Of a stretch of DNA of 64,000 nucleotides, positions 1-64,000 are shown one piece after another. The notes under the pieces are model-generated. The model was given only the letters and a program-made list of their open reading frames with translations, was not told the origin of the DNA and did not search any database. A program made the translations under genes and the position numbers. Each line of letters begins with the position of its first letter. Position 1 is the first letter of the stretch. Location: NCBI RefSeq assembly GCF_037975245.1, contig NC_092577.1:25107398-25171397 (forward strand), written 5' to 3'. The DNA comes from Apostichopus japonicus (taxonomy: Eukaryota; Echinodermata; Holothuroidea; Aspidochirotida; Stichopodidae).

Positions 1-704
1 TGTGGTACTGTGTCAAGAAACATTTAAAACAGTGTATACCAAAAATGCAGCTGGGGGGCAAAGGTAGTTCAAACTTTGCTTAAAATATTTCAGAGGGTAG
101 AGTACTTTATTGATAGGGTTATTCATATGCTGGTTGTACCTAAATTTCAACTTCTTCAATATTTTTTTTTATCCTGTATGATGCACTCTATAAATGTGCT
201 TTTAATTCTACTGGGACCTATTCCACTTCACTGAGTCACTGTTTTAAAATCATAGAGTAAAATAACATATGTATGTACATGCTTGCAACTGTTCTGTAGT
301 ATAGAAGCGTAGAGTAACCTAACCTAGCCCACAACTGGTTAGGCTAAGTTTCTTCGCTACAATTAGGCTGGGCTACGTCATCATGTACATTCTGAGAGAA
401 TTTGTAAGTATGCAAGTTTTAATGTTAATCCCCTTAGAATTTATGCAAATCTTTCAACCAAAACACTAAAACTGGAAGTTATGAAAAGAGGAGCAAAAGC
501 CTATTATCGCGTTGGTAGCTTGGACCGATGTGGGCGATTTTATCATTAGGCTCTCTAGTTTGAGAGGCAATGGGTATTGCTTTGCCGCAGAGGAAAGCAC
601 ACAAGTAGCGATGGCCTAAGTTAGACTAGGCCAGGATAACGATATTACTGCACATAGCGTAGTCTAGCCTAGGTTACTTCGTTATATAGGCTGGGCCAAC
701 TTAC
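1..704. other. Non-coding, nothing recognised
   Basis: AT-rich sequence with several AGGCTAGGCC-like motifs near 310-370 and 620-690. I see no coding exon, RNA gene or clear repeat boundary on either strand. The right part would be the first intron of the THAP gene on the minus strand. Confidence 0.5.
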
Positions 705-1068
705 TTTTTTAGAGACCTTTTCAAGGCTCTATTCGAACGAGCAGCGTCTCCTCTCGGTTTTCTGTGAACAAAAACCTCTGGCACAGCATCTGGTTTTAGT
801 TTTTTCTGGGGGTTTCTCCCATCAATCGAGCACGAAGATCCTCTTCGAAGCATTCTGGCCGAAAATGGTCCTCGCACACAACTTTATGCGATCCAAATTT
901 GAACTTATCGACCGTGTGTCTGGTCCCAATATTGTTCAGCCAACTCACTGAAAGTTCCCTCTTTTCTGGATATTTTATTCCATCTGGAATAACGTAATAT
1001 CTTTTTCCTTTTCCTGCTCCCTCTTCCCCTCTTCGATTAACACAACCAAAGGCTTGGAATTCAGGCAT
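705..1068 (-). CDS. THAP-domain protein, first exon (frame broken)
   Basis: The exon encodes a THAP-type zinc-binding DNA-recognition domain, found at the N-terminus of transcription factors and some transposases. The visible order is MPEFQAFGCVNR, then an SWL segment, then VCEDHF, ECFEEDLR and the THAP end signature DAVPEVF. Family zinc ligands are C-x2-4-C and C-x2-H. The second Cys (residue 9), the third Cys and the His are present, but the first Cys is replaced by Phe4 (TTC where TGC is usual). Near residue 88 the frame is lost in a run of six A. One more A would lead into KLKPDAVPEVFVHRKP and on to LKRSLKK, which ends at a perfect donor, GTAAGT (704-699). ATG at 1068 is the natural start. 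The result is either an assembly indel or a pseudogene. Downstream exons lie outside the window. Confidence 0.75.
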
Positions 1069-2157
1069 TTTGACTGGCGAAATAAGTTAAGCGAATAAGT
1101 TAGTGTGAATATACTATAACTCGTATAAACGCTGTTTTGTTTTGAAGTTACGATGTGGCTGGTGTACGTCACTTTTGAAGCGCCCTCAATACTCAAAGTA
1201 ACAAGATGGCCGTTGTTCAAATGGGTAAAATAAAATAATTGGGAAATTCGCGTAAAATTCAGGGAAACTTTATTTTCCTTACTTATTTCACAGATGCAAT
1301 GAGAAAATTATTCCCTATCGCATGTACACTTAAAAACTCAGAGTTTATTTCTCCTTTAATAATCTGACTTACGAAATTATTTGGAATGCTTTTATCTCTT
1401 TCGTTGCAGTTACACTGAAACAGAAACTGCTTGCCAAGTTTCTAAAGCTGCAAATCAAACAAAATTTTCAATGGACCGTGAATATCGTTTCAGTAACGTT
1501 TCATCCATGTGCACTTAAGGCTATTGATGAAACTATTAATATGATTTATCGTTGACGATCTCTTCACTTTATCAGAAGTACCTACTCAAATGAAATCGAA
1601 AATAATGCTCTCGAGCTCTTTAATAAATCCAATTGGAGGGTTTGGCAAAACCAAGAAAAGGAAACCAGTTGAGAAAGAGCAAACGTTTTGACAATAATAT
1701 TTCAACCAATCGGGGTCAGGTCTCTACCAGACCATACCCGGAGGCACTTTTTCAATGTAGACAATTTAGGTTGCTAGTTCAAACGAAAGAGTTTCTATTT
1801 TGAGAAAGTAAAAGTAAAAGAAACACCCAACATAGTAACAGGACCAGTTGTGACATTCAAAGCTAGATCATTAATACAAGTTGGGACATTATTAATATAC
1901 GAACCCAAAGGATTGTATGAAAAATAAGAAAAAAAACATGAAACGTGAAGATAAAATGTTATGTTTCAGGATATTTTATGTAAAGACAAAAACTTATGGA
2001 GTTGATTAAAATCTGAAAATAAGAAAAATAAATGTGAAACGTGAAGATAAAATGTTGTTTGAAGATATTTTATATAAAACAAAAATTATACTTATAGAGT
2101 TGATTTAAATCTGAAAATAACAAAAATAAATGTGAAACTTAAGATACAGGGACATAT
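1069..2157. other. Non-coding, nothing recognised
   Basis: AT-rich spacer between the THAP exon and the end of the next minus-strand gene. It contains an approximate duplication near 1985-2060 and 2090-2150 (AAGAAAAATAAATGTGAAAC-like). No coding exon was seen. Confidence 0.45.
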
Positions 2158-2317
2158 CTATTTTAATTCCAGCTCCTTGATATCCTCTTCCTCCATCGTT
2201 CCACACTTTACTGGCATCACGTTCAGCAAGTCATCTGGAGACATGTCATATCTCTCAAGTATGGTTTTTGACATTTTAAATGTACTCGCACACTCAGTCA
2301 TGACATAACTTGTGGTT
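2158..2317 (-). CDS. Terminal coding exon, unrecognised protein (perhaps the OB-fold gene)
   Basis: An open frame starts just after a good acceptor (TTCTCTTTTTGACAG, read on the minus strand) and runs about 52 codons to a TAG at 2160-2158. It includes SYVMTECAST, KTILERYDMSPDDLLNVMP and an acidic tail EEEDIKELELK. I do not recognise the family. It lies 1.1 kb downstream of an OB-fold exon on the same strand, so it may be that gene's last exon. The OB-fold exon ends in phase 0 and this one starts in phase 2, so at least one exon between them is missing from my reading. Confidence 0.45.
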
Positions 2318-3414
2318 CTGTCAAAAAGAGAACGAAAAAGGATAAGGTAAAATATTTAGTGTTATCATATTACTGTCATGATTTTTTTATTCAGCCATTT
2401 TTCCCTTGAAATTTTATTGGGAATTTTGGTCCACTTCTAAAATAACAAGAACAAAACCATTGTGGTTTTGTCTAGGTAGTACACCAACATCGTAAATACG
2501 AGATCTTTGTAGGCTTATTTTTTATTGTGTTTACACGGTTTTCACAAGTTGATCGGATGACTGTCTTCCACTATAAAAAATAGCTATCTTGTACCTAATT
2601 TGGTCCACCTACACACTAAATATGAAATAAATACATGCTTTCTTGTTGAGCTATAGTGTTACAAGGTTTCCACAATTAACCCTGTTATGATACGAGTACA
2701 ATGAAAAGGGGTGATCTGCACATCATGGACCACCCACCCACCAAGTATGGCATTAATCGATCATTATCTTGTTGAGTTATCATTCATATTAAACTAGGTT
2801 TCAAAATGAGGCTAAGCCCAGCCTCATATATATGCATGTCAATTTCCAAAACAAAAGGTGGTATCAATATCTCATACTAAGTGTCAATAAATCGCCTTGT
2901 GGACGACATGTAATTGCAATGTTGATTTTGGCTTATCCTGAGACCTCATTAATATCCATCTAAGAAAATGGCATAAATAATGTGAGTAAATTTGGAAGGC
3001 TAGTGTTTGGAGAAAGTGATAAAGGTGTCAACCTTATTATTTGGGAGGGTAGGTGTAGGTATCTTTGGGGTTGGTAGTTTGTTTTTTTAATGGTGCAATC
3101 TCGTTAAAAAACGAAATGAGAATTGTGAGATCTTAAGGTCACTAATCTTTTAACGATGCTCTATAACACATACTACTATGGATGCACTGAATCCAATTTG
3201 TTTGGACCTTGTGAACGAGATTTTGCTGGATAGTACATGAAATTCGGCCGATATATCTGGTTGGAATCGCTTTTTTCATTACACAAAAGAAAATCAAAAG
3301 AAAGAAGTATGAAACAAAGAGGAAATCTTAGGTCAAACCATTCAGGAAATTAAATTAAAGATGTTCAACCTATGGAAGGCACGTGGTACAATTCTATATA
3401 TATTAGCATAAAAT

Positions 3415-3609
3415 GCATACCTTTACAGCAGAGAGCGAGGTCGATTTAAACTGGTGTTTTTCGTTGAATATATCAACCTCTACATTGGTAATTTCCACAG
3501 TGGATCCTTCACTGAAACCCGCAACAGATTCTACGTGTCGACCCCACAGCTTGCAACAAATCTTCTTCTTCGTAGTCACATCTTGCAAAATGACATCCCT
3601 CCTCTTCTA
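3415..3609 (-). CDS. OB-fold (RPA-like) single-strand nucleic-acid-binding exon
   Basis: The exon reads KRRDVILQDVTTKKKICC, LWGRHVESV, GSTVEITNVEVD, NEKHQFKST and SLSAVK, and ends at a donor (AAG|GTATGC). The pattern of a D-x-T/S-x5-KLWG strand, then EGSTVEI-NV-VD, then an N-x-x-x-x-x-ST strand is the middle of an RPA-type OB fold, a barrel that binds single-stranded DNA. The acceptor is probably the TAG at 3611-3610, though its pyrimidine tract is weak. No ATG fits, so this is an internal exon. Exons before it were not found with confidence. The family call rests on motif pattern only, with no alignment. Confidence 0.5.
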
Positions 3610-3778
3610 TGTACACCTATTTTCAAGAAATCAAGAAAACAATTGTATGTTATAAAGAAGTAATTTAGTTACAAAACATCAAATTTACTAAATATGGTCA
3701 CAGTAATCAAATTTCCTACTCTTTGTTACGATCCTCCTCTTTGTAATTCCTGCTAATAGTAATGAACACTTTGAGGAC

Positions 3779-4024
3779 TCAAATGATCTTTGGCCTTTCT
3801 AAAGCGAATGGTTGTGTAATCAATGACACAAATTCATCTTCTCGTTCATTGATGATTGATTGCAGGGGCTTGACATAATGGGTGGGTAACCACTTTGTCC
3901 TCCAATGTGTCACAATGCCCGTGAAAATTACACCCAACTGATGGCGTTTGTGTTTTGCTATTGATGCTATTGTGTTATTGCCGTAGCTCAGAATAACGCA
4001 CTGCAATTGTTCAGTGTGTGGCAT
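3779..4024 (-). CDS. Unrecognised open frame, possible upstream exon
   Basis: Eighty-one codons are open, including LQCVILSYGNNTIASIAKHK, THWRTKWLPTHYV and EFVSLITQPFALE. The composition is protein-like and the strand matches the OB-fold exon below it, so it could be an upstream exon of that gene or a relic of another. I recognise no family and see no clear splice sites. Confidence 0.2.
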   Translation of the reverse strand: MPHTEQLQCVILSYGNNTIASIAKHKRHQLGVIFTGIVTHWRTKWLPTHYVKPLQSIINEREDEFVSLITQPFALERPKII

Positions 4025-5041
4025 GCTAGGTCACAGCCTAGTCTAGCCTATTAATCTAGGCCTAACTTGGGCCTAGCAAAGGCCTAACTTGGGCCTAGCA
4101 AAGGCCTAACTGTAGCCTGGCCTCACAAGAATCGGCAGATTTTCATGAGGCATAGTTCGCCCTAGGCCTAGCTCCTGAACGGAAGTGTATGTTTCCATTC
4201 TGAAACACTACAGTATTTTGAGTATATGGAGGTGTGCCGGAATATTCCCATTCATGTTCAGTGACTAATTACTTCGCCCGAGAGAAAACATGCCCATTTA
4301 TTTCCCCTTGGAGCCCCTAAGAGGATCATAACCCACTAAAAAGTCCTGCCAGGTTATCACCGTCCCATGGTTTCAGATTCCTGCTGCAATAAATCTTTAT
4401 GGTTATTAGCTGCCCTGATTTCTGTCGGTCAGTGTGTATACGACCGACAACATTCTGTGAGTGTGAGTGAACAAGGTCATCCTTGGGGGTTGAGAGACTT
4501 GTGGCTCGGGTCCGAAGATTTTCTTACCCTCGTAGAAACTGTGGTCGCCAGCGGCACTGGGGTTCGGTTTTTATCGCAGCACTCTCCCAAAAAGTGCAGT
4601 GGGGTTGGACAGTCGCTCTCGGGAACAAAATGCATAATGTTGGTCATCTGGATAGGGCCGCACCCATTATTTGAAGCAGTCTGCGCAATTAGGCTAAGGC
4701 CCTAGCCTAGGCTACATCTTGGATAATGGTGGGGACGTGTGAATGCTTGGTTATGTTGTTAGGCTATCTATTGAGAGAATCGCGCGCAGCATACAACTTT
4801 TTGGCAAATAGCCTTGCCTAGATCACCGGTAATGATACATCCAGACTTGGCATGTTGCTCCCAAACCTCTTTATCTCATGACTAATTGGCCTAGGCTAGG
4901 CCTAACTGTTAGGCGTAATTTAGTTTTAGGGAACTTCAGCATGCCCTTTGCATTTAAATTTTAATGCTGGATCAAAATTAAATATTTGGTCAAGAAAAAT
5001 TGTGGGGACACGGTACCTAAACAAGAGCCCAAGGGCATTGT
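4025..5041. other. Non-coding spacer with a short tandem repeat
   Basis: At about 4058-4120 a 22-bp unit (GGCCTAACTTGGGCCTAGCA with two further A) occurs about 2.5 times. Otherwise the sequence is unremarkable, and the plus-strand frame at 4367-4705 lacks coding character. Confidence 0.45.
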
Positions 5042-7294
5042 GGTTCCTTGCTTGCTTGGGTATATGACAATACACATAGTATTATCAAGCAAGATTGGGC
5101 TGAAATAGTCCAAGTAATTGTGGTCCTACATGTTCCCATAAAGTAACCAACACTATAGCCAACACTTTTGTGATCACAAAATGTGATCGGATTTTGATCA
5201 AAGGCACTTTTAAGATCTAAATATGGCGTCGAAAATGTAAGAAATATAAGAGACCTACAAGCATGTCAACAGATATGATAACATTGGTGACCTCAGATGA
5301 CATGACCTTCAAGTTTCAAAATGTTCCACCACCCCATTCACAACTTGTCCACAAAATATCAACCATATCACACCTTGGCATTGAGATTAAATTGCATTAA
5401 ATGTCTGAAAATTAACTTTGAACTTGTATACATAACTTCACACACAAAGGTCACCCGGAGGTCAACCAATTGACATTTTTGATCGGTGAGACCTAAATAG
5501 AGCATGACTGTAAAAATTCAAACATTTTTGGCCATTTTCTCCCCCCAAAATACAACTTTTTTAACATTAGCTGACCTTTGGTGACGTTGGATCACATGAC
5601 CGTTAAGTTTGAAAATATTCCCCTATACCATTTGCAACTTGTCCAAAAAAATCAACCTTGTCACACCTTGGAACTGGGAGTTATTGCATTAAATGTCGGA
5701 AAATTAACTTTGACCTCATATAACGAAGGTCAAACAGGGGCCAACCTATTGACATTTATGATCAGAAGGTACCTTTGACATCTGAAAATAGCATCAAAAC
5801 TGTAAAAATCCACAAAACACGAAAAGGTCACCAGAGGTCAATTTGAGGTCAAGGGTCACCCTAGATGCGGTAGACAACTGGATTACATTGAAGCAACTCC
5901 CTGCCCTAACGGACATTTCGTTCTCAAGTTATCGCAAAAATACTACTTTTTTAACATTGACATTTGGTGACCTCGGATCACATGACCGTTAAGTTTGGAA
6001 ATATTCCCCTATACCATTTGCAACTACTCCAAAAATATCGACCTTGTCACACCTTGCAACTGGAAGTTATTGCATTAAATGTCTGAAAATTAACTTTCAC
6101 CTCATATAACTTGGCACACGAAGGTCACACGGGGGTCAACCCATTGAAACTGTAAAAATCCACAAAACACCAAAAGGTCACCAGAGGTCAAATTGAGGTC
6201 AAGGGTCACCCAGATGCGGGTCGACAATTGGATTACATTGAAGCAACTCCCAACCCTAACGGACAATTTGTTCTCAAGTTATCGCAAAAATACTACCTTT
6301 TTATCATTAATTGACCTTTGGTGACCTCGGATCACATGACCGTTAAGTTTGAAAATATTCCCCTATACCATTAGCAACTTGTCCCAAAATATCAACAGTG
6401 TAACACCTTGGCACTGGGAGTTATTACACTAAATGTCTGAAAATTAACTTGACGGGTGTCAACCAATTGACATTTTGGATCGGAAGGTACCTTTGATATC
6501 CAAATCTAGCATCAAAACCAGACATTTGTGACCTTTGACCTTGGTTTCCTTTGGTTTCCTTGGTTTCCTTGTTTTCCTTGTTTCCTTGGTTTCCTTGTGA
6601 CCTTTGACCTTGGACCTGTAGTTTAATCTCCTGATTCCAAAAAACAAAACGACAAGTCTGTACAACCATCCTAACTCCGACCGAAAAACTTTGACCCCAT
6701 ATAACTTCGCAGATAAAGGTCACACGGGGTCAACCTATTGACATTTATGATCAGAAGATACCTTTGACATCTGAAAATAGCATGAAAACTGTAAAAATCC
6801 ACAAAAACACCTAAAGGTCTCCAAAGGTCAAATTGAGGTCAAGGGTCACCCAGATGCGGGTCGACAATTGGATAACACTGAAGCAACTCCCAACTCTAAC
6901 GGACATTTCGTTCTCAAGTTATCGCAAAAATACTAGTTTTTTATCATTAATTGACCTTTAGTGACCTCGGATCACACGACCATTAAATTTGAAAATGTTC
7001 CCCTAACCAGTTCACAACTTGTCCCAAAATATCAACCTTGTCGGACATTGGCACTGATAGTTATTGCAGTTTTAATATTTTCGGTTTTTGGACCATAACT
7101 GACCTTTGGTGACCTTTGTGGGCACCAAAAACAATACGGCACACCTTCTCCATATGGCGGATTTATAGTCCAAGTTTGGCCTCAATCCAACATTCCCTTA
7201 TTGAGATAGAGCGTACCCAAGCAAGTGTCACAGACGCACACACACACACACGCCAACCTGACTGCATAGGTTCCTTTTGCTAAAGCAAGGAACC
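5042..7294. mobile_element. TGACCT-rich repeat element with short inverted ends
   Basis: A block of five or six imperfect tandem units of roughly 350-390 bp. The landmark GACCTCGGATCACATGACC recurs near 5290, 5580, 5965, 6315 and 6960. A second landmark, AGAGGTCAATTTGAGGTCAA or a close variant, recurs near 5830, 6185 and 6825. The block begins with GGTTCCTTGCT (5042) and ends with its exact inverse AGCAAGGAACC (7284-7294). The last 26 bp also fold as a hairpin. A (CA)n run lies at 7235-7250. No protein is encoded. A non-autonomous DNA element is likely; the superfamily is unknown. Confidence 0.55.
6529..6610. repeat. CCTTGGTTT pentamer-like run between two TGACCTTTGACCT sites
   Basis: TGACCTTTGACCT occurs exactly at 6529-6541 and again at 6598-6610, with a TTTCCTTGG-type short repeat between. 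TGACCTTTGACCT is the reverse complement of AGGTCAAAGGTCA, the canonical DR1 nuclear-receptor element. Whether it is bound is unknown. Confidence 0.7.
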
Positions 7295-7462
7295 AAAAAT
7301 CTGATTAGGGAGACCCAGACCCGCCCAAAGGATAACGTTGCTACAGAACGTGTGTTCGCAAGGTTGGACTGTCTGAAACGAAACAGTCCCAACATATCAG
7401 CACTTGCCATGCAAGGGATTTTATTGTGGAGTATAAAGAAAACTTCAAGTTAATACATGTGA

Positions 7463-8224
7463 CAACTTAATACATGTGACACAAAGACGAGAGATGACCT
7501 CGTGAAGAAAGCTGTAAAAAATAGGAAGAATGTGGTAAAGTTATACCAAGATAAAAGAAAAGCTATCAAACAAAACCGACTTAAAGTAAGGGAAGCAACA
7601 ATAAAGGACAAAGAAGCCAAAGAGCTGTCACTGGTTTCTGAAACCATTGCCAACACCGAAGCGGTACTGAAAACTTGTGGGTTCATATGCAAAAATGTAG
7701 AGGATGTTGACAAGCTTATGGAGAACCAACAAGATGAGTTGACCAAGAGTGTGTTAACCGTGGAATTGTGAAAGGGTCGTTTTTTTTTACGTCTGGAGGG
7801 AAACCGATATCCACACCACAGCTCACAACAAAACTGAAAGAAATTAGAAATCAGTTGAATGTTGAATGTGAAAGTTCTATCGAAGAAGCGAGCTCATCTA
7901 ATTCTTTGAAGGACAAGAGCCGTATGGAACTTAAAGAAAAACTCCTGGCAAAACTCAACAGAGGTGTCGAAAGGAAATGTTGTGTGCAAAGGAGTAAAAC
8001 ATCTTTGTTTATCTCCAAATGGGTCAAGCTTAGTAACCTAGCAGGGTATGGTTCTTCGTAAGAGTACCACAAAAGATGTTGAGGAGTTGATGGAAGATGA
8101 GTACAGATTGCATTTTGAGAAGGGCTACCAGTTTTACACTGTAATTTATGACCTTCCGTATGATGAACTTTTTATTTATCCCCTCAAAAAAGAATGGGAT
8201 GATGATTTACTCACTATAATGTAG
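7463..8224 (+). pseudogene. Broken unknown gene, three successive frames
   Basis: Three coding-like stretches follow one another on the plus strand in different frames. The first (7463-7771) is a lysine-rich likely coiled coil (KKAVKNRKNVVKLYQDKRKA). The second (7738-8061) includes FFFTSGGKPISTPQLTTKL. The third (about 8048-8224) includes KDVEELMEDEYRLHFEKG and ends KKEWDDDLLTIM-stop. The FTSGGK-x-x-S-x-x-QL-x-x-L pattern resembles a segment I associate with multicopy invertebrate proteins of unknown role, in which a coiled coil precedes F-S-x-x-GK. Frame changes fall near a run of T (7780-7788) and near 8046. Either two indels or unrecognised splicing explains this; no good splice sites are visible. 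Confidence 0.4.
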
Positions 8225-9757
8225 ACAAGTTTTACACTGTAAGGTAGCTAATTGAGGAGAAAAAAGAAATTGTCGATAAAAAAAAATCCTCAAGATTTCT
8301 TTTTACAGTGTACAACATGTATTGACGTGTAATTCAATCAACAATGTTATGACTGATAAAATGTGTGCATCTGTATGAAAACATGAACAATGTCAACTGA
8401 TTTGGGCAAATATCAAGTCCAGTTTAATGTCGAGTACATGTACAATGCAGTCCTACATGTAAATATAGCACCATTATTATTATCAACATTTTTGTGAACC
8501 ATGTAAACTGGGCTTGATTATAAAATTTACATTCATGACTCAATTTCTTTATGTACTGAATTGAAGTAAAAGTGACCCTTCTATATTGCATATACATGTA
8601 TGTATGTATGCAAGTATGAAACAAACCCATTTGTATGCATGTGCAATGTGGCTTCAATACTGTGCCTCCAATATTACACATGTATGTACATATCCTTCTC
8701 AACTTCAATATAATTACAGGTGTATGCAAGAATTATAGTTATATGTGTATTAATTGTCGTCAATACACAAGAGATCTACATTTTGTGTAGTGTAACCATG
8801 AAATTTGCATATGCAACTTATCATAAAATATTTTCTTTAAAATTAAACACAATTTCGAAGCTGCGAATTTAAGTTTTCAATTGATTGGAACTAGTTTTGG
8901 CTATTTTTGGTTTTGTTTTTTGCATATTTAATGAGGCAATCAAAGTCATTCCTTTGTTCAAGCTAATTTGCATATGCAAATGTGTTTAAAGGTCTAAATT
9001 GCTAATTAATGCTGATATAACCTATTGTTGGTGTTTTAGGGCTCTTCAAAGTTTTCGCATATTTAATTAGGTGTCACCTACATTACAATTTTCCACACAC
9101 ACAAATTGGACATTTCAGTTAAATTGGCAGTTATTACACAAAACAAGAGCAATATTTGTAATTCAAACAAAGCGTAATATATTGCACATGTGTTCGGGAA
9201 TACAAATCATGTTGAAAAAATATTGACGAGTCACACCTAATTTGCATATTTGAGATTTGAATATATGAGCTCATTTGCATATTTTATGAGATAATTAACT
9301 GAATGTTGTATTTTCAGATGCACCTTAGCACAGGTAACCAGCATACCAAGTATCATCCCTGTACTACTTTTAGAACTTGAGAAAACTCATTGACCTGTAC
9401 TAAGTCATTTTTTGGTACATTTCACATTTACGGTTATAAATTTTGCTTAAAGGACATGTGACACGGAAAACGAAACTCTACTGAACTATTTATAACGTAT
9501 AACAATTATCCCAAATCGACTTCGATGGTTTTCGACAGAAAAATCCTTCAGATTCAAAATTGGTGAAATATAACCGCTCATATCAGGCCATCGAATGCCA
9601 GGTAATTTCGTATTCATTTTTGATGACGTACGGTATTGTAGCGCAGAACGTCGATGAAGTTGTCACTTCTGTGCAGTATATTTTACTGGACGAATTCACG
9701 CTATTACTAGATATCTTTACCGAAAACAAACATGACAGTGCCATATTTTCCTCTCAG
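8225..9757. other. Non-coding, nothing recognised
   Basis: AT-rich sequence with many TTTGCATAT motifs (8810-9290). I looked for a Cys-rich first exon of the P2X7-like gene that follows and did not find one. Confidence 0.45.
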
Positions 9758-9962
9758 TATCGAGCTCAGATACTGACGAAAGTAGCGAGAATGATGGTGA
9801 GAATATCGCCGATCAACAATATTTACCTGGCGGCGGAGATATCTAGCCTTACATGTACGAACCAGAAACGGATGATTCCGGTGACGAGAACGATGGCGAG
9901 GGCCGTGCTGGAGGAGGAGATGTACAAGGCGATGAAGGTAATCGCCAAAGGAATTTGGACTG
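9758..9962 (+). CDS. Exon A, acidic leader of the P2X7-ballast gene
   Basis: The acceptor is TTTTCCTCTCAG (ending 9757) and the donor is GTACGT (9963-9968). The frame reads SSSDTDESSENDG, then GGGDI, TAG, PYMYEPETDD, ending in TG so that the next exon completes Trp. Confidence 0.7.
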
Positions 9963-11223
9963 GTACGTACTCAAATAATGAAGGATACGTGAGTTAGTCG
10001 AACATTCCCCCCATTCACCAGTAAATATTTGGGAATTTAAGTGTCCTTTATCACAGTGTCAATATCATTGTTTGCCTTCTGATAAGATTATACTTAATAA
10101 TCGAACGCCGCCCGAATGCTTCAGGCCAGTGTACGTTGTAGTTGTACATACTTGTTGTAGAAAGCGATTAACAAAGTTTTCGTAGGCATGTAGCCTAGGC
10201 TAATTTGGACTCAATCGAAGGTTGTTCACTCAATCGTGTAAGTGATCAAGCAGGAATTAGGCAAGCCTGTGGCTGCCAAGGCCTAACATAGTTATGCCTA
10301 ACGTTAGTTTAGCTGGCTTAGGTCAGTGACAATATGAATTATATTCTCTGACCAAGGCCTACATCAGTGGCTTAGGGTACTGTGATTCAGTCACTTAAAG
10401 GTCTGTTCACTCTGTGGTTAATTGGTGAATAGATAAATGAAGGAAATTATTGTTTGCCCTGTTTGTTTGCCCATCAAATTTACTCATGATAATGAAACTG
10501 TATCTGTATGCAACATTGAGGGTGAACAGAACCTAGGCTTGAATCCATCACAGTACTACAGTGCAGTACAATAACTGTTGCTCTAAGAAAAAGTCTGTGC
10601 CTTATTTTCAAAGGACATTATTTTGTTATTCATCAGATCATCTCAACAAGTTATTTTCAGTTTTTAATGCATATCTTGAAAGGCACAAGTTGTTGGAATG
10701 ATATCGGAATGAGTATTTGTTCATGGTCAAGCCGATATGAGCCTGCTTATTCCATTAACGTAGATTTTGTACGATTGTTGGTTCAAATGGTTCCAATCGA
10801 CCATGGTACTAACACATAATCACTAATCAGACCACTCATTTATTTTCTCCTGGTCATCAGAGTGTGGCTTTAATTAGCTGACCAAGCGAATACATAGGGT
10901 CTGTTCTTTCTGTTTATCTAATCTTGGGGTGGTGTCTTATAGAAATAAACAAGGATGATTTGGGCAGTAAAAACTTTCAGTAATATTGAACAGTGCATTC
11001 TGTCAGTTACAGGCGATTTTTTTTGGAATCAAAGATCTCTTACATTCGGAAATTTGGTGGGTTGCACTTGGGCTTTGTTGCAGTGGTTCATGAAATACAG
11101 GATAGACAGAAACTTCAACAGTTTCTAACTCCCTCAGCATTGTCGTTCACTAATTTATTACTCTATATACAGTGGTCTTTCTTGTGGTTTACTACTACTA
11201 CTTCAATCTTCTTTCACATAAAG

Positions 11224-11438
11224 GTGTACCTGTGGTCATTGTGCCATAACATAATGACAACTGCGAGGGAATGCAGATGCTGCACTGAAATTGATCAGGT
11301 GAAAGTTGTTATGGAAGAAGAAGGTGCAGGATGCATCACAACACATCCTGGATTTCATGCTGTCTGTCTTGACAGGTGGGGATTGAGGACAGCATATTTT
11401 GCTTACCGCCAACAGTATGGAGAAAATCCAAGAGAGCA
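11224..11438 (+). CDS. Exon B, Cys-rich core of the P2X7-ballast gene
   Basis: The exon starts after CACATAAAG and gives W-CTCGHC. After a frame shift it continues MTTARECRCC to YRQQYGENPRE. It carries the Cys ligands of the ballast zinc site. The donor is GTTTAC. Confidence 0.7.
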
Positions 11439-11811
11439 GTTTACATGAGATTTCTGAAAAACTGCATTGCTTACACGAATTGCCATAGAAATTTCATGTT
11501 ATTATAATTTTAGAAGCCTTTAACTACACGGCACCAGTTTTATGCTGAAATGTACAATAAATAAAATGGAATGGGCAGCACTTGTCATTATTGATCATTG
11601 AAGAGAGGTACAACTCATGGACTTTAATTCATCTGGGTGGCCAGCACTCAATGTCATGCTTAAAGTGTTCCACCATTTGGCATTTAAACATTGTAACTAG
11701 CATTAGATAACAATCCAAACAGAACTAATGTATGTTTTCAATACACAGCTTGCAAGTATTGGTACTGAACAAGCTTTTTCTCTCTTCTTTTCCTTTCTTT
11801 TGTATCTGTAG

Positions 11812-11983
11812 GAAGTATCGACACGTGGCGTATCGACAACTAGTGAGGTTTTGTTGGCAGTTTTTGGGGAAAGATGTCAGGGTGATCCTCCCAGCATGTG
11901 CCGTATTAAAAATTAGAGACACTTTTCCATCAGACAACTATGAAGGTTTTAGATTGCCTCGACTGTCAATTTGCATGTACTAA
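11812..11983 (+). CDS. Exon C, C-terminal part of the P2X7-ballast gene
   Basis: The acceptor is TTGTATCTGTAG. The frame starts QKYRHVAYRQLVRFCW and ends LPRLSICMY-stop. It holds the conserved YR-x-x-AYRQ and RVILP-C motifs. Confidence 0.75.
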
Positions 11984-11988
11984 ATAAA

Positions 11989-12886
11989 CATAACGGTAAA
12001 TCAAGAGAAGGTGTGTCTCTTTTATTAATGAAAATCTTCATTGGTCATCTACTTTAAAGTGCTGATTTTGTATGGTTTTCTAACATTAAAGAAAGCAAGA
12101 AAAAAAAATCAGTGACAGAAGAAAGTATGAACTTGGAAGTTGTGATTGTCTACAACTATTTTTAATTTCACAAAACAATGAGGAATAAATGAGTGCTTAA
12201 TGTGGCAGTGTGTGAATATGCATGTGCTTGTGTGAAGCCTCGACTTTCAATTACTTCAAGAAGTTGAAGAACTTCTCAAGAAGTAGCTGTAACTTAAAAG
12301 AAGGAAAAATTAGAGCTAAAGAAAGACTTACATAACATAAGAACTATATAAGATTAAAAAATACTTGAAATATTTATTTGACATAAAAACAGACTTAAAT
12401 GAGGGGTCAGGGTGAGGAGAATGGGGAAGAGGACATGTCCCCTAATGAACAAGGAGGGTGGCCCATACATTATCCCTGCAATGTTCAGGCTAGATGAAAA
12501 CATTTTGTCCCCATAATAAATTTCACTTCATACAAAAAAATGTGTAACAAACTTCACGTGGGTCCCATACAGTATGTACCATTGGCAAGCGGTAGTACTG
12601 ATTAACTTAAATATAATTTGTAGAAGCAGCATTTCAGCATTTAAAAAAAATGGGTGAAAGTGATCACTATTTAACCTTTCATATAACCCACACCCCCCCC
12701 CCTTTGTACCATTGGTCAATCATAGTGCTCACCAACTTTCATGATCATACAATACAATAAGTTTTTCTTATAAAATATATATAATGTTTAAGTGAATCTG
12801 TTCAAGTATGGTGGTATAGTAACATAAAACTAAAATTGATGGCAGATGGACGGACGGATAGATGGCTAGATCAGTAGAGCTGTATA
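11989..12886. other. Spacer between two convergent genes
   Basis: About 0.9 kb separates the 3' ends of the ballast-domain gene and the transposase-like gene. A C10 run lies near 12690. No coding exon was seen. Confidence 0.5.
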
Positions 12887-13051
12887 CTAGTTATATCTGC
12901 TCTTGTGTTGCTGGACAGCCTCCTCTTTGTCTGGATGGACATAAGAGCTTGCCAGTGGTGGTGGGGCAGAAGCTTCCTCAAGGTCTTCTATAGTGCTTCT
13001 TCCAGCCTTACACAAACTGAAGTAGAGTTGATGTCAGTTTCTCTACATAAC
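12887..13051 (-). CDS. Outer transposase-like gene, last exon
   Basis: The acceptor is TTGGGGTTGCAG. The frame reads YVEKLTSTLLQFV, then after a one-base shift KAGRSTIEDLEEASAPPPL and HPDKEEAVQQHKSRYN-stop. The end of the family C-terminus is clear despite the shift. Confidence 0.65.
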
Positions 13052-13190
13052 CTGCAACCCCAATAAAAAAGACTATTTATTCAAGGGAAAAAAGTAACAC
13101 TGTGACTTAATGGACAAATTTGCCTTTACATAACTTATGAAAGTTGCATTTCACTGCGAGAGGCTGTAGTTGCAAGAAAAAATATTTACC

Positions 13191-13338
13191 ATAAGTTGCA
13201 TCGGTAAGGACCTTGGAAACGGTGGCTTGGCCTTTCTTAAACTTTGGGAACCTCATGGCAAACCTTTCTTTTACCTCATTTGTGGTGGCTTGTGATCTGC
13301 TTGAATTTTCATTAAAATGGAGAGCAGCAAGCTGTAGT
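13191..13338 (-). CDS. Outer transposase-like gene, exon 7
   Basis: The acceptor is TTTGATTTCAG and the donor GTAAAT. The frame reads LQLAALHFNENSSRSQATT, FPKFKKGQATVSK and DATYG. The N-E-N segment is where the family's last acidic catalytic region lies. The exon has no internal stop. Confidence 0.75.
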
Positions 13339-13777
13339 CTGAAATCAAAATTAAAGACTAACATGTGAAGCATAAGAATTGAGTATGATTAAATGGCAGG
13401 TGTCTAAACACACCTGCTCATTGTTTTGCTGAAGTATTTACCTGGGTACAAATATTATTACTTGTGGAGAATACACCGATAATTTTCAACCCCTTATCTT
13501 CACTTTCAAACATTTCTGCTGGTTTCACAGTAAATATAAGACTGGGAGTACCATTGCTTTTACCAAAGATCATGTTTATAATGTGTACTTAGGAAAGTGT
13601 TAGGTATGAACCATTTTGAAAATTAAATATTGATGATGTTACTAATAAAAGACATCCATCTGTTTCCAAATATTTTAAAATTCTTTTTGGGTGTTAAGGC
13701 TATGCAGCTGGTAAGTGCAATGTCTACATGAGTTAAACCTTGATGCCTAGAATTGATAAAAGTGGTTCAATGTTTAC

Positions 13778-13949
13778 CTGCTGATCATTCCATGGTAGCT
13801 GTAGTGGGTATTCTTCGGGGCAAAGTGTATAACTACACTGTGAAAGCTTTCAACGTTTGAAGTTTGATATGCAGATCACAACTGCATAACGTCTTTCTAC
13901 AAACACTTAGCAGTTATCACCTGTACCATTTTCTCACAAACTTCGGTGC
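13778..13949 (-). CDS. Outer transposase-like gene, exon 6
   Basis: The acceptor is CCTTTTTTTGAACAG and the donor GTAAAC. The frame reads TEVCEKMVQVITAKC, SNVESFHSVVIHFAPKN and YSYHGMIS. Two in-frame stops lie in its first half. The split Arg codon joins perfectly to exon 7. Confidence 0.7.
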
Positions 13950-14124
13950 CTGTTCAAAAAAAGGGATAGATTTTGTGTTGTCATGGATACCATTTTGCAT
14001 TTATTGTATAATCTTACGTTGAGAAATTGGATAACCTTCCAATTTCTCAACGTAAGATTATCAAGAAGAGAGATGGACATCCACCCATGTTATAATAGTT
14101 ACACCTATACCTAGAACCACTTAC

Positions 14125-14376
14125 TAGGTTGCAGCCACTTCTTCTTTCTTCCTGGTACATTTAATTCGCCATGGACACATCTTGGGAAAAGATCACTAGC
14201 ATGCTGGTGCACATCTTGGATGTGATTGGCAACAGACAGCTACTTGGCCAACATCACATGACCGTCAGGTGTAGATGCTGCAACCCAGTAGAGGTGGTTG
14301 CTCACACTCTTTGCCCAGGCACCAGCTGCTGCACAGGTTTTCTTTTTCCCCAGCTTGTCAATTTTCTTACAAGTAC
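14125..14376 (-). CDS. Outer transposase-like gene, exon 5
   Basis: The acceptor is TTATTTTGCAG and the donor GTAAGT. The frame reads TCKKIDKLGKKKTC, GAWAKSVSNHLYWVAASTPD, GHVMLAK, stop, LSVANHIQDVH, LFPRCVHGEL and KKKWLQP. The stop is a TAG where the family has Trp (TGG). Confidence 0.75.
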
Positions 14377-14621
14377 CTGCAAAATAAGAAATTGTCCATT
14401 GTAGAAAAATCACTTTCAGACCAAATTTTACGTAATGAAACAAAACATAGCACTGGTAGTAATCTCATCATGGATGATTACCACAATTTGTTTTATAAGT
14501 GATGGTGTAGCAATAGGAACTTGGGCAAGCTTACAAAAATTCATTGTGTATGTTGGTCACTAAACCAAGACAGAGAGTTCTTGCTGTATTAGCTTAATTG
14601 AATTTTGCAATAAATAGACAC

Positions 14622-15052
14622 CTTTTGTTATGTGCCAAACATCATAGTGATGACCTGGAGATTTTGCCCTGCAAAGAACTGCAACCTCCCAATTGATTTG
14701 TCATGTTCAGATTCATCAGATGAGTGAATTGATGGAGTGTAGTCCGTACTACCTGGCGGTTTTTCGGTGTATCCCGATGAGGATGCCACAGCATCTTGTC
14801 TCTGTTGGTCCAGTCAGCAACTTCAATGGTGGTAGGGGACCAGTGAACACTGGACTTGTACATGTGTTACATTCACTGAAAATTAGAATAAACGCTTATT
14901 ATACCACACACATACAGTTGCTTTTTACGTGCTAAGAACAACGGACACGGACCAAAGGTCAAGAAAACCAAAAACAAACCCAGTCTGTAAAACAACACCT
15001 CCCGCTTCAGGCCTTCCAGTTCCATAGCATTACTGCTGGAAACTTCATTGCT
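14622..15052 (-). CDS. Outer transposase-like gene, exon 4 (interrupted)
   Basis: The acceptor is TTGTTCCCTTTTACAG. The exon starts SNEVSSSNAMELEGLKREV and ends HHYDVWHITKG at GTGTCT. Between these ends lies an 80-bp LINE tail, then about 200 bp resembling the Ser/Pro linker of exon 2. The expected TDRH-type catalytic segment is not intact; a TNRDKML string near 14780 may be its remnant. Confidence 0.65.
14919..14998 (-). mobile_element. LINE 3'-end fragment inside transposase exon 4
   Basis: It matches 59449-59520 almost base for base (CGGACACGGACCAAAGGTCA, then CCCAGTCTGTAAAACAACA). Read on the minus strand it ends in CACGTAAAAAGCA, the same kind of tail as the full-length LINE at 38167. 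It is therefore a 5'-truncated LINE insertion. Confidence 0.6.
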
Positions 15053-15139
15053 CTGTAAAAGGGAACAAATTGCAAGGAATATGAAAGATTTGTTTCTGAT
15101 TGCCTCATTTCATCAAATGTGAGCAAAAGACATAGTTGT

Positions 15140-15143
15140 TTAA
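15140..15143. repeat. TTAA target duplication, left side of inner element
   Basis: TTAA stands directly outside the left terminal inverted repeat and is repeated at 27947-27950. Confidence 0.75.
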
Positions 15144-15180
15144 AGACGCGCTAGCGTACAAGAAACCGGCGGCGCTATTT
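15144..15180 (+). repeat. Left terminal inverted repeat of inner element
   Basis: It pairs with 27910-27946 read on the other strand. The arms differ at arm positions 2 and 10 and diverge after about position 36. Confidence 0.8.
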
Positions 15181-15469
15181 GTCACTGACCGAAAAAGTTT
15201 TGTGCCAGTCACAAAAACCCGGATGTTAATTAGAGTACACACAGTGTTAATTAGAGTATGTTAATTACAGTACACACGGGTATACTACACTACTATACCA
15301 GGGAGTTCCATAACAACTCCCTGTCTATACCAATTGGTTCTGTGAAGTTACAACGCTGCGCTGTGCGTGTGTGGGGCTCAGACACCCATTCGGTATTCAC
15401 ACTTCATCGAACGTAGTTACATGATCACCATTTCTAAGGAAATCGGCATTTTACAAAAAATTACGGAAA

Positions 15470-15701
15470 ATGTTCCCAAGGAAAAGATTTGGAAGTGCTC
15501 CTGGGAGACCATTATCACATGGATTCGATGCCGCGAGGAGTAGAAGAGAAACAATCAGGAGGCGAAACCTTACGCAAGTTTATCTTCTTCATGCTCATGA
15601 CGAATGGGTCTCACAGAAGGCAACATGGGTAGTTGAACAAGGGAAGCCTATGAGTAATGCGGAGTTTGCTAATCACCTGCTGACAGATCATGCTGACACA
15701 G
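15470..15701 (+). CDS. Inner transposase-like gene, first exon
   Basis: ATG at 15470 follows an ACGGAAA context. The frame reads MFPRKRFGSAPGRPLSHGF, then RSRRETIRRRN, LLHAHDEWVSQKATW and NAEFANHLLTDHADT, with donor GTAAGT at 15702. The basic N-terminus probably contacts DNA. Confidence 0.7.
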
Positions 15702-17528
15702 GTAAGTGAATTTGTCCGATTAAGTCATAGTTAATAGGCCTATATTTACTCTCAACTTTGACTTCAGTTAATTCTTCAAGCAAAGTAAAACTTAGTCTAA
15801 AGCCAAAATATAGCTTAGTTTATTTCGAGATGGTTATCGTAGGACAATGTTATACTAGTATAGTAACAATAGGGATTAGGCACCCAAACTAGGCCGACAT
15901 CCCGGTCTTGTACGTGTTTCATGATGGCCGGGTTGTAACTTCTAAGCAACAATTTGGATGGTAACTTCACGATTATTCAACCAAATGCGTTAGAAAGGCA
16001 TAAAAAATTTTCTTCAACTAGTAGCTGATCACCCGTCGAACTTTCCTACACTATAGCTCAACCGCTACCGTAGTTTGCGTGCTGTAAAATACACCAAAAA
16101 GTAAATAAATAATACTCCTTTCTTATCTTAAAGTCCACTATAGCTGCGCATCGCAGACAAAAAGACTAAGTGAGAGGTTACTTTCTTTGTTGGTTTTTGC
16201 TGACCCTAACCAGAATTAGGCCTCGCCTAATGTCCAAATTTGTCAATGCATATTTTGGGGTCTTTCTTAGAATATGTACAGAAAATCAAGACTCGCGGAA
16301 ATGTTTCTGCAAGGCTGGTATAGCATATAATGGCTGTAAGTGCTTTTCAGTTTAATACAAACTGCAATGCAACTGAACCGCCACTGCATATAACATAACA
16401 TAACATAACAATTAATATTTATATAGCGCTATTCCATCTAGATCATAGCGCTAGATATATTGCCTACATAAAAGAAAGTGTCAGGACTGCAAGTTTTGTT
16501 TGAGAAAAAAAAAACTAAAACAAAGTTACTATTCTCCTGCTCATGCACCTTGAGATCAGTTTATGAAGACTTGTACCAGCTACCTCATAAATTAGGCTTT
16601 ACTGCATTTTCTTCTCATAACTGTGAAAGGTGTGATGTATTGCAAAAGTTGTGACAAATTTGGCTGAAGCTTCAAGCTAGCTGTGTTCAGGCTAAGCTGA
16701 TAACCCCAACACTGTAACTTGTTCATTTTTTTAAGTAGTACATTTCAAAGAAAGCTTTCCTTTCCATATTGTAAGAGACTCAGGTTAAGATATGACATGA
16801 CAATGAATAATCTCAGTAGTGCATATCATGAAGGTAACAGTCTACTGGGAGCTGACTGTCAAACATGGAAAAGTTAGGCGAATATGTACGGTAAGGAAGG
16901 ACTATAGAGTATACATGTGCGGTAAACATACTTTTGGCTAAGGAGTGTATGCAACATTTGATGGAAAACAGTTTTATGGTTTCTATGTGCTAATGCTCAT
17001 GTGTACTTAGTGGTTCAAATTATGTTGTGCCATCCATTTTCACAACTTTAATAGTGTCCAAGACTTATGGTGATGTATTGGTTACTATCAGATTATGAAA
17101 AAAATTTATTGCCACATTTTAATTTCTCTCAATTTGTAAGGCCCCGAACAGTATACATCTGTGTAACATTTTCAATATCACTGCTGTGAATTACACCAAT
17201 TTCCCAAAAATATGATTGAAATTGATAATAATGACATGCTACACATACAGTGTAACCTGTTTTGTACGTGAATTTGGTTGCCTGACAAAGAAACTATTAC
17301 CAGGAACTTAACAATACCCCCCCCCCCCCAATCCCACTCTTCATACTACAGTAATTTTCCTTGGTAGTGAATTTTTTTCCACTATACTTCTGTTGAAAAC
17401 ATAATCTCACAAAACAAGAACTAAAAATTGTCTTCTTAAAAAATGTCTTCTTTGCTTGATGTACTTAACCTTCTTATCATATTGATGGAACCTATAAGAA
17501 TAACTATAAATTGAATGTTGCATTACAG
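15702..17528. other. Intron of the inner transposase-like gene
   Basis: Mostly unremarkable AT-rich sequence. At 16385-16450 an (AACAT)n run is followed by TATATAGCGCT motifs, a common short repeat type. A C10 run lies near 17320. Confidence 0.45.
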
Positions 17529-17626
17529 ATGTTCACCTCTTTATATGAGTAGTGTTCACACACAGACTGAGTCAGATGACAGCACCCAAGTGTCACAGCC
17601 ATCTGAAGCTCCTCTTCTTGATATTG
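17529..17626 (+). CDS. Inner transposase-like gene, linker exon
   Basis: It lies between an acceptor (TTGCATTACAG) and a donor (GTAAGT). Only the frame CSPLYMSSVHTQTESDDSTQ, VSQPSEAPLLDI is open, which does not match the phase left by exon 1. Confidence 0.5.
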
Positions 17627-18192
17627 GTAAGTGGAATAGTGGCAACTCCTTAATAAGTTTTAAAATTATTGTTCTTCTCTGGGAATTGAAAATAGCAATT
17701 AAACCTTCTTGTTCAATTAAGCTTCTGTATAAGAACTTACACTTTCCTTACAAATAAATTGGTTAAACTGAAAATGAATGAGTACAGCTACTAAGACTGC
17801 TCAAATCCACAATTTAATGGTGGTTCTTGTACTATTTCATTGGGCTATGTCAGTTGAAAATGATATTATGCAAGCAATACCACTTTATTTCTGTGATTCA
17901 AATCAGTAAGGAATGTACATTTTCCCTGAATAAGGTGACTCAAGTTGATCACTAGACCTGTCTCTCTGCAGGATCTGCATATATATTAAGCATGCCCTAA
18001 ATAGATAAGGTAGAAGCAGATCGGTGCAATGTGAGAATATTTCAACTTTTATATGTAAATAGTGTAGTTAGTGAGAATACCTTAAGCCTTTTATGCCAAC
18101 CCAGACAAAAAGTTTGATTTAATAGTCAGGTGGCTTAGCAACAATTTTTAGGCTTAACGTTACAGGCCGGACGTTATCGGTTCCGATTTTTC

Positions 18193-18760
18193 AAGATGGC
18201 GGCCAAAATCCAAGATGGCCGCCAGAAAAAAAGGAAATGTCATATATCTGGCTGTAAAAATCAGAGATGAACAAATGAGGGGTCAATTCAGGTGTTTCCG
18301 GGGTCACTGAAACAGATGATGATCATGGCATGTTGCTTGAGTAACCCACTTCCAAGATGGCGGCCAAAATCCAAGATGGCCGCCAGAAAAAAAGGAAATG
18401 TCATATATCTGCATGGCTGTAAAAATCAGATGAACAAATGAAGGGTCAATTCAGGTGTTTCCGGGGTCACTGAAACAGATGATGATCATGGCATGTTGCT
18501 TGAGTAACCCACTTCGAAGATGGCGGCCAAAATCCAAGATGGCCGCCAGAAAAAAACCAAATGTCATATATCTGGCTGTAAAAATCGGAGATGAACAAAT
18601 GAGGGGTCAATTAAGGTGTTTCCGAGCTCACTGAAACAGATGATGGTCATGGTATGTTGCTGTGGCCACCCACTTCCAAGATGGCGGCCAGAATCCAAGA
18701 TGGCCCCCTGGAAAAAAAGGAAATTTCATATATATTCAATCTCCAGACCCCCTGTGCCCT
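18193..18760 (+). repeat. Minisatellite, about 162-bp unit, 3.5 copies
   Basis: Units start at 18193, 18354, 18517 and 18678. Each opens with AAGATGGCGGCC and continues AAAATCCAAGATGGCCGCC, later AACAGATGATG and GTAACCCACTT. The copies are over 90% alike by eye, except the last. AAGATGGCGGC is the known YY1 core recognition sequence. Confidence 0.75.
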
Positions 18761-19050
18761 TTTCTGATCGGGACCATCAAACCTTCCGTCCTCAAACGTG
18801 TAAATGAAACCGGGCTAGCACCCTGACTATATGTTATGGCTGGTATTCTAATTGTGTCACTTTGGTTGAGGAAGCCACTTATTGGGGAACTTTGAGGTGT
18901 GGATAGACACTGTCGCAAACCCGTTATTATATGGGAGTTACGAGTGTCATGTAGGACTGGTTACATTGAGTCAACTATATAATAGGGTAACTTGAGGGAA
19001 AACAGACCAGATGTGAATACTGACTCATTGAGAGATTTTGTAGGATTGTG

Positions 19051-20928
19051 CACCCTTCATAAACACAACGTCAATTGTGCGAACAACACACGCTAAGTCA
19101 GGTCACTAGGCATCTGGGGCATTTAACTCGTTCTTTTCGAACCTGTACCCCAGGGCTACTGTTAGCGAGGATCTCCAGGAAGACTTGTTGTCTGGTATAG
19201 ACAAGCCCACCCCCCCCCCATAGTAAAACGATAGGTTGTGTTCGAATCTCTCCGTTGGTGAGCTCTGGACAGCGGTAGCAGCGATGAAGAAGGGAAAGTC
19301 CCCGGTCCTGATGGCCTCCCTGCTGAGTTATATAGGACTTCTGGGAGGTTCTCGGTGGGGACACAGAGGGCTGGAAATATTGTTCTCCTCCCTAAGTCGG
19401 GAGACCCTTTGGACCCTAATAGGCGTACAATAACGCTGTTAAATCTGGACTACAAAATCCTGGCCAAAGCATTAGGAAATCGCTTAGCGAATGTGATGCC
19501 GGATATTGTAGGTCCTCTCCAGACTTACGCTGTGCGAGTCCTTCGGATTCAACCTAGTGTTTATTCGTTGGTTCTCGTTACTATATAAGGACGTCACGAG
19601 CATGGTCACTGTTAACGGATTTACTTCTGGTCCCTCCCCGGTTCGAAGGGGAGTCCGTCAGGGTTGTCCCCTCTCCCCGTTGTTATATATTCTCTTCAGC
19701 GAAACGCTCAGTACCTCGCTGGACAGATGCTTGGGGTTTCGACCTTTCAATGTACCGGGTGGGGCTAGAGTTAAATGCGTGCAATATGCCGATGACGTCA
19801 CTTGTATTGTGTCGGACCTCGTCTCCTTCAAGCCTTTATCGAAGGTTTTGGCCACCTTCTAAGAGGCTATGGTGCCAGACTTAACAAGTCCAAGACCAAA
19901 GGGCTGCATTCAGGAGGTTGGCGTGGCCAATCCCTCCCGTTCGATGCTACTTTGTCAGATGTCATGATCAGGGTAATCGGCATCTGGCTAGGTTATGGTG
20001 CCCCAGAGGCCACCACTTAGGCAGAGAAGGCTGATCAGGTGGAGGCAAGGCTCGACACATTCAATCTGAGGTGACTCTCCCTCCATGGGAAGGTTACAGT
20101 TGTCAATCGTTTTATTTTTTCCTCTCCTTCGGTATCCTGGTACGGTGATCGCTGCACCAGGTTATTCCTTGGTACGATTGGAGAGGATCATTTTTTATTT
20201 CATTTGGGGAACGTGCAAACCAAACCTTCTCAAAAGGACCGTTCTGTAAAAGACCCCCTTGATCGGGTGGGCATGGTTTGGTCCACCTACCATCTTAACT
20301 GCGCTTTCTCCTTTTGATAGGTTTTTTCGTTGCGTTTGAGAATCCCTCGTTTGCCTTTTTTGGTTCTGGGGTGGTTTTCTTTTTCGCCACTACTGGCCCG
20401 GATCCTTTTCCAATAACCGGCCAAAGGCGACACGCTCTTCGGGGTGTATACTCAGATTGGTGACTCACTTTGTAGAATCAAAGAGGAGGGTGGTCCAGAT
20501 GTTCTGCTTAACGTGGCCCACTCGGCTTGCCAAACTGCCATCTCTCCAGATGTGTGGTGTTCTGTGTTGTAAGTCACTAGATAGCCGTCTCCGGGACTTC
20601 GCGAGGAGGATTGCACATGGGGTCCTCATCACTAACCATTTTCGCCTAGTCAGGTGGCGATTAGGTTATGGGATTTGTCCCTGTGTGGGCTGTAAAGCCA
20701 TTAGGACTATGCAACACCTTTTGCTGGAGTGTCCGGTTGGTGTCGGAATAATGGTTTCACGCCTTCGTTATTGGTTGTTATTGTTGTTGTTTTGGTTATT
20801 AGTGTCATTGGTTGACCTCAGATGACTAGTGACCCGACTTAGCGTGTGTTGTTCGCAGAATTGATATGTGTTTATGAAGGGGGGGGGGGGCTTGTCTATA
20901 CCAGACAACAAGTCTTCCTGGAGATCCT
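19051..20928 (+). mobile_element. Decayed Tx1/L1-like LINE between inverted repeats
   Basis: The inside (19236-20825) shows broken frames of a LINE reverse transcriptase: LNLDYKILAKALGNRLAN, RRGVRQGCPLSPLLYILFSE, VQYADDVTCIVSD, and a C-terminal DFARRIAHGVLITNHF with WRLGYGICP-GC. All are close relatives of the LINE at 33-38 kb. A 41-bp stretch at 19168-19208 is repeated exactly inverted at 20888-20928, each beside a C or G run. A second pair (19051-19117 and about 20805-20875) is also inverted and about 85% alike. It stands directly before the inner transposase catalytic exon. Confidence 0.65.
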
Positions 20929-20934
20929 AATAGC

Positions 20935-22177
20935 AGACCTGTAGTACATGTGGAATGTACGCAGGGAACTTACAGCTAGCTGCAGGGATTGTCGTTTCAG
21001 GCAACAGCTTCACAAAAACAGGGCAGCTGTTCAAGAGCATGAATTTGAAATGTATTTCTAAGGACACCTTCTTCAGAGTACAGAAATTGTATGTCGCCCC
21101 AGCTGTGGAAGAGATGTGGGAAAAGATGCAGGAGACCGTTTTCTTCATTGAGGGACAAAGAAGTAGTTGTGTCTGGTGATGTCTTCAACGATTCTCCTGG
21201 ACATAGTGCACAGTACTGCACTTACACTATGATGGAAGAAAGCAGTGGTAAGGTCCTGCATATGGAGATTGTAGATGTGAGGGAAGCAGCTGGGAAAAGC
21301 CCAAACATGGAGAAGATAGGCTTCACCCGAAGCATGGACTTTCTCATGGAGAGAATCAATGTCGAAGAGGTTGTGACAGATGGCCACCTTGACATTGCTG
21401 CTCTCATGAGAAATTGTTCCAAATATGAAGGTATCATCCACCAAAATGATGTATGGCATGGTAGCAAAAGCCTTACCAAAATGCTCACGAAAAGCGAATG
21501 CTCACGAAAGAACAAAGCGATTTTGGAGTGGATGCCAGCCATCAGGAAACACTTTTGGTTCTCTTCCAGCAGTTGTGATGGAGACGAGAAGAAATAGAAA
21601 ATAGGAAATAGATGAAGGGGAGCATGACAAGGCCTGGCTGACCCAGGGATCAGCAGCACATAAAACCTTAGGGAGGTTGCTGACTGGCAAACGCTTTATG
21701 AAAAAGTTAGCATACTACAGGAACTTCAGGCATACCGGCAACCTGGAGTCATTTCATAACCATTTACTTATGTACGCACCAAAGCGACACTCTTACGGGT
21801 TTGTTGGGTTTGCTACTCGAAGTAAGCTTGCAGCGATTGACAGCAACTACCATGCTGATCGTGAGCAAGCTGTCACCAAGGACGGACATCTACGATACAG
21901 GTGCAAATATAGCAAGCGAACCCGCAACTTCCATGCGGAACCATTACGTGAGGCGAAAAGCTACGGCTACATAGCTGACTTAATGAGAAGTATTGCTGCC
22001 AAGCGATTAATAACACCTGGCCACCTTTCTCAGCATGTCTCCCTCGCGCAAGATGATCCAAGAAGGATCCATCCAAGGATGTCAATGCTTCCAAGGTCAT
22101 CATTAGATGAGCTTGTAAAGGATCATCTCAGTCGCTTTTCACCCCAGCAGCAGATATCTGAACAACCCCCAGAGTGA
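20935..22177 (+). CDS. Inner transposase-like gene, catalytic exon (frame broken)
   Basis: Three overlapping frames cover one protein: up to about 21140, then 21140-21597, then 21613-22177, ending SPQQQISEQPPE-stop. The first D (GDVFNDSPGH), the TDGH segment and the NLESFH segment are all present. A stretch that in relatives joins the second and third regions is missing near 21600. Confidence 0.75.
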
Positions 22178-24556
22178 AGAAACCCATTAGAGTTTTTGTA
22201 GTTTCATAGGTGTATTTGTAGTAATTTAGCTGTTGCCATTTCCAATATATCATATATCACTTTAATTTTGTTGACTGTATTACCTCCAACAAGTAAGTTT
22301 TCACTCTTGTGTTGCAAAATATGTCAGATTCATAAAAAATTACACATCAAAACCACAATGCTTTCAAATATTCTGATTGTCAATGTGTAATTTCAACTCC
22401 ATGGTTTTTAATTGTTATTGTTTTACTGTGCTGGCAGCATATGTAGAAAAATGTATTTTGCCATTGAGGCTTTCTCCTGTGTTAGTGATGTATGTGTGTG
22501 TGAAAGGAGCAAGGCAAGATCACCATTTAAGTAATTAGTTATCATATCGGACTGATATAGTTGCACTACTCACTCATTTTCTGGAGTGCTGTATTTATCT
22601 GTACTTGAACAGGGGCGTTAATATATCAAGTCTTGCCTAATCCTTTTCTTCTAATGACATGTGGTATTTAAAAAAAAATTATGGCTAATATGGGAAGTTA
22701 TGGAGTGTTGTGTAACAGAATGTATGTTACCCTCATCTTATACACTATACAACATCTATAGTGGTAAATTGGTTGTAACCAAGCGAGAGGTGGGAAGTTT
22801 GAATATGCTTCCTTATATACTTTATTTATTTGTTTATATTTGTTTGTACTATTGTTTAAGAAATACACTTGGTATGTTTGTAGGCTATTGCCTTTGGAAA
22901 ATTTTGATGTTTGTTAAATCCTCTGACCTCACATATATGTATCATGTGAGGCCCTCAATCACTAGGGTCATCTAGTCTTAATGCTCTATCCATCCATAAA
23001 TTATAATCTTAATGATGGTAAAATCATTCCCCTATTGAGAGGGTCGCATAAGAAAGTGTCACAAACACATATGCATATAGTATGCCTATAAGAATGGGGT
23101 TACCCCCTCTCCTCTGGTTCAGTCAATTGATTTTCCATTACTTTCTAGCGTAAACCATTGGTTTGATGGTGTTTCAAAGAATATCGGTTATAATAATCCA
23201 ATTCACATTGTTAACTGCAATTATAGTCTTAGCTTGTTCTTAGTTGTTCAATTAACTGATATGTAATGGCATGTATTGTCTACTACTTTCATTTTGTGAA
23301 AATGGTGCAAATGCCAAAAAAAAAGATTGTTTTTACTTTGTTTTCAGCTGCTGCTAGGAATCACTTTGACAATGATGATATGGTCAGTTGTTATACTGTT
23401 TAGTTATCACCAGGCCTGGATGTAACTGTAATGACATCTAAATGCAGCTCTTACTTTTCTACGTATTAAAAAACTTGTAAAGTTCATTAATTTGTAGCAA
23501 AGTGAGAATTTTAGCTTTTCATTTTCGTGTTAGTAAAATGCTGTTCTTAAATATATTTTTTTGAAAGAATTTCATTTCATTTTCGTTGTTGCATTTATTT
23601 GTTTTATAACATAACAGTACAATTAAGTCAAAGAACAAATACGTGAATGGACGTGATTTTAAAAAAGCCTCTTGCGAGTACAAAAGAAGCAACATAGTAG
23701 GAAAAAAACCCAACAATGTAGACAAGAAGAATTTCCTAAACGTACGCTACCCCACCATCTTTATGCCACCATAAGACTACAAAAGCTCACAAGAACATAG
23801 CGCTTGAGATTAATGAAATGGTTCAAGATATATTTCACTTGTGATAACAGCTTTCTGGAAAAACTTAATGAGATTCCACAATGTATGCTGCTGTCAAAAA
23901 AAACACATGAGGCATCACCCACTCCCCCCCTCCCTTCCCCCATATGCAATAGTGTGACAGGGTAGTACATCAAATGCTTTTGAAAGACACCAATATAACT
24001 TTCCACATAATCAAGTGAATCAGTGAAGTTTATCAACTGTATTTGCCAGCACAAGCTTGGTTGAGTGACCAGGACATAAACCAAACTGATGTAAGGGAAA
24101 TATGCTAGGATACAGAAGATTAGAAACATAAGACAAGTAGAAAAACGGTTTCAATTGCTGACTATTTTGAGCAACTCCCTTTTTGATTTCTTGCCTGAAG
24201 GCTCAAGGAATCTATGCGTTGGTGATTGCGTGTGTGTGTATGAGACGCCTTTTGCCTGTAAACACAATAACTCACCAATTGCAAGTGGGATTGAAGTCAT
24301 TCCTTGGACATAGATGCACCATACTGTATGGAAGAACCCACCTGATTTTGTTGCTCATTCACATGAATAATAATGAGGTCACAGGGTCAACCCAAAAAAT
24401 CTTCAAATGCTAATAACTCTTTAACCAAAAGTCATAATTTATTTATAATTGGTATTGATATATATAACTTCACATACCCCTCCTCCTCCTCCCCCCCCCC
24501 TTCACCTTGTACGTGCACGACTGTGGTACATACTTGAACACACGACTACTAATCGT
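22178..24556. other. Spacer between the two inner genes
   Basis: 2.4 kb of AT-rich sequence between convergent 3' ends. No gene was seen. Short C runs and (T)n are present. Confidence 0.45.
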
Positions 24557-25064
24557 TCAGTCTACAAGTATTGCATCTCCCAGTTGAAATCCTTTATACC
24601 TTCCATCAGCGGAAGGATAGCGCTCCCTGATTTTCCACACACAGCATGAAGGAATGACCAGTCGTCTGTGTGCTCCTAGCCGTCCATGTTGCCAGTAGAT
24701 GTATTGACGATACGCATAATATCTGAAGTTGGCATTTGACCTATCTGGGGTGTCTGCAAAAGTGTCCTCATTTGCCCTCATCGCAACGTCGAGTATGTAA
24801 ACATTTAGACAGATTTCAGAAAATATGCCTTGTGTTGCCAAGCATATATTTCTGTTCCCACAGCATCTCTGCTCAATAGCACTGTTCATGTCATGGCAAT
24901 TCCCACAAACACACCAGGATGGAGCTTCTTCAGCTTGAAGTGAGGCACTCACATCATCATTTGCCTGCCTCGTTATAATATCTTGGTATGCACCAGGATT
25001 TCTTCTAAGTAGCTGTGCAGCTATCTCTTCTAGGCTGGGACCTGTCCAGATCCTGGAGGAATGT
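24557..25064 (-). CDS. Ballast-domain exon of inner gene
   Basis: The acceptor is TTCTCTTTGCATTGTAG. 168 codons are open, and the ballast landmarks lie at residues 55-165. A helical stretch (SLEEIAAQLLRRN) precedes them. This is the best-preserved coding exon of either element. Confidence 0.8.
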
Positions 25065-27626
25065 CTACAATGCAAAGAGAATGAACCAGAAAGTCAAAAT
25101 AAGTGATATCTTGTAATATAAGAGGAAAATTTGTATACTTTCCAAACTCATGTATAGTTGATGGTAGATGACCTTTGTCCTCCTAGAAAAGCAATAGGTA
25201 TCAGCCACTCACGAATAGCAGACCTAGTTTAAAGTTTTAGCAAATCTCTGTTGCTCAGATACCATGTTTGCAAAAAAGAAAAGCAAATAAGAATAATGTT
25301 GTATTGACATACCAAGTTTAAAGACAACATCTTTGCCTATTTTCACTTAATGGTTTGGAGGTTATCAAACTTCCAGCTACATTTACCTCAAATAATATTT
25401 GATCCTCATGAAAAACAATTTTTTTGTTATTTTATGAGTTTATTTTCTATTTCAAAATCCAGCCCCTTAATGTTATGAATTGTATATTGCACTGCTCCAG
25501 ACAGAAGCAGATTCAAATTACAGTTTAATTAATGATGTGTAGAACAGGTGACGATCTTTTGTGTGGCAAATGTAAGAAATCCACAATACCATTTGCAGAG
25601 CATGAGTAACATGAGATAACTCTAATATGTAGACCTGTATGAACACTATTATTTCAGACACTGAAAAAGGAGGATATAGGCCTGTGACTTTTTACCAGAA
25701 TAACTTCGTCTCGATTTTCGGAAGGTTGTTCGTCTTGATTTGTAGTTGGGGATTGCTCCATTTCTTCTTCCTCACTGGAGTCATCCTAGCAAAATGAGAT
25801 TTTTCCAAACAATTTTCAATGTGGAGCTATTTTTAAGGAAGTGATATTTTAATCATTTAGTTTGAATATTATTATTGCAGAGATTCAAACTGTCATGCAG
25901 TTACCCAACAACACTTCTCGACTGGCAATTACTGGCACAAAAGCTTCAACAATATATTGGAGAATTGGGTTTGCGGATATTCAGTTACAATTGTTAGGGA
26001 TTTTCCGAAGCTTCAGTTGTGGCAAACAAAAGTAGATGAATGGAAACTTCCTTTGACAACTGGTTAGTGGGCTAACATGCAATGTGATTAATAGTGTACA
26101 TTTATAAAGTATTAGAGGAGGATCAAATCTATTTGCAAACACAAATTAATGATAAATTGATAGGTAAATGACACCATAGCCTTAATGCCTAGCTCTTACA
26201 TATAGTTTTGGGATTGCTGAGCAAGCTGCATATTTCTAAAGTATATAAGGCTTGTGGAACAGCAAACTGCATTTTGTGGCAGCTTACTCCTTGGTACCGT
26301 AACAATGTTTCGGCCTGTTTAATAAGTATGATGGTATGTTTTGTGCTACTAAACCCCTGTAACTGTACAATTCTTTGACTAAACACTTTTGCATTTGATG
26401 ATCAGTCCTCTTGGATCTCAAACAACCACCTGTGCAATCTCGTACAAAATAGCTCAACCTAAGAAAGATTTTCAATCAAAGTGGCTATTCTAACGACTGT
26501 TCGTAAGAATAATTTCCGACTACGCATGCGCAGTTGCTATTTTTATGACAGGAGAACTATTTTTTACGACCAGGAGTAACAATAAATTCCGGTTAGGGTT
26601 AGTGTTAGGATTGGGGTTTAGGGTTAAAGGTAGGGTTACCCCTACTACATGCGCAGTTGCTTTATTTACTTTACTGCGCTTCAATTCGCCTTTGTCGTAA
26701 GAATAGTTTATAAATAATTTTCAATCACAGTGGTTGTTGTAGTCTTTACAAATAAAGAAGACAATTCTTATTTCATGCTTTAACAGTTTGCATCCCCCCA
26801 AAATCCACGAAAACATAAATAGATGCTTGTTTTCAGGTACAGTAGAATGAGCCCTTGGTAACCACTAATTCCTGATGTTACAGACGATATCTTTCTACCT
26901 TAGTTTCCTCTGACATGCTTAGAAAGAAGCTTAGGCTTATACCCTATGTGCTTATATAGTATCGACTAAACAATGGAGTGTTATGGAGCATATTTATACT
27001 ATGAGATCCATTCTGTATTGAAAGGAAAGCACTTTATGTCAGTACTGCTTACATTACACGTCAAGTAACCGATACTGTCAGACAGTGCCTAGATGTAGTA
27101 TATTTTGCCAGATGACTGCATTGTATAAAATGTGTACATGGTCACTCTTGTGATCCATTAGTTGCAAGTGAAAAATAATTATGCTGTTTGTTTGGTGAGC
27201 CTATTATTGATCATTTTAAGGTAGGTCTAGGCCCTAAAGTGCTAAGTAAAAGTTACCGCTACTTTCTCCACTTAAACATTGTAACCTTCTATTATTTAGC
27301 CCTTGTAACTTGTAGTGCTGCTTGGGCTTACTTACTTCGTTGTTAATATTTATATGAAAGAAAAGATAGGCCTCACTATAGCAGCACTAGTAGTACTAGT
27401 GGTAGGGCCTACACGATATACTCACTGATTCATAACGGTTTCTGCACGGCTTACGATTGCTTCCACATCTACAACTAACGCCACAGGACTTCTCATCTAC
27501 TTTGCACGGACAAGCCCCTCGTCCCCTTTTCCTTGAACAAGTTGACCGGCAACGACAAACTACAGGGTCAGTTGTAGTTGTAAACCTCTCACTCGATAAT
27601 TCACTTTCTTATGGCGTGGCTGACAT
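24557..27626 (-). CDS. Cys-rich plus P2X7-ballast-domain protein gene (inner element)
   Basis: The exons are 27626-27426, 25785-25696 and 25064-24557. Exon 1 starts MSATP, then one TAA, then ESELSSERF and a Cys-rich block (CRCRSTC, KRGRGACPCK, SCGVSCRCGSNRKPC) ending at GTGAGT. Exon 2 is acidic (DDSSEEEEMEQSPTTNQDEQ). Exon 3 holds the ballast domain: WCVCGNC, RCC, NFRYYAYRQYIYW and RLVIPSCCVWKIRERYPS, ending KGFQLGDAILVD-stop. The family is a cytoplasmic zinc-binding domain of P2X7, which also exists without the channel in multicopy genes. Exon 1 and 2 phases fit. Exon 2 to 3 does not, so a small exon may be missed. Exon 3 is uninterrupted. The gene lies within 320 bp of the element end, opposite the transposase gene. 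Confidence 0.75.
25696..25785 (-). CDS. Acidic exon of inner ballast gene
   Basis: Thirty codons between TTTTGCTAG and GTAAAA: DDSSEEEEMEQSPTTNQD, EQPSENRDEVIL. It corresponds to the acidic leader of the outer copy. Confidence 0.55.
25786..27425. other. Intron of inner ballast gene
   Basis: Apart from the MITE at 26483-26708, no feature was seen. Confidence 0.4.
26483..26708. mobile_element. MITE copy with telomere-like core
   Basis: The ends are GGCTATTCTAACGAC and GTCGTAAGAATAG (inverted). Inside are CATGCGCAGTTGCT twice and GGTTAGGGTTAG-type sequence. A second copy lies inverted at 52849-53097. Confidence 0.65.
27426..27626 (-). CDS. Cys-rich first exon of inner ballast gene
   Basis: Eleven Cys fall within about 37 residues, in the pattern C-x-C-x3-C then C-x-C, C-x3-C-x-C, C. 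ATG is at 27626; the sixth codon is TAA, likely a changed Gln or Glu codon. The donor is GTGAGT. It could be a zinc-binding module. Confidence 0.65.
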
Positions 27627-27909
27627 TGTAAGTACAAGCTGGATTCCGCAAATAATATGATCTTGAGGGCCAGCTAATCGCCCGGCGTAATTTTCAGTAG
27701 CGTCTTATTACATTCAGCACACGTACGCATTGACATGCACAGGAAGCTTTGTACACGCTGTAGCGGTCGCACAACGATGTATTGAATAGTATTGAGTCAA
27801 GAAGGGCCTCCCATATCCACAGGTTCAGAGGTTATGACAAAATTTTTGCAAACAAGGCTGCTTAGATGGCGCTATCATTGTTTGCATATAACGATAAACT
27901 TTATAAATG

Positions 27910-27950
27910 TAATAGCGCCGCCGGTTTCTTGTACGCGAGCGCGTTTTTAA
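27910..27950 (-). repeat. Right terminal inverted repeat plus TTAA
   Basis: 27910-27946 is the right arm and 27947-27950 is the TTAA duplicate. Forty-seven bases of outer-gene intron separate it from the splice donor at 27997. Confidence 0.8.
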
Positions 27951-27997
27951 GGTACATTTGTAGAATCAATCTAAGTTTATATCTTAAATATCAGTAC

Positions 27998-28412
27998 CTG
28001 TACTAATTCTTGGTGAAGAACCATGTTCCAGTCAAGGTCAACGAAAGTGTAGGACCCATATTTTGCAGAGTGACCTGGGCTGTCACTCCTTCCATCTCCA
28101 CCATGGTTCACTGCCATACCGATCTCCTTCAGCCCCTCAATCATCTCCTCCTGCGACTCCCGCCAAACTCTGCTGATTGTTGGATGCAGCCAGTTCCTCT
28201 GATGCCTGTGAAATGTCCGTTTTGTAATGGCAGGACAATACATATTTGTAAAGACCCGCAGGGTCTTTGAAGGATTTGATCCTGCAAACAGAATCCCTGC
28301 ACTCATCATCAGGTTGCCATGGGGAATGTTTCCTACTAACGTCTGGCTGTCCCAGAAGGTGATGTTGGCACACTCTTTACACCTCTGCCTGACCCTTATC
28401 ATGGACCCTATA
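27998..28412 (-). CDS. Outer transposase-like gene, exon 3 (first catalytic D)
   Basis: The frame reads MIRVRQRCKEC, FWDSQTLVGNIPHGNLMMSA, TFHRHQRNWLHPTISRVW, GGDGRSDSPGHSAKYGSYT and HQELVQ, then the donor GTACTG. A likely 5' extension in another frame (ECGLCKFSEWELKHYR, 28413-28470) points to a one-base shift near 28410. The left end of the insertion-bearing intron starts at 27997. Confidence 0.75.
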
Positions 28413-28993
28413 ATGTTTCAGCTCCCACTCACTGAATTTGCAAAGACCACATTCAAATCACTTATAAAAATTTTTATTTGGTCATTCAGACAGAATTTAT
28501 ATTTTTGAGGATTTTTTAGAACAGCCTTTTTTCATCATGAAGGTATGAAAAATGTCAATCAACAAAACAGGCAATGTCCTTCAGAAAAAAAAAACAGACC
28601 CTAATACTGTTCATCTATGATTTGCCAAAAGAAATGTAATTGGACGGGAATAAATCTAGTAACAGGAAAACCATTTTGCACTTTCAGAATTGCACACACC
28701 ACTGTTTCATGAAAACCTTTGATATTACTTTCTTACATTAGAGCATGCAGGTTTTGTGTGCTTGACCAAACGCATGTAAGGCTGAATTCTAAAAACCAGC
28801 AAGATCTGTTGATAATTATTACCTAACAAAACAACCCATTCATCTGCTCACACTTTTTTTTTGGTGTTTGTCTTCAATTTTCACACTTTGAGAGAGAATG
28901 ATTGACTACATTGTACTTAATATAGTGAATTGAGTTAACATATATGTCATACACTGACATGCAAATGTGAGAAAGAAGGATAATAGTTCTTAC

Positions 28994-29258
28994 ACTGGAG
29001 ATGATCCAGGTCCATGATCACCACTGGGATCAGATGAATGAGAAGAAGGCTCATAAATTGGGCTTGATGGCTGGTTTGGCTCACTGGATTCTTCACTAAG
29101 TTCTGATGGTGGCTTTGTAGGGCTAACTGATAATGGAGTGGTTGGCTTGGGGGTAGTTGGCTTATGAGTAGCTGGCTTTGGAAACTCCTCAGATGTGTGT
29201 CTGAACTCTAGTGGTGGCAGTGGGACAAAAGCACACTGAACGTATGCCTGAACATACT
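28994..29258 (-). CDS. Outer transposase-like gene, exon 2 (Pro/Ser linker)
   Basis: The acceptor is ATTTTTTGAACAG. The frame reads YVQAYVQCAFVPLPPLEF, then KPTTPKPTTP-type repeats, SSPIYEPSSHSSDPS and GPGSSP, ending at GTAAGA. The linker is low-complexity and unstructured by composition. It joins exon 1 in phase. Confidence 0.6.
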
Positions 29259-30117
29259 CTGTTCAAAAAATTGAAGGTTGAGATTTATGTACATTGCAAA
29301 ATGTTTCTTACCTAACTAGACAATAATTTGCACTTACAGGGTTTGACAAACACATGGCTGCATTGGTTTTTCTTCTGTTTAACAGTTTTAGCAATGTAGT
29401 TTAGAAATCCTCAATGTCAATGTCTAATTAATGACATGAATATAACCTTGGGTCTATTTCAAATGTCTTAACTGTCAAGCAACATGAAGTCATGTACACA
29501 CCATATATCAAGTCAATCTCACATTTATTCGCTAAAACCTGCAAATCATTACTATACAGCATATTCACAACAAAACCAATAGGGCCCACCATTGTGCCAA
29601 GTAGTATTTCAACCAACCCACAGTTCTATAGATTCTGTGTGAATGAACCAAATTCAGGCATAATTTTCTCGGGCCCCACCCCTCATATTTAACCAGTAAA
29701 ATGAAATCTGGAACTGAAAATCTTCAATTCAAACCAACCCACTGTTCTTCACATTTACTTACATCAACACACATGTTATCTTCAGTAAATAGTACTTGAG
29801 CAAAGGAACCAAAAACTATACAGACAACAATCTTATCTACCAGTAGGGCATGGGCAGAGGTGATGTATTACCTTTAGACAAAAAAGCAGTCTCAACGGCC
29901 AACTCATCTCTGACCTGAACGTTCACAGTATCCCTTGGTGCAACAACAATACTACTTTCACCCTAGAGATGCAAATGTTAGATAAATCACTGATGAAACA
30001 TTGCACATGACTCCATTCAGTTCTTAGATATTCTGTATTTTGTGTCCATGAACACTTACATATTATGCACACAATAAAACAATATATACATATATATATA
30101 TATATGTATATATTTAC
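29259..30117. other. Intron of outer transposase-like gene
   Basis: AT-rich, with a (TA)n run near 30085-30110. No coding exon was seen. Confidence 0.4.
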
Positions 30118-30313
30118 CTGGATTCCACCTTTGGTCGACATTCCATGCTCTAAACGTGTAATTTAGGTCGTGTAGTTTGGCTCGCTCGTGTACAGCCAGT
30201 CGTGTGCTTTTTGAGAAACGCTTGATGCTGTTGGATTGTGCACAGCGCCATCTATTATGTCGTAACTTTATTTTCTCAAATCGACCTTTTGATCTTGAGG
30301 GACGACTTAACAA
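30118..30313 (-). CDS. Outer transposase-like gene, N-terminal exon
   Basis: A basic segment reads SRPSRSKGRFEKIKLRHN, SKSTRLAVHERAKLHDLN and VDQRWNP, with donor GTAAAT in phase with exon 2. No ATG fits the frame, so the true start is unclear; 30313 is a TTG. The segment S-x-S-T-x-x-x-x-x-E-R-x-K-x-x-x-L resembles the N-terminus expected in this family. Confidence 0.45.
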
Positions 30314-32184
30314 AGTTAGGGTATGTATAGTTACCCTCGTATAACAATGAACTTTAAGTCAACAGTCGATTTTTCGGGAATATCTTTCTGTTTGCAATAT
30401 ATATGTTCATTGGAAGAAGTGCTTTGCATCTGAATTTCCATTTCACGCAATGCCCTGGTAAATTTTTGAAGTATTTATCACTGATTTGATTTTAAACAAG
30501 ATATAAAAAAATTAGGGTGCTAATTTGGAGTGAAGATTTGTCTCTCTCTTATGCACATGCGCAGTGTAGCAATATCAAACTTAACGACGTTCGCACACTT
30601 TGTGTAGTGAGAAGTAAGGTGGATAGAATACGTTACATTTTGGTCCTGTCAAGTTCAAAATCAAATGCCTCTTACCATGGTGAGTAATTAAAATCAGTAA
30701 TAAATAATTATAAGGTAGGCATAATATTATGATTTGATGTGTATGTGGATCTGACCTGCTATATGCATTGGCCATGGCTAACTTTACTGCAGTTAGCGTA
30801 ACGTTATGGCTGGTCTGTAGCATACTACTGTAGTATTGGTAAGATGTGTTGTGGTAGAAAGCTGCAGCATTTGTATTGTAGGCCACTAGGCTATTACTAG
30901 CTATGCCTATCCCAGAATACATTAAAGAATAGGCCTATGCCTAGATACAACATGAATAGGCCTTTTCGCTAAGATCATGTGTAGTATCTGTTCCCTTCGA
31001 GGTGATGCACACCCGACGATGATCACACAGTCACAGTCCCGCTGCAAGGCGACTGGGTTTGACAGCGGATCAGTTGTTCGGTAGTTTGGTTTTCGTGCCC
31101 AGGTTCTTCCTGGGCGACTTTTCTTTAATTCTCTGGGCTCATATTCTAGGATTATTTATGTAATTCAGAGACACAGACAATAATAACCAAGGCTCCATAA
31201 ATTTCACTGCAGGGTGTTGTTGACCAGAAGTATAGCTACAGCTAGCCTACGCTAGTGTTTGACCGATAAAATGCGAGATAATCACATGTTTAAAGGGCTG
31301 ATTATCAGGCAATGGTAAAAGAGGGACCTTGCCTAGGCCATAGGCGTAACTGTTGGCTAATTTGGCACAATTAATTCTAATAGTTCCTATTGTTTTTTAT
31401 GAAAACTGAATTCAAAACTAAATACAAGGTTAGGCCTGAGTTTGGTTTATTGCCAAATGCAGCTAGTGATAGGTCTAATTCTAGCAAAAAGAGAACCAGC
31501 TAGCATGGAGAATGATGTTCCCTTCTGTGTCATTTCTTTACAGAACTAAACAAGTTTTATTTGTGCAGTATATAGGTGCAAACTTCCCTGCTACCTCGAT
31601 GGTACATATGTTCTCAAACTTTGTATTTAGGTCAGGATTTGTTGCAAGCACATCTATTTGGTTACAATTGCCTAGGTCTACAACTTTTTTACTAAGAGCC
31701 TGATAATACATCACTGCGGAGTCTCCTATTGTGATATTAATGTATGCAAAGGATGCTCATGTTTCACAGTGAGACTCTCACTTTCACGTATCGTCTGCAG
31801 GTGAAATTGTGAAACTTTACAGTAAAATGCCATTTACACTTGCTCTCGTCTAAGTTTTTTAAATGTTTTTATTTGGAATGCACTTTGAACATAGCTCATT
31901 GGAATTTTGTGTTTTCAGATCTGCTTTTATATGCATGAACAATTATCTTTTAAATATTCAGGTTTGAAGCAGCAATCTCTTGAATGCTAACTTTGATACA
32001 TCATGCCTGGTCATTATCTTCTTAGTGACGTAGAAAACTCTCAGCTGGCTTATTTGTGACTGTTACATTAAATATACACTTGTAGTTATAATGCACCAGC
32101 CTTCACGTGTGGATATTTCAGACTGACAGCACATGGTTGCTTCTTGAAAATAAAGTAAAGATGCTTTGTTTTTTCCCTCTGCAG
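30314..32184. other. Spacer, nothing recognised
   Basis: Between the outer element and the first seen exon of the SET gene. The right border of the outer element must lie here if it is a transposon, but I could not place it. Confidence 0.4.
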
Positions 32185-32299
32185 ATGAGAAAAAAAAAAA
32201 TACAGTATCAACTTAACCCAGTGGATGATGCCAAAAATCACTGCAGAAAATGCCAAGATAAGCCTGGATTTGAAGGCAAATTTATAAACCATTACATCG
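32185..32299 (+). CDS. SET gene, first seen exon
   Basis: The acceptor is TTTTTTCCCTCTGCAG and the donor GTATGT. The frame reads MRKKKIQYQLNPVDDAKNHC, RKCQDKPGFEGKF and INHYI. It may be an internal exon. The ATG directly at the splice site may be chance. Confidence 0.55.
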
Positions 32300-32681
32300 G
32301 TATGTGAGCAATTCTTATGTCACAGCCCTATTTGATATCAATCTTACAGCTATAGACTAGTGTAGATTAATTCATGAGTCAAGATTTAGTTGCGGTTTAA
32401 AGATGACTGTAAAGCAGAGCTTTTAGCACCAATGTAATCAAAATTGCAATTTTGTGTCACTTAATTACATAATGTTTATGTAATATTAATTGTTATAATT
32501 GTAATCATAGGCATTTTTATCATATGTTTCAATAGTGATAGTGATTACAAAAAACACTATGGTTGAAACTATCATACAATAACTCAGTGTTTTCTGTTTA
32601 AAGTGTAATTAAGGTTTGGTTTACTATTGACTGAACTCTTTGTACTCAGTAACATTATGTGTGTGTATTGTTTTGTTACAG

Positions 32682-32832
32682 GCCAGGGAGTTTTCACAAC
32701 CACAAGTTTTAAGAAGGGAGACTTCCTACTTGATTATGCAGGGGTTCTTATCACAGCCGAAGGAAGTAAAAGGGAGGAAGAGTACCCACCAACCACTGGC
32801 AGTTTCTTATTCTTTTTTTTAAAAGATAAGTG
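32682..32832 (+). CDS. SET gene, N-terminal half of SET domain
   Basis: The acceptor is TTGTTTTGTTACAG and the donor GTAGGT. The frame reads GQGVFTTTSFKKGDFLLDYA, GVLITAEGSKREEEYP and GSFLFFFLKDK. The G-x-G and the Y-x-G of the cofactor pocket are present. The last codon is split as TG|T. Confidence 0.75.
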
Positions 32833-33503
32833 GTAGGTACACATACAAAGCTGTTTATTGCCACAGTGACCAGCCACTAATAGTACAGATTTTAAGGACA
32901 GTTGCAGCACCTGTATTTCTAGACCATTTCTTCCCACATTTAGGGAGAATGTACTATTAATGGGGGCAAGTAAGTCACTATTTTGGTTTAAAATGTGATG
33001 GTTGCTATTATGTTTGGCTGTTTCTATGACCAAAATACCAGTTCTGCTAATAATTGTTGTCACTCACTGCAAAAGGCACCATTGTTTATCTCTGCATCTT
33101 CCAACTGTCATTCAGAATGGACAAAGCTAGGTTAACTATAAGAGTACTATAGGTCCTTCTTCAGCACTCATTGCCAACCGGTTGTTTGTTGTCATAAACT
33201 GCTGAGTTGTTTGCTGGATACATGACAAAGTAACATTTTAGTTCATTTTAGTTCACAGTTGGCTTCGTGGAGTGCAGACGTGTTTTTTGCTCTCGCTCTC
33301 CATATACTACACTGTACTATATTAACTTATACCGTATTGCACTGTACTGTACTGTGCTTCCCGCCAGGCGGGAGTGGTATTTTCTGTTAGTACGTGCGTG
33401 CTACAGGCGTTGGTTTGTTTTTCGATATATTGTTCTTACTTTACTATTACTTTTGTTTTGGTTCGTTTCTTGCTCCTCCGTGGCCTAGTCACCTTGCGGT
33501 ATC

Positions 33504-34609
33504 ATGGCGTCGCGCCGTGATAGCCGTATTGTTAAGTTAACTTTTACCGGTGAACAAGCGGTTCCACCGGTGCAAGTGTTCAGTATTTTGAAGAGTAAGG
33601 GTGTTGCGGTTCCTGGAGAGGTTGACGCTTTGCAGGCTCTCCAGGGTCGTAACACATGACTTACGGTTCACCAGTGACGTGACCCGGCAGAAGGGTGTCA
33701 CGTTGCTGAGTAATGTCGATGGTTTGACAGTTACGCCATACGAACGTTCCGTATGGGTAACTGTCATCCATGGGTGCGTCAGGAACTTGTCGCAACTGTT
33801 TTAGGTCGGTTTGGGGCTGTCAAGGCTACCAAAATGTGCTCCTACGCACAGGCCCCTGGGGTTTTGAACGGGCACCGACAGGTTCGGATCGACCTAAAGC
33901 AGGACATTCCCTCCTTCCTGTTTATTGCAGGGCATAAAGCTCACGTGCGTTATCCCGGTCAGCCCCGCACCTGCTTCAGGTGTGGGGAGACCGGGCACGA
34001 AGCCAAGGGCTACCCAAACAAAAAGTCTGGGCGCTGCCTTCGTCTTGGGCATGATACCTCTGCTTGCCCAAGCGAAGTTGTGTGCTCACTCTGTGGGAAG
34101 GAGGGACATGTTTTTCGCGCTTGTCCCTCCTCTTATGTATTTATGACAAAGAGCAGGGGTCAGGCAAAGTCGCAGAGTTCTGACGCACCTACTGCCTCGG
34201 AGGAAGCTCCACGCAAGGAGGGGGAACCATGGGGGATTCACCTTCCGCACCTGGTTCACCCTCCCCCGTAGTTGCAGACCCTAACCCCGTGCCCGCACCG
34301 AGAAAGTCTCCAACAGCTTCTCCCATCAACTCGTCCAGTTCCGTCCCCAGTCCGCCGCCGGTATCGCCAGATCCGGAGACTCTGTCCGACGGCGACTCCG
34401 GGGACTCGGTAGTCATCGGGTCTCCGGAGGCTCTGTCTGACAGCGACTCCGGAGACTCGGTGATCGTAGAGCCGAAACGTGCCACCGGGACGAGCTGGTA
34501 CGACGAGATGGGGGAACCCTCTCTAAAAAGGTCGGCCTCAAGCGACGACTCAGACGACGATATGTCGTCTAGAGCTCGCTTGAAGCTTACAGAATCGTCA
34601 TCGGCGTAG
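33504..34609 (+). pseudogene. LINE copy A ORF1, zinc-knuckle RNA-binding protein
   Basis: ATG at 33504 (ATC ATGGCGTCG). The order is MASRRDSKIVKLTFTGEQAV, then FTSDVTRQKGVTLL, VTPYERSVWVT, SYAQAPGVLNGHRQVRIDL, and three CCHC knuckles: CFRCGETGHEAKGYP (its last Cys changed), CLRLGHDTSACP and CSLCGKEGHVFRACP. A Pro/Ser-rich tail (about 34229-34609) follows. LINE ORF1 proteins bind their own RNA. Compared with copy B there is a frame change near 33653 and loss of a few bases near 33770. Confidence 0.75.
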
Positions 34610-34629
34610 TTTTGCCTCATTGCCCTCTC

Positions 34630-37600
34630 ATGGCCCATACATTTTCAGTTGCAACTTTCAACGTCAATGGCATGAGGGATCATCGCAAGCGCAGTCGCAT
34701 TTTCCAATATTGTATTTCAATGGAAGTCGACTGCGTTTGCCTGCAGGAAACATATTTTGGAAGAAGATGTCCCTCTATGGGCTTACGAGTGGGGTGGTGG
34801 GCTGCATGCTTCGTTTGGTTCGTCTTCATCCTGTGGCACTGTCATCCTTCTGTCACCTCGTCAGGCGGGTTTTGCCACTAGGGTGGAGACGGATCACGAG
34901 GGCCGATTAGTTTGCATTCTATTCAAGTATCCACAGGGTAACATCTCCCTTTGCAATGTGTATGCTCCCAATCGGCCTTCTGCTAGACGAGAATTTTTTA
35001 ACACGCTACCTTCCTTTGTTCCTGGTAGTGCACCATGTGTCATGGTCGGAGACTTTAACTGTGTCCCAGACTCGGGTCTTGACAGACTCGGGGCTTCTGT
35101 GTCTGCTAGTCCTGACGCTGGGATCACAGAATTGGACAGATTCACTTCGGCACACCATTTAGCCGATGTCTGGAGGCATATGCACCCGTGTAGTACAGTG
35201 TATACGTGGGTGAGGGCTAACGGAGAAGATGCCTCCAGGATAGACCGAGTGTATGCGCCCGTAAGTTTTAAATTTTCGGGTTGCGAGACGCTCAGCTGTC
35301 CGCTCTCTGACCATGACACTGTAGTAGCACGTTTTGTTTTGCCTTCCATTTTCCCCATCGGGCGGGGCCTGTGGAAGCTTAACTGTCGGATTCTTGGCGA
35401 GGCAGAGTTCCGCCAAGGTTTCGAGACCAGGTACAAAGGATGGCAAACATTGAAGCCGGCCTTTGCTTCTACATCCCAATGCTGGGATGATGTCAAGTTG
35501 CGCATCAAACGCTTCGCAATTCAGTATTCCGTGACCCGCGCACGGCGTCGAAGAGAACATTTTTCGAAGCTGTGCGCGGAGGTGAAGTTTGGCGACCCTT
35601 CGGCTGTCATCGCTTTGCAGACCTATCTCGATGAAAAGTACCACGGTGCCCGCGTCAGGGCCCGTGTCGAAGCGGTGGAAGCCGAGGAACGCCCTTCACT
35701 GAGGTTTTACCAGTCCGTAAGCTCATCGGCGTGTGACAGACGCGTCCCATCTGTGCGCGCTACTGATGGGACCGTGGTTAGTGACCCTCACGGCATTGTC
35801 CGCGTATACAAGGATTTTTATTTGAGTTTGTTTACGCGTGGCAGTGTCGACTTGTCGGCACAGGCCGATTTATTGAGGGGAATCTCAAAAACCGTTCCCC
35901 ACGATGTCAATGATATTTTGGGGGGGCGGAATAACCACTGTTGAGCTTTTGAAGGCGCTTTCGAAGATGAAGAATGGCAAGTCCCCGGGTTCGGACGGGT
36001 TTCCGAGGGAGTTCTACCGAACCTTCTGGGCAATAATAGGACCCGACCTCAGAGCCGTCTTCGAGGACGCCTTCCAAAACGGACTGTTAAACCAAAGTCA
36101 ACGTCTGGGCATGATTACTTTGCTGCCCAAGTCTGGTGACCCCTTGGACCCTCATAACAAGCGTCCAATCACCTTGTTAAATGTAGACTACAAGTTGTTG
36201 GCTAAGGCTTTGTGCAACCGCCTTGCACTGGCTATGCCGCATCTTGTGGGTGATCTCCAGACTTGTGCAGTGAAGGGTCATTGCATCCAGCAGAACTTGT
36301 GGTCGATGCGCGACTTGACCGAGATCTGCCATGTGCATTGGTGTCTCTGGACCAGCAGAAGGCCTTTGACATGGTGGATCGGGGGTTTTTAATGAATGTA
36401 TTGGAGACGTTTCACTTGCACCCGGTTTTTCGTAAATGGATTTCTGTTTTGTATCAGTACAGTTTCAGTTCTGTTATCGTAAATGGGTTTTGTTCGGAGG
36501 TTTTTAACGTGGAGAGGGGGGTGCGCCAGGGGTGCCCTCTGTCTCCATTACTTTATGTTTTGTTTAGCGAGTCCCTGTCTCGTCTTTTGGAAAGGGACTC
36601 AAGACTTGTTCCATTCGTTGTGCCAGGTGGTGCCAAAGTGAAGTGCGTTCAATATGCAGATGACGTCACGTGTGTTACTTCGAGTCTGGGCTCCTTTCGT
36701 GCCCTCTCGCAGGATTTATCTATCTTTGAGAGAGCTACCGGGGCGAAGTTGAATCCGGAAAAGACAAAGGGCCTTCGCCTTGGTAGCTGGAGATACAGAG
36801 ACTTACCATTCGGTGCATCGTGGTCGGATCAAAATATCAAAATTAATGGTATATGGTTCGGCTGTGATGCACCTTGTGATGTAACCTGGAACGAGAGGGC
36901 TGAGGTTCTTGAGAGCAGGCTCGAAACCTTTGGCACCCGCTGGCTTTCGATCCTAGGGAAAGTCACCGTAATTAATCGTTTTGTTTCGCCCATCTTGTGG
37001 TACCCGCGCGCGGTGTATCCAATTCCGCGTCGCGTCCTGGTGCGGTTGGAGAGAGCGATATTTTCATTTATTTGGTCGGGTGGTACAGAGCTTGTCAAAA
37101 GGGCGGTAATGTACCAAAAGCTGGAGAAGGGTGGGTTAGGGGTGGTTCATCTGGGAAGTAAATTGACCTTTTTGTTATTTAAGCAGTTGTTTGTAGCGGT
37201 AACTGACCCAGGGTTGCCTTGTTAACATTTTTTACGTTTTGGGGGAGGTTTGCACCTGCGTCGATGGGTCCCGGCGCTGTTTAGCAACAGAGAACCGCAT
37301 AGTAGTACTCCAAGCAGGGTGGTGCGTGTCATTTGCTCCGCTCTGATTGAGTTGCCCCCTGTTGACCTGTCACAGCCGGCCCTCGTTCACAGTTCGTTGC
37401 AGGATAGGGCCTTGAATGCAATTTTTGTCCAGGGACGTCATTCTGCCGAAGTATGGCGTTCGGTGCATTCAAGGCTGAATGGTGGCAGGCTCCGTGATCT
37501 TGCATGGAGAATTGCACACGGTGCCTTGGTGACGAACCTAAAAAGATACCATTGGCGATTGGGTGATGGACTGTGCCCGAGGACCGGCTGTGACAGCTTA

Positions 37601-38114
37601 GAGAGTACCGCTCATGTTTTTTGGCATTGTTGCTTTGTAGTTAACTTATGGGAGTGGTTCCAGACCTGGACCGACCGTGTTACGGGAGACCGTTCATGGT
37701 CGGTAGGACAGGGCTTTATTTTATATGGGGTAGACCCTCCAGTTTGTTCGGTTGCTATTTTGCATCGCATTATTTTTGGTTTGCTCTATTGTAAAAAAAC
37801 ATGTTTGGCGGAATAGATGTGATGTGGTTTTTAGGGGGAAATTTGCCAGTTGGCAGGCAGTCCTGGAGGCGGTGAAGTCTGATATTCGCCTTCAGATTGA
37901 AGGCGATTTTCGCCGTTTATCTGGGGCTGCCTTTTTTGGACGCTGGTGTGCTGGGGAGGGGTTTTTCGTTTCGCTCCGTACTGGTCGTCCTTTTGTGGTT
38001 TTTTTAATGTTTGAGTGGGGGGGTTGGGCGTTTTGTCTCTGCAGGTCGGCGGGCGTATGTTTTATTGGCTCGCTTGACCTGAGTTTCGTTTGTAAGAATG
38101 GGATGTTTCGGTAG
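34630..38114 (+). pseudogene. LINE copy A ORF2, endonuclease and reverse transcriptase
   Basis: It starts ATG at 34630 with FSVATFNVNGMRDHRKRSR and VCLQETYF, the first strands of an APE endonuclease. Then come VMVGDFNCVPDSGLDR and LSDHDTVV (catalytic D-H). RT blocks are KNGKSPGSDGFP, GMITLLPKSGDP, RPITLLNVDYKLLAKAL, RQGCPLSPLLYVLFSES and QYADDVTCV. The C-terminus has RLRDLAWRIAHGALVTN, GLCPRTGCDSLESTAHVFWH. The protein prepares and copies LINE RNA at the target site. Frame changes lie near 34760, 35925, 36325 and 37225, so this copy is not competent. Confidence 0.8.
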
Positions 38115-38755
38115 TGCCGTTTGGCCGTGACGTTTTATATCCCGCATGGCGGGTCACGTAAAAAGCACATTTTAGTTCACTAAATGCACAATGCTCTTAA
38201 ATGCACAAATCATTTTGAAATAATTAGCCTAATCTTCAAGAGAACTGGAATAAAAGCTGATATTGGTATCACTATTGGAAATTTGTGATGGACATTTCAA
38301 AACCTACACACAACTGTATATCCTCCTTTAAAGGTGGAAAAGAAAACAGACTTTTCCTATGTAACATCAAAAACAGGATTGGGAATATTGCTAGTATTAA
38401 AATAGAAATTGACCTTCAAAACATGTTTAAATATGGTACAGTGGGATTCTGCAGTATTGCTGCTGTAGTTTTTTGTTCTTTAGGATTCTGCTGTTGGTGC
38501 TATAAATGTTTTCAGTAGTGGTGGACAGCATTTCAAACCTAGCTGGAGAAGTTCTGGACACTTAAATATTGAATTGGCTATACATAAACTGTATTCACAA
38601 CAACACAGCCTAGGATCCATGAATGGCCATTGATTTTCAAAAGACCCTTGACGTATACTATTACCTTCTTAAATATGGCATTGTTTCAAACATAAGCCTA
38701 ACCTTCAATACATGTTAACAAGGGTATGGAGTAGTGTTTGCACGGGTACGTTATC

Positions 38756-39850
38756 CGGGTACCCGCCCGACGCGATACTACCTGGTTCCTAATTTATTAG
38801 CCGAATCCTACGCAAAGTGTGATTTAAAAAAAAAAAGGAAAACCGACGGTTCGGCAGATTTCCCATTGACTTAGTGTGGTGTTAGGGCTACCATGTGGTC
38901 GAAGATAACAGCATATAACGAAGGTACCCGCCCGACGCGATACTACCTGGTTCCTAATTTATTAGCCGAATCCTACGCAAAGTGTGATTTAAAAAAAAAA
39001 TGGAAAACCGACGGTTCGGCAGATTTCCCATTGACTTAGTGTGGTGTTAGGGCTACCATGTGGTCGAAGATAACAGCATATAACGAAGGTACCCGCCCGA
39101 CGCGATACTACCCAGTTCCTAATTTATTACCCGAATCCTACGCAAAGTGTGATTTTTTTCTTCAGCAAAGCGATTGTTAGGCAGATTTCCCATTGACTTA
39201 GTGTAGTCTTAGGCTATCCCATGGATATCTTATAACTGCGTCACAATTTCAGCTAATAAATAGATGGCTAGGCTAGATTATCCCATTGACTTAGTGTGGT
39301 GTTAGGCAACCATGTGGTCGAACGTAACAGCAATAATGACAGTATTCCATGGATATCTAGCGTAACAATTTCAACGAATAAAAAGATGGTTAGGCTTAGC
39401 CAGATTTCCCATTGAGTTAGTGTGGTGTTAGGCTACCATGTGGTCGAAGATAACAGCAATAACGAAGGTACCCGCCCGACGCGATATTACCCAGTTCCTA
39501 ATTTATTACCCGAATCCTACGCAAAGTGTGATTTTTTTTTGGAGCAAACCGATGGTTAGGCAGATTTCCCATTAACTTAGTGTGGTGTTAGGCTACCATG
39601 TGGTCGATAATAACAAAAGTATCCCATGGATATCTTATAACTGCGTCACAATTTCAGCTAATAAACAGATGGCTAGGCTAGATTATCCCATTGACTTAGT
39701 GTGGTGTTAGGCAACCATGTGGTCGAACGTAACAGAAATACTGAAAGTATTCAAAGGATATCTAGCGTCACAATTTCAACGAATAAAAAGATGGTCAGGC
39801 TTAGCTAGATTTCTCATTGACTTAGTGTGGTGTTAGGCTACCATGTGGAA
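38756..39850. repeat. 165-bp tandem repeat array inside the hAT-like element
   Basis: ACCCGCCCGACGCGATACTA starts at 38761, 38926 and 39091 (period 165), and again, as GATATTA, at 39470. Variant monomers with CCCATTGACTTAGTGTGGTG fill the rest, to about 39850. Confidence 0.8.
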
Positions 39851-39922
39851 GAAATTATTATTTATTCATGCGATTATTTCATATTTTATTTCATTTATAA
39901 TTATTTTTTTTATCTATTTTGA

Positions 39923-39958
39923 TTGATTGATTGATTGACCGACCGACCGACCGACTGA
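39923..39958. repeat. (GATT)n(GACC)n microsatellite
   Basis: GATT four times, then GACC four times, with a short mixed end. Confidence 0.8.
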
Positions 39959-40004
39959 TTTTTATCATTTCTTTTTTATTTATTTATTTCGTTTATTTCA
40001 ATCA

Positions 40005-40200
40005 TAAGGTCCCCGGTTCGAGTCACTCCCAGATTAATGTACGTCGTCCAGTTACAGAGTTGTTGACAATTAACAATTCATAATCATGGACGTTAAATAT
40101 GAATGTAAGAGACTGACTCCGGTCAGCTTGCGGCTTTGATAAGCCAATGAGGCTTCTTCGCGAGTTCCTGCTTGCAGGAGGATCTTATACATACATACAT
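40005..40200 (+). mobile_element. SINE-like, tRNA-derived-looking sequence
   Basis: GGTTCGAGTCACTCC resembles a polymerase III B box. The body ends in a hairpin-rich CGCGAGTTCCTGCTTGCAGG and an (ATAC)n tail (40190-40200). This is a SINE layout I associate with echinoderm genomes. An A box was not found. Confidence 0.5.
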
Positions 40201-41065
40201 AGAAGGAAAGGGTGACAAGGTATTTTCAGAGATGTTTATGGATTATAGACGGGATAACTAAAAAATAATAATCGCAAGTGGCCTTTTACCAATCGTTTAT
40301 TCCAAATGCGATCAAATTGCACGAATCGCGCAATCTCACGTCTTATGCGAACCCTGGGCCTGCAAAATAGATAGTAGTAGTAATAACTGTTTAAGAGCTA
40401 AATTGGATATTTATATGGTCTGATCCAATAGACGTGGAGAGCAAGCATAAGCAGCGGCGGCAGTGCGATGTTAGTAGTAATGTTAATTATATGAAGTTAT
40501 TAACAACTTAATGAAAGAAACAAAAGCCAATAGAAATTATTGAGGAAGGTTTTATACATCATCTTACACCTACATATTTGAACATGAGAACATTGTCAGT
40601 AGAGAATATAATTAATTTATTATAGCATCCAATATGAAATTTCTTGAAAACATTTTTTTCTGGGTACCCGGATACCCGACAGGTAATGGCTCTTGGGTAC
40701 CCGGGTCCCGATTTTTGGACCCGTGTAAACACTAGTATGGAGATTCTGCAGCATGGGTGGTCTAATTATTGGCAGAAAAAAGGTTCTTAATCTCCATTGT
40801 TCTGTCATTGACATGTAGACAATCCTTTAGATAAAATATATCTCCTTAACTCTTAGCTTTTTATTTCCTTTTTTTTTGTTACTTCCTTTTGTGCGCTTGT
40901 CTGTTAATGATTAATTTATTCATTGATTGTTATTAGCCATCTGTTTGATTTTATTTTTAACCACCTTATTGCATTCAAATTTACCAAATTATTTACTTCT
41001 GAAGTACTGTTTTTTGATGATCTCCTTCGTTGATTATTCTGGAAATTTGTGTTCCTTTTTTTCAG

Positions 41066-43922
41066 TGTTGATGCAACAACTAACTCAAAGAGGTTGGGTC
41101 GCTTGGTAAACGATAGTCCTGCAAAAGAAGCAAATTCCTACGTGAAAGTAATTGATGTTGATGGTATTCAGCACCTTTGCCTTTTTGCGCGACATGACAC
41201 AAGGAGTGGTACTGAGTTGAGGTACGACTATGGAGTCCCAGGGTTACCATGGAGGCAAAAATGTAACCGAATTAAAAATCTTGCTGACCATATGTTTGAT
41301 TGTGAACTGATGGAGGAAGGTACTGCTGAAGAGACTAGGGAAGCATCCACCACAGAAAGCATCCACTGCAGAGGAAGGAGAAATATCTGTATTGAAGAAA
41401 AGCAGTGTTGTAGATGAATCTTTTGCATTATCAGCCATTGAAGAGGAATGTGAAATAACAGCCAAAGAAACTGTTGTGGAGGAATGTGAACAAGCAAAGA
41501 AAGACACTGATGTAGAGGAGGCATGTGAAATCTCAGCTAAGAATATCATTGGAGAGGAAAGTAAATTACCAGCCAAAGAAATTACTGTGGAGGAATGTGA
41601 ACAAGCGAAGACAGACACTGATATAGAGGAGGCATGTGAAATCTCAGCTAAGAATATCATTGGAGAGGAAAGTAAATTACCAGCCAAAGAAATTGTTGTG
41701 GAGGAATGTGAACAAGCGAAGACAGACACTGATATAGAGGAGACATGTGAAATCTCAGCTAAGAATATTATTGGAGAGGAAAGTAAATTACCAGCCAAAG
41801 AAATTGCTGTGGAGGAATGTGAACAAGCGAAGACAGACACTGATGTAGAGGAGGCATGTGAAATCATCGGAGAGGAAAGTGAAATAACAGCAAGAAAAAC
41901 AGCTGTCACAGAAGGTAAAATGTTCAAGAAAGTCACTGTTGTGGAGGAAGTCATTAAAATACCTAACGAAGATACTTCTGAGGAGAATGGTGGAAGGCCA
42001 GTCACTGCTAGAGGGGATAGTGATACAGGCACAGAAACTCCTTTCATAACTGTTGCTAGAGAAATAGACATGGGGGAAGGGAAATGCTAACAACGCTCTC
42101 GTGGTTGTGGACTCCCAACTTTCAACAAATGTTTGCGTCAGATTAGGCAAAGCAGAAAACGCCCAGCTTCTAGTGATGAACAATATGTATCTGATAGTTG
42201 GGATTCAGAAAGTGATGTTGATGATCCCACCTACCAGTACAAAGGAAGCCATGATGGAGACTCAGATTCTGACTGATTCCTGTTGTAACCTCCAGTTTAG
42301 GGTTTGTGACAGATACAAAAATGCTTGTAGGTGAAAATAGTGCTGATCGAGGCTTCACCAGTACCCCAAAGAACCACAACTTGTCAAGAAAACCCAGAAG
42401 ACGGTGTCCATTCTGTAATATCTTCCAAGCGAGTCTATCAAGGCATATACGGTTAAAACACAAAGGTATCAAGGAAGTTGCAGATGCCATGGAGGCTCCT
42501 AAACAGGAACGTTTGAAGCTATTTGATGGTTTTAAGAAAAGGAGGAATTTTTAAAGAAAACAAGGAACAAACTAACCAGGAGAACCCACAATATCAGCAA
42601 GAAAGAAAATGCAGAACAGGGTCCGGGAAGATTATTATGTGTGGCAACTGTCAAGGATTCTACCATCCAGTTTTTTGCCAGACATAAAAAGATATGTCTT
42701 TCAGAGGCATGTGATGCAACTGTGTCTATACCTCTGTCGTTGCTGACAAAACTGGATGGGGCTGATGACTTTCTGTGTGAAGTCCTTTGCAAATTGAGGG
42801 AGGATGATATTGGAAAGATTTGCAAAACAGACCCTCTGATAATTATGGTTGGCAAGAGGCTCTATATGAAGAATAAATTAAAAGCTGACAAGAAGAATGA
42901 AGTGAGGAAATCTGTTATGTCCTCAATGAGACGTTTGGCAGCCCTATACCTTGCTTTTAATGATTCAGAAGAAGAGTTGGGTCCTATTAACAGGGAAGAG
43001 GCTACAGTTGCAGACATGTTCAAGAGGTGTAATTTCAGTCACTTGGACAAAGCAGTGGTGTCATACACACGCAAAGGAGGTGCACAAGGTATGGATGATT
43101 TGAAACACGGCCTAAAGAGTGCCTTGTACTGTGTGATCAAGAGAACAAGTAAGATACTGAAAGGAACCTACCATATTGATGAACATGACAAGAAAGCTGA
43201 GGATGTGGACAAGTTTGTAGACATATTTGAGCTAAACCATGATTATCTTTTCGGGGATGCATCATATGCCATGGCCAAAAAAAAAAATTAAACACTCCGC
43301 AAACCAGCAGAAATGCCTCTAGAAGCAGATGTCAAGACAGTTACAGACTATACTGTATCAAGGTTGCAGGAGATTGTCAACGACCCCTTCAGCCTATTTG
43401 ATTCACATTTGTATGTTGAACTGAGAGACTTGCTAGTGTGTCGTCTTACACTTTTCAATGCAAGACGAGGAGGGGAACCTTGCCGTCTTGAGTCTGTGCG
43501 AATGGAAGGATGCAGAAGGAAGTGTATGGATTGACCCTGGCGAGGTAGAGAAACTAGACAATGCATTAGACAAGTCTCTTGCAAAGGATATGAAGATTGC
43601 ATACCAAACAGGAAAAGGCAACAAACACTTAGTGCCAGTGTCTTTGCAAGCACTCAGAATTCCTTGTACCATGTGTTAGGCTGGCATGCAGTTCATAGTG
43701 TCTGTGAGAAGTTGGAGTTGGAAAAAGGACATCTGCTTACAGCTACAAAAAATAGACACCGAGTGAGCACGATGTACGCCGTGATGGACACAACAGAAAG
43801 TGACAGAAGATATTTTTATGAACATATGGGCCACTGAAAGGAAATCAATCATGATATTTATCAGGCCCAACTTGCTCTAATGGAAGTCCTCAAGGTTGGA
43901 CGTTCACTAAAAGAAATTGATG
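41066..43922 (+). pseudogene. SET gene, large third exon (SET end, repeats, fingers, recombinase)
   Basis: The acceptor is TCCTTTTTTTCAG. The first part completes SET (CVDATTN, GRLVNDS, RYDYG). Positions 41470-41870 encode four 37-residue (111-bp) repeats with VEECEQAKTDTDIEEACEIS. Positions 42300-42550 hold a C2H2 finger and RLKLFDGFKK. Positions 42640-43290 hold the recombinase N-terminal region, including CKTDPLIIMVGKRLY and DLKHGLKSALYCVIK. Positions 43313-43922 hold the catalytic Arg box (ARRGGEP), the H-x-x-R-like box, GH and Tyr (DIYQ). Several frame changes fall at A or T runs. The donor is GTAACT at 43923. Confidence 0.75.
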
Positions 43923-44319
43923 GTAACTATATATTTTGAAACATTCCTTCACATTGCAAAGAATAATAAGTATTGTGCTCTTATACATCATGTATCATTT
44001 TCCCAACATGTCTTTCCAGTCAATCATAACATATTAAACATGGTTGATTTTACAGTTACGTTTTCATAAAGAAAAAATATTATTTTGGTAATCCAGTGAA
44101 TGTAATGCATCTCATACCTCTACCTTAAAGTGAACATTTATACTGAATTTGTTATGTAGTTTTTTATTTTGTGTTTTCGATGAACCAAATATATAATAAT
44201 GATATACCCAGAAGTTGCAGTTATGCAAAATTATATCTTGTGGAATCAGTTACATACAATAAATATCCATACGGTATGTATAAAACTCTAAATTTCAACA
44301 TCTTTCTCTAATAATGCAG

Positions 44320-44394
44320 ATGCTGAAGAAGATGACGATGAGGAAGCAGAAGTGGAAGCTCCATGTTTTTCCCAAGTCCAAAAGCGTAGACAAG
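44320..44394 (+). CDS. SET gene, acidic exon copy 1
   Basis: The frame reads DAEEDDDEEAEVEAPCFSQ, VQKRRQG. The acceptor is TAATAATGCAG and the donor GTAGTA. It is phase 1 at both ends, so exon copies can be added without breaking the frame. Confidence 0.6.
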
Positions 44395-44647
44395 GTAGTA
44401 TTTATCTTACAACTTTGTATGTGTATATGTTGGAATTGAACTGTACATGCTTAGCTACATTCAGTCTTGTGCTGTTGTTTGATTGAGTGGTTGACATTGT
44501 GTACTGTGCGTCTCTGTTGCCCACTGTATGTAACACTGACCTCATTGTGGAATAGTAGGCCTCGTTCTTGTAATATATCATTTTGATTTAATCTGTATCC
44601 ACAATGTATGTTAAACCTGTATCTAAAAATTTCCTTTATTAATTCAG

Positions 44648-44722
44648 ATGCCAATGAAGATGAAGATGAGGAGGCCGATGTGGAATTTCAATGTTCCTCT
44701 CGAGTCAAGAAGCGTAGTCAAG
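44648..44722 (+). CDS. SET gene, acidic exon copy 2
   Basis: The frame reads DANEDEDEEADVEFQCSSR, VKKRSQG. The acceptor is TTATTAATTCAG and the donor GTTTAA. The flanking introns resemble those of copy 1. Confidence 0.6.
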
Positions 44723-45039
44723 GTTTAAATGGTTGTTTTTGCATCTGTAACTTCTTTATGTATCTTGGAAGTGAACTGATATTTAGCTATGTACAGTAGG
44801 TAAGTGCACTATATTGCAGAAAATGTTGATATATGTGCTTATATGTAAAAAATATGTACTGTCGTTTGAAACGGTTGACATGATTTGTATGTGTGTACTA
44901 AACCTGTGTATCTTGATCTGTGCTCACAAGTGTAACATGATAGTGGCATAGTACTTCTTGTTGTGGAATCATTTCGATGTAACCTGTATCTACAATGTGT
45001 GTTGAACTCTAAACCTCCAAATTTCACCCATTAATTCAG

Positions 45040-45111
45040 ATGCCAATGAAGATGAAGGTGAGCAGGATATTGAAGCTCCATGTTCCTCTCAAGTCAAGGA
45101 GCGTAGACAAG
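45040..45111 (+). CDS. SET gene, acidic exon copy 3
   Basis: The frame reads DANEDEGEQDIEAPCSSQ, VKERRQ. The acceptor is CATTAATTCAG and the donor GTAGGC. It is one codon shorter than copies 1 and 2. Confidence 0.6.
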
Positions 45112-45289
45112 GTAGGCTACTGTGTGTTAATTTTAGAAAGTTCTGTAAATACCTTGGAATTGAATTGCTCATGTTTAGCTAGCTTGTTAAGTGCAGTAGT
45201 GTACACAGTAATGAAAGGTACCTACTGATGTGAAAGTCAGCCTGCTACACGCATGTATCTGTGTTGCTCAGCCTTACATCATTCTGACT

Positions 45290-47230
45290 ACACTGAATAA
45301 TCTCTTCCTATTCTTTGAGTGAATGGCATATTGAATCCATGCGATCTGATGTCTGTATCCAGAACTGTTGCATCATGCTGAATACTTTGTGGAATGATAC
45401 GTTTACCTATATTGCTTGAATGATTGTTCAGATACATATTGCCCTGCAACACCCATGAAATCTGTATTGAACATAGCACAGCCATACATTACATTGGACA
45501 TTAATGTCTACCTATATTTTTAGTGGTATATATTGTGTACAAGAACTATGCAATCTGTATTGCAGTACTAGCGCTGTCTTGTTATACTGAACACTTTGTG
45601 AATAAAATGTCTACCTGTTGTTTGAATGATGTACATATATTCAATTGTAACTTAGTCTTGCAAACTGTATTCTCTACCTATTGCATCAAGCTGTTCATAC
45701 TATTGTGAAATAATATGGCAACCTATTGTTTGTATAGATGACAAGTGCATTTGTCAGAGCCCTTGACCCATACAAGTTGTATTGTTCTATGCTGCATCAT
45801 AAACTGAATGAGTGTGGAATAATATGTCTACCTATTGTTGAAATGAATGGTCAACACATATGTCAAACTGGACCCATGATTTACACAATCAGTGTTGTGC
45901 AATAGTATTGTTGCATCTGACTACAGCTTTGTGGAAGAATATGTTTATACCTAGTAATTTGGATGAATGATCAACACCCGTACTTTTGCCATAGTATTTG
46001 AACCATGCAATTTGTATTGTATTCTGCTGCATCATAAACTGAATGAATTGTGGAATAATATGTCTACCTATTGTGTGAATGAATGGTCCACACATATGTC
46101 AGACTGGAACCATTCATACCATCAGTGTTGTACACTAGTACTATATAGCAACAAACATGCATTGTGGAAGAATACTGTACCTCTTCTTATATGTTTGAAG
46201 GAATGGGCAACATATATTTATCTATGAGAAACATGCAATGTGTGTTATTCACTAATGCATCATATACTTAACACTGTACAACAATCTACAGGATGCTTTG
46301 CGGATCCAGACTACCAATTGATTGAGTATATTTTCAACATATTTGTTCCTATATCCCCCTCTACACTGTGTTCTGTCCTGTTGGCCTCACAGGTACATGT
46401 GACTAATTCATGTTGCATTGTAATGTTCTTCTGATGAATTAGACTGGCTACAAAGTAGAGTAATACACTCTAACAGGGCCCAAGTTGTACCATATCTAGA
46501 AAGTTATAGTCCGTGTTTGGGATTGTAGCAGATAAAGATTTTCCTGTAGTGGTATTGACTAATTTAGGGTCAATGCATACATGCATGGTCATTGTACAAA
46601 TGTAAGGAAATTTTGATATGAAGCAATGCAGCAGTATAGTTTGTTCTGACTGTCAAAGTGTGTCTTTCTATTGTTTTTAGTAAGGGTTGTGTTTTCAATA
46701 AGCTTTTGACATTTACCAGTGTAGAGGGAACTGAACTGTGGCATTAATGTAGCATGATAACTGTGATCAACAGTACATTTGTCAGACTGAAACCATGCAA
46801 TTTGTTTTATTCTCTGCTGTATCATGCTCTGCGTTATGGAATGGTATGTCTACTTATTGGTTGAATGAATTGTCGATACATTTGTAAGACTGAACCATGC
46901 ATGTAATCAGAGTTGTACACTATTGCCACATAATGTGGCATAATATCTACCTATTGTTTGAATGAATGGGCAACATATACATCTACCACAACTAGGCATG
47001 CAATTTGTATTGTTCACTGTTGCATAAATATGGACACTGTTGCATCATATTGACTACATTGTAGAAAAATAGGTCAACCTACTGTTTGAATAAAGGGTCT
47101 ACTTATACGTATTTAAATATATAACTCTTGCAATCTCTATTGCTCATTGAAGCATATTTCTGGCTACATTATTGTGGAACAATATGTCTACCTATTGCTT
47201 GTATGATTGGTCAACACCTTTATATTTGTT
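45290..47230 (+). repeat. Degenerate minisatellite in SET gene intron
   Basis: A unit of roughly 100-130 bp recurs many times. It contains GGAATAATATGTCTACCTAT, then TGAATGAATGGTCAACACAT, then ACCATGCAATTTGTATTGTT. Clear copies stand near 45560, 45810, 46040, 46800, 46930, 47040 and 47170. Confidence 0.65.
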
Positions 47231-47861
47231 TTCAAAATCATAGCATGGCATTCAACAGAATATATTTTTATTTTATTGAATAGTTGGAATGCAAATGTAA
47301 GAACAATTTATTTGTTCACTTTTGCTGGCATTTATTGGTTTAAAATGGATTTGACTGCTCATGAAGTGCTACCATTTGCAGTTGACCATTGTTGTTATCC
47401 TTCTACTATATGTAATTAAATTTTGCCTTCGAAAATATATATGACTGTATGTTAGCATGGTATAAGTACAGTAGGTCAGCCCATGATCCAGGATTCCATT
47501 CAATGATTTTCTTAACTGGTAGAAGGAATGTTTACTCAAGAATATTGAAAGTGTCGCTACTTTGATATACTCAAAAGACTGTTACTGTGCATGCTGCTTA
47601 TGAATTGTTCATTTGTGTTGGCTACTGTTTAAAAAATGCTTATTATGGTGATCCCAATGTGTGAGAGTGGTATCCTGTCAGTGTTGCAGGGTTTGGGAAG
47701 TCACTATTCAGAAGCTGGAGAACTCTGGATATTGTATTTACTGCGTTATTTTTAGTTGACAAGAAAAAGTGTACAAAGATCTCACTTGTTTGTGTTATTC
47801 AATTCTAATTAGTATTCTTTGTTCCTTAATTGTTGAATCATATATCTGTTATCATTCTCAG

Positions 47862-47960
47862 GTCGCAAATACACTCACTGGACAAATGATGAAGAACATG
47901 ATGAGGTTAAAAATTACTTTAACTCATTCATTCTGGACAAAGAATCAAAGAAACTACCAG
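47862..47960 (+). CDS. SET gene, Myb-like tail exon
   Basis: The frame reads RKYTHWTNDEEHDEVKNYF, NSFILDKESKKLPG. The acceptor is TTATCATTCTCAG and the donor GTCAGA. W-x3-E and LPG suggest the first half of a small helical DNA-binding domain. Confidence 0.55.
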
Positions 47961-48721
47961 GTCAGAACTAAATAAATGGTACTTTTTGTTATGATATGTA
48001 GGCAATGACTTCCTACCAGTTTGTCTGTTAGCAAGGAGTTAACATGTATTTGTGTACATGCATTATCACTATCTTTGGATTTGTGAGTTTGTGGTGTGCA
48101 TGCATATGTGAGAGTGGGTGTGATATATATGTCTGTTGGTTTTCTATTGGAGGGTCAGGAAACCTTTCTCACTTAAGAACATCAAAAACTAGGATCCTTT
48201 CAATGAAAACTGTGGATGAACACTAATTTCGAGAGGTTTTATCATTTGCTTTTGACTAGGATTCAAAAATTAACAAGTCGTGTATGTAGTAATTACCACC
48301 CCCCCCCCCACCCCCTCAACATCCTGCTGAAATGACTTTCTTTTCCCTCCTTATCCGAAACATATGAGAGCATATTCCGGGGCTTAGCCACTTTTCCACA
48401 AGCAGAATGGGGTGGAGGTACGCAATGGTTGCACACAGTTGCTTGTCAGCTGGGTTGGACTCATTGCAAACTCATATAATGCAACACTTATAGGAGCAGC
48501 TTGTTATGCTGGGCTTGAACATTTTATCTGGAACACATTTCCCATTGGTGAACCATCTTGGAACTTTTAGGTTGCAAGTCAGTAGTGCTGTGCATGTTCA
48601 ATTAATCTACTAACAGTTTCAGTGTTGTCGTTAATTATCTTAAGCACAGGTTTTCACATTCAGGTAAACACTTTTGTGACTGTTTCTCTTCATGTACTAC
48701 ATCTTTATTCCATCATTTCAG

Positions 48722-48870
48722 GAAGGAAAGAGATCCTATCTTTTCTGACAACAGCAACAAGCATGTGACATGATTGGGGCACAATAAGAACTAAAGTTAT
48801 GAATGAAAAAGCCAAAAGAGATAAACTACGACAGCATAGAATGCAAGCAATGGAAGTATCTAATAAGTGA
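48722..48870 (+). CDS. SET gene, last exon
   Basis: The acceptor is CCATCATTTCAG. The frame reads RKEILSFLTTATSM, TGA, HDWGTIRTKVMNEKAKRD, KLRQHRMQAMEVSNK-stop. The W-x2-I-R-x-KV after the TGA continues the Myb-like domain, so the TGA is probably a lesion. Confidence 0.5.
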
Positions 48871-51800
48871 CAAGTCTGGAGCTGACATAACTTCCTCTAC
48901 ATCGACCCAAATGTGGAAGTGGAATAACCTCATCTTAAAACAATTTTAAGTTTTATGGCTTAGGTACCTGATTTTTGGTTTATATTTTCTTTTTGTTTTA
49001 TTCTACTTTGGATAGTTCAAAACAACTATGCTGGTTGATTTTAATATTGTATACCAGGTATACCTTTTACATGCCTGTCCACAGGTAGATTTTTTTATTG
49101 TTATATGTCATAAGGGTCTTCCTTCAGGAGTTGAAAGTCAAAATGTTTTTAAAAATGAAGCTCATGCATATGCAAAGGAGGCTATGGATAAACTTTAACA
49201 ATACTGGATTGAGACCTATAAACTGGATTTTGCCTTAAAATGCAAGAAGTTTTAATTAAAGTACAGGCACAAGTTACACAGTGAAAATCTAGATACTGCA
49301 TCAAATGCATTCAAAACCACTCTTCTGTTTATCTGTACCTCAACTCCTGCTTCCACTTTTTTGAAAACATTTTCTTGTTTGGCCACGATAGAATTTAAAA
49401 CAGCTACAGCAGACACAATGTTCATGTTGTTGTTTCACATGAGGTTTACAATGTGTACATTACCTTTAGAACTGTTGTCATTAGGAAAGATCTGTCTTGG
49501 AAATGTTACAGAAATGATACATATGTTATCAATAAGGAGTGTAACCCTTTTACACCTGGGTTATGAAATTCAGCTTTTACTAGGAACCTCCATTATTTCA
49601 AATATTTGTTTGTTAAAAAAGAGTTATTTCCAATAAGGATCTCTTATGTTTATAATGTTCACATTTGTTTCCCATGGTTTCAAACTTATTGCTGCTTTTG
49701 CTACTATATGTTACATTACAAATGTATTTTGTTAAGAGAGTTTGGCTTTGTACATACATATAGGGGGTGAGTGGGGGGGGGGGGGTTAAAGTTGCAAGTT
49801 ATTACACAGTGAAGTGCACACATGATGTGATAATTGCTACAAAGCTTTGGAATAATGAACTAAAGTGAAGGTGAAAGTTTCAAGATAAAATCTGGAGACA
49901 GTATATTATGATCATGAAATTGACACTGTAGCCTAAGGTTGACCTTGTGTACTGGCACATAGGTTTACATTAGTAGTGGTTGGGTGCACCTTCACCCTTG
50001 CTTCTATGATAAACCACCTGTAATGACAAGCTTATGAAGTTTGAATAAACCAGTGTTCCTGAAATATGCTTTTGTGTTTGTTCTTTGAGTGGCTACCTTT
50101 GTGAATCAATTGTTTAACCATATAACTATATAGTAGTTTGCTGCAGCTAATAAGTTACAGCGTCCACTTAACATGTGCAACTTAACATGTCACTTAATAT
50201 TTGTTTTCAAGAGGGCTTGTGAATTGCAGGGAAAGTTCTTTATGGTAACTGTATTATACCCAAATATACATCTCATACTAGCTCTTTCATAACCCTACCA
50301 CGAAAGCCAACTAAACATTTGAGTCCTCACAGTTTGAGAGCAAAATCAACTGAACAAAATTTCAGTGCAGTAGCACTTCGCCTAGAACACAGGGGCATCC
50401 CTAGAGCATAGTACATTGGGGTGGGTCAACTTGCATGGAAAAATACCAACTGAAACGGCTTTTCTGCAAGTGGCACAAGGGCAGTGATCACCTGAGGGGT
50501 TAGGAGGGCACCATACTAGGCTGGTTTGAAAGCTCTAGAGGGTTGGGGTGAAATGAAGTTGGGACTTTTGAATATTTCAACATAATTAGATGAAATTTGA
50601 TAGTACATATGTGTAAGCTTTTAAGTAACGTTCCTGTAAATTGGATTTTACAGGTTTTTATTTAGGTTTTAGGTTTGTGCCAGCATATTGACCTTGTTTG
50701 AAAGAAATCAAAATTCAACCCCCCACCTCCCCTTCCCTATCCCTCACTTTCATTGTGACAGTCCAGCTAGAAGTGTTTTGACATCAAAAGAAGAATAGTT
50801 ACAAGCTTGACCAAATGTAACCTTCATACGACATAAAAAATAAGGTAAATATTACAAACGTATGAACAGCAAAGCTATTAGATTCAGGAACTTGGTTCAA
50901 ACAAGAAAAATTAACCAGACAAGTGACAATTGATCCATGTAGTATATTTGACTAGTACCACCAGCCTATAACAAAGGATATCATCAAGTAACATCTGGAA
51001 AATGGCGAAAAATCCTAGAATTTAAGCTAATTAATCTCTTGCATAATTTGTGAGATAATTTTTAGAATTGAGAGGAAACTGAATATATTGAATTGGTATG
51101 AGATAGGTTCTTTGTATGAAATACAATACCCCATTTAACTTAATCACAAACTCATATAGGCCATTCTAGTTGTTTCATTTGCTATAGAATTTCCCTCTGG
51201 TTTTCTCATTATCAGGCTCTTTTTAACATGTTAGTATATGTCTCCCTTAAGGTCAGAGTTATTGGTCGACATATACACTGTCGCCCTGTCAAATAATACG
51301 TCGACATATAACAATGTCGCCCTATGGTACATGGGAGGGTTAGAAAACATTAAGTTGACAGTTTTTTGGGAGGAAAAAATGTATATCTTACCAGAAGCAT
51401 AATTTTGAAGAAATGCATGTACATCATTTTGGGGCTGCATGTGCTGATGTTTCAAACAGTACGGTGTAAACCAAAGCTGTCACCAGTGTTAATATATTGC
51501 TGATTTTGACAATTGTTTACCAAAGGTAGTGTTTTAGACGATGTCGACCAAAGGTGCGATCCAGTGTTATATATATATATATATAGCATGAAATGCTATA
51601 TATTCAGTGAAAATATCTGACAAAAGTGTTTTCAAGTAGCAAACAATACATGACTTATGAAAGTTGCACTGTGTCTGTATGCAGATTAACTCTCTCCTCT
51701 ACTACACTCAACTATTCTATTATCAAGGTGACATGTTAATTTGACCCATAGATGAAAACCATTCATGACAGACTTTGCTTCCAATTCTTGCCACAACAAC

Positions 51801-51951
51801 TAAGATGCAAGATTTATCATTAGTTGGAGATTTTTCAAATTCAACACACCTAATGGAAGCAACATTTACAATACGTTTTAACTGTTATTTATGTAAGTAT
51901 GACTGCAACAGAAATTGATATTGTTAAAAGAATAATTAACAAAAAACTCAC
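48871..51951. other. Spacer, nothing recognised
   Basis: AT-rich sequence with a G15 run near 49770 and a (TA)n run near 51570. TGTCGACCAA/ATGTCGCCCT words recur at 51265-51545. No coding exon was seen. Confidence 0.4.
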
Positions 51952-52104
51952 CTCTGATGATGCAATATCATCCATCATCAATGGTGTTGATTCCAGATGA
52001 CTGGCTTTCTTTCTTTTTATTAATTCGCGCACTGTTGGGAGTGGTTGTGCTCGAAGAGACGATGGTTTTTCTGATATACTGCTACCTTCTGCAGCTTCAA
52101 GGGT
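51952..52104 (-). CDS. Second exon of THAP gene
   Basis: Fifty-one codons lie between an acceptor (CTTTTCTTTACCCTGAAG) and a perfect donor (GTGAGT): TLEAAEGSSISEKPSSLRAQ, PLPTVRELIKRKKASHLEST and MMDDIASSE. The exon starts and ends in phase 0, as does the donor of the THAP exon 1.5 kb upstream, so the two join in frame. It is hydrophilic; no domain is recognised. Confidence 0.6.
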
Positions 52105-52848
52105 CTTCAGGGTAAAGAAAAGGAACATTATTTATTAAAATCCAATGAAGCAAGACACAACGTACCAACATCTTAGTGATTTCCACACATAGAAAAACAC
52201 ACTCAACTCTTTCCCTACTCAATAACCCTCTTGAACTAAAATTCCCATTGCCTCATGCAAGCAACATTGTTCTGTTAAATGAAGAAGAAAGAAAAGAAAT
52301 CTATATACGGCAATTGACACGTACAGATCATGTCTCCTTGAGTCAGGCTATTGCCAATATGTTGCCTTTAATAGCATATAAGCAAGTTGCAAGTAGATAC
52401 AAAAATTATTACCACAATCAAACTGAACACAAATCGCTTTTTATTCTGTATTCTGACTGAAATCAAGCCCTTTATGTGTTTGACTTCTGGTATAGAAATG
52501 AGCCCAAAAACTGATGCTGGCCTTAAACTGACAGACTATGAATTCAATTGAAAATCAATCATATTTCAGCCTTCAAAGCCTTTTTTAATACAGGGTACTA
52601 GCAGAATACTGTACCTATTCATTGCAATTTACATTATCGACATCACGACAAGCCCTGTCAGAATGGCCCCCTTGCTAGGCCTACAGCTCAGGTTTTGGGT
52701 AGAGTGGATACTTCACAACCTATGACCTACCCTCTAATGCCATTATAATCAGTTTACCACTACAAATTTACCTTGTGACAAATACATGTACGAACCAGCT
52801 GGAAATTGCTGACATCTCACAGATTTTGCTAAATTTTATAGGCTGTGC

Positions 52849-53097
52849 CTATTCTTACGACTAGTCGTAATAATTATTTCGAAATTATTCTTATGACATC
52901 GGCGAATTGAAAGTAAATAAAGCAACTGCGCATGTCGTAGGGGTAACCCTAACTCTAACCCTCAATCCAATCCTAACCGGAAATTATTGTTACACCTGGT
53001 CATGAAAATAGTACTCCTAGTCGTAAAAGTAGCCACATTATAGCAACTGTGCATGCGCAAAAGGGAATTATTGTCCCAAAGAGTCGTAAGAATAGCC
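52849..53097. mobile_element. MITE, second copy (inverted relative to 26483)
   Basis: CTATTCTTACGACTAGTCGT on the left; GAGTCGTAAGAATAGCC on the right. It has the same internal order, inverted, including CATGCGCA and CCCTAACTCTAACCCT. It lies in the THAP gene intron. Confidence 0.65.
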
Positions 53098-53650
53098 ACT
53101 TTGAATTTTATATACTGTTGGAGCCCAGCAATAGGCCTAAATAATTTTCTTAGCTACAGAAACATATTGAAATGCTAATAGGTGGCTGCTGGAGTGCACT
53201 CTCTGTTACTACTCATTATACTTATTATTGGAAAAATCCTAAATGTGTAAAATGACAGCTATGAACCCACCGTGCTATCCTTTGGTCTCAATAAATAACG
53301 AGTTACTCACAGCACTGCACGAAACTGTTATCTTAGGTTAGTGTAACTAGGGAACAACAGTAGGCCCTATTCTCACACTTTTAAAACAATCCATTGTAGG
53401 CCTAGCCTAGGCCTTATGCCAAATACCTTCCACCTCACAATGTAGGCTCAGCAACATCACTACATACGCTTTCATATCCTACACCAACATAAGGATAGGA
53501 CATGTACATAGTAAAAATATGATCATGAGAAGATACCTTGCTCAGTGATAGCTTGGACTAGGCCTATGTTACTAAATGGGGTAATGATTTGAAAGGTGGA
53601 AAACCAGCAAAGAGTTTAGTCTAGCCTAGGCCTAGTCTGAATGCACTCAC
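53098..53650. other. Part of THAP gene intron
   Basis: No feature apart from AGGCCTAG-type motifs. Confidence 0.4.
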
Positions 53651-54119
53651 CCTAGCATGTTCTCTTTTCCTGAAAGCTCCACCGATCTTTCGTTTCTTTA
53701 CGACCGTTTCGGCCACGAAAGAGACCGGCCCAGGGGTGGACATGGCACTGCCGCTTGGCCTGCTAGTACTACTGCCAGTACTGCTAACATCTGGCCTATC
53801 CATCGGGCTGCTTCCTTCCTGTTGCCTTGGCCTAGCCTCCAAACAAAGTTGGCACAGCATCGTCCTTCAGCCTTCGAAGTTTATGTGGCGAAAGTCCAAA
53901 TTCTGCAAACCTACTCCCCACAAATTCTTTGAAACACGTCTCATCGAAGTGTGCACTGCACAAAAACGAATAAGCAGTGGGCTGAAGCCAGTGTTTGCGG
54001 GTGTTTCTCACGGCATTTACCCAAAGTTTCCGAACGGGTTCTCTTTTGGGGAATCCATCAAGACTCACGCCGTCTTTACTGGAGTTGCTGCATCCGCCAG
54101 CGATACAAAATTTTCCCAT
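53651..54119 (-). CDS. THAP-domain protein, first exon
   Basis: ATG at 54119 begins MGKFCIAGGCSN. The zinc ligands C5, C10, C and H (LCSAHF) are all present, followed by CFKEF, RRLKDDAVPTLF. THAP domains bind DNA through this C2CH fold. In the starting frame a TAG follows VPTLFGG. The Ser/Thr-rich continuation (SSPMDRPDVSSTGSSTSRPS, AETVVKKRKIGGAFRKREHA), ending at donor GTGAGT (53650), is in another frame. One base is therefore gained or lost near 53835, or a small intron is used. KKRK could be a nuclear signal. Confidence 0.75.
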
Positions 54120-55192
54120 CGTCGGTAACAGCGGTTTAAAATGATATCAATTTAGACTCCATTTTGACTAGGCCTGCTGCCCAAGTTTACTATGACCAAT
54201 ATTTTTCATATTCCATTTGTAACTCCAGGAGGAACACATATAGTTTCGAGTGTATCCACACAATGGTCTGTATGACCAAGTATGGTCATCACTCACTGAT
54301 AGGTTCATCCAAATGGAAATTTCAAGAAAATTCATTGAGATTTCCGGGAAGGAAATCCCTTTGTTTTTTGGTTTTTTTTTCAAATGACCCTTCAATGACT
54401 TCTGATGGCCTCCAATAATCTTTGGTTCATTATTTTTCTTCCTTTTATGCCACCCCTTCTCCTATGAAGTTTGCGCCGCCCTTTGAACAAAATGAAAAAA
54501 AAAATAACCAGCATATGAAGCATACATGCATGACAACGCAACATATTGCATATAATTGTGTGTTTCTTTCAACTTAACGGATGCGCCCATGAACTTTTCC
54601 TGAGCGGCGTAAACAAGCCTATATTCAAATCCATCATATCTCTCTACTGTTGGAACGGTGCTAGCAAGGGTTGTTGGTACCAACTACCAAAAATACCATC
54701 GTTGGTTTGCATCCCGAGTACACCTGGATCTCCTGTCGATGAAATGGGAAAGAGATTTTGCCTAAGGACACTAAAGAACATCAGTCATAGAGTTAACTAC
54801 ATACAACATGTAAATATCCCTCTTGTCAGCAATAACGACTGTTGGAACCTTCTGGTTTTTCTCATCTGCTTTTAATATTACAAATGCATATTTTATACTG
54901 TTTCTTGAAATATCTATTTCATTTCCATAATATGTCGACAGTCGGCTTATATACAATAGTCTATAAGGCACACAAAGTTCGATATAAGCATTTGTAACCC
55001 ATAACAATACCGCAAAGCCATTAATAATATATGTTTTCGGGAATTATCTGGTGCTTGCTGTTGATGTATGTCAACTTATTTGTGTGCACCCTGTTCTCTG
55101 TTACCACGCACATACTGCGTGACTTTCTCTCGCCTTAACTGAATAAACCTGACACATCCTACTTTTATTGTTCGAATCATCTTTCCACCGTT
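54120..55192. other. Spacer, nothing recognised
   Basis: It holds the upstream region of the minus-strand THAP gene and, at its right end, the leader before a copia-like gag start. No convincing exon was seen. Confidence 0.4.
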
Positions 55193-55372
55193 ATGGCGTC
55201 TACAACAGGTTATGGGCCCAGGAATCGGCTTTTATTTGACGGTGATGAGGAGAAGTATGAACTGTGGGAGATAAAATTCCTGGGCCACTTGCGACTGCAA
55301 AAGCTACACAAATTAATTTTACCGTCGGACGACGAAGTTGATCAAGAGAAGAATGCAGAAGCTTTCGCGGAA
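55193..55372 (+). mobile_element. Ty1/copia-like gag N-terminal fragment (fossil)
   Basis: ATG followed by GPRNRLLFDGDEEKYELWE and KFLGHLRLQKL, the start of a copia-type gag. It is a short relic that ends where a fold-back element begins. No other part of the retroelement was seen. Confidence 0.5.
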
Positions 55373-55607
55373 CTAGGATGAAGTCTCATTAAGATTTTAC
55401 CGAGACATTACACGAACGGAGGGATTATGTGAGAAACTATGAGCGGCTCTTGACTTCAGCTTTTAAAGGCTGTCATGCTATAGAACACATTATATTATCA
55501 GGGAGGGCTGTAAGATAATGTGAGTAATCTTAATAATAATCGGGAGGGCACGTAATCCCTCCGTTCGTGTGATGTCTCGGTAAAATCTTAATCAAACTTC
55601 ATCCTAG
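55373..55607. mobile_element. Fold-back MITE, 235 bp
   Basis: The arms 55373-55430 and 55550-55607 are inverted copies, about 92% alike, starting CTAGGATGAAGT and including TAAGATTTTACCGAGACAT. A 120-bp loop separates them. It stands at the edge of the gag relic. Confidence 0.75.
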
Positions 55608-55837
55608 GGATTCGTTAAATTTGGCGATTCTACCTCGCCATTCCACTACACTGCGTTTTTACGTCAGACTTGAAAGCAGTGTTCAGAGCATGACAAAAAG
55701 ACAAACACAGTCATTCAATGTATACCAGCTGTATTGCTTAGTACTTCACAACTAAAACACTGTAGCCCTGTTTAAGGCACAAAATTAGAAGTTACTTCCT
55801 TCGTCTGTTTAAAATTTCAGTTATAATCAGCAAGGGA

Positions 55838-56747
55838 GATCCATAGCAATCCCACTAGCCTGCATAACCTCCCGTAGTAGCCAGCGGGATAAGGTATCTT
55901 TCGATGCAGGTCTGTGGATCTGAGCATATGTAATAAAATGTTGTGTTATATTGCCTCTAATATGTTTTGTTACATTTATATAGTGAACCAGTAATTGATA
56001 AACATCTAGTTTTACATCATGCCTATAGGCAGGTAAACAACCTGCAATTGCTTTCTACCAGGCCGTGATTGTTTTAGAAGATTGGGTATTACAAATACAA
56101 CCTAATGTTCTTTCAAATGCATATTACTTATATCAAGTGCTTTCAAAGTTTGCAAACGTTGTGCTGTAACTAATGCAACGAGGATAATTAACTTAAGCGA
56201 TAACACATCCGTAGGGTATAGCGATCGTAAATACACTAGAACAGTAGAAATTTCCCAAGTCTCTTTGTATCTTGGCTTTCACGGTCGAACTTCAAACACT
56301 CCTTTCATGAATCGAGTTACAAGTCTGTGACTTCCCACAGAAATATTTGTTATTGTAATCCGACAAAGCTGAACGAGCTGTGTTAATTGTGCTATAGCTT
56401 AGATCCAACTTGAAGAAATAAGTAAAATATTCTAACACTTGAGTTATAGTTGGGAAAAATGAATCAATTTTTCTCCGAGCACAGAACTGCACCCACTTTG
56501 CATGGTAAGACTGATACTGTTTTTTGGTTGAGTCTCTCCACGATGCCAACAAAGTGTCCTCTGGAATGTTACTACGTCTGAATCTCTCCCTGAGATGACA
56601 CATGCTAGAAGCTGCAGCTTTTGACGGAGCGGGTGTACTTGATTTGGGACATTTGGTAGTTGTAGCACATTTTTCCCCTTCGGCAGTAGCCTGCGCGTAG
56701 CGATGGTCATTGAGAAAAGCTTCGTATACCACGTCTGCGTTGGCCAT
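55838..56747 (-). mobile_element. DIRS-like tyrosine-recombinase relic (fossil)
   Basis: The upper part encodes the recombinase N-terminal binding domain (ASWRDSTKKQYQSYHAKW, SYSTINTARSALS). The lower part shows the remains of the catalytic domain (VALVTAQRLQTLKAL, and KDTLSRWLLREVMQASGI). It is broken, with several lesions. No reverse transcriptase was seen beside it, so a Crypton-type origin is also possible. Confidence 0.5.
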
Positions 56748-57180
56748 AATGGTAGTATGATCACCCCCTTTGCTTCGTCGTTCTTTACTTTCTGTAGAAC
56801 TCTGGTGCTATGTATTATAGTTAATTAAATAAATATGTTTGAAAAGAACTGTAGATTGGCAATACAGAGCAAGTGATCCGCCATCTCAATAAACATGATT
56901 CGACACGACAGAAACATGGCGACGAAGGATGTCGATGATTGGTAACCTCAAAGTCAAACGGGACATTGTAAAAGCAGTAATTTTTTTTGGAAATTTACCG
57001 TAAGCCAAGCGCTCGTCTCGTGCGAATATACTACCTAGCCTACCTATATGTTGTGCAGTACTACTACGTATACTGCCCATGGACTAAACGCAGAATAACG
57101 TGTGACCTAACGTTATAACGACGAATCCATTGCGTTGGAAGTGACAAATATTATCTCTAACCACAGCGAAGGAACAGTTT

Positions 57181-57446
57181 GAAAATGTTTGACAACAAAA
57201 GGAATGTAACTGCGACACATGTGAAAGTGATCAAGTGCAATATGGGACTATTTTGTTCGTTCAAACTGAAGTCGACAACCCAAAAAATTGTTCGTGAAGA
57301 AATGCAGCCGAATCCGATGACTGTCAACTGGTCAGATTCAATGATGTTGGCGTTGCAGATGTCAGTGCACCGACGTTGCTTGCCTTGGAAGACAACGGAA
57401 GTCTGGCATTATTTACCAACGAAAGTGGACTTTTGAGGACCCCAAG
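57181..57446 (+). CDS. Possible coding exon, unrecognised
   Basis: A frame from 57302 reads NAAESDDCQLVRFNDVGVAD, VSAPTLLALEDNGSLALF and NESGLLRTP, and ends at a good donor (AAG|GTAAGA). Upstream, another frame reads VKVIKCNMGLFCSFKLKST. Together they look like one N-terminal region with a shift near 57295. No family is recognised. Confidence 0.3.
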
Positions 57447-58486
57447 GTAAGAATTTATATAGAGAAAAAAAACTCAACTGGAGTCATATTTTGGTAAAAA
57501 TAATTAGGTGATATTGCAAACAGCCTAGCCTACAATACTTCAATGTATAGCACATTGGCCTAAAATATATTCAAGTAGTATACAGTAGGTAGCTAGTAGC
57601 TAGCCTAGATTACATAAATGCACATCCAAGCCTATACTGTTATATGAAAAATATAGCCTATATTCATAGCCTTAGTGATTGTGTAGCCAATTACTGTAAT
57701 ATTGTGACGAGCCCGCTTCCTCCGATAGTAAAACTATATCGGGACTCGCGATAGAAAGGTACTGGGATATCTTGATGCCGTATTTATGCTTCTTCAGGAG
57801 ATGTCTCGAACGGAAGAAAACAATGACTCCACACAAAAAACAATTTGACGAGATAGGATTTGATTAATGATTCGGTATAATTTCTTCTCTGTCGATTCTC
57901 TTTACAAATAAAACTAAATTACAATGATTTGACTTGACTTGACTCCGTCAATTAAACAATTAGGAGTGATGAAATAGTAACGAAGCAATGACGAAGCGAC
58001 GAACTGATCACGGAGCGCTGACGGAGTGATAAATTTCTGACGGAGTGATAAAACTTTCGGCCCCCTTTTACTTTTATACCTTACTTCTATAAAATTCCAC
58101 TGCGCACAATCAGTAGGCAGCCAATAACCTGACCATCCTGTATTAACTTAACGATATAAAAATAAGTGCGCTGGCACTGATCTGCCCTGATTGGTTGGGA
58201 GTTTGGAAGTCCATCCCCTTTCTATGGAAACTTCCATACCACGTGAGAGAACCTTCTCGAATGTTCCACAGACATAATGGAATCTATTTTGGGAAAAGGC
58301 CCTGTACCAAGATTCAATAAGATAGTTAAAAACTTCTCGTGGGAAAACTGAATCCATGACCTAGATAAATACATAAGAGGCCTGTAAGGTGTCTCGATGG
58401 AGTGTTTCGGTAACATGAAAGAGATGGTATTACTATTTCATAACATTACAGTAGCCTAGCCTAGAGCCTTACAAATTGTTTAGCAT
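57447..58486. other. Spacer, possible solo LTR not proven
   Basis: The stretch 57690-58450 has a moderate-complexity, LTR-like look (TGTGACGAGCCCG near its left end), but I found no matching partner. No gene was seen. Confidence 0.35.
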
Positions 58487-59046
58487 CTGCTCCGCTCTGA
58501 TTGAGTTGCCCCCTGTTGACCTGTCACAGCCGGCCCTCGTTCACAGTTCGTTGCGGGATAAGGCCTTGAATGCAATTTTTGTCCAGGGACGTCATTCTGC
58601 CGAAGTATGGCGTTCGGTGCATTCAAGGCTGAATGGTTGCAGGCTCCGTGATCTCGCATGGAGAGTTGCACACGGTGCCTTGGTGACCAACCTAAAAAGT
58701 ACTGCTCATGTTTTTTGGCATTGTTGCTTTGTAGTAAACTTATGGGCGTGGTTCCAGACCTGGACCGACCGTGTTACGGGAGACCGTTCATGGTCGGTGG
58801 GGCAGGGCTTTATTTTATATGGGGTAGACCCTCCAGTTTGTTGGGTAGCTGTGTTGCACCGCATCATTTTTGTTTGCTCTGTTGTAAAAAAACATGTTTG
58901 GCGGAATAGATGTAATTTGGATTTTAGGGGGAAATTTGCCAGTTGGCAGGCAGTCCTGGAGGCGGTTAAGTCTGACATTCGCCTTCAAATTGAAGGCGAT
59001 TTTCGCCGTTTATCTGGGGCTGCCTTTTTTGGACGCTGGTGTAGCA
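58487..59046 (+). mobile_element. LINE fragment (copy C), C-terminal part
   Basis: It matches 37330-37950 of copy A, starting TGCTCCGCTCTGATTGAG and ending CTTTTTTGGACGCTGGTGT. It lacks about 60 bp found in copy A (between AACCTAAAAAG and TACTGCTCATG). It is truncated on both sides. Confidence 0.8.
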
Positions 59047-59448
59047 TTTTCAGATTATGCATGCCCCTTAGTTGTAGTAAACAAACCGAATGGTAAGGTA
59101 CGATTATGTAGTAACTATAAATTAACAGCCAATACGGTGTTGACATGTGAGCAGTATCCTGTACCAACACTTGAAGATTTGATGCAAGATTTACAAGGTC
59201 AACAGTACTCCAAACTGGATCTGTCACATGCTTATCATCAGATTGAACTGGAACCAAAAGCCGGAAATTATTACAACAGTCAATACCCATCGCGGATTGT
59301 TTCAGTACTCACGTCTACCTTTCGGGATTGCTTCAGCCTTGTTTCAGAGGACCATGGAATCACTCTTAGGTGACATACTAATGTGTAAGACCGTATCTGG
59401 ATGACATAATTGTCAGTGGAAAGAATCCAGTGGATCACCTGAACAGTG
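59047..59448 (+). mobile_element. Ty3/gypsy-like reverse transcriptase fragment (fossil)
   Basis: YACPLVVVNKPNGKVRLCSN, YPVPTLEDLMQDLQG and YSKLDLSHAYHQIELEP are the first conserved blocks of a gypsy-type RT. It is broken and short. It abuts LINE copy C, so one open frame crosses the junction by chance. Confidence 0.75.
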
Positions 59449-59770
59449 TGCTTTATACGTGCTAAGAAAACGGACACGGACCAAAGGTCAAAAGAACCAA
59501 ACCAATCCCAGTCTGTAAAACAACAACAAACAAAACCCCACTGAAACCCACAAACACAAATCTCTTACTAACGCAGCGTTTAACGTGACGCGAAAAGGAC
59601 ACTTACCCAAAGGCCAACAGAAGCCCAAAAAAAAAAAAAAAAATACAAACCGGCCCCAAAAAGCCAAGCCCAAACCACAAATAGAAACCATTCAACCAAC
59701 CCATATTATGTAACGACCACACAACCCCTACACCAACAACTTACTCACTCCAAATTTCATCCGGGGAACG
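59449..59770 (-). mobile_element. LINE 3'-end fragment (copy D)
   Basis: Read on the minus strand it ends ACGTATAAAGCA, like the tails of copies A and B. It shares CCCAGTCTGTAAAACAACA with 14919-14998. An A18 run lies near 59630. No protein is encoded. Confidence 0.6.
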
Positions 59771-59939
59771 CGCTTTTTACGTGACCCGCCATGCGGGATA
59801 CAAAACGTCACGGCCAAACGGCACTACCGAACCATCCCATTCTGACAAACGAAACTAAGGTCTAGCGAGCCAAAAAAACATGCGCCCGCCGACCTGCAGA
59901 GACAAAACGCCCAACCCCCCCCCCCCCCCACTGAAACAT

Positions 59940-61424
59940 TCAAAAACGTACAGAAGGACGACCCGCACGCAGCGAAACGAAAAACCCCTCCCCAGCACAC
60001 CAGCGTCCAAAAAAGGCAGCCCCAGATAAACGGCGAAAATCGCCTTCAATCTGAAGGCGAATGTCGGACTTCACCGCCTCTAGGACTGCCTGCCAACTGG
60101 CAAATTTCCCCCTAAAAACCAAATTACACCTATTCCGCCAAACATGTTTTTTTACAATAGAGCAAACAAAAATGATGCGGTGCAACACAGCTACCGAACA
60201 AACTGGAGGGTCTACCCCATATAAAATAAAGCCCTGCCCTACCGACCATGAACGGTCTCCCGTAACACGGTCGGTCCAGGTCTGGAACCACTCCCATAAG
60301 TTTACTACAAAGTAACAATGCCAAAAAACATGAGCAGTACTCTCTAAGCTATCACAGCCGGTCCTAGGGCACAGTCCATCACCCAATCGCCAATGATATC
60401 TTTTTAGGTTGGTCACCAAGGCACCGTGTGCAACTCTCCATGCAAGATCACGGAGCCTGTAACCATTCAGCCTTGAATGCACCGAACGCCATACTTCGGC
60501 AGAATGACGTCCCTGGACAAAAGTTGCATTCAAGGCCTTATCCCTCAACGAACTGTGAACGAGGGCCGGCTGTGACAGGTCAACAGGGGGCAACTCAATC
60601 AGAGCGGAGCAGATGACACGCACCACCCTGTTTGGAGTACTACTATGCGGTTCTCTGTTGCTAAACAGCGCCGGGACCCATCGACGCAGGTGCAAACCGC
60701 CCCAAAAACGTAGAAAATATGAACAAGGCAACCCTGGGTCAGTTACCGCTACAAACAACTGCTTAAATAACAAAAAGGTCAATTTACTTCCCAGATGAAC
60801 CACCCCTAGTCCCCCCTTCTCCAGTTTTTGGTACAATACCGCCCTCTTGACAAGCTCTGTACCCCCAGACCATATGAATGAAAAAATCGCCCTCTCCAAC
60901 CGTACCAGGACGCGACGCGGAATAGGGTACACCGCGCCCGGGTACCATAAGATGGGCGAAACGAAACGATTAATAACAGTGACTTTCCCCAAGATCGAAA
61001 GCCAGCGGGTGCCAAAGGTTTCGAGTCTGCTCTGAAATACCTCAGCCCTCTCGTTCCAGGTGACATCACAAGGTGCATCGTAGCCGAACCATATACCATT
61101 AATTTTGATATTCTGATCCGACCACGACGCACCGAATGGTAAGTCTCTGTATCTCCAGCTACCAAGACGAAGGCCCTTTGTCTTTTCTGGATTCAACTTC
61201 GCCCCGGTAGCTCTCTCAAAAATAGATAGATCCTGCGAGAGTGCGCGAAAGGAGCCGAGACTCGAAACAATACATGTCACGTCATCTGCATATTGAGCGC
61301 ATTTCACTTTGGCACCCCCTGGCACAACGAATGGAACAAGTTTGGAGTCCCTTTCCAAAAGACGAGAGAGGGACTCGCTAAACAAAACATAAAGTAATGG
61401 AGACAGAGGGCACCCCTGGCGCAC
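59940..61424 (-). pseudogene. LINE copy B ORF2, second half
   Basis: It begins RQGCPLSPLLYVLFSES and contains QYADDVTCI (RT active site), NRFVSPILWYPGAVYPIPR, WRVAHGALVTNLKRYHWRL and GLCPRTGCDSLESTAHVFWH. It is separated from the first half by one frame change near 61425, beside a run of C. 494 codons are open, longer than in copy A. Confidence 0.8.
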
Positions 61425-63898
61425 CCCCCCCTCTCTACGTTAAAAACCTCCGAACAAAACCCATTTACGATAACAGAACTGAAACTTTGTTCATACAAAA
61501 CAGAAATCCATTTACGAAAATTTGGGTGCAACTGAAACGTCTCCAATACATTCATTAAAAAACCGCGATCCACCATGTCAAAGGCCTTCTGCTGGTCCAG
61601 AGACACCAATGCACATGGCAGATCACGCTCAATAACAAAGTCGGTCAAGTCGCGCATCAACCACAAGTTCTGCTGGATGCAATGACCCTTCACTGCACAA
61701 GTCTGGAGATCACCAACAAGATGCGGCATAGCCAGTGCAAGGCGGTTGCACAAAGCCTTAGCCAGCAACTTGTAGTCCACATTTAGCAAGGTGATCGGAC
61801 GCTTGTTATGGGGATCCAAGGGGTCCCCAGACTTTGGCAGCAAAGTAATCATGCCCAGACGTTGACTTTGGTTTAACAGTCCGTTTTGGAAGGCGTCCTC
61901 GAAGACGGCTCTGATGTCGGGTCCTATTATTGCCCAGAAGGTTCGGTAGAACTCCCTCGGAAGCCCGTCCGAACCCGGGGACTTGCCATTCTTCATCTTC
62001 GAAAGCGCCTTCCAAAGCTCAACAGTGGTTATTCCGCCCCCCAAAATATCATTGACATCGTGGGGAACGGTTTTTGAGATTCCCCTCAATAAATCAGCCT
62101 GTGCCGACAAGTCGACATTGCCACGCGTAAACAAACTCGAATAATACTCTTTATATACGCGGACAATGCCGTGAGGGTCACTGACCACGGTCCCATCGGT
62201 AGCGCGCACAGACGGGACGCGTCTGTCACCCGCCGATGAGCTAACGGACTGGTAAAACCTCAGTGAAGGGCGCTCCTCGGCTTCCACCGCTTCGACACGG
62301 GCCCTGACGCGGGCACCGTGGTACTTTTCATCGAGATACGTCTGCAAAGCGATGACTGCCGAAGGGTCGCCAAACTTCACCTCCGCGCACAGCTTCGAGA
62401 ATTTTTCTCTTCGACGCCGTGCGCGGGTCACGCAATACTGAATTGCGTAGCGTTTGATGCGCAACTTGATATTATCCCACCACTGGGATGTAGAAGCAAA
62501 GGCCGGCTTCAATGTTTGCCATCCTTTGTACCTGGTCTCGAAACCTTGGCGGAATTCTGCCTCGCCAAGAATCCGACAGTTAAGCTTCCATAGGCCCCGC
62601 CCGATCGGGAAAATGGAAGGCAAAACAAAACGTGCTACCACAGTGTCATGGTCAGAGAGCGGACAGCTGAGCGTCTCGCAACTCGAAAATTTAAAACTTA
62701 CGGGCGCATACACTCGATCTATCCTGGAGGCATCTTCTCCGTTAGGCCTCACCCACGTATACACCGTACTACACGGGTGTATACGCCTCCAGACATCGGC
62801 TAAAAGGTGTGCGGAAGTGAATCTGTCCAGTTCTGTGATCCCAGCGTCGGGACTAGCAGACACAGAAGCCCCGAGTCTGTCAAGACCCGAGTCTGGGACA
62901 CAGTTAAAGTCTCCGACCATGACACATGGAGCACTACCAGGAACAAAGGAAGGCAGTGTGTTAAAAAAATCTCGTCTAGCAGAAGGCCGATTGGGAGCAT
63001 ACACATTGCAAAGGGAGATGTTACCCTGTGGATACTTGAAAAGAATGCAAACCAATCGGCCCTCGTGATCCGTCTCCACCCTAGTGGCACAACCCGCCTG
63101 ACGAGTGAATCCGCACCCGTTTCCCCCTCCTTGCGTGGAGCTTCCTCCGGGGCAGTAGGTGCGCCAGAACTTGGCGCCTTTGCTTGACCCCCACTCTTTG
63201 TCATAAAGACATAAGAGGAGGGACAAGCGCGAAAGACATGTCCCTCCTTCCCACAGAGTGAGCACACGACTTCGCTTGGGGCAAGCAGAGGTATCATGCC
63301 CAAGACGAAGGCAGCGCCCACATTTTTTATTTGGGCAGCCCTTGGCTTCGTGCCCGGTCTCCCCACACCTGAAGCAGGTACGGGGCTGACCGGGGTAACG
63401 CACGTGAGCTTTATGCCCGGCAATAAAAAGGAACGAGGGAATGTCCTGCTTGAGGTCGATCCGAACCTGTCGGTGCCCGTTGAACACCCCAGGGGCCTGT
63501 GCGTAGGAGCACATTTTAATAGCCTTGACAGCCCCGAACCGACCTAAAACAGTTGCGACAAGTTCTTGACGCACCTCTAATCCTACGTGGATGACAGTTA
63601 CCCATACGGAACGTTCGTATGGAGTAACTGTCAAACCTTCAACCCCACTCAGCAACGTGACACCCTTCTGCCGGGTCACGTCACTGGTAAAACGTAGATC
63701 ATACGTATTACGACCCTGGAGAGCTTGTAGAGCATCAACCTCTCCAGGCACAACAACACCCTTACTCTTTAAAATACTAAAAACTTGCACCGGTGGAACC
63801 GCTTGTTCACCGGTGAAGGTCAACTTAACAATTTTCGAATCACGGCGCGATGCCATGATACCGAAGGTGGCTAGGCCACAGAGGAGGAACAAAAACAA
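61304..63898 (-). pseudogene. LINE copy B fused ORF1-ORF2 frame, 864 codons
   Basis: ATG for ORF1 is at 63856 (IMASRRDSKIV). Two CCHC knuckles are intact (CFRCGETGHEAKGC, CGRCLRLGHDTSACP). The third is read in another frame. Then the deletion joins the frame to the endonuclease interior (GCATRVETDHEGRLV, VMVGDFNCVPDSGLDR, LSDHDTVV) and the RT (RPITLLNVDYKLLAKAL, LVSLDQQKAFDMVD), ending just before the RQGCPLSP block. It lacks the first endonuclease motifs, so it should be inactive. Confidence 0.8.
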
Positions 63899-64000
63899 AC
63901 TATAAAGACAGGTTTAAACTTAAAACGATATACGATAACTATATACGACAAACGCACACACCCGCCTGGCGGGAAGTATAGCACAGTACAGTACAGTAAG

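Follow-up and report, generated by a model that had tools for sequence, protein, structure and literature searches.

Kolobok transposons produce TTAA target-site duplications and have 5'-RR/YY-3' ends, and a zinc finger between the C/DxxH motif and the last E has been described in almost all of their lineages except Kolobok1. According to Kojima and Bao (2022; PMC9587614), elements of the Kol0 lineage encode, besides the transposase, a second protein with the ballast fold, which was named KolX. These authors report the pairing for Kol0 elements of vertebrates, annelids, cnidarians, and sponges, and derive both P2X7 and Nanor from KolX, Nanor being a domesticated KolX and not the reverse. The derivation of a major immune receptor's tail from a transposon protein is an important general point, and it was published in 2022. 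The original prediction for the present locus, that the ballast domain is a mobile-element protein captured by P2X7, is supported as regards this origin, whereas a role of the protein in transposition is an interpretation. Because its core was already in Kojima and Bao (2022), the proposal is right but not new.

The window, that is, the whole stretch of 64,000 nucleotides of Apostichopus japonicus DNA analyzed here, contains two gene pairs, each composed of a DDD/E transposase gene and a gene with the zinc-binding ballast domain of the P2X7 tail (Pfam P2RX7_C), and the two genes are convergent in both the inner and the outer pair. Both pairs very probably belong to an already known kind of element, the Kol0 Kolobok with KolX, and represent two decayed transposons of this kind, each with its own convergent transposase and KolX genes. 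The inner element (15144-27946, 12,803 bp) is nested in an apparent intron of 138 bp in the outer transposase gene; the younger element would have inserted at a TTAA within this intron of the older one. Stops or frame changes are present in the inner and outer pair alike, which rules out activity of either copy in its present form. The claim that a DDE-type gene and a ballast-domain gene face each other twice was confirmed by the P2RX7_C matches and the transposase motifs; the interval first given for them, 9758-27626, stops short of the outer transposase's front half, which extends from 27998 to about 30300. Chance occurrence of the motifs was checked by a pattern search of all six frames of the window, in which DSPGHSA.Y, [DC]VWH, [LV]ESFH, and [WR]C.CG.C occurred twice each, once per pair. 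Three weaker patterns also matched at other places. The one for the second D gave 4 rows, 2 of which are the same inner site and none of which lies in the outer gene. The NHI...H pattern matched twice, once at 5361, and AYRQ five times, three of them in the ballast genes.

The features of the inner element and its flanks are as follows.

15140-15143, no strand: TTAA target-site copy left of the inner element, matching the TTAA at 27947-27950
15144-15179, forward strand: left terminal inverted repeat, beginning with AG (5'-RR)
15470-15701, forward strand: first exon of the inner transposase, ATG at 15470, followed by GTAAGT; splice site placed by eye
19053-20951, no strand: reverse-transcriptase fragment between inverted arms (RVT_1 E 3.2e-10 for 19512-19862)
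20934-22177, forward strand: DDD/E core of the inner transposase, from the motif search (PF20700 E 0.0028, below the cut-off)
24557-25064, reverse strand: last exon of the inner KolX, with the ballast domain; open frame 24557-25093, putative acceptor 25066-25065
25696-25785, reverse strand: possible acidic middle exon of the inner KolX; splice sites placed by eye
27426-27626, reverse strand: possible first exon of the inner KolX, ATG at 27626, then nine cysteines in 38 residues
27911-27946, reverse strand: right terminal inverted repeat, reading AA from the end
27947-27950, no strand: TTAA target-site copy right of the inner element, pairing with 15140-15143

The inverted arms of this element match at 95% over 40 nt (blastn E 1.7e-10), with the TTAA duplication of Kolobok on both sides (15140 and 27947) and ends that read AG and AA inward, as expected of 5'-RR/YY-3' termini. 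The original prediction that both genes start about 320 bp from the ends is right, with 326 bp between 15144 and the ATG at 15470 and 320 bp between the ATG at 27626 and 27946. The transposase motifs DSPGHSAQY (21190), VVTDGH (21370), DVWH (21448), and LESFH (21743) follow in order, with the C/DxxH motif between the second D and the E; the residues assigned as catalytic are presumably so, following the family pattern. This core is broken, because it is spread over three frames (20934-21179, 21049-21597, and 21605-22177), and the sole transposase matches in Pfam were below the cut-off (PF20700, E 0.0028 and 0.038). The reverse-transcriptase fragment lies directly ahead of it.

The ballast frame of the inner KolX (24557-25093, reverse strand) matched P2RX7_C with an E of 3.2e-32 over residues 44-170. 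P2X7 structures were its only significant relatives in the PDB, accounting for 4 of 5 rows (best E 1e-19; the fifth, E 0.99), and structure prediction of the frame without an alignment failed, with a mean pLDDT of 34. The gene model is incomplete because the exon phases do not all join: that of the possible middle exon (25696-25785) does not fit the last exon. In addition, a stop at 27611, five codons after the ATG at 27626, was absent from the original prediction. A CXC-type DNA-binding domain, considered for the cysteine-rich first exon from a resemblance, was dropped, as this exon had no match in Pfam (E ≤ 10), NCBIfam (E ≤ 1), or the PDB (E ≤ 10).

The outer pair consists of the following pieces.

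9758-9962, forward strand: possible acidic exon of the outer KolX; splice sites placed by eye, in-frame stop inside
11222-11448, forward strand: cysteine part of the outer KolX ballast domain (RCTCGHC ... CITTHPG ... AYRQQYG), in two frames
11816-11983, forward strand: last exon of the outer KolX (AYRQ ... LPAC ... IRDTFP); putative start
13200-15052, reverse strand: rear exons of the outer transposase (SNAMELEG, DVWH, NHIQDVH, VESFH)
27998-30300, reverse strand: front exons of the outer transposase, with the first catalytic D (DSPGHSAKY, 28058-28084); exon end at 27998

The outer ballast frame (11729-11983, forward strand) also matched P2RX7_C (E 3.4e-8), so that a KolX with the ballast domain is present in both pairs; in the outer one the domain is split by an apparent intron. 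The transposase pieces lie on the reverse strand between about 30.3 and 13.2 kb, the exons upstream of 28417 being putative, with SNAMELEG up to 15034, DVWH up to 14643, NHIQDVH up to 14227, and VESFH up to 13854. A candidate zinc-finger region, NHIQDVH...FPRCVH, extends from 14227 downward and was located with a search motif that also matches at 5361; the motif had no match in the inner gene, whose frame is broken. An in-frame stop precedes NHIQDVH, and the pattern search of the window found no intact second catalytic D in the outer transposase. Among TTAA-anchored inverted pairs considered as outer ends, there were none at ≥8/10 or ≥10/14 and none at ≥13/18, and a single pair at 11/18 is at chance level, since 75 of 177 random pairs reached 11 or more. 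Ends are thus demonstrated for the inner element only, and the description of both as nested elements holds for the inner one, with its inverted ends and TTAA, but not for the outer one. A lone pair of ends within the chance range is what would be seen if only the inner element were a real Kolobok transposon and the outer genes were two unrelated remnants facing each other by chance; this appears quite improbable, given that a ballast gene and the same kind of transposase, again convergent, repeat the inner layout.

The gene content and relative order are alike in the two pairs, as they would be if both cases were one segmental duplication and counted once, the explanation that the original prediction had set against itself. 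The window was compared by blastn with its other strand, inverted orientation being that expected if one pair were a copy of the other, and none of the 24 rows at E ≤ 1, all of which were inspected, matched one pair to the other. The proteins are about 27-38% identical. Over three stretches the transposases show 27.6-37.5% identity, and KolX shows 27-32% (27% by tblastn, with a match that begins inside a putative intron, and 36/114 in the alignment). The inner element, moreover, sits within the outer one at a TTAA and has its own ends. A single duplication is therefore hardly conceivable and is already refuted at the DNA level; judged by their sequences, the inner and outer pairs are divergent families.

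Like Kol0 elements of the Kolobok-1_XT type, the elements described here have a DDD/E transposase with C/DxxH (in the outer gene, DVWH together with VESFH) and a second gene with the ballast domain, and the inner one also a TTAA target and 5'-RR ends. They differ in that the copies are broken and the outer ends were not found. Their Kol0 placement, taken from these features, is a probable one. PiggyBac elements also use TTAA, and a few encode a KolX-like protein that lacks most of the 7 cysteines (PMC9587614). PiggyBac was ruled against here, because the inner KolX keeps 8/8 cluster cysteines and the ends and DxxH fit Kolobok; a Pfam comparison of 10 pieces gave no piggyBac match at E ≤ 1. Outside the window, the KolX pattern matched 1 stretch in viral contigs and 13 in prokaryote genome contigs, with none confirmed, KolX had no match in phages at E ≤ 0.01, and the outer transposase had none in viral contigs; these negatives tell little, as the sequences compared came from viruses, prokaryotes, and phages.

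The domain common to both pairs is that of the P2X7 ballast (exon 13), Nanor, and the PTHR36981 proteins, and in contrast to P2X7 the KolX genes here lack the channel. In the alignment with P2X7 sequences, including chain 9e3m, the inner KolX keeps all 8 cysteines of the three P2X7 ballast clusters. Five of the 8 are aligned in the outer KolX, where CC lies close by but unaligned and the last cysteine is replaced by A. At the GDP site of rat P2X7, R546 and R578 are kept in both KolX proteins and R574 and K583 in neither, while H547 is Y in the inner and H in the outer one, giving 2/5 contact residues kept in the inner and 3/5 in the outer KolX. It is a highly speculative idea that KolX senses guanine nucleotides as a subunit within the transposition complex of Kolobok and that the P2X7 GDP site is a leftover of this function. 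The P element transposase needs GTP to position DNA, through a built-in GTP domain, and the C/DxxH motif is common to the P element superfamily and Kolobok; a nucleotide-sensing KolX could give a comparable GTP-type input as a separate protein.

Going by its family, the Kolobok transposase would recognize the inverted ends, cut at TTAA, and paste, and KolX may act as a zinc-stabilized partner protein in the transposition complex. An accessory transposition subunit would be the most likely role for KolX, and its partnership with the transposase could be likened to that of the RAG2-like and RAG1-like proteins of RAG-like transposons, whose gene pairs were reported to be invariably convergent. 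These transposons (RAG1L-RAG2L) similarly have a transposase and a zinc-binding partner gene tail-to-tail between inverted ends, but with another transposase, a kelch/PHD partner, and a 5-bp target duplication, and the elements here are not members. Convergence as a rule is not demonstrable from two cases. Ballast genes could instead be host genes, for example Nanor-like, taken up as passengers without a role in transposition. Short ballast proteins occur in many animals, and Rump et al. (2020) report one or few (<10) ballast genes per species, no large gene families, and an ancestral linkage of these genes to two others. Such low numbers make the copy-number premise of the original prediction weaker than stated. 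Few genes per species and ancestral linkage are, at first sight, unlike an abundant mobile family. Uptake as passengers nevertheless seems unlikely in view of the pairing, which recurs in the two divergent families of this window and among Kol0 elements of the animal groups named above, and of the interpretation of Nanor as a domesticated KolX in the same source (Kojima and Bao, 2022).

With KolX as a transposon protein, P2X7 would have arisen by a P2X4-like gene taking up the last KolX exon; the fusion is published, and this route to it is conjectural. The present window, with two divergent pairs rather than one duplication, fits the published KolX origin. It contributes a convergent two-gene layout common to two divergent families, and one gene whose last exon alone holds the ballast domain and is close in size to P2X7 exon 13. 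This one-exon arrangement cannot be generalized, because the apparent intron splits the domain in the outer KolX. The last exon of the inner KolX encodes about 168 residues if the putative acceptor is right, and P2X7 exon 13 encodes 170; capture by splicing would require a single last ballast exon of about this size.

Two gene pairs, each with a P2X7 ballast-domain gene and a DDD/E transposase gene, were located at about 9.7-30.3 kb of the window, and in both of them the two genes face each other, in agreement with the original prediction. The inner pair lies within a TTAA-flanked transposon, which is surrounded by the outer pair. Exon limits were judged by eye, save those with named computed support. 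The main features are as follows:

15470 (ATG) to 22177, + strand, inner transposase gene, DDD/E
About 30.3 kb down to 13.2 kb, - strand, outer transposase gene, DDD/E
24557-25093, - strand, open frame of the inner ballast gene with P2RX7_C (P2X7 intracellular domain; Pfam, E 3.2e-32)
11729-11983, + strand, P2RX7_C of the outer ballast gene (Pfam, E 3.4e-8)
19053-20951, reverse-transcriptase fragment between inverted arms, immediately upstream of the inner transposase core

The inner ballast frame also hit four different P2X7 sequences with solved structures, at E 1e-19 to 5.4e-19, and in tblastn against the window it gave E < 0.1 at the inner and outer ballast places only. Two pairs are too few to establish convergent order as a rule.

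The inner element was assigned to Kolobok, as it carries the marks published for this superfamily, namely a TTAA target, 5'-RR/YY-3' ends and a DDD/E transposase with C/DxxH. Its inverted arms, 15140-15179 and 27911-27950 (40 nt, 95% identity; blastn E 1.7e-10), have TTAA as their outermost four bases on both sides, leaving an element proper of 12,803 bp (15144-27946) whose ends, read inward, begin with AG on the left and AA on the right. Both inner genes had been predicted to start about 320 bp from the ends; the distances of 326 bp (first ATG of the transposase, left) and 320 bp (ballast ATG, right) agree with this, but the frame of that ballast ATG stops after five codons. The inner transposase is broken, because its core is split over three frames and adjoins the reverse-transcriptase fragment. 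This fragment has an odd fold-back-like form, with arms of 67 and 77 nt (90% and 86% identity, blastn). The inner transposon also contains a 161-bp unit in 3.3 tandem copies (18192-18733, 91%).

The Kol0 lineage of Kolobok is reported to encode also KolX, a free-standing ballast-domain protein resembling human P2X7 residues 476-595; according to the same report, P2X7 originated when a P2X4-like gene became fused with KolX, and Nanor is likely a domesticated KolX (Kojima and Bao, PMC9587614). Therefore, the core of the original proposal, that the ballast domain is a transposon protein taken up by P2X7, has already been published there. This was the only paper found on KolX with Kolobok, or on the ballast domain, P2X7 and transposons, in a search that left out most subscription literature. 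The families in the window may also be named elsewhere already. Ballast genes have been described as one or a few (<10) per species without large gene families, and, in animals ranging from sponge to sea urchin, as linked with two further genes, a linkage interpreted as ancestral (Rump et al., PMC7016195). An abundant mobile family would not be expected to show this pattern. A linked transposase could explain the linkage.

The inner element is located within what looks like an intron of the gene for the outer transposase. One exon ends at 27998 with GT next, the following exon starts at 15052 after CAG, and the intron measures 138 bp once the insertion and one TTAA are removed. The outer transposase motifs appear on the - strand in the expected order (DSPGHSAKY, SNAMELEG, DVWH, NHIQDVH, VESFH). 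No intact second D was found and an in-frame stop precedes NHIQDVH, so the outer copy is decayed. Of the two nested elements predicted, the inner one has ends, while none were detectable for the outer one. Around the outer pair, no TTAA-anchored inverted pairs were found at 8/10 or 10/14, nor, with 18 x 26 sites compared, at 13/18; the one pair at 11/18 was equalled by 75 of 177 random window pairs. The outer pair is therefore a putative single element. The outer transposase region also holds a perfect 24-bp inverted repeat with a 6-bp loop (14008-14061) and the first copy of a direct repeat (14914-14997 and 59443-59525, 91% over 85 nt).

The original prediction had raised a single segmental duplication as a possible source of both pairs. 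Because the pairs have opposite orientation, a copy would be expected as an inverted match, and none of the 24 inverted blastn matches of the window with its own other strand (E<=1, all examined) links them; direct blastn matches were the best 40 listed. For the transposases, identity is 37.5% in a stretch of 64 residues, 33% in one of 75 and 28% in one of 58. For KolX, tblastn gave 27% over 133 residues, in a match starting inside an inferred intron, and alignment, after manual joining of the outer exons, gave 36 identical among 114 aligned residues. The missing inverted match and the low protein identity rule out a single duplication. Judged from sequence, the inner and outer pairs are divergent families, so that the two cases count as two.

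KolX was aligned with two P2X7 chains, one from rat (6u9v) and a further one (9e3m). Inner KolX keeps all eight cysteines of the three clusters of Rump et al., and the ninth rat cysteine, next to H547, is replaced by Y. In outer KolX, 5/8 cluster cysteines are aligned, a CC is nearby but unaligned, and the last cysteine is A. Among the five GDP contacts reported for rat P2X7 (R546, H547, R574, R578, K583; PMC7016195), R546 and R578 are kept in inner KolX (2/5), and these two plus H547 in outer KolX (3/5). A like trend was described in other animals, with nucleotide binding left open (Rump et al., PMC7016195). Partial conservation of this site is the basis for the boldest reading, a very improbable one, that KolX would be a nucleotide-sensing protein. 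The whole ballast domain of inner KolX lies within a single last exon, which fits capture by splicing; with the inferred acceptor (25066-25065), this exon has 508 nt, or ~168 residues, near the 170 residues of P2X7 exon 13 (PMC7016195). However, the phase of this exon is incompatible with the proposed middle exon, and the outer ballast domain is interrupted by an apparent intron. At 27426-27608, in a possible first exon of inner KolX, there are nine cysteines within 38 residues, and no family match was found for this stretch. Between the KolX exons of the inner element lies one copy of a dispersed inverted repeat (26476-26719 and 52872-53104, 75% identity).

Going by its family, the Kolobok transposase would recognise the inverted ends and cut at TTAA, after which the element would be reinserted; KolX would most likely act as its partner protein. 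This is by analogy with RAG-like transposons, in which adjacent transposase and partner genes are reported as invariably convergent where found (PMC7204232), the same tail-to-tail order as in both pairs here. The P element transposase, of a different superfamily, also has C/DxxH (PMC9587614); it requires GTP via a built-in domain, a role that reviewers describe as unobserved in other studied transposase complexes (PMC7776569).

Elsewhere in the window, inverted LINE-like copies (34857-38166 and 59772-63105) share 94% identity over 3.3 kb (blastn), with RVT_1 (reverse transcriptase) in frame 59940-61439 and zinc knuckles in 33714-34271. The open frame 56292-56807 (- strand) is perhaps from a tyrosine-recombinase element, given a weak match, below cut-off, to the phage-integrase SAM-like N-terminal domain (PF13495, E 0.0013). 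The 251-residue open frame 42536-43291 had no Pfam match at E<=0.1. The open frame 41311-42090 spans a 111-bp tandem repeat (3.9 copies, 94%) and encodes an acidic-rich repeat protein.
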